DNA of 45,093 bases from Desulfobacterales bacterium (lineage in GTDB: Bacteria > Desulfobacterota > Desulfobacteria > Desulfobacterales > SpSt-501), in assembly GCA_030834695.1 (NCBI GenBank), contig JAUQXK010000138.1, positions 1 to 45,093 of the forward strand. The letters are read 5' to 3'. Position numbers and translations under genes: made by a program. Of this stretch, positions 1-45,093 are shown piece by piece; the stretch's first letter is position 1, and each line of letters begins with the position of its first letter. Under the pieces are notes generated by a model that did not search any database, had not been told where the DNA came from, and saw only the letters and a list, made by a program, of their open reading frames with translations.

Positions 1-244
1 GCTCGCCGTAGGTCGCCCCGTAACTGTTCTCGTTGTCATAGGGCTTCTCGTAGCCCGCCTTCGTGTAAAGACTCTTGTTGTCCCGCTTCTGTAGCTTGAC
101 CGCATCCGCCCCGCACTCCTTGGCCACTTTGAACATCTCCAAACACGTCTTCAGCTTGCCCTGATGATTGTGCCCAATCTCCGCTATGCTGTAACAATCC
201 GTCGTGTCATCGATCGCTTGACCGTTGATCACTAATTTGCGCAT
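1..244 (-). CDS. N-acetylneuraminate/pseudaminic acid synthase, NeuB family (5' end only)
   Basis: Partial gene running off the left edge; 81 codons from the ATG at 244 are visible. The N-terminus carries AEIGHNHQGKL followed by GADAVKLQKR, the signature start of the NeuB TIM barrel. That family condenses phosphoenolpyruvate with N-acetylmannosamine or a related 6-carbon amino sugar to make sialic, legionaminic or pseudaminic acid in the cytoplasm. The start is supported by a GAGGGAGG ribosome site a few bases upstream. The C-terminal antifreeze-like domain lies outside the window, so the exact nonulosonic acid cannot be told. It points to a surface-glycan locus continuing to the left. Confidence 0.85.
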   Translation of the reverse strand, partial: MRKLVINGQAIDDTTDCYSIAEIGHNHQGKLKTCLEMFKVAKECGADAVKLQKRDNKSLYTKAGYEKPYDNENSYGATYGE

Positions 245-290
245 CGGTAGTCCCTCCCTCTTCATAAAAATAGCCAATTCGACCTTCAAT

Positions 291-306
291 CGGGCATAGA
301 TGCCCG
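291..306. promoter_or_regulatory. 7-bp-arm palindrome at the expected transcription start
   Basis: CGGGCAT-AG-ATGCCCG is a perfect inverted repeat with a 2-bp centre. It starts 4 bp downstream of the candidate -10 box, where a repressor or an early 5'UTR hairpin could act on the neuB-like gene. No matching regulator is visible nearby. Confidence 0.4.
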
Positions 307-309
307 CTG

Positions 310-337
310 ATTATAATCTTGCGGACGATCCTCCCAA
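310..337 (-). promoter_or_regulatory. Candidate sigma-70 promoter of the neuB-like gene
   Basis: On the minus strand TTGGGA (332-337) and a perfect TATAAT (310-315) are separated by 16 bp. They lie about 70 bp upstream of the start at 244. The perfect -10 is distinctive in this GC-rich DNA. Predicted from sequence only. Confidence 0.5.
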
Positions 338-348
338 ATTTGGAAGAT

Positions 349-2115
349 TTACCGGATCGGTTCGACCGCCTTGCCGGAAGCCGGCCGCGCGGCCGGTTCC
401 TTTATCAATCGCACGGTTCCCTCCTGCACCCGATAAGCCAGGTCGGCGGTTTCCAACAGCGCCGATTGATGGGATATGGCCAGAATCGTAATCCCACCCT
501 TTAAATCCGCGAGCGTCGCGCAGATTTCCTTTTCGGTTTTTGGGTCCAGGGCGGTGGTGGCCTCGTCGAGGATCAGCAGGTGCGGGTGTTTCACCAGCGC
601 CCGAGCAATGGCGATCCGCTGTCGCTGCCCGCCCGACAGCATGCTTCCGCGCTCCCCCACGACGGTGTGAACTCCAGCCGGGGTGTCCTGTACGAATTTC
701 CAGGCACCGGCCGCCCGCAGAGCCGCTTCAACGTCTTCCGCGCTGACGGTCGCCTCCCCCAGGGTGACATTTCTCAAGATCGTGTCGTGCATGAGCAGGT
801 TTTCCTGCGGCACGTATCCGATCATGGCGCGCCAGCGGCGGATGTCGATCCGCGCCAAGGGGGTCTCATCGACCCAGATATCACCCTTCTGCGGCCGAAG
901 CAACCCTATCAGCAAGTCGGCGACGGTGGTCTTTCCCGACCCGGACGGACCCAGCAGGGTAACGAACGATCCGGCCGGTATCGCCAGGGACACATCGTTC
1001 AGCACCTCGCGGGAATCGTAGGCGAAACTCACGGAATCCATTCGGATCGCCCGGGTGAAAGACGGCGGCACGTCTCCGGTCAAGACTTCACGGGCTTCAA
1101 GCGCCTTTTGGATTTTGCCCAGCAGCGACCAATAGGCGCTGTCGAACTCCACCAGGTTCGCGTATTCCTTCTGGATTTTCTCAATTTGCTTCAGGATTTT
1201 TCCGATGAAGAAAACCAGGGCCAACATCGTCGTCAACGACTGGTTCCAGTAAATCAGCGCCACATACAACACCAAAACCAGGAACACCGTCAGAATGGGT
1301 TCTTGAAACGAACCCAGAGCGGCTTTGCTGAGCACCTGCTTCTGAAGCGCCCGGTTCAGTTTGCGGGTGGTGTTCGTCAATACCGCGTCGGACTGCTGTT
1401 CGCGGGCCATCGCCTTCAGCGGCTTGATGGAGGTTAGAATGTCGGTCATCTGGGCGACCAACGCCTGCATGTGCACGGTCTGTTTGCCGCCGGCCCGGCG
1501 GCTTTTTTTAACCAGCCGCCGCAGGACAATCACCACAAAGGCCCCCGCCCCCAATGCCATCAGGGTGGCTTTCCAGGACACCATAAACGCCAGGGTCGAA
1601 TAGATGGAGGCCTCGATGACCATTGAGGCCAGTTTGGCTCCGAAATTGAAAGCGGTAGAGGCCCGGTTCGCTTCCGTGGCGACGCCGTTGGTGAGACGGC
1701 CCATCGGTTGGCGGATGAAGTATTCCCAACTGGAGCTGAACAGCGCCTTGAGCAGCGTCAAGCGCATGTCCGTGGCGATCAGCACGACCGTGAAGCCGAT
1801 CTGCCGGTTCGCCAAATAGACGAGAATGCATTTCAGGGTGATGCACCCGACGAATAGACCCAGCAGCACCGTCATGGTGGGCTGGAGACCCGCAACCGCC
1901 AATGTCTGCTGGAGGATCTGATCCAGCCGGGTGCTCCACTCGGGTGAATGGCCATCCGTGCCCGAAGCGATCGCATTGCGATTGAAGATGGTGGTGAGGA
2001 TGGGCAGGAGCGCGGTAATGCCGAAACCTTCCGAGATGCCCGAGAACAGGATGGCGGTCAGGGTCAGGATCGTCTGCCAGGGGTATTTCCGGGCCAGTGT
2101 AAAGAAAAGTTTCAT
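349..2115 (-). CDS. MsbA-like ABC exporter (fused membrane and ATPase domains)
   Basis: A 588-aa half-transporter with an N-terminal six-helix membrane domain (about residues 10-320) and a C-terminal ATPase. The Walker A motif GPSGSGKTT is near residue 390, the signature LSGGQRQR near 495, and Walker B LLILDEATTALD near 515. Proteins of this build usually homodimerise and flip lipids or lipid-linked molecules across the inner membrane. It is the last gene of a minus-strand cluster with an acyl-AMP ligase, SDR, ACP and alpha-oxoamine synthase. The simplest inference is that it exports the lipid made by that cluster. ATG 2115 was preferred over an upstream in-frame TTG at 2124. Substrate is not shown by sequence. 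Confidence 0.85.
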   Translation of the reverse strand: MKLFFTLARKYPWQTILTLTAILFSGISEGFGITALLPILTTIFNRNAIASGTDGHSPEWSTRLDQILQQTLAVAGLQPTMTVLLGLFVGCITLKCILVYLANRQIGFTVVLIATDMRLTLLKALFSSSWEYFIRQPMGRLTNGVATEANRASTAFNFGAKLASMVIEASIYSTLAFMVSWKATLMALGAGAFVVIVLRRLVKKSRRAGGKQTVHMQALVAQMTDILTSIKPLKAMAREQQSDAVLTNTTRKLNRALQKQVLSKAALGSFQEPILTVFLVLVLYVALIYWNQSLTTMLALVFFIGKILKQIEKIQKEYANLVEFDSAYWSLLGKIQKALEAREVLTGDVPPSFTRAIRMDSVSFAYDSREVLNDVSLAIPAGSFVTLLGPSGSGKTTVADLLIGLLRPQKGDIWVDETPLARIDIRRWRAMIGYVPQENLLMHDTILRNVTLGEATVSAEDVEAALRAAGAWKFVQDTPAGVHTVVGERGSMLSGGQRQRIAIARALVKHPHLLILDEATTALDPKTEKEICATLADLKGGITILAISHQSALLETADLAYRVQEGTVRLIKEPAARPASGKAVEPIR

Positions 2116-2164
2116 ACCACGCAAGCGCCCCCGGCCGAGTCGCGGCCAGTGGGGTTGAATTTCT

Positions 2165-3364
2165 TCAGGCGGACGCGGCCCCGAACAAGCGCTTCAAGTC
2201 GGCAAACGCGTTGCCGATCGTCGCGATTTGATCGGGGGTGTGGCCCGCGCTGGCGCTGCAGCGCAAGAGCGAGCTGCCGTCCGGGGTTGCCGGAGGCACC
2301 ACGAGGTTGACATACACGCCGCGCTCGATCAGGGCGGTCCACAGTGCATAGGCCTGCTCGCGCTGGGCGAAACGCACGGCGATGATCGGGCTCGGCTCGG
2401 GTCCCAGACGATATCCCAACTCCTGCAGGCGGGCATAGAGGCGGCGGGCGTTATCCCACAGCCGTTGTCTCAGTTCCGGGTGGGCGCTCAAGATCCCCAG
2501 CGCCCGACGGGTGGAGGCGATGATCGCGGGTGACGACGAGGCCGTGAACACGTAAGGCCGGTTCGCATAACGGATGAGATCAAGATCCGGGTGGTCGCTG
2601 GCGCAGTAGCCGCCGATGGCCCCCAGGCTTTTGCTGAACGTTCCGATGATGAAGTCCACGTCCGCTTCGACCCCTGCTTCTTCCGCCATCCCTCGACCGT
2701 GGCTGCCGAGCACCCCGAGCGAATGGGCCTCATCGACCACGAGAAAGGCGCCGGGGTAGCGGCGTTTGACCGCTACGATGTCGCCCAACGGTGCGCGGTC
2801 GCCCAGCATGCTGTAGATCCCCTCGACCACGATCAGCGTATTTTCAATGCGCGCGCCCAGGCGCCGCAGACGTTTTTCGAGGTCGCCGGGGTCGTTGTGA
2901 CGAAACCGGATGATCTCGGCTCCGCTCAGCCGGCAACCGTCGTAAATGCTGGCGTGGCAGTCGGCGTCGATCACGAACACGTCTCCGGCTCCCGCCAGTG
3001 TGGACAGCATGCCGAGATTGGCTACGTATCCGGTGGAAAAGACGATCACGCTGCGTCGGCGGAAGTAATCGGCCAGTTCGGTTTCGAGCTGCACGTGAGT
3101 GGAATAGCTGCCGTTGGCGACGCGGGATCCGGTCGTCCCCGTTCCCAGCGTGCGCGTCGCGTCGCAGGCCGCTTCGATACACTCCGGGTGGAACGTAAGT
3201 CCCAGGTAGTTGTTGGTACCGGCCAGAATGAGCGACCGGCCATTCACGACCGCTTCGGTGGCGGAAACCACCCGATCCATAACCACGTTGATGGACTGGA
3301 TGCCGCTTTCGGCCATCGCCCGGCGGGTGGCCGCCAACTGCTGGAATTTATCGAAGATCGCCAT
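2165..3364 (-). CDS. PLP-dependent alpha-oxoamine synthase, probable serine palmitoyltransferase type
   Basis: A 399-aa fold-type I PLP enzyme of the family holding BioF, KBL, HemA and bacterial serine palmitoyltransferase. Visible landmarks are NNYLGLTFHPE near the N-terminus, DEAHSLGVLGSHGRG in the cofactor site, and the Schiff-base lysine in TFSKSLGAIGG near residue 242. The family decarboxylates an amino acid while condensing it with an acyl thioester. The start lies 2 nt after the stop of an ACP gene, so an acyl-ACP donor is likely. With the acyl-AMP ligase and SDR upstream, this fits 3-ketosphinganine synthesis better than biotin synthesis, because no bioA, bioB or bioD neighbour is present. 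The amino-acid substrate is inferred, not shown. Confidence 0.8.
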   Translation of the reverse strand: MAIFDKFQQLAATRRAMAESGIQSINVVMDRVVSATEAVVNGRSLILAGTNNYLGLTFHPECIEAACDATRTLGTGTTGSRVANGSYSTHVQLETELADYFRRRSVIVFSTGYVANLGMLSTLAGAGDVFVIDADCHASIYDGCRLSGAEIIRFRHNDPGDLEKRLRRLGARIENTLIVVEGIYSMLGDRAPLGDIVAVKRRYPGAFLVVDEAHSLGVLGSHGRGMAEEAGVEADVDFIIGTFSKSLGAIGGYCASDHPDLDLIRYANRPYVFTASSSPAIIASTRRALGILSAHPELRQRLWDNARRLYARLQELGYRLGPEPSPIIAVRFAQREQAYALWTALIERGVYVNLVVPPATPDGSSLLRCSASAGHTPDQIATIGNAFADLKRLFGAASA

Positions 3365-3366
3365 GT

Positions 3367-3615
3367 CTAATTGTCCCCAAGAATTGCTTGAAGCTGGACC
3401 GTGAAGTCTCGAACCGTTCGGATGTCCGGCAGAATGTTCAGCGGAACCGAGACGTCGAATCGATCTTCGACTTGCTCGATGAGGTTCATGACCTTGAGTG
3501 AATCAAATTCCAGGTCGGAGACCAAGTCCGTGTCCTCCCGGATGCTGCGGCCCGCAGCGGCCAGCGGTTTGATCAGTTCGGTCACAATCGCCAATATGTC
3601 TTCGTAAGTGGGCAT
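3367..3615 (-). CDS. Acyl carrier protein
   Basis: An 82-aa acidic four-helix carrier protein. The phosphopantetheine attachment serine is residue 39 in DLEFDSLKVMNLIEQ. ATG 3615 has GAGGAAAA upstream; a longer reading frame continues further but lacks comparable support. It sits between an SDR gene and the alpha-oxoamine synthase, with only 2 nt to the latter. It is therefore probably a dedicated carrier that receives the acyl chain from the acyl-AMP ligase at 4745-6526 and gives it to the condensing enzyme. It does not look like the housekeeping AcpP, whose fab neighbours are missing. Confidence 0.85.
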   Translation of the reverse strand: MPTYEDILAIVTELIKPLAAAGRSIREDTDLVSDLEFDSLKVMNLIEQVEDRFDVSVPLNILPDIRTVRDFTVQLQAILGDN

Positions 3616-3646
3616 GCGCTTTTCCTCGATTGTTAAGGGGCGAGGC

Positions 3647-4609
3647 CTATCGTTCAACCATCCAGCGGCCATTGCGAAGATGTTGAAGTGTTCGCCGCAT
3701 CCCGGCTTCCAGCTGAAACCGCGGCTCCCAGCCGGTGGCCCGGCGCAGCGCGGCATCGTCGCACACCCAGTTGGGGTGAGTCAGTTCGCGGACTTTGCCG
3801 GGCGTCAGCATGGGGGCGTATCCAATTCCCCGCGACAGCAGAAGATTGCCGCGGGCCGCGGCCTGCATGAACCAGACGGGGATCCTGAATCGCCGGACCG
3901 GCCGGCCAATAATCCGTGCCACGGTCAGAATCAGTTCCTCCCAGGTGTAGCCTCCCGTGTGTCCATCGTGGATTTCGAAGGGGGCTTGGGACCACGGCGC
4001 CGACTCCAGCAGGCGACGCACCGCAACCGCCAAATCGTCGACGAACAGCAGAGAGAAGCGCGCACCCCTCGGCCCCAAAACCGGCGAAAACCCGCGCCGC
4101 ATGCACCGTACCAGGGGCAGGGTCTCGCGGTCTCCCGGTCCATAAACCGCCGGCGGTCGCAGCGCCGTCCAGACCAGGCCCGCGGCGGCACGCCCCAGCG
4201 CGTCTTCGCCGGCGCGCTTGCTGGCCGCATAGTGGGACAGATGCGGCTCCCGGGCGGCCAACGACGATATCAACAGGACGCGCGGCCGGGGGTGGGTTTT
4301 CCGGGCGGCATCCGCCAGCCGCACGACGCCCCCGACATTCACCCTTCGGAATTCATCTGCGGTTGCCCCTCGAATGGCGCCGGCGCAGTGAACCACCGCC
4401 TCGGCCCCCCGCATCAGGCGGAGCAGGCTCTCCGCGTCTTCCAGACTTCCACGGATCCACTCGATCGCACCTTCGCCCGCATCGGGGCGGGATCGCGAGG
4501 CCGAATGGCGGTGCAGCGCGCGCACCTTCCAGCCGGCTCGGGTCAGCTTCCGCAGCAGGGCGGCGCCGATGAATCCGGTGGAGCCAGTGAGGGCCAGCGT
4601 CCGGGACAT
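3647..4609 (-). CDS. NAD(P)-dependent epimerase/dehydratase (extended SDR), candidate 3-ketosphinganine/ceramide reductase
   Basis: A 320-aa extended SDR with the N-terminal Rossmann motif LTGSTGFIGAALL, HCAGAIRG, and the catalytic YAASK near residue 127. ATG 4609 follows GGGAGTG; a GTG at 4627 is a poorer alternative. Extended SDRs act on nucleotide sugars, sterols or long-chain ketones. In described bacterial ceramide loci an NAD-dependent epimerase-like protein (CerR) reduces the keto group left by serine palmitoyltransferase. Position between the acyl ligase and the ACP/oxoamine synthase pair suggests the same role here. That assignment rests on neighbours, not on diagnostic residues. Confidence 0.7.
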   Translation of the reverse strand: MSRTLALTGSTGFIGAALLRKLTRAGWKVRALHRHSASRSRPDAGEGAIEWIRGSLEDAESLLRLMRGAEAVVHCAGAIRGATADEFRRVNVGGVVRLADAARKTHPRPRVLLISSLAAREPHLSHYAASKRAGEDALGRAAAGLVWTALRPPAVYGPGDRETLPLVRCMRRGFSPVLGPRGARFSLLFVDDLAVAVRRLLESAPWSQAPFEIHDGHTGGYTWEELILTVARIIGRPVRRFRIPVWFMQAAARGNLLLSRGIGYAPMLTPGKVRELTHPNWVCDDAALRRATGWEPRFQLEAGMRRTLQHLRNGRWMVER

Positions 4610-4744
4610 GGCACTCCCATAACACACCGGCGATCACCCCTGCAACAGTCGTTCGGGATGATCGCCGGCACATGGCATCTTATGTGGTTGGCACCGAAAG
4701 CCGGAGCTCCGTTCCAACTGAGAATGCGGAGCCCGCTTCGACCT

Positions 4745-6526
4745 TCAGCCCGTCTTGCGCCTCAGAAGGTAGAAGTCCTCGGCGGCGCCGGGCTGCTCGG
4801 TCTTGCCGTCCTCGACCCGCTGCAGGAAATCCTTCTTGGCGCCCGACCGCGAGAGTTTTCCGGAGGTGGTTCGCGGCAGGGTGTTGCGGGAAACCAGTTC
4901 GATAAAACAATCGATTCCCAGATCCTGGCGGATCAGAGCCTGAATGCGGGTCGCCAATTCCATGCGTTGCGCATGGCGGGATTCGCGGCATTCAATCACC
5001 AGAACCGCTTTGTCGTCGCCGTCGGCAGCCGTGACCGAGAATGCCGAGGCATCGCCGGTTCGAACCTCCGGCTGGCTTTCGGCGATGTATTCCAGATCCT
5101 GCGGCCATATGTTGCGGCCGTTGATGATGATCAGGTCCTTTTGCCGGCCGGTGATCACGACGCTGCCGTCGGCGACATACGCCAGATCGCCGGTGTTCAG
5201 CCAGCCGTCGCGGGACAGCACCTCGGCGGTCAGGGCTTCTTCACCGAAGTATCCGGACATGATGCTGGGGCCGCGGACATAAAGCGTGCCCACGTGCCGT
5301 TCCGGCATCGGCTGTCCCTCGGTGTTGCGAACTTCCACTTCAAAGCCCGGCAGCGGGAATCCACATTTGACGAAACTCTTTCCCTTGGTCGTCCGAATAC
5401 GGAAATCGGAGGCCAGCGGTGCGGCCTTCTGCTCTTCGGCCAGAAGCTCGGGATCGACGACATCCAACTGGATTCCCAAGTCGAGCGGCGAGAAGCTGAC
5501 CGCCAGCGAGCATTCAGCCATGCCGTAACACGCCGTAAACGCATTCGGATTGAACCCGCTCGGGGCGAGCATGTCGGCGAAACGCGACAAGGGCTCCGGT
5601 CGGATGGTTTCGGCACCGACGCCGGCCAAGCGCCAGGAGCGCAAGTCGAACTGGCCGGCGGTATCTTCCCGAAGTCGCTGGACGCAGAGTTCATAACCGA
5701 ACGGAGGGCCGAAGGAAACGGTGGCATGATTCTGCGAGATGAGCGTCAACCACAAACGTGGCCGCATTCCGAAATCACGAGTTTTGAGATAGTCGACCGA
5801 TACCTGGGAAGCCATCGGTGACAGGACCAGCCCGACCAGGCCCATGTCATGATAGAATGGCAGCCAGGACATGCTCCGGTCGCCCGATCGCACCCTTACC
5901 CCGTGACGAATGATGCTGGCTAAATTGCTCATCACGGTTTTTTGAGGAATCATGACGCCGCGCGGGAAACGCGTACTTCCGGATGTATATTGCAGATAGG
6001 CCAGTTCGTCGGGACCCGACGGGCGCAGCGGACCTTCCTGCCTGGGGAATTCCGAGAATTGCTCGGGGGTGCCGACGAATACCAGCCCCAGTCCTTCGGC
6101 CGCTTCGCGCAAAAACGACATGAACATTCCCGGAGCCACCGCGACCTGGGCGCGGCAGTTCAACAAGAGCCGGCGGAGTTGGGCGACGTACGCTTTATGG
6201 CCGCCCAGATGGATCGAAGCGGGCAAGGGTACCGGCACCATGCCGGCATACTGGCAGGCATAAAAAAAGCGCAGAAAATCAGGATAGGTTTCGGCGACTA
6301 GGGCCACCCGAGATCCGCGTTCCAGATCCAGTCCCATCAGCTGCCGGGCGATGTCTACGGCCTCATCCCGCAACACCGCATACGGCAACACCGCTTCGAG
6401 TTGTCCTTTTCCATTGTAGAAATTGGCGCCTGTCTCCCCTTGGGCCGCGTAATCCAATGCCTCTGCCAAAGTGGAGAAATCGCCATATCTCAGAGGTAAC
6501 TTATTTTCGGTCGGTGTCGCCTCCAT
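4745..6526 (-). CDS. Fatty acyl-AMP ligase / acyl-ACP synthetase
   Basis: A 593-aa ANL-superfamily adenylating enzyme. The ATP-binding loop YTSGSTRFPRG is near residue 184. Other landmarks are the middle motif CYGMAE, the hinge GWLNTGDLAYV, and a C-terminal TTSGKLSRSGAKK that supplies the catalytic lysine region. The N-terminus (VPLPASIHLGG) is typical of FAAL proteins, which make acyl-AMP and load it on a carrier protein rather than on CoA. It is the first gene of the minus-strand cluster and would activate the fatty acid for the ACP at 3367-3615. Chain length cannot be predicted here. Confidence 0.85.
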   Translation of the reverse strand: MEATPTENKLPLRYGDFSTLAEALDYAAQGETGANFYNGKGQLEAVLPYAVLRDEAVDIARQLMGLDLERGSRVALVAETYPDFLRFFYACQYAGMVPVPLPASIHLGGHKAYVAQLRRLLLNCRAQVAVAPGMFMSFLREAAEGLGLVFVGTPEQFSEFPRQEGPLRPSGPDELAYLQYTSGSTRFPRGVMIPQKTVMSNLASIIRHGVRVRSGDRSMSWLPFYHDMGLVGLVLSPMASQVSVDYLKTRDFGMRPRLWLTLISQNHATVSFGPPFGYELCVQRLREDTAGQFDLRSWRLAGVGAETIRPEPLSRFADMLAPSGFNPNAFTACYGMAECSLAVSFSPLDLGIQLDVVDPELLAEEQKAAPLASDFRIRTTKGKSFVKCGFPLPGFEVEVRNTEGQPMPERHVGTLYVRGPSIMSGYFGEEALTAEVLSRDGWLNTGDLAYVADGSVVITGRQKDLIIINGRNIWPQDLEYIAESQPEVRTGDASAFSVTAADGDDKAVLVIECRESRHAQRMELATRIQALIRQDLGIDCFIELVSRNTLPRTTSGKLSRSGAKKDFLQRVEDGKTEQPGAAEDFYLLRRKTG

Positions 6527-6667
6527 AACAATCCACTATCCTTTTGGGTTTCTCTTGCAGGTTCGAATTCCGTCCGGAGCATCTGGCCACGCCGCAAAAC
6601 ACCAACTATTCAACGCTGCCGTTGGACCCCAACGTCCTACCGCAGCCGAAACCGGCAAGATAAATTT

Positions 6668-6681
6668 CGATACCTGTATCG
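6668..6681. promoter_or_regulatory. Palindrome CGATAC-CT-GTATCG overlapping the candidate -10
   Basis: A perfect 6-bp-arm inverted repeat with a 2-bp centre. It overlaps the putative -10 of the lipid cluster and could be an operator site. No cognate regulator is encoded next to it. Confidence 0.35.
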
Positions 6682-6701
6682 TGTTTATTATGCAATGTCA
6701 A
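6673..6701 (-). promoter_or_regulatory. Weak candidate promoter for the lipid cluster
   Basis: A perfect TTGACA (6696-6701 on the minus strand) is followed after 17 bp by TACAGG, a poor -10. It lies about 150 bp upstream of the acyl-AMP ligase, within an AT-rich gap (6527-6962) that holds no gene I can recognise. Confidence 0.3.
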
Positions 6702-6962
6702 ATCCTGCAGCCGCCCACGCTCCTTATAAGAGATGGATTATATCCGCAGAACCTTAAAAAAGCTAATCAAAAAGGCGCAAAACTAATAATTCATGTTTCT
6801 TGGAAATGCAAGAGGTTCTTCTAATGAACCAACACCACCTTGAAAACCGGGACAATTTGTGAAACAGTGCAGTTCCAATTTTCATCAAACGGCCGAGTCT
6901 CTGGCACTCTCACGCGCCTGCGGCAGGCCCCGGCCCCCGACGGTCACCTGATCCGATGATAT

Positions 6963-7775
6963 ATGACGAACGTTTGCACGCAACGGTTTACGGCCATCGT
7001 TCTCGCGGCTGACCGTACCCCGAACGATCCGGTGGCGATCGCTGCCCAGGTGCCCTGCAAGGCGCTGGCGCCGGTGGGCGGTCGGCCCATGGTTCTTCGG
7101 GTGCTCGACGCCTTGGTCGCGTCTGGCCAGATCAAAACCTGCATTCTCTGCGGTCCGCCGAGAGCCATTGTCGAACGCGAGCCGTTGCTCCAGGAACGGC
7201 TGGCATCGTCCGCCCTGAGTTGGCTGGCGCCGGGCGCCACGCCCAGCACCAGCGTCGCCGGGGCGCTAGCGGCCATTCCTCGCGGAACGCCGGTGCTGGT
7301 GACCACGGCGGATCACGCCCTGTTGCAGCCGGAGATGGTTTCGCATTTCTGCCGCGAAGCATTCGCCTCCGGCAGCGATGTCGTGGCGGCCCTGGCCTCC
7401 TACCCGCAGATCATGAGCAAATACCCGGGGATGCGGCGGACGCGCACCCGTTTTCGGGACGGGGATTTCTGTGGCTGCAACCTTTTTGCCTTCTTAACCC
7501 CGGAAAGCCATGCGGCAGCGGATTTTTGGCGGCGCGTTGAGAACGAGCGCAAGCGACCGGTCAAGATGTTGGGCGAGTTGGGCTGGACCGTGGTCCTGCG
7601 CTATCTCTTGGGGCGGCTATCGTTGGATGATGCGTTGCAGCATATTTCCCGGAAGATGGGGCTTCGGGTGGGCGTCGTGATCATGCCATTTCCGGAAGCA
7701 GCCGTGGACGTCGACTCCGCCGGTGATTGGGACATGGTCCGGGACATCGCTTCCCGCGCAGAATGCCGGGCGTGA
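6963..7775 (+). CDS. MobA-like nucleotidyltransferase family protein
   Basis: A 270-aa protein with the NTP-transferase fold. IVLAADRTPNDP replaces the usual LAAGxGxRM loop, then KALAPVGGRPMVLRVLDAL follows, and TTADHALL stands where the metal-binding aspartate lies. Such enzymes transfer an NMP to a sugar phosphate, alcohol phosphate or cofactor. The gene ends directly before lptF and is probably co-transcribed with lptF-lptG. That suggests a role in an envelope lipid head group or glycan, but the substrate is unknown. The missing second glycine of the nucleotide loop is unusual and may mean altered specificity. Confidence 0.65.
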   Translation: MTNVCTQRFTAIVLAADRTPNDPVAIAAQVPCKALAPVGGRPMVLRVLDALVASGQIKTCILCGPPRAIVEREPLLQERLASSALSWLAPGATPSTSVAGALAAIPRGTPVLVTTADHALLQPEMVSHFCREAFASGSDVVAALASYPQIMSKYPGMRRTRTRFRDGDFCGCNLFAFLTPESHAAADFWRRVENERKRPVKMLGELGWTVVLRYLLGRLSLDDALQHISRKMGLRVGVVIMPFPEAAVDVDSAGDWDMVRDIASRAECRA

Positions 7776-7796
7776 TTGGCGAGGCAGGGCGAAGCG

Positions 7797-8873
7797 TTGA
7801 TTCTGCAACGATACATCATCACGGAAATCCTCAAGCCCGCGGCGGCGATTCTCATCGTGCTGGTGATCATCCTGGCGAGTTATTCCGCGATCACCTACCT
7901 GGCTCAAGCCGTCGCCGGGTCGCTCCCGCCGAGCACCGTGGGGCTGCTTATCCTGCTCCGGATCGGCATGTCGCTGGAAGTTCTGCTGCCGACGACCTTC
8001 TACCTTTCCGTCGTCATCGCCCTGGGTCGGCTTTACAAAGACTCCGAGATGACGGCGTTGTCCGCATGCGGGGTGGGGATCCTGGGCGTGGTGCGACCGG
8101 TCTTTCTGTTGTCGCTTCCCGTCGCCATGCTGGCCGGCTGTGCCTCGCTTTATATTCGGCCAGAATCCTATGAGAAAATTTATCGCGTCATGGACCAGGC
8201 GCAGACGGAGTTCGACATTTCGCGGTTGGAAGCCGATAACTTTCTGGAGATCGGGAACGGCAAATATGTGTTCTTTGCCGAAGCGGTGGGAGACTCGCAG
8301 GGTGGCGCCCAGCGGGTTTTCATCCGTGTGGCCGAAGGCGATAAACGACAGGTGATCCAGGCGCAGCGAATGGTCCAGGGCGAGGCCGACGCCAAGGGTC
8401 AGCGGGTGCTGGTTTTCCGCGAGGGTGCATTTTATGAGTTTCCGGTGAAGGACCCCCAGGGAACCATCTCGCATTTCGATCTGGCGGAGTACCCGCTGCC
8501 GGCCGACGCGGAGAGCGGGTCGCGCTATCGCCGCAAGGCGGCGGATAGCTATGAGCTTTTTCAATCTACCCGGCTCGAAGACGTGGCCGAACTGCAGTGG
8601 CGCCTGTCCACCCCTCTGTCTACCCTGCTGCTGGCGCTGGTCGGAGTGCCGCTCAGCAAAAGCAATCCCCGTCGGGGAAAATACGCCAAGATCGGACTGG
8701 CCATCATCATTTTCGCCGTCTACTATCAGCTGTTCGTGATCGCCAAAACCTGGGTGGAAAAGGCGGTGATCCCCGCCGGGGTGGGGATATGGTGGGTGCC
8801 GTTTCTGATGGCATTGCTCGCTGTATTGCTGCTGTGGCGGACGGGGGAGGTCTTTTTTCGGCACCCGCGATGA
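7797..8873 (+). CDS. lptF: LPS export ABC transporter permease LptF
   Basis: A 358-aa member of the YjgP/YjgQ permease family. It begins with QRYIITEILKPAAAIL, has three N-terminal membrane helices, a periplasmic beta-jellyroll middle (about residues 125-260), and three C-terminal helices including LALVGVPLSKSNPRRGKYA. With LptG and the LptB ATPase it extracts lipid from the inner membrane for transport to the outer membrane. The proposed start is the TTG at 7797, preceded by AGGCAGGGCG; an in-frame TTG at 7776 directly follows the upstream stop. It overlaps lptG by ATGA at 8870-8873. Neither LptB nor LptC is in the window. Confidence 0.88.
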   Translation: MILQRYIITEILKPAAAILIVLVIILASYSAITYLAQAVAGSLPPSTVGLLILLRIGMSLEVLLPTTFYLSVVIALGRLYKDSEMTALSACGVGILGVVRPVFLLSLPVAMLAGCASLYIRPESYEKIYRVMDQAQTEFDISRLEADNFLEIGNGKYVFFAEAVGDSQGGAQRVFIRVAEGDKRQVIQAQRMVQGEADAKGQRVLVFREGAFYEFPVKDPQGTISHFDLAEYPLPADAESGSRYRRKAADSYELFQSTRLEDVAELQWRLSTPLSTLLLALVGVPLSKSNPRRGKYAKIGLAIIIFAVYYQLFVIAKTWVEKAVIPAGVGIWWVPFLMALLAVLLLWRTGEVFFRHPR

Positions 8874-9949
8874 ACGAGTCCATCAAAATCATTGACCGCT
8901 ACCTCGGCCGAAATACCCTGCAGGGGTTTTTCCTGGTGTTGTCCGTCCTGGTGGTGCTCTTAAGTTTCATGGAGCTTCTCATCCAGGTCAAAGACATCGG
9001 CAAAGGCAGCTTCCAAATGGCGGATGCGTTCAGTTTCGTCGCCTTGACGATTCCCAAACGCATGGTCGACCTCATGCCTGTGGCGGCATTGCTCGGAAGC
9101 ATCGTCGCCCTGGGTCTGCTCGCCGATCATCAGGAACTCACGGCCATGCAGGCGGCCGGTATTTCGGTGCAGCGCATTGCTTTCTCCGTTTTGGGGACAA
9201 GCGTCGTGCTCATGCTGACCGCCATCCTCATGGCGGAATTCGTCGCGCCGCCCCTCGATCAGATGGCCCGGATCCAGCGGTCTCGGGCCATCTACGGCAA
9301 GTCGGTGACGATGTCCAAGGAGGGGTTCTGGGTTCGGCACGGCAACGCGTTCGTTCATGTCGGACGCGCGCTTTCCGCAGAAAAGGCCGCCGATATCGAA
9401 GTGTATGAACTGGACGAATCGGGCCGCCTCCGGCAATTCGTCGCGGCGGCGGAGGCGGTCATCGACCGTCGGCATGATTGGCTGCTCAAAGGAATCCACG
9501 CGAAAACATTCAGTGGGGATTCGGTCGAGACGCGGTCGATGGACGAATACCGCTTGAACGCTTTTCTGACCCCGGGTCAAGTGGCATTGCTTCAGCTTCC
9601 GCCCGACAGCCTCTCGCTTTCGGATTTGTTGAGCTATATCCGCAGCCTCGAAGAACGCGCCCAGAATTCAAAAGCGTATGCGCTGGCGTTCTGGCAAAAA
9701 GTCTGTCTGCCGGTTACCACCGGAATCATGGTGCTGCTGTCGCTCACCTTTATTTTCGGCTCGACGCGCACCCGCAATGCCAGCCAGCGGATTTTTCTGG
9801 GAATGCTCACCGGGGTGGTCTTTCATCTGGCCAATCAGATTTTCGGGCATTTGGGGCTGATTCTCAATATCCCGCCGATCCTGACGACGCTGCTGCCGGT
9901 CGGTTTGGTTCTCATCATTGCCCTCCGGCTTCTCCGGCGCGCTTTCTGA
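8870..9949 (+). CDS. lptG: LPS export ABC transporter permease LptG
   Basis: A 359-aa YjgP/YjgQ permease starting IKIIDRYLGRNTLQGFF. Membrane helices flank a periplasmic jellyroll domain (about residues 130-265), and the C-terminal part includes LSLTFIFGSTRTRNASQRIF. It pairs with LptF in the inner-membrane LptB2FG complex. The ATG overlaps the lptF stop (ATGA), showing translational coupling and equal dosage. The longer reading frame starting inside lptF is not the natural start. Location beside a ceramide-like gene cluster leaves open whether it serves LPS or another lipid, though the housekeeping role is the default. Confidence 0.88.
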   Translation: MNESIKIIDRYLGRNTLQGFFLVLSVLVVLLSFMELLIQVKDIGKGSFQMADAFSFVALTIPKRMVDLMPVAALLGSIVALGLLADHQELTAMQAAGISVQRIAFSVLGTSVVLMLTAILMAEFVAPPLDQMARIQRSRAIYGKSVTMSKEGFWVRHGNAFVHVGRALSAEKAADIEVYELDESGRLRQFVAAAEAVIDRRHDWLLKGIHAKTFSGDSVETRSMDEYRLNAFLTPGQVALLQLPPDSLSLSDLLSYIRSLEERAQNSKAYALAFWQKVCLPVTTGIMVLLSLTFIFGSTRTRNASQRIFLGMLTGVVFHLANQIFGHLGLILNIPPILTTLLPVGLVLIIALRLLRRAF

Positions 9950-10010
9950 AGACGCGCCCACCGCGTCCGTTCCGCAGCCCGTTGCGCCGCCGTGGTTCCT
10001 GAAACGGCAG

Positions 10011-10970
10011 TCATTCTTCAAGGGAATGGGGTTGCGGGCGGTATCCCGGATAGAGATGCGGATAATAATCCTTCCAGCGCTTCTGCATCCATAAATATTG
10101 ATCCGGATGTTTCCGGACGGCCTGCTCCACGATATCCGTGATCCGCTGGCTGTTGCACGCCAGGTCGTTTTTTAAGCGGCCCGAGCGCTGGACCGCCACG
10201 GGTGCAGAAACCTCGATCGTGAATGATCCATCCGGGTTCCGAAGCGTGAACGCGGCAATGATCGGTGCGGCGCAGCGAGCGGCGAGCATGGCGGCCGCCG
10301 GGCTGACCCGCGTGCGGTGACCGAAATAATTGACGGCCACACTCTGCTTGCGGGAACTTAAATCGACCATCAGTGCGACGATACCGTCTTCCCGGACGGC
10401 CTTCAACATCTTGGGAAACGCCTTTCTTTTGGAAATGAGATGGTTCCCGAAGCGGGTCCTGGCATGGTTCACCCAACGATCCAGCCAGCGGGGAACCAGG
10501 GGACGCACTACGATGTGGACCCGCTTCCCAAAATGGCAGGCGAGGTACTGAAGCCCGATTTCCCAGTTGCCCAGATGGGCGGACACGAGAATAATGCCTC
10601 GTTTATCCTCCAGGGCGCGACGAAAATGGTCTTCACCGCTCAGCCGGCAACGGGAAAGAATGGCGCTGGGCGACAGATGCGCACATTGGACCATCTCCGT
10701 TAGGGTCATTCCAAAGTTATGGAAAGCCCGCCGGGAGACCTCCACGATTTGACGGGTTTTCCATGAGGGAAATGCGAATTGCACGTTGTGCTGCGCGATA
10801 GCGCGATAGGGTCCGCCCAGGCGGAAGGCCATCTCGCCGAACATGTTGCCCCAGCGCATCAATCCGCTTGGCCGAATAGACCCGATCGTTCGCGCGATGA
10901 GGCCGCTGGGCTTGACGTCCTGGTTCGTTCGGCAGCAAGCATTCTGTTCCAGCAAAGGGCTATCCCCCAT
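10011..10970 (-). CDS. Lysophospholipid/lipid A acyltransferase, LpxL/HtrB family
   Basis: A 319-aa LPLAT-family protein. The catalytic H-x4-E motif is SAHLGNWEIGL near residue 135, followed by VHIVVRPL and later VALMVDLSSRKQSVAVNYFG, the usual second conserved block. These inner-membrane-associated enzymes add a secondary acyl chain to Kdo-lipid A or a related acceptor. The gene converges on lptG with a 61-bp gap. ATG 10970 has only a distant GGGAG. A hydrophobic N-terminal anchor typical of LpxL is weak here. The acyl chain and acceptor are not evident. Confidence 0.82.
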   Translation of the reverse strand: MGDSPLLEQNACCRTNQDVKPSGLIARTIGSIRPSGLMRWGNMFGEMAFRLGGPYRAIAQHNVQFAFPSWKTRQIVEVSRRAFHNFGMTLTEMVQCAHLSPSAILSRCRLSGEDHFRRALEDKRGIILVSAHLGNWEIGLQYLACHFGKRVHIVVRPLVPRWLDRWVNHARTRFGNHLISKRKAFPKMLKAVREDGIVALMVDLSSRKQSVAVNYFGHRTRVSPAAAMLAARCAAPIIAAFTLRNPDGSFTIEVSAPVAVQRSGRLKNDLACNSQRITDIVEQAVRKHPDQYLWMQKRWKDYYPHLYPGYRPQPHSLEE

Positions 10971-11182
10971 GAGGTGTTCATCTCCCGGTTAACGAATTGG
11001 TTGGCCGCCACCAATCGCGGCAGCTCCGGTCAAGGCAAGTAATACACTCCAGCCAATCCGTTTTCAAGTCTCGCGGCCTGCCGGAAAAGCAGGCGCTGCA
11101 TCCCGCGTGGGTTGCCATGGGCATTCGCATTCCGCGCCTGACCTCCCGTCGAATACCCGCCGAAGCTTGGAGGCCATCTATC

Positions 11183-11212
11183 TTGACACTGGGGGCGCTA
11201 TCCCGTTATGTT
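11183..11212 (+). promoter_or_regulatory. Candidate promoter of the phosphofructokinase gene
   Basis: TTGACA (11183-11188) and TATGTT (11207-11212) with an 18-bp spacer lie 66 bp upstream of the start. The rest of the 10971-11277 gap shows no coding potential I trust. Confidence 0.45.
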
Positions 11213-11277
11213 GAAATGAATTCGACCATTCATTGCTCGAAACACCGGGAGAAATGCTGAAGAGGGGGGGGCGGGTC

Positions 11278-13380
11278 ATGGCAGAACAAGCTGCATCCGA
11301 CCTGCAGGACATCCTGCAGAGTGCTACAGTGAAAAAGGCCGTGGACAATGTCAATCGCGAGCTGGCAGAGAGACGGGCCTTCCAGCCACCCATCTGCAGC
11401 GTGTTCTCGCATGCGTATCATGTGCTTGATGACACGGACGCCTACCGCTTCACGGTCGACCGGGAAGCCGAGCGCCAGTTGCCCCACATCATTGGCAACA
11501 AAGTGCAAATTGTTCGTGGCCGGAGCAAGGTCGACAAGGACGCAGCACGGCGCTACACCCGCCGCCGCAACATCGGCATTGTTTTTTCAGGCGGCCCGGC
11601 TCCGGGCGGACACAACGTGATCGCCGGATTGTTCGACGCCGCCAAGCGCGCCAACCCGGAAAACCGGCTGTTCGGTTTCCTGGTCGGGCCGGAAGGCGTC
11701 GTTGAGAACGAAGCCGTCGAGATCACCCAAGACCTGGTGGACGACTATCGCAATCTTGGCGGCTTCACCATGATTAAAACCGGCCGCGCCAAAATCGATT
11801 CGAAGCAAAAGATCGAGCTTTCACGCAAGACCTGCAAGGAGCTCGGCCTGGACGCTCTGGTCATTGTCGGAGGCGACGATTCGAACACCAACGCCGCTTT
11901 CCTGGCCCAGGAGATGTTCGCCGACGGGGTTCAGGTTATCGGAGTTCCCAAGACGATCGACGGCGACATTCAGGTGCGCGACGACCAGGGGCATGTGTTG
12001 TGTGCGGTGTCATTCGGCTTCCACACCGCCGCCCGTGCGTTTGCGAACTCGATCGCCGGCCTCTGCAACGATGCGAGCTCAGACATCAAGTACTATCACG
12101 TCTGCAAAGTGATGGGACGCGTGGCCAGCCATCTGGCATTGGAAGTCGCGTTGCAGGCGCACCCCAACATCACCATTATCGGAGAGGACTTGGTCGACTA
12201 CGTGGATGAAGAGCGCTTGGAAAAGGCGCGGCGAGAGAAAACCACCGATTACACCGCATTCGGAATGACCCTGCGGCACCTCTCCCGCCTGATCTGCGAC
12301 GGGATCGTCCAACGGGCGTCGGTCGGCAAAAACTACGGCGTGATCGTCATCCCGGAAGGTGTTCTGGAATTCATCAACGAGGTCGAGGTGTTCATCATGA
12401 AGTTGAACACCATCATTGCCGATTACAACCGCACCCATGACCGGGATTTCCACTCGGCCTTCCCGTTGCTGGAGAGCAAACTGGAATACCTCCATCGATT
12501 GGCTCAACGTTCGCGCGAGGACTCATCCTATAAACTCTGGAACACGCGGGACGAGGATCTGTTCAACGATCTGCCGGAGTTTTTTCAGGAGGGGCTGCTG
12601 ACGGAACGCGACAGCCATGGCAACTTCCAGTTCTCTCAGATCCACACCGAGCGGGTTTTGATGGGACTGGTGCACGACTATTTAAACATCCTGAAGGAAA
12701 AGGGCGTCTATAAGCTGGGCGTCTCCGCGCACTATTTTCGCAAGACCCTGAAAGAGGCGGGGCTTGATCCGGACCGGTTCGGCCCCGCCATGTTCAGCAA
12801 CTACGGCAGCGACGAATACTTTTTAACCAAGTCGTTGATCATCTCCGCCAAAACCCTCCGGCAGGAGCTGGAAAAGGCCGGTCTGCTTGAATCCCATGAC
12901 AAGGTTCCGGACGCGATCGAAAAAATTTACAAAAAAACGGTCCCCAGCTTCAAAACGCAGGAACACTTTTACGGCTACGACGGCCGCGGCAACGACCCCA
13001 CCCGTTTCGATTGCATTTACACCTACAACCTGGGGATGACCGTGTTCTGCCTGGTCGCCAACGGCGCCACCGGCCAGATGGCTGCAATTCGGAACCTGGA
13101 GCACGATTTCGCGACATGGGAGCCCATCGGCATTCCGATTGCACCGCTGATGCATTTGGAGGAGCGCAAGGGCAAGCTGGCGCTGGTGCTTGAAAAAGCG
13201 CTGGTGGACACCCGCTCGGTTGCCATGCAAGTGTTCAAGGCCCATAAGGAAAAATGGCTTGCGGCCACATCGGGCCAAGATCATTTTCGAAGACCCGGTC
13301 CGATCTGTTGTGACGTCCAATCCGAAGAGCAGCGCCCCCTCACACTGGAACTGAACGCCCTCGCGGCGTCCAAGCCCTGA
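11278..13380 (+). CDS. pfp: Diphosphate-dependent fructose-6-phosphate 1-phosphotransferase, long form
   Basis: A 700-aa phosphofructokinase of the PPi-dependent type. FSGGPAPGGHNVIAG is the phosphate-donor loop, VGGDDSNTNAAFLAQ carries the GGDDS signature that separates PPi enzymes from ATP enzymes (GGDGS), and PKTIDGDI contains the catalytic TIDxD. KVMGRVASHLALE binds fructose 6-phosphate. It interconverts fructose 6-phosphate and the 1,6-bisphosphate using PPi, reversibly, in the cytosol. The chain is longer than the common 550-610-aa long form. The extra length is at both ends and ends in PLTLELNALAASKP. ATG 11278 follows AGAGGGGGG. The gene is monocistronic with its own promoter and terminator. 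Confidence 0.92.
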   Translation: MAEQAASDLQDILQSATVKKAVDNVNRELAERRAFQPPICSVFSHAYHVLDDTDAYRFTVDREAERQLPHIIGNKVQIVRGRSKVDKDAARRYTRRRNIGIVFSGGPAPGGHNVIAGLFDAAKRANPENRLFGFLVGPEGVVENEAVEITQDLVDDYRNLGGFTMIKTGRAKIDSKQKIELSRKTCKELGLDALVIVGGDDSNTNAAFLAQEMFADGVQVIGVPKTIDGDIQVRDDQGHVLCAVSFGFHTAARAFANSIAGLCNDASSDIKYYHVCKVMGRVASHLALEVALQAHPNITIIGEDLVDYVDEERLEKARREKTTDYTAFGMTLRHLSRLICDGIVQRASVGKNYGVIVIPEGVLEFINEVEVFIMKLNTIIADYNRTHDRDFHSAFPLLESKLEYLHRLAQRSREDSSYKLWNTRDEDLFNDLPEFFQEGLLTERDSHGNFQFSQIHTERVLMGLVHDYLNILKEKGVYKLGVSAHYFRKTLKEAGLDPDRFGPAMFSNYGSDEYFLTKSLIISAKTLRQELEKAGLLESHDKVPDAIEKIYKKTVPSFKTQEHFYGYDGRGNDPTRFDCIYTYNLGMTVFCLVANGATGQMAAIRNLEHDFATWEPIGIPIAPLMHLEERKGKLALVLEKALVDTRSVAMQVFKAHKEKWLAATSGQDHFRRPGPICCDVQSEEQRPLTLELNALAASKP

Positions 13381-13414
13381 AGCCGGCTCGCCTTCCGATG
13401 AGTGCACCTTCCGT

Positions 13415-13450
13415 AGCGGCGCGGTTTTTTTCGACTGCGCCGCTGTTTTT
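13415..13450 (+). terminator. Rho-independent terminator after pfp
   Basis: AGCGGCGC (13415-13422) pairs with GCGCCGCT (13437-13444) and is followed by GTTTTT. It lies 35 bp after the stop codon. Confidence 0.7.
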
Positions 13451-13574
13451 GGATAAAGAACGCCGGTCGTTCGAATGAGGCGTCTTGGACGGCGCGGACG
13501 GGCCGGCGGTCAGGTCGTTTGGTACCGGCACCCGGCGGCGGATGGATGCTTCTGGCCGAGCACCGGATCGGCGC

Positions 13575-13871
13575 TCAGCGGTAGAGGTTCTCCAGGCGGG
13601 TTTTCTCCGATTCCGACAGAAGGCCGAGCTGTACCAGCAGGTCTCCGATACCGTTCTCCCGCAGTTGCGCGATCTTCATAACGGCGTCGGGTTTTTTTTG
13701 GTGAAGGCTGTAAAACGTGTGATGCAGATTCAGCTTGGATTTCTTCAGCAGGTAGATGTTCTGGATGACGTTGGCTTCCTCGCCGTAAAAAATAACATGA
13801 TGGCTTAACAGGAAATACACCGCCCCGCCGACGACCGCCAAGAAGAGATAGGTTTTAATTCGCGACCACAT
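13575..13871 (-). CDS. Small single-pass membrane protein of unknown function
   Basis: A 98-aa protein I do not recognise. Residues 7-23 (TYLFLAVVGGAVYFLLS) form one hydrophobic segment, and the rest is a mostly helical, charged soluble tail rich in lysine and leucine. ATG 13871 is preceded by AAGGGAAC, which supports a real gene. It is divergent from the PAS/HD-GYP gene across a 107-bp gap, so the two may share a regulatory region. Function unknown. Confidence 0.6.
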   Translation of the reverse strand: MWSRIKTYLFLAVVGGAVYFLLSHHVIFYGEEANVIQNIYLLKKSKLNLHHTFYSLHQKKPDAVMKIAQLRENGIGDLLVQLGLLSESEKTRLENLYR

Positions 13872-13978
13872 AACCCAGTTCCCTTAACGCACGGAATTTG
13901 ATAGACTGTGAAGCAGCTTCTACCATTTAGTTTACCAAGGTTCGCCTCATAGGTCAATTTTCCGGACCGGGAGGATTT

Positions 13979-15343
13979 ATGCATCTATTCAGCCGGCTTC
14001 GCTCGACCCGCGTGGACATGGCCGATTTCATGGTCCTAACCGCCATTTTTCTATCGGCGGCTTACTGGGGGCTGGAGGCCTTGATCAATTTATTTTCGCC
14101 GGAGGAAATCAGTTTCTACCGGGAACTTTTCGGACCGAAGGTCGGCGACATGGGCATGCGCATCATCGTGTTGTGCCTGTTCTTGATTTTCGGCTCGCAT
14201 GTCCAGTTCACCATCAACAACCGCAAGCGGGCCGAACAAGCCCTGAGGGAAAGCGAAGAAAAATACCGAACCATTCTCGAAAGCATCGAAGAGGGATATT
14301 ACGAGGTCGATCCGGAGGGACGGTTCACCTTCGCGAACGACTCCACCAGCCGGATCCTCGGCCAGCCCAAATCCGAGCTGCTCCAAATGTACATTCATCA
14401 GTTTCTCGCGGATCAAAGCGACCGCACCTTCACCGACACGTTTTCACAGTGCCGCCGGACCGGGCGGCCGGTGAAAGCCTTCGACTGCGAGCTGCAGCGC
14501 GACGATGGGGTGCTGCACATTGAGGGGTCGGCCTCACCGTTGCACAGTCGAACCAAAGAGTGGATCGGCTTCCGCGGCATGCTGCGGGATCGCACCGAGA
14601 AGAAACGCCTGGAGATGGAGCTGCTGGAATCTTCCCGCAAGCTGCAACAGGCGCGGGCGGCGACCATTTTAGGGCTGGCCAAGCTGGCCGAGTACCGCGA
14701 CGAAGGCACCGGAACGCACCTGGAACGGATTCGGGAATATTCCCGGTTGCTGGCCGAGGAGATGGCCCAGATTCCACGCTACCGAGGCCAGATCGATCCA
14801 GGTTTCATCGAGGACATCTATCAGTCCGCTATTCTGCACGATATCGGCAAGGTGGGAATTCCCGACGCGGTGCTGCTCAAACCCGGGGAACTCACGGATG
14901 AGGAATTCGAGGTTATCAAATGCCACACCGTTTTCGGCGGGGATGCCATCACCTCCATCCAGGCCCAAATTGAGGGCCGCTCCTTCCTGAACATCGGGAG
15001 GGAAATCGCCTACAACCACCACGAGAAGTGGGACGGCTCCGGCTATCCCCGGGGGCTTCGTGGTGCGGATATCCCCCTGGCGGCCCGGATCGTGGCGGTG
15101 GCCGATGTCTACGACGCGCTGACCACCAAACGTTTTTACAAAGAGGCCTTTTCGCACGCCAAAGCCATGCAGATCATTCTAAGCTTGAAGGGAACCCATT
15201 TCGACCCGGAGGTGGTGGAGGCTTTTATGATTTTGGAGACCCAGCTGAACCGCATCCGCGAAGAAAAGCTAAAGCACGAGAAAAGGGTGATGCCGACGGC
15301 AGCCGCTTGCCAGAAGGGATTTCAGCCGGCAGCGGCTATATGA
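13979..15343 (+). CDS. Membrane-bound PAS/HD-GYP signalling protein
   Basis: A 454-aa protein with two N-terminal membrane helices (about 16-37 and 60-78), a PAS domain (about 92-210, EEGYYEVDPEGRFTFAND), then an HD-GYP domain. The HD is in LHDIGKVGIPD, followed by HHEKWDGSGYPRGLRG and VADVYDALTTKR. HD-GYP domains hydrolyse cyclic di-GMP or related dinucleotides at a di- or tri-iron site. The PAS domain probably senses a ligand or redox state at the inner membrane. The start is fixed by GGGAGG. No response-regulator receiver domain is present, so control is by the sensor domain itself. Confidence 0.9.
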   Translation: MHLFSRLRSTRVDMADFMVLTAIFLSAAYWGLEALINLFSPEEISFYRELFGPKVGDMGMRIIVLCLFLIFGSHVQFTINNRKRAEQALRESEEKYRTILESIEEGYYEVDPEGRFTFANDSTSRILGQPKSELLQMYIHQFLADQSDRTFTDTFSQCRRTGRPVKAFDCELQRDDGVLHIEGSASPLHSRTKEWIGFRGMLRDRTEKKRLEMELLESSRKLQQARAATILGLAKLAEYRDEGTGTHLERIREYSRLLAEEMAQIPRYRGQIDPGFIEDIYQSAILHDIGKVGIPDAVLLKPGELTDEEFEVIKCHTVFGGDAITSIQAQIEGRSFLNIGREIAYNHHEKWDGSGYPRGLRGADIPLAARIVAVADVYDALTTKRFYKEAFSHAKAMQIILSLKGTHFDPEVVEAFMILETQLNRIREEKLKHEKRVMPTAAACQKGFQPAAAI

Positions 15344-15354
15344 GGATGAGGGCG

Positions 15355-15375
15355 TGCATCCGCTAACCGGATGCA
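15355..15375. terminator. Short hairpin between convergent genes
   Basis: TGCATCCG-CTAAC-CGGATGCA, a perfect 8-bp stem whose loop holds the stop codon of the 207-aa gene. It lacks a T tract, so a termination role is only possible. Confidence 0.35.
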
Positions 15376-15986
15376 TGGACGGACAGCCGGATCCAGTGGC
15401 TGTTTGCGATCAACTCGGCGGCCGGACCGACCTCTGCGGGCCGGCCGTCGATTTTTACGGATAGACAGCCTTCCCAGGCCCAGCGACCCTGGCGCTCCAT
15501 GAAGTCCTTCAAGCGGACTCCGGGAACGAGGACTCCCCGCTTCAGAAATTCCGGCCCCAGTTCGCGGGCGACCATGTTGAACAGTTTGAGCGTTATATAG
15601 ATTTCGCCGCCGCCGGCGTTCTGGGATTGCGCTTCGTGGGAGATCTGCCGGCGCATGGGAGCATAGATGCCGCCGCGCCGGAGGACGGCTCCGGCCAGGC
15701 CGGGCATGGCGGCTGAAAGTGCCAGGGTCGCTTCATCTGCAACTCGGGCCGTGCTGAAATCGTCCAGGGCTTTGCCGTTGAGGAAAACGGTCTGGACGCG
15801 CTCCTTTAAATAGGCTGGAGAGACGCCGGCGGTCTTGACCAGAAACGCTTCGACGGTTTCCCCGCCCGGGCCCTTGAGAAGGATGCCTTCTCCCAGGAGC
15901 GGAAGGAAGCGTGAAACGGCATTCCGCGACATCGTCAGCGCGATCTCCCGTGGGGCAGTGGTGGTTCGTTGAGTCGACGGCTTCAT
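15363..15986 (-). CDS. Conserved-looking protein of unknown function next to AOR
   Basis: A 207-aa soluble protein with no family I can name firmly. Residues about 60-110 (VFLNGKALDDFSTARVADE, then LALSAAMPGLAGAVLRRGG) have a beta-grasp-like rhythm that recalls MoaD/ThiS proteins, but there is no C-terminal Gly-Gly. The C-terminal half ends WEGCLSVKIDGRPAEVG. It lies 100 bp downstream of the tungsten-type AOR on the same strand, separated by a strong hairpin. A role in AOR maturation, cofactor insertion or as a subunit is plausible from position only. Confidence 0.55.
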   Translation of the reverse strand: MKPSTQRTTTAPREIALTMSRNAVSRFLPLLGEGILLKGPGGETVEAFLVKTAGVSPAYLKERVQTVFLNGKALDDFSTARVADEATLALSAAMPGLAGAVLRRGGIYAPMRRQISHEAQSQNAGGGEIYITLKLFNMVARELGPEFLKRGVLVPGVRLKDFMERQGRWAWEGCLSVKIDGRPAEVGPAAELIANSHWIRLSVHASG

Positions 15987-16027
15987 GACGGCCCTTCCGG
16001 TATGCGCAAATTCGCAGTGGGCTCGAA

Positions 16028-16064
16028 AACATCAGGGGAGGCGTTGCCTGCCTCCCCTGATGTT
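16028..16064 (-). terminator. Perfect 15-bp stem-loop after AOR, terminator or attenuator
   Basis: The arms 16028-16042 and 16050-16064 are exactly complementary over 15 bp with a 7-nt loop, and TTTTC follows on the minus strand. It lies 22 bp past the AOR stop and upstream of the 207-aa gene. It could cap AOR transcription, or set the ratio of the two products by partial readthrough. Confidence 0.65.
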
Positions 16065-16086
16065 GGATGACGACGGCGCACTCAGG

Positions 16087-17829
16087 CTACCAGTTGAACA
16101 CCTGATCCAAGTCCGAATCCTTTACCATAAACGTGACATCGTGGGGGGGCAGTTTTTCCTTTTTGAAGTAGTCCGGCAACCGATCCATCTCCTTGGTGAA
16201 GCCCGCCCTCCGGTTGAAATCGCGCTCCATTGTGAGGATGGACTTGCCCAGTCCGACCACATCGTCTCCGGTCAGCTTCTGGCCGTTGAAACTGCCGAGG
16301 AGATCCAACAGCGCCTGGAAGGTGTCGGGCTGGTCCAGAATGGCAAAGGCAATGAAAAGACACATGCCGGTCGAGTCGATGGCGGCGGTGGCAATCTGCA
16401 AGTTGCGCGAAAGCTCGATCTGCCCCTCGGGTTTCAGGGGATTCACACTCCCGCCGACCCCCAGGATGTTGGCGGTCACCGCATAGCCGGCGGTGTGATC
16501 GGCGCCCTGGGTGGTGGTGGCATAGGTGACGCCGATGCCCTGAACGCCTCGTGGATCGTACGCCGGCATGGATTGCCCCTTGACCACGGGCACGCGCTCC
16601 ACGCCGAAGACTCTTCCGGTGACCGCCGCACCGTTGCCGAGGATCCGTCCGAGCGGAGAACCCTTGCCGACTTCTTTGACCAGGCTGATGGCCGCCTGGG
16701 CATCGCCGAACTTCGCGATCCCCGCCTCCATGGCCACGCCGATGGTGGCGCCCATTTCGATCGTGTCCAGCCCGTAATCGTCGTCGAGGCGGTCCAGCAT
16801 GGCGATGGTGTCGAGGTCGTCGATGCCACAGTTACCGCCATGAGCCCAGACGGTTTCATATTCGGGCTGCTTGGTCAGGTAGTGGCCGTCCTTGTCGTAG
16901 TAGGTGCCGGAGCAGCGAATGACGCAGCCACGGTGGCAGCCATGCGTGGCGGAGCCTTCGCCGCCACGGGTGTTCTCGGTTTCAGCCTGGGTCTCACCGC
17001 TGATTTTGGAGCAGCCGTCGAACCGACCCCACATGAAATTTTTAGTGGGGTAGGCGCCGGCCTCGTTAATGACGTTGGTGAGTACGTTGGTGCCGTAAGT
17101 CGGCAACCCTTGGCCGGTGACGGCGTGTTTCCGCAGGCCGGCCACGAAGGCCTTGTTGGCTTCCTTGAATCGATCGGCGTCTTTGGGGCTGCGGACCGAG
17201 CAGCCGGCGTCATCGACCACAATCACCTTGACGCCCTTGGAGCCCATCACGGCGCCGACTCCGCCGCGGCCGGCATGGCGGGTGGGCCGGAACTCCATGT
17301 CGGTAAAGGCGACCGAGGCGGCCGCCATCTTCATCTCGCCGGCCGGCCCGATAGAGATGCAGCCGACCTTGTCCCCGTATTCTGCCTTCATCTTTTCGGC
17401 CACGGCATAGTTGCCGAGCATTTTCAAGCTTTTGTCCGCCTTGATTTCGACCTTGTCCTTATTGATGTAGATCCGGTAGAGCGTGTCGTCCTTGGGCTTG
17501 CCTTCCAGCACGATGGCGGCGTAGCCGAGGCGGCCGATCATCTGCGACGGCTGGCCTCCGGAATTGGCCTCCTTGATGCCACCGGTCAGCGGGCTCTTGC
17601 AGCCGACTGAGATCCGACCAGACATGGCGGCGGCGGAGCCGCTCAAAAGACCGGGCGCGATCACCAGCTTGTTGTCTTCGCTCAGCGGGTGGCAGGTGGG
17701 AGGAACTTCCTTGGAAACGATGGCCGACGTCAGGGCGCGGCCGCCCATGCCCGCATAGCTTCCGACCGGCTCGGCCTCGGCTTTGGGTCCGCCGTCGGCG
17801 CCCATGTTGATCCTCAGAATTTTGTCCAT
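16087..17829 (-). CDS. aor: Tungsten-dependent aldehyde:ferredoxin oxidoreductase
   Basis: A 580-aa AOR-family protein. The N-terminal domain ends in RHAGRGGVGAVMGSKGVK, which contacts the metallopterin. The [4Fe-4S] cysteines are C-x3-C-x3-C in GCHRGCVIRCS near residue 300, with the fourth in DSTGMCLF near the C-terminus. AYDPRGVQGIGVTYATTTQGADHT is the second conserved pterin/substrate region (seen at about residues 415-440). The enzyme oxidises aldehydes to acids with ferredoxin, reversibly, in the cytoplasm. Start is fixed by AAGGAGGTAGCC before ATG. Size is near the family norm of about 600. Substrate range cannot be read from sequence. Confidence 0.92.
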   Translation of the reverse strand: MDKILRINMGADGGPKAEAEPVGSYAGMGGRALTSAIVSKEVPPTCHPLSEDNKLVIAPGLLSGSAAAMSGRISVGCKSPLTGGIKEANSGGQPSQMIGRLGYAAIVLEGKPKDDTLYRIYINKDKVEIKADKSLKMLGNYAVAEKMKAEYGDKVGCISIGPAGEMKMAAASVAFTDMEFRPTRHAGRGGVGAVMGSKGVKVIVVDDAGCSVRSPKDADRFKEANKAFVAGLRKHAVTGQGLPTYGTNVLTNVINEAGAYPTKNFMWGRFDGCSKISGETQAETENTRGGEGSATHGCHRGCVIRCSGTYYDKDGHYLTKQPEYETVWAHGGNCGIDDLDTIAMLDRLDDDYGLDTIEMGATIGVAMEAGIAKFGDAQAAISLVKEVGKGSPLGRILGNGAAVTGRVFGVERVPVVKGQSMPAYDPRGVQGIGVTYATTTQGADHTAGYAVTANILGVGGSVNPLKPEGQIELSRNLQIATAAIDSTGMCLFIAFAILDQPDTFQALLDLLGSFNGQKLTGDDVVGLGKSILTMERDFNRRAGFTKEMDRLPDYFKKEKLPPHDVTFMVKDSDLDQVFNW

Positions 17830-17931
17830 GGCTACCTCCTTGGGTTCAATGGGGTTTCAGCTGTCAACCGGATTCACCGCCACTATCGCCAGGATCAGGA
17901 TAGGATTTTCGGCATGATTTCCTGGACTGTA

Positions 17932-17959
17932 ATAATACGTTTGTCTCGGTAAAGTCAAG
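17932..17959 (-). promoter_or_regulatory. Candidate sigma-70 promoter of aor
   Basis: Minus-strand TTGACT (17954-17959) and TATTAT (17932-17937) are spaced by 16 bp. They lie about 100 bp upstream of the aor start, in an AT-rich patch between serC and aor. Confidence 0.55.
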
Positions 17960-17986
17960 AAAATCAAGAAATGACAGCCAGGCGGC

Positions 17987-19078
17987 TCACCCATTTCGTT
18001 TCGCGAAGAAGCTCATGAACCCCACAAGGGCATCCGCGGCCTCCAGGCCGACGGCATTGTAAAGGGATGCCCGGCAACCGCCGACCGATCGGTGGCCTTT
18101 CAGGCCGCCCAGGCCATTTTTCAGCGCCTCCTCAAGGAATCGTTTTTCCAGGTCCTCATTGGCCAGGCGAAAGGTCACGTTCATTTGAGACCGGCTGGCC
18201 GGCTCGGCCGTCCCGCGGTAGAATCCGCCGCTGGCATCGATGCACCCGTAAAGGCGATCGGCCTTGGTGCGGTTGAGGGCCGCCATTTTTTCCAGGCCGC
18301 CCACAATTTCCTCGATCCACTTCAACACGAGGTGGACGGCGTAAATCGCGAAACAAGGCGGCGTGTTGTAGAGCGAGTTCTTTGAGCTGAAGGTGGTGTA
18401 CTTGAGCATGACCGGCAAATTTTCGGGCACGAGCTTGAGCAGGTCGTCGCGAATGATGACCAGGGTCACACCGGCCGGTCCGATGTTTTTCTGCGCGCCG
18501 GCGTAAATGAAGCCGAAGGGGCGGGCGTCGAAGGGCCGGCTCATGAAGTCAGAGGACATATCGGCGATGATCGGCACGCCGGCCGTATCCGGGAAGGCAG
18601 GCCATTGGGTGCCGCGGATCGTGTTGTTGGAGGTGATGTGGGCGTAAACAGCGTCCGGGTTGAAAGCGATTCGCCCGGGGATGTAGGTGAACTGCTGGTC
18701 CTCGGAGGAGGCCACCACCTGGATCGGCTTGTTCAGGACCCGAGCTTCCTTGATGGCGTTGGCGGACCAGGTGCCGGTGTTCACGTAGTCGGCAGACCGG
18801 CCGTCGGCCAGGAAATTCATTGGGATCATGGCAAATTGCAGAGTGGCGCCACCCTGCAGAAATAGGACGTGGAAGCGGTCGTCCAGGTTGAGGAGGCGTT
18901 TGGTCCGCTGGACGGCATCACCCAGGATGGCCTCGAACTCCTTGGAGCGGTGGCTCATCTCGACGATGGACATGCCCGACCCCTTGAAGTTCAAAAACGA
19001 TTCTTGAATTTCTTGCAAGACCGGCAGGGGCAGGGCGGCAGGCCCGGGGTTGAAATTGTGGATTCGATCGGTTTTCAT
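17987..19078 (-). CDS. serC: Phosphoserine aminotransferase
   Basis: A 363-aa class V PLP aminotransferase. It starts with the family hallmark HNFNPGPAALPLPVL, has SHRSKEFEAI, and the Schiff-base lysine is in AGAQKNIGPAG near residue 195. C-terminal GGLKGHRSVGGCRASLYNA binds the phosphate of the partner dimer active site. It converts 3-phosphohydroxypyruvate and glutamate to phosphoserine in serine synthesis. GGAGG before ATG 19078 supports the start. No serA or serB is adjacent. Length matches the usual 360 aa. Confidence 0.95.
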   Translation of the reverse strand: MKTDRIHNFNPGPAALPLPVLQEIQESFLNFKGSGMSIVEMSHRSKEFEAILGDAVQRTKRLLNLDDRFHVLFLQGGATLQFAMIPMNFLADGRSADYVNTGTWSANAIKEARVLNKPIQVVASSEDQQFTYIPGRIAFNPDAVYAHITSNNTIRGTQWPAFPDTAGVPIIADMSSDFMSRPFDARPFGFIYAGAQKNIGPAGVTLVIIRDDLLKLVPENLPVMLKYTTFSSKNSLYNTPPCFAIYAVHLVLKWIEEIVGGLEKMAALNRTKADRLYGCIDASGGFYRGTAEPASRSQMNVTFRLANEDLEKRFLEEALKNGLGGLKGHRSVGGCRASLYNAVGLEAADALVGFMSFFAKRNG

Positions 19079-19115
19079 GACATTTTCCTCCGTGGATGGT
19101 ATGGTTATTACGGCC

Positions 19116-19143
19116 TTTCTACTCTACTGTGCCGAGAAGTCAA
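19116..19143 (-). promoter_or_regulatory. Candidate promoter of serC
   Basis: Minus-strand TTGACT (19138-19143) and TAGAAA (19116-19121) with a 16-bp spacer, about 40 bp upstream of the serC start. Confidence 0.45.
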
Positions 19144-19212
19144 ATTCTAATACCCGACCCTGGATCTATTACTCCGGCAATAAAAAATGTTCCCTGCGGC
19201 CATATCACTCAT

Positions 19213-19242
19213 CGGCGGGGCGGCAGAAAACCCGCCCCGCCG
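19213..19242. repeat. Perfect 11-bp GC hairpin between serC and hisD
   Basis: CGGCGGGGCGG (19213-19223) is exactly complementary to CCGCCCCGCCG (19232-19242) around an 8-nt loop. There is no T tract. It sits between the two divergent promoters and may be a protein-binding site or a structural element. Confidence 0.55.
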
Positions 19243-19285
19243 GACCTCGGCTGAAGGTGGTCCGGTTCAATTGTCGGAGCAATAA

Positions 19286-19314
19286 TTGACAACCACCCGG
19301 CATCCGCATAATAC
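19286..19314 (+). promoter_or_regulatory. Candidate promoter of hisD
   Basis: TTGACA (19286-19291) with TAATAC 17 bp downstream (CATAAT at 15 bp also fits). It lies 26 bp upstream of the proposed hisD start. Confidence 0.45.
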
Positions 19315-19339
19315 ACGAGTCTCAAAGGAGATGGCCGTC

Positions 19340-20701
19340 ATGCTCAAGATATTCGACTACCCTTCGCCGGCTGCTGAAAAGGCGCTGGCGCGTATCGCTT
19401 CGCGGGGGATTGCCTTCACGAATAAGGAGCACGCGGCGGTCCGCCGAATTCTCGACGACGTGAAAGCCCGCGGGGACGAGGCTCTGGTCGATTACACCCG
19501 GCATTTCGACGCGCCGACCTATTCCCTGAAAGATATGCCGGTCGGCCCACGCGAGTTTGCCGCGGCCAAATCGTCGGCCGACCGGACTTTTATGAGAGCC
19601 CTGAATCGGGCGGCCGCGCAGATCGAAAGCTTTCATCGCCGCCAGATCCGATCGGGCTTCGTCAGCCTCGACCGGCCGGGGACGATGCTGGGGCAGCTGG
19701 TCCGCCCCGTGGAGCGGGTGGGCGTTTACGTTCCGGGTGGCCAGGGCGGCCGGACGCCCCTGGTGTCCTCGGTGCTCATGGGTGCCATCCCGGCGCAGGT
19801 GGCGGGGGTCGAAAAGATTGTCATGGTCACCCCGCCGACCGCCGACGGGCGGGTGAACCCGCATCTGCTCGTTGCGGCGCGGCGGGCCGGGGTGGACGAA
19901 GTCTACAAGGTCGGCGGGGCCTGGGCCGTCGCCGCGCTGGCGTTCGGTACCGCCACCATCCCGAAGGTGGATGTCATCGTCGGGCCGGGCAACCTTTACG
20001 TCGCCTTGGCCAAGAAGATCGTGGCCGGCTCGGTGGGAATCGACATCATCGCCGGTCCGAGCGAGGTCCTGGTGATCGCGGACGACTCGGCCGACCCCGA
20101 GTTCATCGCCGCCGACCTCCTGGCCCAGGCCGAGCATGATGCCAGCGCCTCGGCCGTCCTGGTGACCACTTCCGCGGTGCTCGCCGCCGGCGTGCGGAGC
20201 GAGATGGAGCGGCAACTTGCGGAACTGGACCGGGCCGATATCGCCCGGGCATCGATCAAGCAATTCGGCGCGGCCTTCGTGACGCCGGATGTGGCCCGCG
20301 CCATCGATCTTTCCAACCGGATGGCGCCCGAACACCTGGAACTGCACCTGCGCGACCCCTTTGCGCGCCTCGGCCAAATCCGCAATGCCGGGGCGGTGTT
20401 CATCGGCGAGTACACCCCCGAGCCGGTGGGCGACTACATGGCAGGCCCCAACCACGTGCTGCCCACCGCCGGCACGGCCCGCTTTGCTTCGGCGCTGTCG
20501 GTCGACCACTTTCTCAAGCGCACCAGCGTCATCCATTATTCCGCCGAGGCGCTTCACCGCGAGGCCGCTGATATCATGCGCTTGGCCGAGGTCGAAGGCC
20601 TGGGCGCCCACGCGAGAGCTATCCGGCGACGTTTGATTCGCCGAAACACGTTAGATCGTCGATCTTCGCCACCCAACAGCCGTTCCTGCGGTGCCATATG
20701 A
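19340..20701 (+). CDS. hisD: Histidinol dehydrogenase
   Basis: A 453-aa enzyme of the HisD family. ERVGVYVPGGQGGRTPLVSS is the N-terminal NAD-site block, VDVIVGPGNLYVALAK and DIIAGPSEVLVIADD follow, AQAEHDASASAVLVT contains the zinc-ligand region, and MAPEHLELHL holds the catalytic Glu-His pair. It oxidises histidinol to histidine in two NAD-dependent steps. ATG 19340 is chosen because AAGGAG lies 8 bp upstream; ATG 19331 is an alternative. The homologous part ends about EVEGLGAHARAI, leaving a basic tail of about 25 residues beyond the common end. No other his gene is nearby. Confidence 0.94.
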   Translation: MLKIFDYPSPAAEKALARIASRGIAFTNKEHAAVRRILDDVKARGDEALVDYTRHFDAPTYSLKDMPVGPREFAAAKSSADRTFMRALNRAAAQIESFHRRQIRSGFVSLDRPGTMLGQLVRPVERVGVYVPGGQGGRTPLVSSVLMGAIPAQVAGVEKIVMVTPPTADGRVNPHLLVAARRAGVDEVYKVGGAWAVAALAFGTATIPKVDVIVGPGNLYVALAKKIVAGSVGIDIIAGPSEVLVIADDSADPEFIAADLLAQAEHDASASAVLVTTSAVLAAGVRSEMERQLAELDRADIARASIKQFGAAFVTPDVARAIDLSNRMAPEHLELHLRDPFARLGQIRNAGAVFIGEYTPEPVGDYMAGPNHVLPTAGTARFASALSVDHFLKRTSVIHYSAEALHREAADIMRLAEVEGLGAHARAIRRRLIRRNTLDRRSSPPNSRSCGAI

Positions 20702-20804
20702 GGGGTGAACCGCAAGGGGGCGGAGCCGAATCCGCTGGAGCCAGTTGACGATATGGTTCGGGCAGGTCGCAGGGTGTTTCTTGATTGACTCAAGAGGAAA
20801 GCAG

Positions 20805-21482
20805 ATGAAAAAAAGTAAATTAATGCTGCTGCTGATTTTTGCTAATTTAATATTCAGCCCTGAAATATTGGCTCTGATCGATGAGGTCAAGCGGCGATTG
20901 TACTCAACCGAAAAGTCGATTTGCCTGAGGCGTGACCTGGACGCGCGGTTTGATTCGCCCCAGGCAGCTGTTAAATTGAACATCACTCCGTTAAAAGAAA
21001 AGCATACTGAAAAGCTGTTCGATCTTGAATGGCAGAATCAAAATTTGCCGGCGTTAAAAGACGTGATCAATCGCTTAAACTTGTATCATGCCCATATCGG
21101 AACTTGTTACACCGCCGTCGATGAAACCGACGAGCCCTGCTATATGCAGTGGTTGATTGGACCCAGGGAAAATCATAAGCTCAGAGAAATTTATCAGGAC
21201 GGCATTTTGCAGTTGAGAGCCGATGAGATGTTGTTGGAGGGGGCTTTCACAAGGGCCGCCTTCCGCGGGAAAGGTATCATGGCGGAAGCGATGTCTCACA
21301 TTGCCCAAGACGGGAAGAACCTCGGCGCCCGCTGGGCGATTACCTTCGTTAAGGAAGATAATATTCCCTCCCTGAAAGGGTGTAGAAAAGCCGGGTTCGA
21401 GCCCTACATGTTAAAATATACCCAGTGGAAATTTTTCAAAAGCACTTCGCGATATGAGGTGCTGCCGGGAAGCCGAGTTTAA
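20805..21482 (+). CDS. GNAT-family N-acetyltransferase with hydrophobic N-terminus
   Basis: A 225-aa protein. The GNAT core lies in the C-terminal 150 residues: AAFRGKGIMAEAMSH is the acetyl-CoA P-loop (R-x2-G-x-G/A), and VKEDNIPSLKGCRKAGFEPY is the end of the fold. The N-terminus (KKSKLMLLLIFANLIFSPE) is strongly hydrophobic, unusual for a cytoplasmic GNAT; it could be a membrane anchor or an extra helix. ATG 20805 has GAGGAAAG upstream. Base composition is clearly AT-richer than its neighbours, hinting at transfer from elsewhere. Acceptor substrate unknown. It is too short to be the bacterial ceramide synthase expected from the cluster at 349-6526. Confidence 0.7.
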   Translation: MKKSKLMLLLIFANLIFSPEILALIDEVKRRLYSTEKSICLRRDLDARFDSPQAAVKLNITPLKEKHTEKLFDLEWQNQNLPALKDVINRLNLYHAHIGTCYTAVDETDEPCYMQWLIGPRENHKLREIYQDGILQLRADEMLLEGAFTRAAFRGKGIMAEAMSHIAQDGKNLGARWAITFVKEDNIPSLKGCRKAGFEPYMLKYTQWKFFKSTSRYEVLPGSRV

Positions 21483-21544
21483 GTCAGCCGCACCCGACGG
21501 CCGGGGCGGGCGGTGAGGAGGCTCGGGAGGACCCTGGGCGGACG

Positions 21545-21982
21545 TCAGTGGGGTGTGCCGATCATGGTGGCCTGCAGGACGGCGACGAGCTTGCGTTCAT
21601 CGTCGCGATGCGCCCACACCTCCCCTGAACACACCGTCACGGTGCGGCCCGGTTTGACCACTCTGCCGATGGCGGTGAACGTTTGGCCACTGGCCGGCGA
21701 GAGAAAGTTGATCTTGTACTCCACCGTCAGCACTTCCGAATCGGCGGGCATCAAGGTGTAGGCGGCATATCCGCAGGCGCTGTCGGCGATGATGCCGACG
21801 ATGCCGGCATGGAGGTAGCCGTGCTGCTGGGTCAGGGTCGGGCTGAACGGAAGCTCGATACGGACCTCCCCCGGGCGGATGGCGCTCAGACGGGCGCCGA
21901 TCGTGGGCATGACCGTCTGGCGGCCGAAGCTCGCTCGAATGCGGGATTCGAAATCCGGATCGGGCGATTCGAAATTCGGCAT
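21545..21982 (-). CDS. PaaI-family hotdog thioesterase
   Basis: A 145-aa hotdog-fold protein. QQHGYLHAGIVGIIADSACGYAA contains the HGxxHxG motif with the catalytic Asp two turns later, and VEYKINFLSPA is the second conserved strand. Members hydrolyse acyl- or aryl-CoA thioesters in the cytoplasm as homotetramers. It starts after AAAGGAT, 12 bp downstream of pepA, so the two are likely co-transcribed. Preferred acyl group cannot be read from the sequence. Confidence 0.85.
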   Translation of the reverse strand: MPNFESPDPDFESRIRASFGRQTVMPTIGARLSAIRPGEVRIELPFSPTLTQQHGYLHAGIVGIIADSACGYAAYTLMPADSEVLTVEYKINFLSPASGQTFTAIGRVVKPGRTVTVCSGEVWAHRDDERKLVAVLQATMIGTPH

Positions 21983-21994
21983 TGGTTGATCCTT

Positions 21995-23467
21995 TCAGGC
22001 GAGATTCATCAGCCAGTCCACCAGCAGCCGCACTCCGAAACCGGTGCCGCCGGGGCCGCAATAGGCGTCTTCCTTCTTATGGTAAGCCGGGCCGGCGATG
22101 TCGATGTGCGCCCAGCGGGTTTTGTCGACAAATTCCGATAGAAACAGGGCGGCGGATATCGCGCCGCCATATCGGGAACTGGGCATGTTGCCGATGTCGG
22201 CATACGAACTCTTCAGAAGCTCTTTGTAGTCCTCGGGAAGGGGCATGGGCCAGCAGCGTTCATGGGTGCGGCGTCCCGACGCCACGAGATCGTTCTGCAG
22301 GGCCTCGTCTTTGGCGAAAACCCCGGCGATTTTATCCCCCAGCGCGACCACGCAGGCACCCGTCAGGGTGGCAACGTCGACCATCACCTCGGGTTTGAAG
22401 CGCCACTCGGCGTAAGCCATGGCGTCGATCAGGATCAACCGGCCTTCCGCATCCGTATTGCCGATTTCAACCGTCTTGCCGGAGAACGTTCGGACGATGT
22501 CCCCCGGCCGGGTGGAGCTGCCGGAGACCATGTTTTCCACGAGCGGGATCACTCCGATCAGGCGGCGCTTGATTTTCAGTCCGGCGGCGGCGATCAGCGC
22601 GGCCGCCACCGCGGCCGCCCCGGCCATGTCGCCCTTCATGTCGGGCAGGGAGTCTCCAGTCTTGAGGTTGATGCCTCCGGAGTCGAAGGTGACGCCCTTG
22701 CCCACCAGGACCACCGGCGGGCGTCGGTCTCCGCCCTTGTGTTGGAGGACCACCATGGCCGGTGGGCTGGCGCTGCCCGCGGCCACGGCCAGCAGCGCCC
22801 CCATTTTCTTCTGCTGCAACTGTTTTTCCGTGAAAACCTCGACCCCCAGCCCTCGCGTTTTGGCTTCAGCGGCGATAATCCGCGCGAGCGCTTCAGGCGG
22901 TTTTTCGTTTGACGGCAGGTTGACCCATTCCCGCGCCATCAGGGTCGCTCCGCAAACCGTCTCGATTTCGGGCGGAAGGCGGCGCAAGCGGCCGACCGGC
23001 TTGGACGGCACGAGAATGTCGATGCGGCCCAGCGGCTTTTTCTCTTTCTTCTCTTTGTAGCGGTCGAAGAGGTGGTTGCCCAGAAAGGCGCCTTCCATCA
23101 GCGCCTTCAACCCATCGGCCTCGGCGATGCCGGCGGCCGTCGGATCCGGGGCCGCCAGCCCCATCCGCGTCATTCCCAACTGGATGCAGCGTTTGACGCT
23201 TCTTCCGGCCATCTGCCGCAACGTTTCGGCGTCGAGGGCTTCGGCTTTGCCCATTCCTCTGAAGACCACCCGTTCGGCCGTGCATCCCGGCGGTTGGTGC
23301 AGGGTGAGTTCCTGGTCCTTTTTCCCCTTGAACTCTTCAAAGGCCATGGCCCGGCCCACCAGGGCCGAGATCAACGGATCGGTGTGAATGGGTTTGTTCT
23401 CGCAGACGGGGACGAAGAGGATTTTCATCTTCCGGCGTTTGAGGTCGACGGCCGTGAGATTCAACAT
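21995..23467 (-). CDS. pepA: Leucyl aminopeptidase, M17 family
   Basis: A 490-aa cytosolic metallo-aminopeptidase. LVGKGVTFDSGGINLK carries a zinc-binding Lys/Asp pair, DMKGDMAGAAAV a further metal ligand, and NTDAEGRLILIDA is the M17 signature with the catalytic arginine. The N-terminal macro-like domain spans about residues 1-160. It removes N-terminal residues from peptides and works as a hexamer. ATG 23467 (MLNLTAVDL) has an upstream AGGAG; the frame extends further upstream without support. It is followed closely by the thioesterase gene. Confidence 0.93.
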   Translation of the reverse strand: MLNLTAVDLKRRKMKILFVPVCENKPIHTDPLISALVGRAMAFEEFKGKKDQELTLHQPPGCTAERVVFRGMGKAEALDAETLRQMAGRSVKRCIQLGMTRMGLAAPDPTAAGIAEADGLKALMEGAFLGNHLFDRYKEKKEKKPLGRIDILVPSKPVGRLRRLPPEIETVCGATLMAREWVNLPSNEKPPEALARIIAAEAKTRGLGVEVFTEKQLQQKKMGALLAVAAGSASPPAMVVLQHKGGDRRPPVVLVGKGVTFDSGGINLKTGDSLPDMKGDMAGAAAVAAALIAAAGLKIKRRLIGVIPLVENMVSGSSTRPGDIVRTFSGKTVEIGNTDAEGRLILIDAMAYAEWRFKPEVMVDVATLTGACVVALGDKIAGVFAKDEALQNDLVASGRRTHERCWPMPLPEDYKELLKSSYADIGNMPSSRYGGAISAALFLSEFVDKTRWAHIDIAGPAYHKKEDAYCGPGGTGFGVRLLVDWLMNLA

Positions 23468-23628
23468 GGTTCGGCTTCTCCTGTCGGCGTTCGTTCGGGC
23501 GTAAACGGTGTCCGGGCAGCGATGCGGGTTCACGGCCCATCGGCCGATTCCGTCGCCGCCGTTCTGAGCCTGACGCCACTATAGGCGCAGGGATGCGGGA
23601 GTGTCAATTCCCGGTCCCGGCGGTTCCG

Positions 23629-24966
23629 TCAGGATGACGCCCGTTGTTTCAGCTCCGATAGCCAGCGCCAATTGAACGGCTCCCGCTGGCAGGGCAGAAC
23701 GGCATTGTTGGTGTAAAGCGGGTCCGCGGCCAGATCGTAGCGCGAGGCGGCCGCTGCTTGGTCCCATAGCGCGGTGCCCGGGATCGGTGCGTAATAGGCC
23801 AGGACTGGCGTGATGCCGGCGCGTTTGACCGTGTCGATGGACCGAGCGACGGACGCTGTTTCCTGCCCCGGCAATCCCACGAGCAGATAGGCGCCGATCT
23901 GACGGCGGTCAAAGCCCGCGTTCCGCAGCCGCCGCACGGCACGCTCGAACTCAGCGGCGGTGACTTTGCGGTCCAGATCCCGGTTTTCGAACTCGGTGGT
24001 CTCCAGGCCCAGGCGCAGCGTGATGAAGCCGGCCTTGAACATGAGATCGGCCGTTTCGGCGGTGATCCCGCGGATGTGCACGGCGTTCGGGGTATGGAAG
24101 CGCACATCCAGGCCGCTGCGCACGATGGCCGCGAGGACCGGTACGGCATGACCTTCCGGGTCGGCCAGAAAGGCGTCGTCGTACAACACGAAATCCGATA
24201 CGCCCCAACAGCGGTGCCAATGCGTCAGCTCCGCCACGACCGACTCCGGGCTGCGCCGCAGCCGGCGGGATTCCAGCAGATGCGCCGCGCAATAGGGGCA
24301 GGCGAACGGACAGCCGCGGGTGGTCAGCAACGGCACGCAAGGGATCTGATGCTGGAGATCGAAGGCCGGGAGCGGATAGGAGTCGAGATGGTCGGGATGG
24401 AAGCGCGGTGCGGCCGCCCAGCCGGTGTGCGCTGCCACCAACTCCAACACGGCCGCTTCGGCGGAACCCGTAAAAATTTCGTCCGCCCCGCACGTTCGGC
24501 GGGCGTGGTCGCGGCAGAGCGTCGCATAGATGCCGCCGAGTACCAGCGGCGTCTCCGGGAGGACCTCTCGCACGGCGGCCACGGTTTCGCGGACCCCCGT
24601 GTACCAGTAGGTCATGGCCGAGGTGACCAGGATGAGGTCGGGGCGCCCGATCGCGCGAAGGTCTTCGCGGAGCCAGGCCGGCTCGATCCCGTAGCGCGCG
24701 TAGTGGCGCGGTACGTCCGGAAACTGACAAGGTTTCGGGAGCCGTGTCTTGCGGTACGGCCCACGGCCGTAACGCGCGCGGGGAACGGTCGCCGGCGCCC
24801 GCGGATGGAAACGGTCCAGGCAGTCGATGTAGGACACCCGGCAGCCGTGCATCCGGAGGATCGCCGCCAGGCTCAGCAGCCCCAGCGGTCTGGCCCAAAC
24901 GTCATACGCCGCGAAGTCATGGATCCAGGGATTGACGAGGAGAATGTGAGGCACGTCATTCGTCAT
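23629..24966 (-). CDS. B12-binding-domain radical SAM protein
   Basis: A 445-aa protein with an N-terminal cobalamin-binding-like region (about 1-190: LLVNPWIHDFAAYD, LGGIYATLC) and a radical SAM barrel. The cluster motif is CPFACPYC near residue 222, with GLETTEFENRDLD and LLVGLPGQE as later barrel strands. Such proteins methylate or rearrange unactivated carbons, often in cofactor or lipid tailoring. Its start overlaps the stop of the siroheme-decarboxylase-like gene by 11 nt, so the two are coupled. It is unlike AhbC/AhbD heme enzymes in having the N-terminal B12-like domain. Substrate unknown; a tetrapyrrole is suggested only by context. Confidence 0.8.
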   Translation of the reverse strand: MTNDVPHILLVNPWIHDFAAYDVWARPLGLLSLAAILRMHGCRVSYIDCLDRFHPRAPATVPRARYGRGPYRKTRLPKPCQFPDVPRHYARYGIEPAWLREDLRAIGRPDLILVTSAMTYWYTGVRETVAAVREVLPETPLVLGGIYATLCRDHARRTCGADEIFTGSAEAAVLELVAAHTGWAAAPRFHPDHLDSYPLPAFDLQHQIPCVPLLTTRGCPFACPYCAAHLLESRRLRRSPESVVAELTHWHRCWGVSDFVLYDDAFLADPEGHAVPVLAAIVRSGLDVRFHTPNAVHIRGITAETADLMFKAGFITLRLGLETTEFENRDLDRKVTAAEFERAVRRLRNAGFDRRQIGAYLLVGLPGQETASVARSIDTVKRAGITPVLAYYAPIPGTALWDQAAAASRYDLAADPLYTNNAVLPCQREPFNWRWLSELKQRASS

Positions 24967-25438
24967 CGTCCGTGGCGAAGTAGATCATCGAGGTTTTCTT
25001 AAGCTCCTCCCGGCTGAACAGCAGGGCGTAGTCGTCCACGGCGGCGGCCAGCGCCATCGCGCGGGCCGTATCGCGGCAGGCGGCCTCGTCGTCGGCATGG
25101 ATCATCGTGTAAAGATTGTAAGGCCACCGCGGTGTCGGGTTGCGCCGATAACAGTGCGACACCTGCCGGAAGGATGCCATCACGGCGCCGATTTCATCGA
25201 TGCGGTTTTCCGGGACCCGCCAGGCCGCCATGGCATTGGCCCGGTAGCCCGTTCGTTGGTGGCGAAGGGTGGCGCCGAAACGCCGGATGATTCCGCGGTC
25301 ACAAAGACGGCGCAGCGTTTCCATCAGCGTGTTCTCGGAAATCCCGAGGCGGCCGGCCATCTGGAGATAGGGCCTCTCCGTGATGGGCATGTCTTGTTGA
25401 ATGGAGGCGATGATTTTTTTTTCGATGTCGGTGAGCAT
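24956..25438 (-). CDS. Siroheme decarboxylase-like protein (AhbA/AhbB/NirGH family, Lrp fold)
   Basis: A 160-aa AsnC/Lrp-fold protein: an N-terminal winged helix (about 1-60, LQMAGRLGISENTLMETLRRL) and a RAM-like C-terminal domain. SHCYRRNPTPRWPYNLYTMIHA and the tail FSREELKKTSMIYF match siroheme decarboxylase subunits rather than amino-acid-sensing Lrp regulators. AhbA/AhbB convert siroheme to didecarboxysiroheme in the alternative heme pathway of sulfate reducers. That activity normally needs two paralogues; only one is here. It overlaps the downstream radical SAM gene by 11 nt. A DNA-binding role cannot be excluded. Confidence 0.78.
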   Translation of the reverse strand: MLTDIEKKIIASIQQDMPITERPYLQMAGRLGISENTLMETLRRLCDRGIIRRFGATLRHQRTGYRANAMAAWRVPENRIDEIGAVMASFRQVSHCYRRNPTPRWPYNLYTMIHADDEAACRDTARAMALAAAVDDYALLFSREELKKTSMIYFATDDDE

Positions 25439-25472
25439 GCGATGAAACCCAGGGCTGAGTGCTGCGTGCTGA

Positions 25473-25495
25473 GGACTGAGTGCGGGTTTCCGTCC

Positions 25496-25502
<7 letters not shown>
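25473..25502. repeat. Inverted repeat at the mtnA stop codon
   Basis: GGACTGAG (25473-25480) and CTCAGTCC (25495-25502) with a 14-nt loop, overlapping the mtnA stop. The left side continues into CTGAGTGCTGCG-like direct repeats. It resembles low-complexity intergenic repeats and could act as a weak terminator. Confidence 0.4.
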
Positions 25503-26626
<1,124 letters not shown>

Positions 26627-26647
26627 CGCGGCTCCGTGTGCGGCGGG

Positions 26648-27016
26648 CTACATTTTGGCCAGGGCGAAGTCGGTCTGGACCTCGCCGAGCAAAGCGTGAC
26701 GCCGGAACACCTGGCGCATTCGGTTGGCGTCCATGTGCTGGTAGACGATCGGCTCCGAATCCAGGGCCTCGACGGTCACGTTGGGTTCGCTGCTGCACAT
26801 GCCCATGCAGCCGGAGGTTACGACGCGGATGTCCTGGCGGTCGGCCTCGGCCATCTCCTGCATCAGGGCGTTCATGACCTCGCGGGCGCCGGCCGCGATC
26901 CCGCAGGTGCCCATGTGGACCGTGATCTTCACCCGGGCGTCGCCCTGGCGCAGGGACGTTGCCTTCAAGGTGGTTTCCTTGATACGTTTCAAATCCTCAA
27001 TGGTCATCTTTGCCAT
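26648..27016 (-). CDS. Thioredoxin-like [2Fe-2S] ferredoxin (NuoE/HydC-like)
   Basis: A 122-aa protein of the thioredoxin-fold [2Fe-2S] ferredoxin family. Cluster cysteines are visible as VHMGTCGIAAGA and, further on, TSGCMGMCSSEP. Such proteins stand alone or form the NuoE/HydC subunit of electron-bifurcating complexes. GGGAGGA before ATG 27016 supports the start; the gene overlaps the upstream ATP-binding protein gene by 20 nt. No NuoF/HydB or HydA partner is in the window, so it probably passes electrons to or from the hydrogenase-like proteins of this module. Cytoplasmic. Confidence 0.85.
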   Translation of the reverse strand: MAKMTIEDLKRIKETTLKATSLRQGDARVKITVHMGTCGIAAGAREVMNALMQEMAEADRQDIRVVTSGCMGMCSSEPNVTVEALDSEPIVYQHMDANRMRQVFRRHALLGEVQTDFALAKM

Positions 27017-27590
27017 GCGTGTCCTCCCTCGTCGTTGCGTGGATGTCGCCGCCGGCCAGGTCACTGAGCGCACGGCGGATGGATGCGGTGATATGCTGGA
27101 TGACGGCCGGGTCGTTCAGGGGAACGTCCTCCAATTGGTTCCTGAGATCCCGAGTGTCCAGCGAAAATTCGTTCTGATCTAACCTGTGGACGTAAACAAA
27201 GTCAACATGCGGGTTGCCCAGGATCAGCATGCCCAGGGTGGCCGCCATGTCTCCCAGCGGGGCGCGATCGATGTGGCTGCGCCGGAACAAGGCCGTCACC
27301 TCGGTGCCCCCGCCCGGCGGCGCGCTCACCGCGATATCCCCGCCGCAGCGCCGCGCCGCGGCCGCCAGCAGCGACAGCCCCAGCCCCACCCGCCGGGTGG
27401 TGCGCGTGGTGATGAACGGGTCGTCGATGCTGCGGATTTTTTCCGCAGGGATGCCCCGGCCGTTGTCCTGCACGGTGATCTGGAGCCGATCGTCGGGTAC
27501 CGACTCTTCCACCCGGATGGCGATGCCGTCGGCTCCCGCCGTAATTCCGTTTTCAACCACGTCCAGGATATGCAGCGACAGCTCCCGCAC
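26997..27590 (-). CDS. GHKL ATP-binding protein, histidine-kinase ATPase-like
   Basis: A 197-aa protein. Its N-box is LHILDVVENGITAGAD, its G1 box DNGRGIPAEK, and GLGLSLLAAAARRCGG is the lid/G2 region of a Bergerat ATPase. There is no dimerisation helix with a phospho-acceptor histidine, so it is not a complete sensor kinase. The C-terminal 80 residues (FVYVHRLDQNEFSLD) are unassigned. It uses a GTG start immediately after the PHP gene stop, and overlaps the [2Fe-2S] gene. It could phosphorylate a partner in the manner of anti-sigma kinases, or act as an ATP-dependent switch. That is inferred from fold and context. Confidence 0.8.
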   Translation of the reverse strand: MRELSLHILDVVENGITAGADGIAIRVEESVPDDRLQITVQDNGRGIPAEKIRSIDDPFITTRTTRRVGLGLSLLAAAARRCGGDIAVSAPPGGGTEVTALFRRSHIDRAPLGDMAATLGMLILGNPHVDFVYVHRLDQNEFSLDTRDLRNQLEDVPLNDPAVIQHITASIRRALSDLAGGDIHATTREDTHGKDDH

Positions 27591-28349
27591 TTAGGCCACG
27601 ATGCTCCTTCCCCGTTCGCCGCGAAGGGCCAGGCCGATTTCGGCGATGGTCGGCGCCGCCATCCTCAAGACGGTGTACGCGCGGCCGATGTCTTTGAGAA
27701 AATGGGCGTCCGAGGAGGCGATGCAGGGCCGGTCTCCGATTTCGGGCAGGGCCGTGCGCGCCTGAGGCAGGGCGATGCGGTAGGAGATTTCGACGCCGTC
27801 GAGCATGAGGTCCGGGGGGATGAAGCCGAGCTGGTTGATGATCCCATTGACGGGGCGGTCCACGTGGGAACTCAGGCTGAGCCCGTTCAGCGCATGGGTT
27901 TGGCGCACGATGTCGCCCAATCCGTGCCGCGTGGCGCCGATCAGCAGCCGCGGGTTTTCCCCCAGCACCTCATTGTCTTCGTTGGCCACGATCTGATAGC
28001 CGAAGACCTCGGGCTGATTCTGCCCCTCCAGACCGGCATAGACCCATTCCTGCATGGCCAGGGCGTGCTCCAATTCTCCGAAGACCGCCAGGATGTGGAC
28101 TTCTTCCTTGGAGCAGACTTCGAGACCGGGCAGGACGCAGATCCCGTGCCGTCCGCCTTCGCGCAGGACGGCGCCGGCGTTTTCGCTGGTGTTGTGGTCG
28201 CAGATCGCGATCAGATCCAGCGCGGCATCCCGGCAGCTCTGAATGACGTTGCGGGGGCTCATCTCCCAATCCCCGCAGGGGGACAGACAGGTATGAATAT
28301 GCAGATCGGCCCTGAATTCCCTCAGCACATCGAGTTCCCCGGCAGACAT
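27591..28349 (-). CDS. PHP-domain metal-dependent phosphoesterase
   Basis: A 252-aa PHP protein with the four metal-binding motifs in order: ADLHIHTCLSPCGD near residue 15, ICDHNTSEN near 50, the motif with PGLEVCSKEEVH, and SHVDRP and SSDAHFLKDIG towards the end. The family binds up to three metals and cleaves phosphoesters, such as histidinol phosphate, oligonucleotides or nucleotide second messengers. The gene lies 12 nt downstream of a DRTGG gene and abuts the GTG of the ATP-binding protein. In this module it may hydrolyse a small signalling molecule; no substrate can be named. Confidence 0.88.
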   Translation of the reverse strand: MSAGELDVLREFRADLHIHTCLSPCGDWEMSPRNVIQSCRDAALDLIAICDHNTSENAGAVLREGGRHGICVLPGLEVCSKEEVHILAVFGELEHALAMQEWVYAGLEGQNQPEVFGYQIVANEDNEVLGENPRLLIGATRHGLGDIVRQTHALNGLSLSSHVDRPVNGIINQLGFIPPDLMLDGVEISYRIALPQARTALPEIGDRPCIASSDAHFLKDIGRAYTVLRMAAPTIAEIGLALRGERGRSIVA

Positions 28350-28361
28350 GGGCAGATGGGG

Positions 28362-28712
28362 CTATGGCGTCGGGGCGGCCCCGACACCGAGGGCGTAGAG
28401 CCGTCCGGCCAGCTCGAAGGAGGAATGCGGCCAGGTAAGAACCGGTAGCTGCTCCTGGCTGGCCTTCTGGACGGTTTCCACGTCCGGTTCCCGGCCCCCG
28501 GTAATGACGATGGCGGCCATCTCCCTCAAAACCGCCACGGCCACGATGTTCAGATGGCCCTGGACTGTCAGCCAGATGCATCCGACCGGTGCCTTCGCCA
28601 TGACGTCGCTCAGCAGGTCGCCGCAATATCCGCCCTTGACCTCGCGATCCAGTCCCTGCTCCCCCGCGATCGGCTTCAGGTTGAATCCTTCGACGAGCTC
28701 TCTGACTCTCAT
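28362..28712 (-). CDS. DRTGG-domain protein, copy 2
   Basis: A 116-aa single-domain protein of the DRTGG family, with REVKGGYCGDLLSDVMAKAP and ITGGREPD as the conserved core. DRTGG domains occur as regulatory modules, for example N-terminal in some phosphotransacetylases and joined to CBS domains, and are thought to bind small ligands. The ATG overlaps the stop of the upstream hydrogenase-like gene (ATGA), with AAAGGAG upstream. It resembles the copy at 31911-32264 in length and domain. A ligand-binding regulatory partner for the iron-sulfur proteins is the likely role. Confidence 0.75.
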   Translation of the reverse strand: MRVRELVEGFNLKPIAGEQGLDREVKGGYCGDLLSDVMAKAPVGCIWLTVQGHLNIVAVAVLREMAAIVITGGREPDVETVQKASQEQLPVLTWPHSSFELAGRLYALGVGAAPTP

Positions 28713-30058
28713 CCGTGCTCCTTTCCAGAATCGGCGTCCGTCTCGGTCCGTCCACGTTTCAGACTCCGCACGTACATCCAGACGCAATCCTTGAGCTCCG
28801 CTTGGCCGTGAATGACGTCTTCGGCGAAAGTACGGCAGTCGGGAGCTCCGCAGGCCCCGCAGTTGTGATTTCCGAGTTCGGCCACCAGTTGCTCGACCCG
28901 CGCGGCGTCGGCCAGCGAAAGGGTCGGCTTGCGCGAGCTGAAGAACCGGCGCAGCACCTCCGGGCTTTTTTCGAGCTTGAACTTCCCCTGCTCATATTGG
29001 CGCAAAAGGGAATCCTTCGGCAGCCTCCGGCCCATGCCGAAGGTGGCGACCATCTTCTGAACATGCCGTTTGGCGATATACTTGTCGACGACCGCCAGGG
29101 CCCCTCCCAGGCAGGCCTCCCGGCAGGTGCGGAACTCGATGTACTCTACGTCCTTGAGAAGACCCATTTCGATTTTGTTAAGATAATCGACGGTCTCCTT
29201 CAAACCGTGCACGGCCAGCGAATTGTCGATTTCCATCCGCGTGATTTCGCCGCCGGACATGGCGGCAAAAGCGGCATCGGCGGTGGAGCAGGTCTCGAAT
29301 CCGAAGCGCGTCCATGAAAACGGTATCCGGTCCGATGCGAGGACCTTTTCCACCTGGGGCTTCAGGATCGGATAAATGTCGTTGATCCCGACGGCGACTT
29401 CCATGGGGCCGGGGCGGTGGGGATCGATACCAAAGGTCGATGCACTCAGGGTCGGGCAGGGGTTGATGTAATAGAACACGACCCGCTGTTTCTGGTTCTC
29501 GTAGTCGGGGATGATGCGCTCCCTGAGCTCGCGGGTCATCAGCCCCACCGGCCGGAGCACCGGCAGAATGTGGGGCAGCAAGCTCGGAAACTGAAAGGCG
29601 ATGAGGCGCACCACCACCGGGCAGATCGGAGAGATGAGCGGCCAGGGGGCTTCGCGCGTGGTTCGGTTGCGGCGGACAAACTCCGCCGCCGCAAATTCGA
29701 ACATTTCAAAGAAAAACGACATGTCGACCGTGTGCTGAAACCCCGTCTGGCGGAGCGCCATCAGGACCCCGCCGGGCATGATGCTGGGAAACTGGGCATA
29801 CAAGACCGGAGAGACCAGGGCGATGGCCACGTGATCGCGGCCGATGGACTCCGGCAGCTGCGTGGTGGAGCTCACGGCGCCGGCCGGGCAGACGCGCAGG
29901 CAGGCGGCGCATCCGATGCACTGGTCGACGAAGCGGACCGACTTCTGCCGGCGGATGCGGATGGCGTTGGTGGGGCAGACCTTCAGGCACTCGGCGCAGC
30001 CGGTACAACGTTCCTCGTGGAAGCGGACGTAAAGGCCATCGCTCGGCTCAGGCTTCAT
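28709..30058 (-). CDS. [FeFe]-hydrogenase-like iron-sulfur protein, copy 2
   Basis: A 449-aa protein. Two [4Fe-4S] ferredoxin motifs lie at residues 18-28 and 47-57. A hydrogenase large-subunit-like domain follows, with reduced H-cluster motifs SPICPVVV, INPCPTLS and TCREACLGG. The C-terminal FeS domain has CGACGAPDC plus a later Cys. The four cysteines that could hold a [4Fe-4S] subcluster remain, but the first Cys of TSCCP and the Lys of MPCxxK are absent. The domain order matches sensory HydS-type hydrogenases without a PAS domain. The ATG overlaps the stop of copy 1 (ATGA). Sensor or electron relay is likelier than H2 catalyst. Confidence 0.85.
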   Translation of the reverse strand: MKPEPSDGLYVRFHEERCTGCAECLKVCPTNAIRIRRQKSVRFVDQCIGCAACLRVCPAGAVSSTTQLPESIGRDHVAIALVSPVLYAQFPSIMPGGVLMALRQTGFQHTVDMSFFFEMFEFAAAEFVRRNRTTREAPWPLISPICPVVVRLIAFQFPSLLPHILPVLRPVGLMTRELRERIIPDYENQKQRVVFYYINPCPTLSASTFGIDPHRPGPMEVAVGINDIYPILKPQVEKVLASDRIPFSWTRFGFETCSTADAAFAAMSGGEITRMEIDNSLAVHGLKETVDYLNKIEMGLLKDVEYIEFRTCREACLGGALAVVDKYIAKRHVQKMVATFGMGRRLPKDSLLRQYEQGKFKLEKSPEVLRRFFSSRKPTLSLADAARVEQLVAELGNHNCGACGAPDCRTFAEDVIHGQAELKDCVWMYVRSLKRGRTETDADSGKEHG

Positions 30059-31404
30059 AGTCCACTCTCCGGGGAGCTGCGGCCGGGTTCATCCGGCGTG
30101 GCCTTCATGCACGGCCTGGACGGGTGGAGCCATTGGCAGTCACCCAGTTCCGCCTCGCCCCGGACGACGTCCTCGGCGAAGGTCGGGCAGTCGGGGGCGC
30201 CGCAGGCCCCGCAGCCCCAGCCGGCCACGGTGTCCAGGATCTTTTCGATGCGCACCATTTGCTCCAGCGACAGCGCCGGTTTGCGGTCGCCGAAAAAACG
30301 GGTCAAGGTCAACGGGCTTTTGTCGGGCTTGAACCGGCCCTTGTCGTAGAGGCGCAGGATGGTGTTGCCGGGGACCCGCCGGCCCAGGCCATGCAGATGC
30401 AGCATGCGCTGGACATTGCTCCGTGCCATGTACTTGTCCACGGCGCTCAGCACGCCCCCGAGACAGCCTTCGCGACAGGTGCGAAACTCGAAATACTCCA
30501 CCTCCTGGAAAAGCCCCATTTCGATTTTTTGGAGGTACGCGACGGTATCCCTCAATCCGTGCACGGCCATGGATTTTTCGATCCGCATGCTCGCAATTTC
30601 TCCGCCGGACATGGCGACCAGGGCGGCATTGGCGGTGGCGCAGGTTTCATACTCGAAATGCGTTTCTGAAAAAGGCGGCACTTCGGTCAGAATCGTGTCG
30701 ATGCGCTGATTCAGATCGGGGTAGAGGTCGTTGATGCCGATCGATATCTCCGGATGCCTCAGCGGGGTGCCGTCCGGGCCGAAGCGCTCCTGCTCCATGG
30801 TCGGGCAGGGGTTGAGGTAATAAAGGGCCACCTGCCGGCCCTGGGCCTCGTACGATGGGATGATGCGTTCTTTCACCTCGCGCGCCATCAAGGCCACCGG
30901 CCGCAGCACCGGCAGCACATGCGCCAGCAGGGCAGGAAACTGGAAGGCGATGAGCCGCACCACGGCCGGGCACACCGGCGAGATGAGCGGCCATGGCGCC
31001 TCCCCGGTCTCCCGGTTGCGCCGGATGAATTCGGCGGCGGCGAATTGAAACATTTCCAGGAAGATGGACATGTCGATCGTATGCCGGAAGCCCATGTGGC
31101 GAAGCCCCAGCAGAACGTCCTTCGGCATGGCTGTGGGAAACTGGGCATAAAGCACCGGTGATACGAGTGCGATGGCCACATGGCCGTTGCCGATCTGCTG
31201 CGGCGGGCGGGTGGCGGCGCTGATGGCGCCGGCCGCACACGCACGGATGCAGGCGCCGCAGCCGATGCACAGGTCCACCAGGCGAATCGATGTGCGGTTG
31301 CGGATGCGGATCGCCCGGGTCGGGCAAACCTTGAGGCATTCGGCGCATCCCGTGCAGCGCTCCTCGTGGAAACGGACGTAACAGGTCGTGTATTCGGGTC
31401 TCAT
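30055..31404 (-). CDS. [FeFe]-hydrogenase-like iron-sulfur protein, copy 1
   Basis: A 449-aa paralogue of the next gene, of the same length and architecture. Ferredoxin cysteines are at 17, 20, 23, 27 and 46, 49, 52, 56. H-domain cysteines are 145 (SPVCP), 200 (NPCPT), 310 and 314 (TCREGCLGG). A final FeS domain has 398, 401, 406 and 423. The position equal to the lysine of MPCxxK is Met203, and the proton-relay cysteine next to Cys145 is Val144. ETCATANAALVAMSGGE (251-269) is shared by both copies. The start overlaps the stop of the ATP-binding protein gene (ATGA). It could form a heterodimer with copy 2. No HydE, HydF or HydG maturase is in the window. Confidence 0.85.
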   Translation of the reverse strand: MRPEYTTCYVRFHEERCTGCAECLKVCPTRAIRIRNRTSIRLVDLCIGCGACIRACAAGAISAATRPPQQIGNGHVAIALVSPVLYAQFPTAMPKDVLLGLRHMGFRHTIDMSIFLEMFQFAAAEFIRRNRETGEAPWPLISPVCPAVVRLIAFQFPALLAHVLPVLRPVALMAREVKERIIPSYEAQGRQVALYYLNPCPTMEQERFGPDGTPLRHPEISIGINDLYPDLNQRIDTILTEVPPFSETHFEYETCATANAALVAMSGGEIASMRIEKSMAVHGLRDTVAYLQKIEMGLFQEVEYFEFRTCREGCLGGVLSAVDKYMARSNVQRMLHLHGLGRRVPGNTILRLYDKGRFKPDKSPLTLTRFFGDRKPALSLEQMVRIEKILDTVAGWGCGACGAPDCPTFAEDVVRGEAELGDCQWLHPSRPCMKATPDEPGRSSPESGL

Positions 31405-31841
31405 GGTGTCTCTTTGGGCGACTCCAGAAGAAACGTCATGCTGGCGCGCGTTCGGATGCCCGGTTCGGATTCGATCTGGATGTCGTCTGCGTTCTTCTTC
31501 ATGTTCGGCAGCCCCATGCCGGCACCGAAGCCCATTTCGCGCGCTTCATCCGAGGCGGTGGAGTAACCGGGTTGCATCGCCAGGGAAATATCTTGAATGC
31601 CCGGCCCATCATCGATGATTTCGATGATCAGACGGTCGTTTTCGATGCTCAGGTTCAGCACGCCGTCGCCTCCATGAATCACCACGTTCATCTCGCCTTC
31701 GTAGCTGCAGATTGCGACCCGCCGGATCAGGACGGGGTCCCAATGCATCGATTTGAGCAGGCTCTGGATGTGGATGGACGCTTCGCCGGCGTGGACAAAG
31801 TCGCGTGCTTTTATGAAAAAAAATTTTTTGAGACTGGCCAT
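31401..31841 (-). CDS. RsbT-like GHKL ATP-binding protein (anti-sigma kinase type)
   Basis: A 146-aa single-domain Bergerat ATPase. The N-box is YEGEMNVVIHG, the G1 box DDGPGIQDISLAM, and the G2 box GAGMGLPNMKKNAD. Size and the FGAGMGLPNMK segment are like RsbT/SpoIIAB serine kinases rather than histidine kinases. Those phosphorylate a STAS partner or sequester a sigma factor; no STAS or sigma gene is present here. The ATGA overlap with the hydrogenase-like gene implies that the two work together, so redox state may gate the ATPase. ATG 31841 lacks a clear ribosome site. Confidence 0.82.
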   Translation of the reverse strand: MASLKKFFFIKARDFVHAGEASIHIQSLLKSMHWDPVLIRRVAICSYEGEMNVVIHGGDGVLNLSIENDRLIIEIIDDGPGIQDISLAMQPGYSTASDEAREMGFGAGMGLPNMKKNADDIQIESEPGIRTRASMTFLLESPKETP

Positions 31842-31910
31842 GGATTTGCAAGGGAACGCAGCCTCCGCGCAAAGGCTGGAGGGGGTGCTGCTGCGGTCAG
31901 CGCAGCAGGG

Positions 31911-32264
31911 TTACCGTCGTCCGTCAAGCCCCGTAAGGCCGCGGGCATGCAGCCTGCCGCAACAAACAAACATCGAATAGGGGCTTGAAAAAAGCGGCAT
32001 GTCTTCGGTCCGGGCCACCGTAAGCACCTCCGGCGGCGGCCGTTTCCCCCGGACAAAAACGACGGCCACGACACCGGCGATCTTGGCCGTCCGAATCGTC
32101 TGGATGGTTGTCAGGCCGGTCATGAGCAGGGTGCCGTCGGTCGGCCGGGCCAGCACATCGCTCATCAGATCGCTGGCGCCACAGCGCGTGATTTCACTGT
32201 TCAGCCGGTCTTCTCCGTTCAACGTCGTTGCATCAAGTTCTTGCACAATATCGCATAGCTTCAT
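31911..32264 (-). CDS. DRTGG-domain protein, copy 1
   Basis: A 117-aa DRTGG-family protein, first gene of the module. The core is SEITRCGASDLMSDVLARPTDG and VVAVVFVRGKRPP. The family's usual GG before PD/PP is replaced by RGK. The C-terminus has SMFVCCGRLHARGL with adjacent cysteines absent from copy 2. ATG 32264 follows GGGGTCT; ATG 32273 is an alternative. The leader is about 100 nt from the strong promoter at 32372-32400. A ligand-sensing role is inferred. Confidence 0.72.
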   Translation of the reverse strand: MKLCDIVQELDATTLNGEDRLNSEITRCGASDLMSDVLARPTDGTLLMTGLTTIQTIRTAKIAGVVAVVFVRGKRPPPEVLTVARTEDMPLFSSPYSMFVCCGRLHARGLTGLDGRR

Positions 32265-32371
32265 AGACCCCATCCCAAACCCATCCATCTGAGTGCAGGA
32301 CCACGCTTCAAGCGCGCCTGCGGGTGTCACGGCTGCCGCGAGGAGAAGGACGCATGAAAATAAGAGAAACG

Positions 32372-32400
32372 AGTATAGATGGCAGGGGCTGAGGTGTCAA
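32372..32400 (-). promoter_or_regulatory. Near-consensus sigma-70 promoter of the redox module
   Basis: On the minus strand TTGACA (32395-32400), a 17-bp spacer and TATACT (32372-32377): eleven of twelve consensus bases at ideal spacing. Transcription would begin near 32365, giving a leader of about 100 nt before the DRTGG gene. Confidence 0.75.
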
Positions 32401-32410
32401 GGAAGGGTGC

Positions 32411-32427
32411 AACGCCGAATCGGCGTT
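32411..32427. promoter_or_regulatory. 17-bp palindrome upstream of the redox-module promoter
   Basis: AACGCCGAATCGGCGTT has perfect 8-bp arms around a single central base. It ends 10 bp upstream of the -35 box, a position suited to an activator. It lies between the redox module and the divergent Lrp operon. Confidence 0.5.
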
Positions 32428-32544
32428 CGCGATGGACGGACTGCGTGCGGACCGGGTGTATCAGACCGGCATTTTCGTAATTGGAGGGGGCATATGGCCC
32501 CAGCCATTTATTCAAAATATTTTATAATTACGTGAATTATTATC

Positions 32545-32571
32545 TTGACATAAATTAATTTTCAAAATAAT
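32545..32571 (+). promoter_or_regulatory. Candidate promoter of the Lrp operon, AT-rich
   Basis: TTGACA (32545-32550) with AATAAT (32566-32571) at 15 bp, inside about 100 bp of very AT-rich DNA containing repeated TTAATT/AATTAA. Such tracts suit Lrp-family autoregulation. Confidence 0.45.
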
Positions 32572-32616
32572 TAACGCAAAAATTAACTAAAACTTTAATT
32601 TTACAGCGGCGGCCAC

Positions 32617-33102
32617 ATGGATGAAATTAGTTTTAAAATTTTAAAGATCCTCCAGGAGAAGGCCAGGGTGCCGAACATCGAAGTGGCCCGCCAGGTGGGG
32701 ATGGCGCCGTCGGGCGTGCTGGAGCGAGTGCGCAAGCTCGAGAAGCAGGGGATCATCGCCGGGTATGAGGTCCGCCTGAATCCCACCCGCTTCGACCGCG
32801 GTCTGGTGGCGTTCGTTTTTATTCACCTGCAGCCGGGCAGCGACCCATCCGGTTTGGGCAAGGCCCTGGCGGCCATTCCGGATGTTCAGGAGATCCACTA
32901 CGTTGCTGGTGAAGATTGTTTTTTGGCCAAGGTCAGAGTGGCCGACACGGCTCAGCTCGAGCGGGTGCGCCGGGAGAGGATCGCGGCCCTGCCTCAGGTC
33001 CGGTCCACCCGCACCGTGATTGCGTTGCATACCTACAAAGAAACAGCCCGCATTCCGCTGGATGATTCCGCCATCCAGAAACCGAAGAAAAGGAGAACGT
33101 GA
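32617..33102 (+). CDS. Lrp/AsnC-family transcriptional regulator
   Basis: A 161-aa regulator. The N-terminal helix-turn-helix spans about 5-55 (ARQVGMAPSGVLERVRKLEKQG), followed by the RAM ligand-binding domain with VQEIHYVAGEDCFLAKVRV. Proteins of this type bind an amino acid or related effector and form dimers to octamers on DNA. It lacks the siroheme-decarboxylase signature seen in the gene at 24956. It lies 3 nt upstream of a diaminopimelate-decarboxylase-like gene, so it probably controls that operon and itself through the AT-rich region before it. The ribosome site is weak (GGCGG). Confidence 0.9.
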   Translation: MDEISFKILKILQEKARVPNIEVARQVGMAPSGVLERVRKLEKQGIIAGYEVRLNPTRFDRGLVAFVFIHLQPGSDPSGLGKALAAIPDVQEIHYVAGEDCFLAKVRVADTAQLERVRRERIAALPQVRSTRTVIALHTYKETARIPLDDSAIQKPKKRRT

Positions 33103-33105
33103 AAC

Positions 33106-34365
33106 ATGCCGATGTCCGTTGATTTCGAAAGGCGGCTCTATCCCATCCTCGATCAGGTGGTCGCCCATTTCGGTACCCCGTTCCACATCTATGACGAAGC
33201 CGGCATCCGCCAGACGGGGGAAGCCCTGAAGAACGCTTTCGCTCAGGTGCCGGGCTTCCGGGAGTACTTTGCCGTGAAGGCGCTTCCCAACCCGCGCATT
33301 CTATCTATTATGCGCGCGATGGGATTCGGTTTCGACTGCAGCTCGGCGCCCGAGCTGATGCTCGGCCGTCGCATCGGGGCGCGCGGCGAGGACCTCATGT
33401 TCACCTCCAACAACACGGACCGGCGCGAGTTCGAAGCGGCGGCGAGCGACGGCGGGTGCATCCTCAACCTGGACGACATCAGTCTGGTGCCGAAGGTTCC
33501 GAAGTTCCCGGAACGGATCTGCTTCCGCTACAACCCCGGCCCGCGCCGCACGGGCAACGCCATCATCGGCAACCCCGTGGAGGCCAAATACGGTCTGGCC
33601 CACGAACAGGTCGCCGCGGCCTACCGTCTGGCGATCGACCGCGGCGCCGCGCGCTTCGGGATCCACACCATGGTGGTGTCCAACGAACGCAACTACGGGT
33701 TCATGGTGCAGACCGTGGCGATGCTGTTCGAGCTGATCGAATGGGTGTCGCGGGAGCTCAACATCCGCTTCGAGTTTATGAACATGGGCGGCGGGCTGGG
33801 CATTCCCTACCGGCCGGCGGACGAGCCGCTCGATCTGGCCGCATTGGGGTCCGAGGTCACGGAGCTGTTCCTTCGCTTCAGGGCCCAGCACGGCTATGCG
33901 CCGCGGCTCTATATGGAGAGCGGCCGTTACATGACCGGCCCTCACGGCGCGCTGGTCGTCACGGCGATCAACCGCAAGGACATCTACCGGACCTACATCG
34001 GTGTCGACGCCTGCATGTCGGCCCTCATGCGCCCGGGCATGTACGGCGCCTATCACCACATTACGGTTCCCAAAAAGCTGGGTCAGAAAGCGGCCGGGCC
34101 GGTGGACGTGGTGGGTTCGTTGTGCGAAAACAATGACAAGTTCGCCATCCAGCGCGAGCTGCCGCCGATTGCAGACGGCGACCTGCTGGTGATCCACGAC
34201 ACCGGCGCCCACGGCCATGCCATGGGGTTCACTTACAACGGCAAGCTGCGGCCGCAAGAATTGCTGCTGTGCAGCGACGGGTCGGTGGAGTTGATTCGGC
34301 GGGCCGAAACCGTCGAAGACCATTTTGCCACACTCGCCTTCCAACCGGATGTGCTCAAGATATGA
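33106..34365 (+). CDS. Diaminopimelate decarboxylase-like PLP enzyme (fold type III)
   Basis: A 419-aa alanine-racemase-fold decarboxylase. Lys58 in YFAVKALPNPRIL binds PLP, MGGGLGIPY is the phosphate-binding glycine loop, SLCENNDKFA supplies the catalytic cysteine of the dimer partner, and GAHGHAMGFTYNGKLRP is the usual C-terminal block. Diaminopimelate decarboxylase makes lysine; relatives act on ornithine, arginine or carboxynorspermidine. AAAGGAG precedes the ATG. The ATG of an MFS transporter overlaps its stop. Grouping with Lrp and an MFS protein rather than dap genes suggests a regulated, possibly non-lysine role. LysA activity remains the default. Confidence 0.82.
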   Translation: MPMSVDFERRLYPILDQVVAHFGTPFHIYDEAGIRQTGEALKNAFAQVPGFREYFAVKALPNPRILSIMRAMGFGFDCSSAPELMLGRRIGARGEDLMFTSNNTDRREFEAAASDGGCILNLDDISLVPKVPKFPERICFRYNPGPRRTGNAIIGNPVEAKYGLAHEQVAAAYRLAIDRGAARFGIHTMVVSNERNYGFMVQTVAMLFELIEWVSRELNIRFEFMNMGGGLGIPYRPADEPLDLAALGSEVTELFLRFRAQHGYAPRLYMESGRYMTGPHGALVVTAINRKDIYRTYIGVDACMSALMRPGMYGAYHHITVPKKLGQKAAGPVDVVGSLCENNDKFAIQRELPPIADGDLLVIHDTGAHGHAMGFTYNGKLRPQELLLCSDGSVELIRRAETVEDHFATLAFQPDVLKI

Positions 34366-35615
34366 CGGCTTTGAAGTCAACGTTGTTGCGGGTGCTCATC
34401 CCCTTCGCGCTCGCCTACTTCCTGTCCTACCTGTTCCGGGTGGTCAACGCCGTCATCGCGCCCAACCTGGCGGCCGACCTGCAGATCGGCCCGGCCGATC
34501 TGGGGCTGCTGACATCCGCTTATTTCATCTCTTTTGCCGCCGTTCAACTGCCCTTGGGGGTGCTGCTCGACCGGTTCGGGCCGCGCTGCATCGCCGCCGG
34601 GCTGCTCGGGTTCGCGGCCGCCGGGGCGCTCGTTTTTGGCACCGCCGGCAGCCTCTTCGGTTTAACCCTGGGCCGTGCTCTGATCGGGTTGGGGGTTTCC
34701 TCCGGTTATATGGCCGCCATCAAGGCCTACACGCTCTGGTTTCCGGCCCATCAATGGCCGCGCATCAACGGCCTGCATCTGGCGGCCGGCGGGTTCGGGG
34801 CGCTTTCGGCGACGCTGCCGGTGGAATGGGCCCTGGGCTACATGGATTGGCGCGGGGTGTTCATGCTGTTGGCGGCCGCCAGCGCTGCGGTGGCGGCGTT
34901 CATATTCTGGGTGGTGCCGGAGAAGCGTCAGCCGGCGCCGGCCGTCCGGCTGGGAGACCAACTCAGGGGCATCGGCCAGGTTTTTAGCAGTGCTCTGTTC
35001 TGGCGGGTGACCCCGCTGACCGTCGTTTCCCAGGTGGCGTTCATGTCCGTTTACGGCCTATGGTCCGGCCCCTGGTTGCGGGACGTGGCCGGCCTGGACC
35101 GCGCCGGCATCGCCGTTGTCCTTTTCTGGGCGTCGGCGGCCATGACGGCGGGGTACGTCATCGTCGGTTTGATCACGGAACGGCTGACCCGGATGGGCAT
35201 CCAGCCGATGACGACCGCGGTGTGGGGGATGTTTCTTTTCATGATCGTCCAGGTTCTGCTCACGGCCGCACCGGTGAGCTGGGCGACGCTGCTGTGGGCG
35301 CTGTTCGGGTTCATCGGCACGACCGGGGTCATTCCGTATCCGGCGCTCGCCATGAGCTTTCCGCCGCAGCTCGCCGGTCGGGTCAGCACCGGCCTGAACG
35401 TGATCGTCTTTATCGGCGCCTTCGCGGCCCAATGGGGCATCGGCGCCGTCATCGCCGGGTTTCCGGCAACGGCCGCCGACCGCTACGCGCCTCAAGGTTA
35501 TCAAACCAGTTTTGCCATCCTTCTGGCACTGCAGGCCGCATGTTTGGCATGGTACGGCCTTGGCGCCGGCACCCGGCAACGGTCTTCGAAACCAAAGGAC
35601 AGCGGACGGAATTGA
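34362..35615 (+). CDS. MFS transporter
   Basis: A 417-aa protein with twelve predicted membrane helices. The MFS loop 2-3 motif appears as GVLLDRFGPRC near residue 70, and GRALIGLGVSSGYMAAIKA is the helix-5-like region. The ATG overlaps the upstream decarboxylase stop (ATGA), with no separate promoter. Co-expression with an Lrp regulator and an amino-acid decarboxylase suggests transport of an amino acid, its product or an analogue. The direction (uptake or efflux) is not evident. Confidence 0.86.
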   Translation: MTALKSTLLRVLIPFALAYFLSYLFRVVNAVIAPNLAADLQIGPADLGLLTSAYFISFAAVQLPLGVLLDRFGPRCIAAGLLGFAAAGALVFGTAGSLFGLTLGRALIGLGVSSGYMAAIKAYTLWFPAHQWPRINGLHLAAGGFGALSATLPVEWALGYMDWRGVFMLLAAASAAVAAFIFWVVPEKRQPAPAVRLGDQLRGIGQVFSSALFWRVTPLTVVSQVAFMSVYGLWSGPWLRDVAGLDRAGIAVVLFWASAAMTAGYVIVGLITERLTRMGIQPMTTAVWGMFLFMIVQVLLTAAPVSWATLLWALFGFIGTTGVIPYPALAMSFPPQLAGRVSTGLNVIVFIGAFAAQWGIGAVIAGFPATAADRYAPQGYQTSFAILLALQAACLAWYGLGAGTRQRSSKPKDSGRN

Positions 35616-35665
35616 ACTCGGGCCGGGCGATGGGTCGCCGGTCGGGTGGTGCGGCTCGATCGGTT

Positions 35666-36043
35666 TTACTTCAAATCGACCGATCGAATGACGCCGTCTT
35701 TGAAATAAAACCGGTGATAGGCGGGCCCGGCCGGATCCCCGCGAAAGCCCTGGGTGATCACCATCGACTCCCAGACCGCTTCCCCCTGCCGAAGGTTCTT
35801 GTCCGGTACCTCCACCTCGGCGGTTTTCGGCTGGGGCGTGGCGATGGACAATACCTTGACGCTGTCCGGATCATCCGCATTCATCCGCAGCCAGGAGATG
35901 ATCCGAATCTCATAGTCCTGGGGAAACGGCCCCGGGTCCATCTGTTCGGTCGAGAGGATCGGTGCGCTCGCGGGAGGCGCAGGCGGTTGCGAAGCGCATG
36001 AAATCATCATGGCGGCCATTAGAAGAGCGGACAGGTATTTCAT
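35666..36043 (-). CDS. Small lipoprotein of unknown function
   Basis: A 125-aa protein with a lipoprotein signal: MKYLSALLMAAMMISCAS, where Cys16 would be lipidated. After the proline/alanine linker (about 18-30) comes a soluble domain with FPQDYEIRIISWLRMNADDPDSV and WESMVITQGF. GGAGAAACCC precedes the ATG. The gene converges on the MFS gene. It resembles uncharacterised envelope lipoproteins; I cannot assign a function. Confidence 0.75.
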   Translation of the reverse strand: MKYLSALLMAAMMISCASQPPAPPASAPILSTEQMDPGPFPQDYEIRIISWLRMNADDPDSVKVLSIATPQPKTAEVEVPDKNLRQGEAVWESMVITQGFRGDPAGPAYHRFYFKDGVIRSVDLK

Positions 36044-36120
36044 GGGTTTCTCCGGGTTCGGGGGCTTCGCTCAATGGATCGGCGCTGGGCTGCCATGTAA
36101 CCCAGCCTTGCAACCGGCGG

Positions 36121-37014
36121 CTACACTCTGCCACCGCTCCATCTGAGCTTGGCCTTAAGAACGTCGAAGTAATGCCGATCCGGCAGCAGGATCAGGTTGA
36201 GAGGATGATCACTTCGGCGTACCGTTATCACGTCTTTGTCCGTGAGGTTCAGGCCGGTCTGCCCGTCCAGGGTCAGAACAATGTCCGATGAGCCCTTGTC
36301 CAGCCGTAGGGTGATTTCCACCTCGTCGGGCACGATGAGCGGTCGGTTGGTCAGCGTGAAAGGACAGATGGGGGTGATGATAAAGCCAGGGACCTTCGGA
36401 TGGACCACCGGCCCTCCGGCGGCGAGGGAGTAGGCCGTCGAGCCGGTGGGGGTTGCGATGATCAGGCCGTCCGCGCGGAACGTGGTGAGATAGTGGCCGT
36501 TGATATGGGTGATGACGTTCGCCAGACGGGCCAGCGCCCCCCGGTTGATCACGATGTCGTTCAGGACGGTTTCGCGGACCAGCGCCTTGCCCTTGCGCGT
36601 GACCTGGACATCCAGGCGCATGCGGGGCGATATCTTGAATTCCCCCTTCAAAACCCGATCGGCCGCTTCAAAGAGGTTTTCCTCCGCAATCTCGGCCAGA
36701 AACCCGAGGTCGCCGAACTTGACGCCGAGCAGCGGGATCTCGCGATCGCCGACCCAGTGCACCGCGCTCAGAAAGGTCCCATCGCCGCCGAGAACGAATG
36801 CACCGAAAAGGTCTTTCGGCGGTTTGGCGGGGCCGGTCCCGGAGCTTCGACGCAACGGGGCCGGGCCGATTCTAAAGATCACTTCGATCTGTCGGGCCCT
36901 CAGCCAATCCGCAAACTCTTCGGCCTTTTCAACCGCGCGCGCGTCATTCTTGACGTAGAGACCCACCTTGCGCACAGCTTCGTCGGGTTTTAATGGCATG
37001 CGAGTTCGTTTCAT
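36121..37014 (-). CDS. nadK: NAD kinase
   Basis: A 297-aa cytosolic kinase. GGDGTFLSAVHW is the catalytic GGDG motif with its aspartate, GVKFGDLGFLAEI follows, and TGSTAYSLAAGGPVVHP is the second NAD-binding block. It makes NADP from NAD and ATP. A short N-terminal extension (MKRTRMPLKPDEA) precedes the fold; ATG 36999 may be the true start. Length fits bacterial NAD kinases. Confidence 0.95.
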   Translation of the reverse strand: MKRTRMPLKPDEAVRKVGLYVKNDARAVEKAEEFADWLRARQIEVIFRIGPAPLRRSSGTGPAKPPKDLFGAFVLGGDGTFLSAVHWVGDREIPLLGVKFGDLGFLAEIAEENLFEAADRVLKGEFKISPRMRLDVQVTRKGKALVRETVLNDIVINRGALARLANVITHINGHYLTTFRADGLIIATPTGSTAYSLAAGGPVVHPKVPGFIITPICPFTLTNRPLIVPDEVEITLRLDKGSSDIVLTLDGQTGLNLTDKDVITVRRSDHPLNLILLPDRHYFDVLKAKLRWSGGRV

Positions 37015-37063
37015 GGCGTCATTTCAGTTCATACAGGCTTGAGCACCCGGTGACAATCATTTT

Positions 37064-37435
37064 CTACGGTTTTCCCTTCAGCAGATCGCCCAGTTTCGCG
37101 AACGGGCTGTCCATCGCCGCCGGTCGTTCCGCCTGCGCCGGCGCCTCACCGGTGTACCATTCCGCCACCTGATCGCGGGCATGTTCGTTGTCGTGGCAGT
37201 AAATGCACAACAGCTCCCAATTGCTGCCGTCGGGCGGGTTGTGGCCGTGGTCGTGGTCCTTGTGGTGGACCGTCAACTCGCGCAGCCGTTTGCCGGAAAG
37301 CTCCCGGCCGCATCGGGCGCAGACATGCGGGAAAAGTTTTAGGGCGCGTTCCCGGTAGGTGGTTTCCTTGAGCGCCCGTTCGCGCCGGGCTGCAGCGATG
37401 ATGGCTTCTGGCGTTTGGGTTTTTCGGATGGCCAT
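37064..37435 (-). CDS. yajD: YajD-like HNH nuclease-family protein
   Basis: A 123-aa protein with a zinc-binding HNH fold. CARCGREL and CIYCHDNEH give the two metal-binding cysteine pairs, and LTVHHKDHDHGHNPPDGSNWELL is the HH-N core. YajD-type proteins are small, widespread HNH proteins of uncertain role. AGAGGTG before ATG 37435 supports the start. It is adjacent to nadK on the same strand (49-bp gap) but with no obvious functional link. Confidence 0.85.
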   Translation of the reverse strand: MAIRKTQTPEAIIAAARRERALKETTYRERALKLFPHVCARCGRELSGKRLRELTVHHKDHDHGHNPPDGSNWELLCIYCHDNEHARDQVAEWYTGEAPAQAERPAAMDSPFAKLGDLLKGKP

Positions 37436-37577
37436 GAGCGCGCACCTCTTTTTACCGCATAGAATAAACAAGGGGAGGGCGTTTCGTCAACCCACCCGTC
37501 CAATCCGTATTGATTTTTAGCGCATTCTCAGGTACATGGGTTCACCACCCGCCTATCGTACGGATTGAGGGACGGTC

Positions 37578-38918
37578 ATGAATTACGATCAGCCTTATTG
37601 GAATCCCGTTCTTGAAACGTTGTCCAGGGAAAAGCTGCGGGAGCTTCAGCTGAAAAAATTCCAGCGCATTTTTCACTGGGCCTACACCCATTCGAAGTTT
37701 CACCGGTCGCTTTACGAGGCGGCCGGTCTCTCACCCGGGGACATTCGAACCTTCGACGATATCCGGCGCGTTCCCACCGTCGAAAAAGCCATGATGCGCG
37801 ACATCCAGAGAAAGGATCCCTTTCCATACGGGGACGCATTGTGCGTGCCGCTGGATGAGGTCACGGTTTTCCGCCAGACCAGCGGCACCACCGGCCAGCC
37901 CGTCTACCAGCCGGACACGTGGCAGGACTGGGAATGGTGGGCCGAGTGCTGGTCCTACATCCTCTGGGCGCAAGGCTACCGGCCGAGCGATCGGGTCTTC
38001 ATTCCGTTCGGCTACAACGTGTTCGTCGCTTTCTGGGCCGGCCATTACGCCGCCGAGAAAATCGGCTGCGAGGTGGTGCCGGGCGGGGTTCTGGACACCA
38101 AGGCCCGCATCCTGAAGGTTCAGGAACTCCGGGCCACCGCCATGATGGGCACGCCGACCTACCTGCTGGGCATGGCGGAGACGGCGCGTTTGAAGATGGA
38201 CATCGACCCGGCGCGGTTGACCGTCAACAAGATCACCTGCGCCGGCGAATGCGGGGCCAGCATCCCCAGCACCAAGCGGCGCTTGGAGGATGCCTGGGGC
38301 GCCCGCGTGTACGACCATGCGGGCGCCACGGAGATCGGCGCGTGGTCCTATGAATGCACGGCGCAGCCCGGCGGGCTGCATGTCAACGAGGCCATGTTCC
38401 TCGTGGAAATCGTCGATCCGGAGACCGGCCGGGTCATCGAGGAGCCGGGCCGCCGGGGCAAGATGGTCATCACCGCCTTCGATCGCCAGGCTCAGCCCTG
38501 TGTGCGCTTCGACTCCAAGGACGTGATCGAATGGGCTGCCGAGTCCTGTCCGTGCGGCCGGTCGTTCCGGGTCATCCGGGGCGGAGTGGTGGGCCGGGCG
38601 GACGACATCACCAAAGTGAAGGGCGTGCTGCTGGCGCCGTCCGCCATCGAAGAAGTGGTCCGCGGCATCAAGGGGCTGGGGGATGAATATGAGGTGGTCG
38701 TGGATAAGACCGGCCATTCCGAGACCATCCGTCTGCGGGTCGAAATCCTGCCGGAGGCCCAGAACCAATGCACCTGGATCCAGTCCGAGCTGGAGGACCA
38801 GTTGCGCCTGAAAACCAATTTGCGCTACGAACTCGAAATATGCGGCTGCGGCACCCTGCCGCGGTACGAGGTCAAGGCCAAACGGTTCAAAGACTTGCGC
38901 GGCAAAAAAACGGAATGA
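37578..38918 (+). CDS. PaaK-like phenylacetate-CoA ligase family enzyme
   Basis: A 446-aa ANL-superfamily ligase. QTSGTTGQPVYQPDTW is the ATP loop near residue 98, YDHAGATEIGAWSYEC is the acid/CoA-site region, and GKMVITAFDR with a CPCGRS cysteine cluster is typical of PaaK-type proteins. They activate aryl or aryl-alkyl acids to CoA thioesters with AMP release. GAGGGACGG precedes the ATG. The stop overlaps the start of a 77-aa gene. It belongs to anaerobic aromatic or unusual-acid activation; the substrate is not shown. Confidence 0.87.
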   Translation: MNYDQPYWNPVLETLSREKLRELQLKKFQRIFHWAYTHSKFHRSLYEAAGLSPGDIRTFDDIRRVPTVEKAMMRDIQRKDPFPYGDALCVPLDEVTVFRQTSGTTGQPVYQPDTWQDWEWWAECWSYILWAQGYRPSDRVFIPFGYNVFVAFWAGHYAAEKIGCEVVPGGVLDTKARILKVQELRATAMMGTPTYLLGMAETARLKMDIDPARLTVNKITCAGECGASIPSTKRRLEDAWGARVYDHAGATEIGAWSYECTAQPGGLHVNEAMFLVEIVDPETGRVIEEPGRRGKMVITAFDRQAQPCVRFDSKDVIEWAAESCPCGRSFRVIRGGVVGRADDITKVKGVLLAPSAIEEVVRGIKGLGDEYEVVVDKTGHSETIRLRVEILPEAQNQCTWIQSELEDQLRLKTNLRYELEICGCGTLPRYEVKAKRFKDLRGKKTE

Positions 38919-39148
38919 ACATGAATCCCATCGACATGGAAGGCCTGAACCAGAGCATCCGGCGCGCCCGCCAGGCCGTCGAGGAGCTCAAACGGCTGGG
39001 AGAGGACTTCCCGGCGGTCGCCCGAAATGCGGAGCGAATCCTGGCGAGCCTCAAGATGCTTGAAATCAATGTCTCCGACGTCATGGATGGCAGCCCGGCA
39101 CCATCCCGGCACCATTATTCTTCCGGGAAGCAGACAGGTGCAATTTGA
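38915..39148 (+). CDS. Small protein coupled to the PaaK-like ligase
   Basis: A 77-aa, mostly helical protein (IRRARQAVEELKRLGEDFPAVARNAERIL), with a short disordered tail. The ATG overlaps the stop of the ligase gene (ATGA), so the two are translated together. I do not recognise a family. It could be a ligase-binding regulator or stabiliser. Confidence 0.65.
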   Translation: MNMNPIDMEGLNQSIRRARQAVEELKRLGEDFPAVARNAERILASLKMLEINVSDVMDGSPAPSRHHYSSGKQTGAI

Positions 39149-39240
39149 GCCGATGAGCGGCCTATCCGATTTGGCTATTTTATTGCCGGGGCAGTAGCGC
39201 CGGCAGATTTGCTGTACGGCCTGAAGGAGGGATCTAAGCC

Positions 39241-39729
39241 ATGGCTGAGTCGATTCTGAACGACAAACGGCTGCTGATCGTCGACGACGAGCCGGATGTC
39301 CTGGAATCCCTTGAGGAGCTCGTGCTGGCCGATGCGCCCCGGTGCCGGATCGACAAGGCCGGGGGCTATGAGGACGCCGTTGCGCTGCTGGAGGGCAACT
39401 CCTACGATCTGGTGGTCCTGGACATCATGGGGGTGCGCGGCTTCGATCTGCTGGAGGTGGCCGTCCGGCGTCATTTCAGGGTGGCCATGTTGACCGCTCA
39501 CGCGCTGACGCCCGAAGCGCTCAAGCGATCCTACGACATGAAAGCCTACGCTTTCCTGCCGAAAGAGAAGCTGGCCGACATCGTGCCTTTTCTGGAAGAC
39601 GTGCTCAAGTACGACTACGCGACCGGCTGGAAGCGGCTCCTGCAGAAACTGCACGGCTTTTTCAACGACCGCTTCGTTTCGGACTGGGAGCAGAAGACCG
39701 GGCTGGACTGGAAGGAGTGGTCCAAATAA
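39241..39729 (+). CDS. Single-domain response regulator
   Basis: A 162-aa receiver protein. The acidic pair is in LLIVDDEPDVLE, the phospho-acceptor Asp in VVLDIMGVRGFDLLE, Thr in AMLTAHALTPEALK and Lys in FLPKEKLADI. A tail of about 45 residues after the receiver (YATGWKRLLQKLHG) carries no DNA-binding domain I know. It needs a histidine kinase, and none lies nearby. GGAGGGATC precedes the ATG. It follows the PaaK pair by 92 bp and may be in the same transcript. Confidence 0.88.
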   Translation: MAESILNDKRLLIVDDEPDVLESLEELVLADAPRCRIDKAGGYEDAVALLEGNSYDLVVLDIMGVRGFDLLEVAVRRHFRVAMLTAHALTPEALKRSYDMKAYAFLPKEKLADIVPFLEDVLKYDYATGWKRLLQKLHGFFNDRFVSDWEQKTGLDWKEWSK

Positions 39730-39762
39730 ATTCCGCCCCGCGTGGTCGGGCGAAATTTATTT
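39724..39762. terminator. Bidirectional terminator after the response regulator
   Basis: AAATAAATT-CCGCCC pairs with GGGCG-AAATTTATTT around a GCGTGGTC loop. It has A/T tracts on both sides and overlaps the stop codon. Confidence 0.7.
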
Positions 39763-39813
39763 GTTGGGGTGAAAATTGATGAACTCGCAAAAAGTCTGAA
39801 AATGCTGTTTTTT

Positions 39814-39891
39814 GTCATTCCGGCGAAAGCCGGAATCATGTATTTTTAAGGATGGGCCGAATTCATGGACTCCGGCTTTCGCCGGAGTGAC
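39814..39891. repeat. Interspersed inverted repeat
   Basis: The left arm (39814-39838) begins GTCATTCCGGCGAAAGCCGG. The right arm (39866-39891) is its near reverse complement (TCCGGCTTTCGCCGGAGTGAC), with about 27 bp between. Each arm also contains its own short palindrome. It matches the well-known class of non-coding repeats found between genes in many proteobacteria. No transposase is attached. Confidence 0.75.
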
Positions 39892-39925
39892 GACGCGTTA
39901 CAAGGTCATCAAAATTAAAAATATG

Positions 39926-39957
39926 AAAATCCCGCCCCGCGCAGCCGGGCGGGATTT
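39926..39957 (-). terminator. Terminator of the TRAP operon
   Basis: AAAATCCCGCCC pairs exactly with GGGCGGGATTTT around a CGCGCAGCC loop, with an A-rich tract following on the minus strand. It directly abuts the dctM stop. Confidence 0.65.
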
Positions 39958-41258
39958 TATTTCATCAAAAGATCCGGCAGGAACGTGCAGATCGCGGGAA
40001 ACAGGAACAGCAGAATGGCGCAGAACAGCAGGCTGAGCAGAAACGGATAAACACCGCTGTAGATGACGTTGAACGGCACCTTGGTGATGTTCTTCACCAC
40101 GAACACGTTGATGGCCACGGGAGGGATCACGACGCCCACCATGACGGTCAGGGCGATGATCATCCCGAACCACATCGGGTTGAACCCCAGCTTGATGATG
40201 ACCGGGTAGAAGATGGGCGTGGCCAGGACCATGAACGCCAGGTCGTCGATAAACGACCCACCCAGCAAATAAATGACCGAGATGATGACCATGATGATGT
40301 AGCGGTTGAAGGGCAGGGACACCACCCAGTCGGCCGTGATCATGGGAATCTTGGTTACCGCCAGAAAATGCCCCAGAATGACCGAGCCGGCGATCAGCAT
40401 CAGCACCATGCAGGCCGTGCGCAGGGATTCGGCGACCGACTTGACATAACCCCTGAAATTCAGATCGCGCTTGAGGATGGATAAAAGCAGCACGGCGAAC
40501 GTGCCGACGCTTCCGGCTTCGGTGGGAGTGAAAAAACCCTGCATCAGCCCCCCGATCACGAGCAGGAAGATAACCAGGATCCAGAGCACCTCGGGCAGCG
40601 CGGCCAGGCGTTCCTTCCAGGTCGACCGTTGGCCCTTCGGGCCCAGGGCCGGGTTGATCCGGCACCAGCCGTAGATGATGCAGATGAAGAAAAGGGCGAC
40701 GATCAGCCCCGGCACGAGCCCCGCCAGAAACAGCTTCCCGATCGACTGCTCCGTGATGATGCCGAAGACGATCAGCGTTACGCTCGGCGGTATGAGGATG
40801 CCCAGGGTGCCCACCGTGGCCACGATACCGGTGGAAAGCTTCTTGTCGTAACCGTAATGGTCCATTTCCGGAACGGCGACGCTGGCGAAGGTGGCGGCCG
40901 TTGCCGGTGATGACCCGCAGATGGCCTTGAACGCTGTGGCCCCGGCCACGGTGGCCATGGCCAGACCGCCGGGGATGTGGCCGACAAACTTATAAGCCGC
41001 CGCGTACAGCCGCTTGGCGATGCCGGCGTTGAAGGCGATCTGCCCCATTAGAATGAAAAGTGGAATGACCGTGAACCCGTAGGATGACAGAACATCGAAA
41101 AAATCCTTGGCCAGCAGGTTCAGCCCGGCTTTCCATGAAACGATGTAGCTGAACCCCAGAAACCCCACCAGCGCCATGGCGAATCCCAGCTCGATTCCGG
41201 TCAGGAACAGAAGCAGGACCGTTGCCAGGCCGACCAACCCCGCCGTGACTTCACTCAT
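39957..41258 (-). CDS. dctM: TRAP transporter large permease DctM
   Basis: A 433-aa integral membrane protein with about twelve helices. CGSSPATAATFASVAVPEM and GTLGILIPPSVTLIVFG are the sodium/substrate-site regions of the DctM family. It forms the ion-driven core of a TRAP transporter. It overlaps dctQ by 8 nt (41251-41258) and ends inside its terminator hairpin. Substrate is set by the DctP protein upstream. Confidence 0.93.
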   Translation of the reverse strand: MSEVTAGLVGLATVLLLFLTGIELGFAMALVGFLGFSYIVSWKAGLNLLAKDFFDVLSSYGFTVIPLFILMGQIAFNAGIAKRLYAAAYKFVGHIPGGLAMATVAGATAFKAICGSSPATAATFASVAVPEMDHYGYDKKLSTGIVATVGTLGILIPPSVTLIVFGIITEQSIGKLFLAGLVPGLIVALFFICIIYGWCRINPALGPKGQRSTWKERLAALPEVLWILVIFLLVIGGLMQGFFTPTEAGSVGTFAVLLLSILKRDLNFRGYVKSVAESLRTACMVLMLIAGSVILGHFLAVTKIPMITADWVVSLPFNRYIIMVIISVIYLLGGSFIDDLAFMVLATPIFYPVIIKLGFNPMWFGMIIALTVMVGVVIPPVAINVFVVKNITKVPFNVIYSGVYPFLLSLLFCAILLFLFPAICTFLPDLLMK

Positions 41259-41733
41259 ACTGCCCCCGGGTGATCTTGACCATATCCACCAGCAGAACGA
41301 GGCACTGAACGAAACAGGAGACGGCGACGCCGTAGGCGACAGGATAAAACGGCAGCTGCAAAGTCAACGATACCTCCCCGGATTGCTGCAGATCCATTCC
41401 CACCTTGATCAGGTTCCATCCGATCAGTAGAAACAGCGCGATCCCCATGCCGCGGGTGATCAGGTTAAAAATGGAGCGGAGTGTTTTGGGCAGCTTGGCG
41501 GTGAAAAAGTCGACATAGATATGCCCGCGCATCCACGAGGTCAGGGGAATGGCAAAGCCCACCACCACGGCCCCGGAAAAGGCCACCAGCTCATAAGTCC
41601 CGACGATCGGCCTGCGGAAGTACCGCAGGATGACGTCGAGGACCGTCAAAAGCATGATGAAGGTAATGGCCAGGCCGGCGATGACGTTGATCCAGCGGCT
41701 CAGCCGGCCGACGCCGTTCAGCAGACGCTCCAC
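41251..41733 (-). CDS. dctQ: TRAP transporter small permease DctQ
   Basis: A 160-aa protein with four membrane helices, typical of DctQ (ITFIMLLTVLDVILRYFRRP, then LTSWMRGHIYVDFF). It starts at GTG 41733 with AAGGAG 8 bp upstream. It holds DctM in the bilayer. It lies 82 bp downstream of dctP and overlaps dctM by 8 nt. Confidence 0.9.
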   Translation of the reverse strand: MERLLNGVGRLSRWINVIAGLAITFIMLLTVLDVILRYFRRPIVGTYELVAFSGAVVVGFAIPLTSWMRGHIYVDFFTAKLPKTLRSIFNLITRGMGIALFLLIGWNLIKVGMDLQQSGEVSLTLQLPFYPVAYGVAVSCFVQCLVLLVDMVKITRGQYE

Positions 41734-41815
41734 GGACTGCGCTCCTTTCCGCTCCAGCCGTTGGTGGCGACGAAAGCGGGGAAAGGGTGCGATGACCCTT
41801 TCCCCATCCCATCGG

Positions 41816-42841
41816 CTATTGGAATTTCTTCAGCTCTTCCAGGCAGAACTTGACAGCCTCGTCCCCCGGAAGGTTCTTGGTCTTCATATTGGCCACGTAT
41901 TCGTCAAGGATGGGCCGGACCAGCTTAGCCCATTTCTCGTCTTCCTCCTTGGACAGGGCGATCACCTGGTTGCCCTTGGACAAAGTGAATTCCTTGCCTT
42001 CCTTGTCGATATCGTCCCAGCCTTTGCCGGTCTTTTCGATCCATTCCAGGTTGACGGCTTCGACGACCTTCTGGACATCCGGAGGCAGGGATTTCCACTT
42101 GTCCTTGTTCATGACGACGAAGAAGCCGGTGGAGTAGGCGGAGCCGAAGTTCTCCGTGGTGGATTTGATGACCTCGCCGAGCTTCCAGCCTTTCAGGGAC
42201 TCGATCGGGTTCACCCCGCCTTCGGCCACGCCTTTTTGAAGCGCATCATAGCGTTCGGGCATGGGCATGGCCACTGGAATTGCGCCTAAAGCGCCCACCA
42301 CCTTTGCGGAGAGGCCGTGACAGACGATCTTCATGCCCTTCAGGTCGTCGAGGTTGCTGACCGGCTTCTTGGTGTGCAGGATGCCTGGGCCGTGGGCGTG
42401 GAAATACATGACCTGGACGTCGTTGAACTCCTGGGGTTTGAACTTCTGGTAATACGCATTGATGAGCTTGGTGGCCGCCAGGCCGTTCTTGTACCCGAGC
42501 GGCAGGTCGATGACCTCGGACAGCGGGAACCGGCCGCGGGTATAGCCGAGCACGGACATGCCGATATCGGAGATGCCCTTCACGACGCCATCGTAGCACT
42601 TGTCGGCCGGCGTCAGCGTGCCGCCTGGGAACATGGTGATCTTGAGGGCGCCGTTGGTGCGCTTCTCAATTTCCTGGGCCCATTCGGTGGCCAGCACCGT
42701 GTTCTTGTGCGGCGCCGGGAAGAATATGGAATAATTGAGCTTGACGGGGTCCGCCGCCGGAGCCGGCCCGGGCGTTGCGAAAAGCAGAAATGCGATGAAC
42801 GCTGCCGCCAGAATCGAAAAAACGACTTGCCTTTTTCTCAT
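41816..42841 (-). CDS. dctP: TRAP transporter substrate-binding protein DctP
   Basis: A 341-aa periplasmic binding protein. A signal peptide ends near PGPAPA-ADP (about residue 29). The conserved DctP elements are GGTLTPADKCYDGVVKGISDIG and the specificity segment with AVAMPMPERYDALQKG, GVAEGGVNP. Arg in the DctP family clamps a carboxylate; here a candidate lies in that region. GAGGAGGGAACG precedes ATG 42841. First gene of the dctP-dctQ-dctM operon. The ligand is probably an organic acid but is not identifiable. Confidence 0.92.
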   Translation of the reverse strand: MRKRQVVFSILAAAFIAFLLFATPGPAPAADPVKLNYSIFFPAPHKNTVLATEWAQEIEKRTNGALKITMFPGGTLTPADKCYDGVVKGISDIGMSVLGYTRGRFPLSEVIDLPLGYKNGLAATKLINAYYQKFKPQEFNDVQVMYFHAHGPGILHTKKPVSNLDDLKGMKIVCHGLSAKVVGALGAIPVAMPMPERYDALQKGVAEGGVNPIESLKGWKLGEVIKSTTENFGSAYSTGFFVVMNKDKWKSLPPDVQKVVEAVNLEWIEKTGKGWDDIDKEGKEFTLSKGNQVIALSKEEDEKWAKLVRPILDEYVANMKTKNLPGDEAVKFCLEELKKFQ

Positions 42842-42918
42842 CGTTCCCTCCTCTGCGTGGTGTCGGGTTGGGGTGTGATAGCGTCTGCTGACGTCCATTC
42901 ATAATTTGCGAGCTTGTT

Positions 42919-42947
42919 AATTAATTCAACAGCAATGCTTGTGTCAA
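42919..42947 (-). promoter_or_regulatory. Candidate promoter of the TRAP operon
   Basis: Minus-strand TTGACA (42942-42947) with TTAATT 17 bp downstream, inside an AT-rich stretch about 80 bp before dctP. The -10 match is poor. The rest of the 42842-43101 gap holds nothing else I can support. Confidence 0.35.
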
Positions 42948-43101
42948 TTAAAATTGTGATTGCATTGTAGCTACTGTGGTGAGGCTGTCTTTAGGCGGGA
43001 TCGTCAACCTGCCGTGGAAACAACTGCGGCTGAACGCCCATTTACCCAGAGCGCATCTCCTATGCCGGGCTGGATCGCGCGGGGCGCCATGCCCCTCCCT
43101 C

Positions 43102-43872
43102 TCACCCGATACGGAAACAGCGCATGCTGATGTTGGCGTATTGAAAGCCTTCGTAAAAGAACTCGGCGAATTCCCCAGGCTGTTGCAGGCTGATGCTGTA
43201 AAGCAGCGGCAGGTAATGGTCGCTCGTCGGCACGGCTGCCTCAGCAAACTCCAGCCGGCCGTATTCGATCAGGTCCTGGTGGCGGCTCGTCAGGACGAGG
43301 TCCTTGACGGTCTCGTCGAAGGCCCTGGCCCAATCCTCCGTGGGAGCGTTTACGTCCTCCCAGTCGATTCGTCGAAGGTTGTGTACGATGTTGCCGCTGC
43401 CGACGATCATGACGCCCTCCGACCGCAAGGGCAGCAGCCGGCGGGCCAGATCGTAGTGAAATCGCGGCGGCTGCGCCACATCGATACTTATTTGAAAAAC
43501 AGGTATGTCAGCCGTCGGGAACAGGTGCAGCAAAACCGTCCAGGCGCCGTGGTCCAGGCCCCGCCGGCGATCGACCCGAACGGCTGGAGCCGTTACGAGA
43601 TCGGCGACACGGTCTGCCTGTCGGGGGGCTCCCGGCGCAGAATAGGTGATGCGGAGGAGATCGGGGTGAAAGGGTCCGAAGTCATAGATCGTTTCGGGCC
43701 GTTCCGCGGCAGACACGGCAACGTCGTTGCGGCTGAGCCAGTGCGCCGACACGACGAGGATGGCATCGGGCCGCGGCAGGTCCGCCGCGGCCTGGTTCAG
43801 CGCTGTTGTGAATTCGTTGCGCTGGATGGCGTTCAGCGGGTGGCCGTGACCGATGAAGAGGACCGGCATCAT
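43102..43872 (-). CDS. ygiD: Class III extradiol ring-cleavage dioxygenase, YgiD/DODA family
   Basis: A 256-aa protein closely patterned on E. coli YgiD. FIGHGHPLNAI and VSAHWLSRND give two metal-site histidines, DHGAWTVLLHLFP and SGNIVHNLRR the remaining catalytic His residues, and TSDHYLPLLY the last. The family cleaves catechol-type rings such as DOPA with O2, or acts in other roles. ATG 43872 is chosen because AGGAG lies 11 bp upstream; ATG 43881 is an alternative. It follows the epimerase gene by 14 bp. An O2-using enzyme is notable in an otherwise anaerobic gene set. Confidence 0.88.
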   Translation of the reverse strand: MMPVLFIGHGHPLNAIQRNEFTTALNQAAADLPRPDAILVVSAHWLSRNDVAVSAAERPETIYDFGPFHPDLLRITYSAPGAPRQADRVADLVTAPAVRVDRRRGLDHGAWTVLLHLFPTADIPVFQISIDVAQPPRFHYDLARRLLPLRSEGVMIVGSGNIVHNLRRIDWEDVNAPTEDWARAFDETVKDLVLTSRHQDLIEYGRLEFAEAAVPTSDHYLPLLYSISLQQPGEFAEFFYEGFQYANISMRCFRIG

Positions 43873-43886
43873 GGCAGGCATCGCTC

Positions 43887-44975
43887 CTACGGTTCGAACT
43901 GATAGTTCCCCTCGTTGCGCCGAACGTTCCGGGCTTTCCAATACCGACGGTGGTTTTGGAAGTTGGCCATCAGCACCGGCAGCCGGTTCAAAATGCAGTA
44001 TTCATCCCTCGGCCTCCAGTCCAGTTTTTGCCGCGTGCGACTGGTGTCGACGCGTAAGGGCCGGTCGGCATAGGTCAGCATCCAAGGCTGCTCATAGGTT
44101 TGGCGAAAGAGCAGGCCGTTGGCGACAAGCTTCAGGAAAAGAAACAGGGCGGCCAGCAAAGGAGGCACGTGGATGGGTCGGCCGGAGGCGCGTTGCCCGC
44201 CCAGCCGGCGGATCGGCGGGAACAGGTTTTCATGGCAGGTGCAACCGTCTTCGGAGGCGAACAGAACCTCGTGGCGGCCCATGGTGTGATCTTTCTCGAT
44301 GACGCGCCGGACGAAGCGCACCAACTCGTCGCGGTGAATGTAGGGGAAGCCGGTTTGGCCGCGGCCGGGGACACAGCGCCCGATGGGTCCCCGGCGGCTC
44401 CACAGGCGGATCAGGCTGTAGAGCGGAGGCAGCTCGCACCAGTCGCTGAAGACCCCGCCGATCCGCATCACCACGGCCGGCAGCTCGTCGAGCCGCTGCG
44501 CACACAGCCGCTCGCCGGCGGCCTTGCTCCGGCAGTACGGGAAATCCGCCATGTCGCCGGCGATCTCGGTCAGAGCCTCGCCCGGCGGCGGGGGCAGGAG
44601 AGCAGCGATGCTCGCGGCGAAGATGATCCGGCCGGCCCCCGTGCGGCAAGCGGCATCGATGACGTGACGGGTGCCCTGGATGTTGTGGAGATCGTACTCC
44701 CGGCGCCAGCCGCGGCCGTAATGGTAATAGACCGCGAAGTGGATGACGAAATCGATTCCTCCGCAGGAGTGAGCGATGCGCTGGAACGCATTCGAAACGG
44801 CTTCGGCACTGGAGATGTCAACGCCCTCCCAGGCAGCCCGCGGCGCGGCCTGCCGGAGGGCAGGGGAGGGCGGCCTCCGGTCGATCCCCACGATGCGGTG
44901 GTCGCGATCCAGGTCCGCACAGAGAGCGGAACCCAAATAACCGGAAGATCCCGTTATGACGACGGTTCGATCCAT
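43887..44975 (-). CDS. NAD-dependent epimerase/dehydratase (extended SDR)
   Basis: A 362-aa extended SDR. ITGSSGYLGSALCADL is the NAD-binding Rossmann loop, VIHFAVYYHYG follows, and YCRSKAAGE gives the catalytic Tyr/Lys. The C-terminal part has a hydrophobic segment (PPLLAALFLFLKLVANGLLF) like sterol-dehydrogenase-type SDRs, so membrane association is possible. It is likely co-transcribed with the YgiD-like gene. Substrate unknown. The 118 bp upstream to the window end show no recognisable feature. Confidence 0.8.
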   Translation of the reverse strand: MDRTVVITGSSGYLGSALCADLDRDHRIVGIDRRPPSPALRQAAPRAAWEGVDISSAEAVSNAFQRIAHSCGGIDFVIHFAVYYHYGRGWRREYDLHNIQGTRHVIDAACRTGAGRIIFAASIAALLPPPPGEALTEIAGDMADFPYCRSKAAGERLCAQRLDELPAVVMRIGGVFSDWCELPPLYSLIRLWSRRGPIGRCVPGRGQTGFPYIHRDELVRFVRRVIEKDHTMGRHEVLFASEDGCTCHENLFPPIRRLGGQRASGRPIHVPPLLAALFLFLKLVANGLLFRQTYEQPWMLTYADRPLRVDTSRTRQKLDWRPRDEYCILNRLPVLMANFQNHRRYWKARNVRRNEGNYQFEP

Positions 44976-45093
44976 GGGGCCGTGATGAAGCAGATGGTAG
45001 ATGCTATAGCTGCCTTAGAGATTGAGTGCTAGCAATCCAAACTGCAGAGCCAAGTTGCAAAGGGTCCAACTCAATAAATTCAACAAGCAAAGT

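Follow-up and report, generated by a model that had tools for sequence, protein, structure and literature searches.

Tandem HydS-like proteins in a conserved operon of a Desulfobacterales bacterium: a candidate redox-control system

Why does a bacterium keep two [FeFe]-hydrogenase-like genes among genes for ATPases, DRTGG proteins and a PHP protein when no catalytic hydrogenase gene stands next to them? The locus that raises this question lies in a 45,093-nucleotide stretch of DNA (the window; contig JAUQXK010000138.1 of assembly GCA_030834695.1). A preliminary description had placed eight genes on one strand at 26,648 to 32,264, followed by no HydA, HydB or maturase, and we recovered all eight as open reading frames on the minus strand, with MtnA starting 21 nt past the end of the module.

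Layout of the operon

32372..32400, minus strand: promoter-like site (TTGACA, 17 nt, TATACT) 5′ of the operon, 11 of 12 consensus matches
31911..32264, minus strand: DRT1, stand-alone DRTGG protein type 1, the usual first gene; PF07085 at 22.9 bits, below the cut-off of 25.2
31401..31841, minus strand: RsbT/SpoIIAB-like GHKL protein, probable kinase; HATPase_c and HATPase_c_2 (Pfam)
30055..31404, minus strand: HYD1, HydS-like [FeFe]-hydrogenase-fold protein, copy 1; PF02906 (Fe_hyd_lg_C), Fer4, PF04060
28709..30058, minus strand: HYD2, HydS-like protein, copy 2; PF02906 (Fe_hyd_lg_C), Fer4, PF04060; 60% identical to HYD1
28362..28712, minus strand: DRT2, stand-alone DRTGG protein type 2; PF07085 at 27.7 bits, cut-off 25.2
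27591..28349, minus strand: PHP-family metallophosphoesterase; PHP_C above and PHP just below the Pfam cut-off
26997..27590, minus strand: GHKL ATPase (HATPase), a type that accompanies HydC/HydB genes; HATPase_c, 2.6e-19
26648..27016, minus strand: HydD/HndB-like thioredoxin-fold protein; PF01257 (2Fe-2S_thioredx) at 22.5 bits, below the cut-off of 24.8
25496..26626, minus strand: MtnA, S-methyl-5-thioribose-1-phosphate isomerase; TIGR00512 at 410.7 bits, cut-off 279

The start codon of DRT1 is the ATG at 32264, matching the 5′ end implied earlier. The coordinates confirm three 4-nt ATGA overlaps (RsbT/HYD1, HYD1/HYD2 and HYD2/DRT2) and one overlap of 20 nt between HATPase and the HydD-like gene; PHP and HATPase abut (0 nt), and gaps of 69 nt and 12 nt separate DRT1 from RsbT and DRT2 from PHP. 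MtnA also follows the module in all six other genomes of the genus, and in this group it probably belongs to the operon as its next gene. By count the promoter-like signal is weak (2 sites in the region vs. a mean of 1.4 in shuffles), and a terminator scan of the region gave 6 sites vs. a mean of 5.8.

The genes had been read as two half-sets arising from duplication of a module. We compared them with 109 related loci, from 29 module-bearing genomes of the phylum and 80 others, the latter being the best of at least 589 confirmed relatives found via one sequence pattern; at least three records are shared (L047/L091, L014/L098 and L061/L135), and the set leans toward query-like members because only the best 80 were kept. 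The order that prevails in most of these loci is DRTGG-1, RsbT-like kinase, HydS-like, DRTGG-2, PHP, GHKL-ATPase and HydD-like. Since this seven-gene order recurs across many phyla, it is more than chance. Both DRTGG families and both ATPase families are found, identically ordered, in relatives with a single HYD gene, which rules out two half-sets: this is a single operon in which only the hydrogenase-like gene is doubled, as it is in one of the six other genus members (G297). DRT1 and DRT2 share 28% identity and the likeness between the RsbT-like protein and HATPase is weak; judged by sequence, the members of each pair are distinct families, each present in single-HYD loci.

We also considered whether the tandem HYD genes are an assembly artefact and rejected this, as the copies are 60% identical, G297 has an equal pair and the copies group with their counterparts. 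HYD2 pairs with the second copy of this sister genome in our tree. In a larger tree without G297 it falls next to the pair of HYD1 and L076, where SH support is weak (97/50), and in both trees the duplication predates the HYD1-L076 split. Both copies are under purifying selection, with dN/dS of about 0.16 and 0.19 against G297.

HydS-like proteins and the hydrogen question

All 16 cluster Cys residues are intact in both HYD1 and HYD2. Those of the N-terminal [4Fe-4S] motifs (C18, C21, C24 and C28; C47, C50, C53 and C57) are each kept in 103 or more of 111 sequences (a set that includes the window's two copies), and the four Cys ligands of the H-cluster cubane (C146, C201, C312 and C316) are kept as well. 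The Lys of motif 2 (PCxxK) has a role in diiron binding; this residue, found in 86 of the 111 sequences, is replaced by Met in HYD1 and Leu in HYD2. Many relatives in HydF-less genomes keep it, so we rejected its loss as a general marker of H-cluster loss, and here it is no more than supporting evidence for a missing H-cluster.

According to PMC8163306, group D (M2e) is defined by a C-terminal Cx2Cx4Cx16C motif without a PAS domain. HYD1 and HYD2 carry this motif (C400, C403, C408 and C425), and the Pfam scan matched PF04060 and found no PAS. The proton-transfer Cys299 is replaced in both: the alignment sets SPICP of HYD2 against TSCCP in a PDB entry for a periplasmic [Fe] hydrogenase, and HYD1 has SPVCP. 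By sequence, this is the architecture of the group D "putative sensory" [FeFe]-hydrogenases, a likeness of architecture and not of tree placement. The same source describes replacement of Met353 by a hydroxyl residue as a well-conserved group D property; most of the 111 sequences have Ser or Thr there, but both window copies have Asn (INPC/LNPC).

TamHydS of Thermoanaerobacter mathranii (group D/M2e), as portrayed in the accessible descriptions, shares with HYD1/HYD2 the two N-terminal [4Fe-4S] motifs, an H-domain with no C299 equivalent, the C-terminal Cx2Cx4Cx16C without PAS, and association with bifurcating-type genes and a histidine-kinase-like ATPase. In contrast, our locus has two tandem copies, the motif-2 Lys lost and Asn for the expected Ser/Thr, in a genome without HydF, HydG or HydA, and its two DRTGG, PHP and RsbT-like partners do not appear in the portions of the TamHydS descriptions searched. 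We therefore term the proteins HydS-like and not group D members.

Besides HYD1 and HYD2 the genome encodes no PF02906 protein, and hence no HydA. Our maturase search comprised HydF and HydG: HydF gave GTPase-type matches only (best 87.7 bits vs. a cut-off of 325.55; none at E<=1e-50), and HydG gave none at E<=1e-40. Across the phylum, 22 of the 29 module-bearing genomes have no HydA-type protein, HydF or HydG above cut-off, and HydF (E<=1e-50) occurs in 4 of the 29 and in 3 of the 19 of high quality. Among the best 80 of at least 589 relatives, HydF was found in 33, that is, 12/50 in a first subset and 21/30 in the rest; because these 30 are all Bacillota by title, 12/50 alone is misleading. 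Split by lineage, the same 80 give 29/39 Bacillota vs. 4/41 others. The 38 HydF-less genomes of the first subset include 23 with HydB near the module and none with HydA. As a check on maturases missed in metagenome-assembled genomes (MAGs), HydF was present in 16 of 19 loci with HydA beside HydB among these best 80, the exceptions being L115, L134 and L150; the absences are partly uncertain because most relatives are MAGs. In Bacillota the operon occurs mostly with HydF and often beside a true HydA, and H2 sensing via the module is possible there.

The proposal that the iron-sulfur proteins sense H2 or ferredoxin redox state is thus weakened in its first half. H2 sensing is very unlikely here because HydF, HydG and the motif-2 Lys are missing. 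The bacterium apparently has no means of assembling the centre that binds hydrogen, and what the module senses is probably the electron balance of the cell and not H2.

Partner proteins and electron-bifurcating neighbours

Conservation was counted after dropping rows outside set length ranges. In DRT1 (numbered from ATG 32264; 77 sequences) S35 is invariant, with D32 at 0.99 and T49 at 0.95. An AF2 model of DRT2 (pLDDT 95.5) matches HPr kinase and the DRTGG structures 2ioj (TM 0.74) and 3l2b. The DRTGG protein thus has the fold of the DRTGG domain of CBS-DRTGG pyrophosphatase and of the HPr kinase N-terminal domain, but stands alone without CBS or kinase domains. HYD-DRTGG fusions occur in 7 of the 109 loci (6 distinct records).

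The RsbT-like protein has spIIAB as its top NCBIfam match (50.8 bits, under the cut-off of 135), and its E48 and N52 are invariant (91 sequences). In RsbT/SpoIIAB kinases, the catalytic Glu lies four residues before the Mg-binding Asn. The RsbT-like protein shares the GHKL fold, the invariant Glu-x3-Asn and the glycine boxes with the anti-sigma kinases SpoIIAB, RsbT and RsbW; unlike theirs, its operon has no STAS or sigma-factor gene (the Pfam scan found no STAS protein among the eight), and family scores all lie below NCBIfam cut-offs. HATPase has D10 at 0.99 and N14 at 1.00 (75 sequences).

PHP residues H17, H19, D51, H52, E77, H85, H162, D214 and H216 stand at 0.99-1.00 (81 sequences), completing what we take to be the metal-ligand set (HxH, DH, E, H, H, DxH); its AF2 model (pLDDT 96.3) matches EndoQ, RNase AM and a Mn/AMP-bound PHP enzyme. 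The DRTGG and PHP proteins may, as suggested earlier, bind and hydrolyse a small messenger. The last gene had been called a [2Fe-2S] protein, but only three Cys (C38, C70 and C74; each 0.95) are conserved, not the four of a full site. The protein looks like the N-terminal portion of HydB; HydD/HndB are the names we assume for it.

We counted presence in 58 loci that offer 4 kb or more of upstream and 6 kb or more of downstream sequence, excluding copies L014, L046, L047 and L061 (L046 is a near-copy of L087), which the 109-locus lists include. Module partners were RsbT in 53, DRT1 in 52, DRT2 or a HYD-DRT fusion in 52, PHP in 47, HATPase in 47 and HydD-like in 44. The commonest non-module neighbours were HydC (45) and HydB (44), NuoE/NuoF-like proteins named from that similarity, for which an NADH/ferredoxin electron-bifurcating core is predicted; HydA with H-cluster motifs was found in 21. 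Their further partners vary between HydA, Fdh/NuoG-like proteins, Rnf subunits and none recognised, as labelled by likeness to eight chosen queries in 71 loci (copies L061/L135 and L076/L175 and near-copy L046/L087 included). PHP is missing from the otherwise similar loci L068-L071 and L111, PHP and HATPase from the Acidobacteria loci L110, L112 and L117, and most partners from L051, L065, L067, L123, L141 and L148. The recurrence near electron-bifurcating hydrogenases of other anaerobes proposed earlier is borne out by modules beside HydABC in relatives, and the module also occurs in genomes without a detected catalytic [FeFe]-hydrogenase.

Contig C71 of our genome encodes HydC, a third, DRT1-type DRTGG protein and HydB, with no HydA, and in three sister genomes HydC, DRTGG and HydB adjoin the module inside a nucleoside-salvage cluster. 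The idea of a stand-alone system is right for the window, which has no HydABC, but the module is not quite stand-alone given the genes kept on C71. The locus shares with the HydABC/Bfu electron-bifurcating family (to which the A. woodii enzyme with its HydD subunit belongs) its HATPase and HydD/HndB-like genes and the HydC/HydB elsewhere in the genome; it differs in that HydC/HydB lie outside the window and in this genus are not accompanied by a recognised A subunit. We found no description of the whole operon in the literature searched, including the available parts of PMC11406978 and PMC9431212, a coverage that took in few subscription journals.

A redox-control reading and its rivals

We consider it about as probable as a coin toss (roughly 0.5) that this conserved operon exerts redox control over electron-bifurcating enzymes of the HydBC type (Bfu) and that the version found here is blind to H2. 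HYD1 and HYD2 would carry ordinary [4Fe-4S] clusters, one of them where the H-cluster used to sit, and would receive electrons from ferredoxin or HydBC. Their redox state may alter their grip on the DRTGG proteins, with which HYD is fused in some genomes, and the altered holding of DRTGG would switch the RsbT-like kinase. This kinase probably phosphorylates the DRTGG protein, with the invariant Ser35 as candidate, or another partner, and the PHP metalloenzyme would strip the phosphate or hydrolyse a DRTGG-bound nucleotide. Acting through the GHKL ATPase and the HydD-like protein, which travel with HydC-HydB genes in other lineages, the output may tune the activity or amount of a HydBC-type NADH/ferredoxin oxidoreductase.

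Two observations stand beside this scheme. The loci without PHP, or without PHP and HATPase, indicate that not every step is general. Nucleoside-salvage genes are the module's closest neighbours in this genus, which the redox-control reading leaves unexplained.

HYD1 and HYD2 could instead be the missing A-type subunit of a solitary HydBC. The complex would then be a bifurcating oxidoreductase acting on some third substrate, with accessory or regulatory roles for the ATPases, DRTGG and PHP. In this genus we recognised no gene for an A subunit after HydB (L160, L175-L177), HYD retains all cluster ligands, and the HydA homologue of bifurcating NiFe-hydrogenases has a [4Fe-4S] cluster in the H-cluster place (PMC9304861). 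However, in many loci HYD occurs alongside a distinct HydA or Fdh/NuoG-like subunit, and it has no N-terminal 2Fe-2S domain such as the HydA of L063 possesses, and we regard this reading as unlikely. Somewhat less likely still is an ATP-driven system for maturation or reductive activation, in which GHKL ATPases and Fe-S proteins load, repair or activate HydBC-type enzymes with no signalling. Such a system would account for the presence of two ATPases whose ATP-binding motifs are conserved, and of several Fe-S proteins associated with HydBC, and it agrees with L133, L143, L149 and L152, where HATPase and HydD-like stay with HydC-HydB-HydA in an operon divergent from the rest; on the other hand, the invariant kinase-type Glu48 suggests phosphotransfer by the RsbT-like protein, and DRTGG and PHP would have no obvious role.

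We doubt strongly that this genus has turned the operon over to MTA/5′-deoxyadenosine salvage and uses PHP and MtnA as parts of that pathway. In G297, G298, G300 and G302 the module is flanked by PNP, MtnA and two deaminase-like genes, and deaminases with MtnA also occur in L045 and L082 and MtnA alone in L085, yet MtnA is near the module in just 5 of the 109 loci, the deaminase-like genes reach no NCBIfam cut-off, and to our knowledge the pathway has no redox step that requires the module. Least probable is genuine H2 sensing of the sort put forward for group C/D HydS, with H2 bound at the H-cluster and the signal passed on by the ATPases. The group D architecture and the frequent HydA and HydF in Bacillota speak for it, but against it stand the absence of HydF, HydG and HydA, the Lys lost in both copies and the 22 of 29 module-bearing genomes of the phylum in which HydA-type proteins, HydF and HydG are likewise missing.

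Returning to the redox-control reading, 37 of the 41 non-Bacillota genomes (among the best 80 of at least 589) have no HydF, and we therefore argue that the signal there is the ferredoxin/NADH balance and not H2. More tentatively, and at somewhat less than even odds, most non-Bacillota members of this hydrogenase-fold lineage may be diiron-less redox sensors, not H2 sensors, in a kinase/DRTGG/phosphoesterase switch governing NADH-ferredoxin bifurcation irrespective of its catalytic partner, be that a hydrogenase, a formate dehydrogenase-like or complex-I-like enzyme, Rnf, or no partner at all. Group D HydS have been studied as H2 sensors, with the signalling route an open question, and their C-terminal cluster does not respond to H2 according to PMC13104023. 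The operon offers candidate HydS signalling partners in the RsbT-like kinase, two DRTGG proteins and PHP phosphoesterase and, if the wider reading is true, would represent a redox-signalling system that is general among anaerobes and has so far not been described in those terms.

Operon layout and the doubled HYD gene

ORF reading of the window showed that eight genes occupy the minus strand at 32264-26648, downstream of a candidate promoter.

32400-32372: sigma-70-like site with 11 of 12 consensus matches, the count of such sites being near chance
32264-26648, minus strand: in order, DRT1 (stand-alone DRTGG protein), RsbT/SpoIIAB-like GHKL protein, HYD1 and HYD2 (hydrogenase-fold copies), DRT2 (second DRTGG protein), PHP phosphoesterase, HATPase (GHKL ATPase) and small HydD/HndB-like protein

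The ORFs and a junction check bore out the preliminary description of eight same-strand genes with three ATGA overlaps and one 20-nt overlap; a further junction measures 0 nt. As also described, no HydA (catalytic [FeFe]-hydrogenase subunit), HydB or maturase lies directly behind the module; instead, MtnA comes next, 21 nt on, and behind it lie first AhbB and then a B12-binding radical-SAM protein. AhbB (siroheme decarboxylase, 24956-25438) scored 188 bits against a cut-off of 125; its position behind MtnA is conserved across the genus, and AhbA is not directly adjacent. The stretch 32617-34365 holds a divergent gene for an Lrp/AsnC regulator together with one resembling diaminopimelate decarboxylase, which scored 271.7 bits against a cut-off of 297.9; L073/L178 is arranged in the same way.

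Of 247 genomes searched in the phylum with a HYD1+HYD2 profile, 29 gave a match, our own among them, and one scan of named genomes confirmed at least 589 relatives, the best 80 of which were kept. Around most relatives in this combined set the order DRT1, RsbT, HYD, DRT2, PHP, HATPase, HydD-like recurs, often with HydC and HydB, and none of the 109 related loci carries two such HYD genes on one strand at most 300 nt apart. The eight genes are therefore one operon with HYD alone doubled, rather than the two half-sets first proposed. After removal of copies, we counted gene presence in the 58 loci from this set (best 80 of at least 589 included) whose flanks extend at least 4 kb upstream and 6 kb downstream. 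RsbT was present in 53 and DRT1 in 52, and 52 carried either DRT2 or a fusion of HYD with DRT. PHP and HATPase each occurred in 47 loci and HydC in 45; 44 had HydB, as many had the HydD-like gene, and 21 had a HydA with H-cluster motifs. The suggested co-occurrence check over many genomes thus found the families together both with and without HydA. One locus, L104, has an extra DRTGG-RsbT-HYD set immediately upstream of a complete module. Others (L068-L071, L110, L111, L112 and L117) have a reduced operon without PHP, some also without DRT1 or HATPase, which suggests a core of RsbT-like kinase, HYD and DRTGG.

HYD1 and HYD2 are 60% identical, and among seven genus genomes only our own and G297 carry the pair. 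In the genus tree, HYD1 clusters at 100/99 support with the first G297 copy, to which it is 86% identical, and HYD2 at 100/100 with the second, to which it is 83% identical; G298, G300, G301 and G302 retain a HYD1-type gene, and the one HYD of G299 joins HYD2 with moderate support (85/84). A larger tree, with G297 left out, placed HYD2 beside HYD1 plus L076 (97/50). Judged from their sequences, both copies are under purifying selection between our genome and G297 (dN/dS ∼0.16 and ∼0.19).

HYD features and the H-cluster machinery

In both HYD proteins, two [4Fe-4S] motifs at the N-terminus are followed by an H-domain and, at the C-terminus, a Cx2Cx4Cx16C motif, with PAS absent. This matches the architecture of group D [FeFe]-hydrogenases, two N-terminal [4Fe-4S] motifs, H-domain and Cx2Cx4Cx16C without PAS, as given in passages of PMC8163306. 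All 16 cluster cysteines are present in HYD1 and HYD2, each in at least 103 of 111 aligned sequences, and, as in groups C and D, another residue stands in place of the proton-transfer Cys. HYD2 has Leu and HYD1 has Met instead of the motif-2 Lys, a residue with a role in diiron binding that 86 of the 111 sequences keep; at the Met353 position both have Asn, whereas group D would have Ser/Thr. Given the lost Lys and this Asn, we named the proteins HydS-like and did not assign them to group D.

We searched our own genome (reported completeness 100%, contamination 4.96%) for H-cluster genes using PF02906, HydF and HydG, and found no PF02906 protein other than HYD1/HYD2, no HydF above cut-off and no HydG. 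In the six other genus genomes, neither HydG nor a PF02906 match above 77 bits was found (0 of 6 each). The proposed sensing of H2 was thus not borne out for this genome, where we put the probability that the module is blind to H2 at roughly 90%.

Of the 29 genomes in the phylum that carry the module, 4 have HydF at E ≤ 1e-50 (3 of the 19 high-quality ones) and 5 have HydG above cut-off (G093, G122, G175, G177, G245; matches in G071 and G201 fall below it). Seven (G057, G093, G122, G175, G177, G201, G245) contain a PF02906 protein other than HYD, with a stronger match. None of the three was found in the other 22, so the module does not appear always to accompany a catalytic HydABC elsewhere in the genome, the finding that would have spoken against a separate system. 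The best 80 of at least 589 named relatives include 33 with HydF (12 of 50 in the first batch, 21 of 30 in the second), 29 of 39 in Bacillota versus 4 of 41 elsewhere (Desulfoluna L084, Coatesbacteria L106, Acidobacteria L112, Terriglobia L117). Most compared genomes are MAGs; as a yardstick for gene loss, HydF was present in 16 of 19 named loci from these best 80 with HydA beside HydB, and a miss rate of this order does not account for the 37 of 41 non-Bacillota lacking HydF. G015, a single contig 99% complete, was negative for both HydF and HydG. Among the first 50 of the best 80, the 38 HydF-less genomes have HydB near the module in 23 and HydA in 0, and the 12 HydF-bearing ones in 9 and 4.

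Association with the HydC/HydB core

HydC and HydB, named by similarity, form the NuoE/NuoF-like core of bifurcating enzymes. Own contig C71 carries HydC, a third, DRT1-type DRTGG gene and HydB beside a purine-nucleoside phosphorylase (PNP) and two amidohydrolases; no A subunit was found behind HydB on C71. At this locus (L160, locus coordinates 4231-10826), PNP and the amidohydrolases, which resemble MTA/5'-deoxyadenosine deaminases, are divergent from NuoE-like HydC, DRTGG and a solitary HydB. It is the other half of a cluster intact in three sister genomes (G298, G300, G302), which reads HydB-DRTGG-HydC divergent from PNP-deaminase-deaminase-module-MtnA-AhbB-radical SAM; G299 instead has the window-type arrangement, with Lrp and decarboxylase upstream. 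The stand-alone system first envisaged is borne out in part: HydA, HydF and HydG were not found in our genome, but HydC, the third DRTGG and HydB are present on C71, and beside the module in those three relatives. With NCBIfam models the deaminases and HydC score below every cut-off and HydB passes one NuoF model; we infer that the deaminases act in salvage and HydC/HydB in bifurcation. Own contig C50 (L162) holds a HydC-like (by eye), a HydD-like, a HydB (1045 aa) and a 590-aa 2Fe-2S subunit gene, then one whose product resembles, by eye, a NiFe-hydrogenase large subunit, so H2 metabolism here may go through NiFe enzymes.

We surveyed partners with eight query types at 71 loci with HydB in reach, including C71, sister genomes, loci from the best 80 of at least 589 relatives and a few unremoved copies. 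HydA with H-cluster motifs lies near HydB in 22, a formate-dehydrogenase/NuoG-like subunit in 18, Rnf-like subunits without HydA in 5 (with HydA in 3 more) and an unclassified 2Fe-2S/ferredoxin-type subunit alone in 2; 24 have none of these, several ending at contig ends. This spread indicates that the module is associated with the NuoE/NuoF-like core rather than with hydrogenase.

In L054-L058 complex I membrane subunit genes (by eye) stand immediately ahead of the module and NuoE/NuoF/NuoG-like genes behind it, so that at these loci some of the "HydB/NuoG" are part of a complex-I-like set. Rnf-like genes (by eye) stand behind HydB beside the module, RnfC/D in L050, L089 and L093 and RnfB-like in L078 and L086. 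A Rex-like repressor gene (by eye) near the module in L051, L107, L108, L122, L124 and L126, at most three genes upstream of HYD in 5 of these 6, is consistent with NADH-linked control. A cyclic-nucleotide-binding domain fused to a HydD-like domain (L046:6072-6839, L078:12137-12880, L080:4993-5778, L081:4946-5695; both halves match in all four, with a Pfam domain call in L046) is a possible link to nucleotide signalling.

Partner proteins and proposed mechanism

Glu48 and Asn52 of the RsbT-like protein are invariant in 91 of 91 sequences, PHP metal ligands are conserved at 0.99-1.00 in 81, and in both DRT1 (numbered from the ATG at 32264) and DRT2, Ser35 is invariant, Asp32 is invariant or almost so and Thr49 is strongly conserved. 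The PHP model (pLDDT 96.3) is closest, among others, to EndoQ, RNase AM and a Mn/AMP-bound PHP enzyme, so its substrate is plausibly a nucleotide or a nucleic acid. For DRT2, the model (pLDDT 95.5) is similar to HPr kinase/phosphatase and to one part of an Ap4A-regulated pyrophosphatase, its CBS/DRTGG region; the CBS domains of that pyrophosphatase bind Ap4A and AMP, and its DRTGG domain is called likely important in the cited passage (PMC7705103). HYD-DRTGG fusions at 7 of the 109 loci (6 distinct records; best 80 of at least 589 included) point to direct contact between the two proteins. In L064 the fused DRTGG looks type 1 by eye, and a separate DRT2 is also there.

The three-Cys HydD/HndB-like protein may be of the same family as A. 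woodii HydD. That extra subunit is predicted to be cofactor-free in the cited part of PMC6288185, which would fit the three-Cys protein if the family is shared. Passages of PMC3608648 and PMC8163306 already describe bifurcating hydrogenase genes preceded by a group-D-like hydrogenase gene and a histidine kinase; our literature search, with most subscription journals outside it, turned up no paper that describes the operon as a whole or its independence from H-cluster maturation.

What the data support directly is the anatomy and linkage of the genes, the conservation of their motifs and the lack of HydA, HydF and HydG. In the mechanism we propose, HYD would be a redox sensor, DRTGG a regulated or ligand-binding partner, the RsbT-like kinase and PHP opposing activities, and HydBC the target or electron source; as a whole, we give this scheme about even odds.
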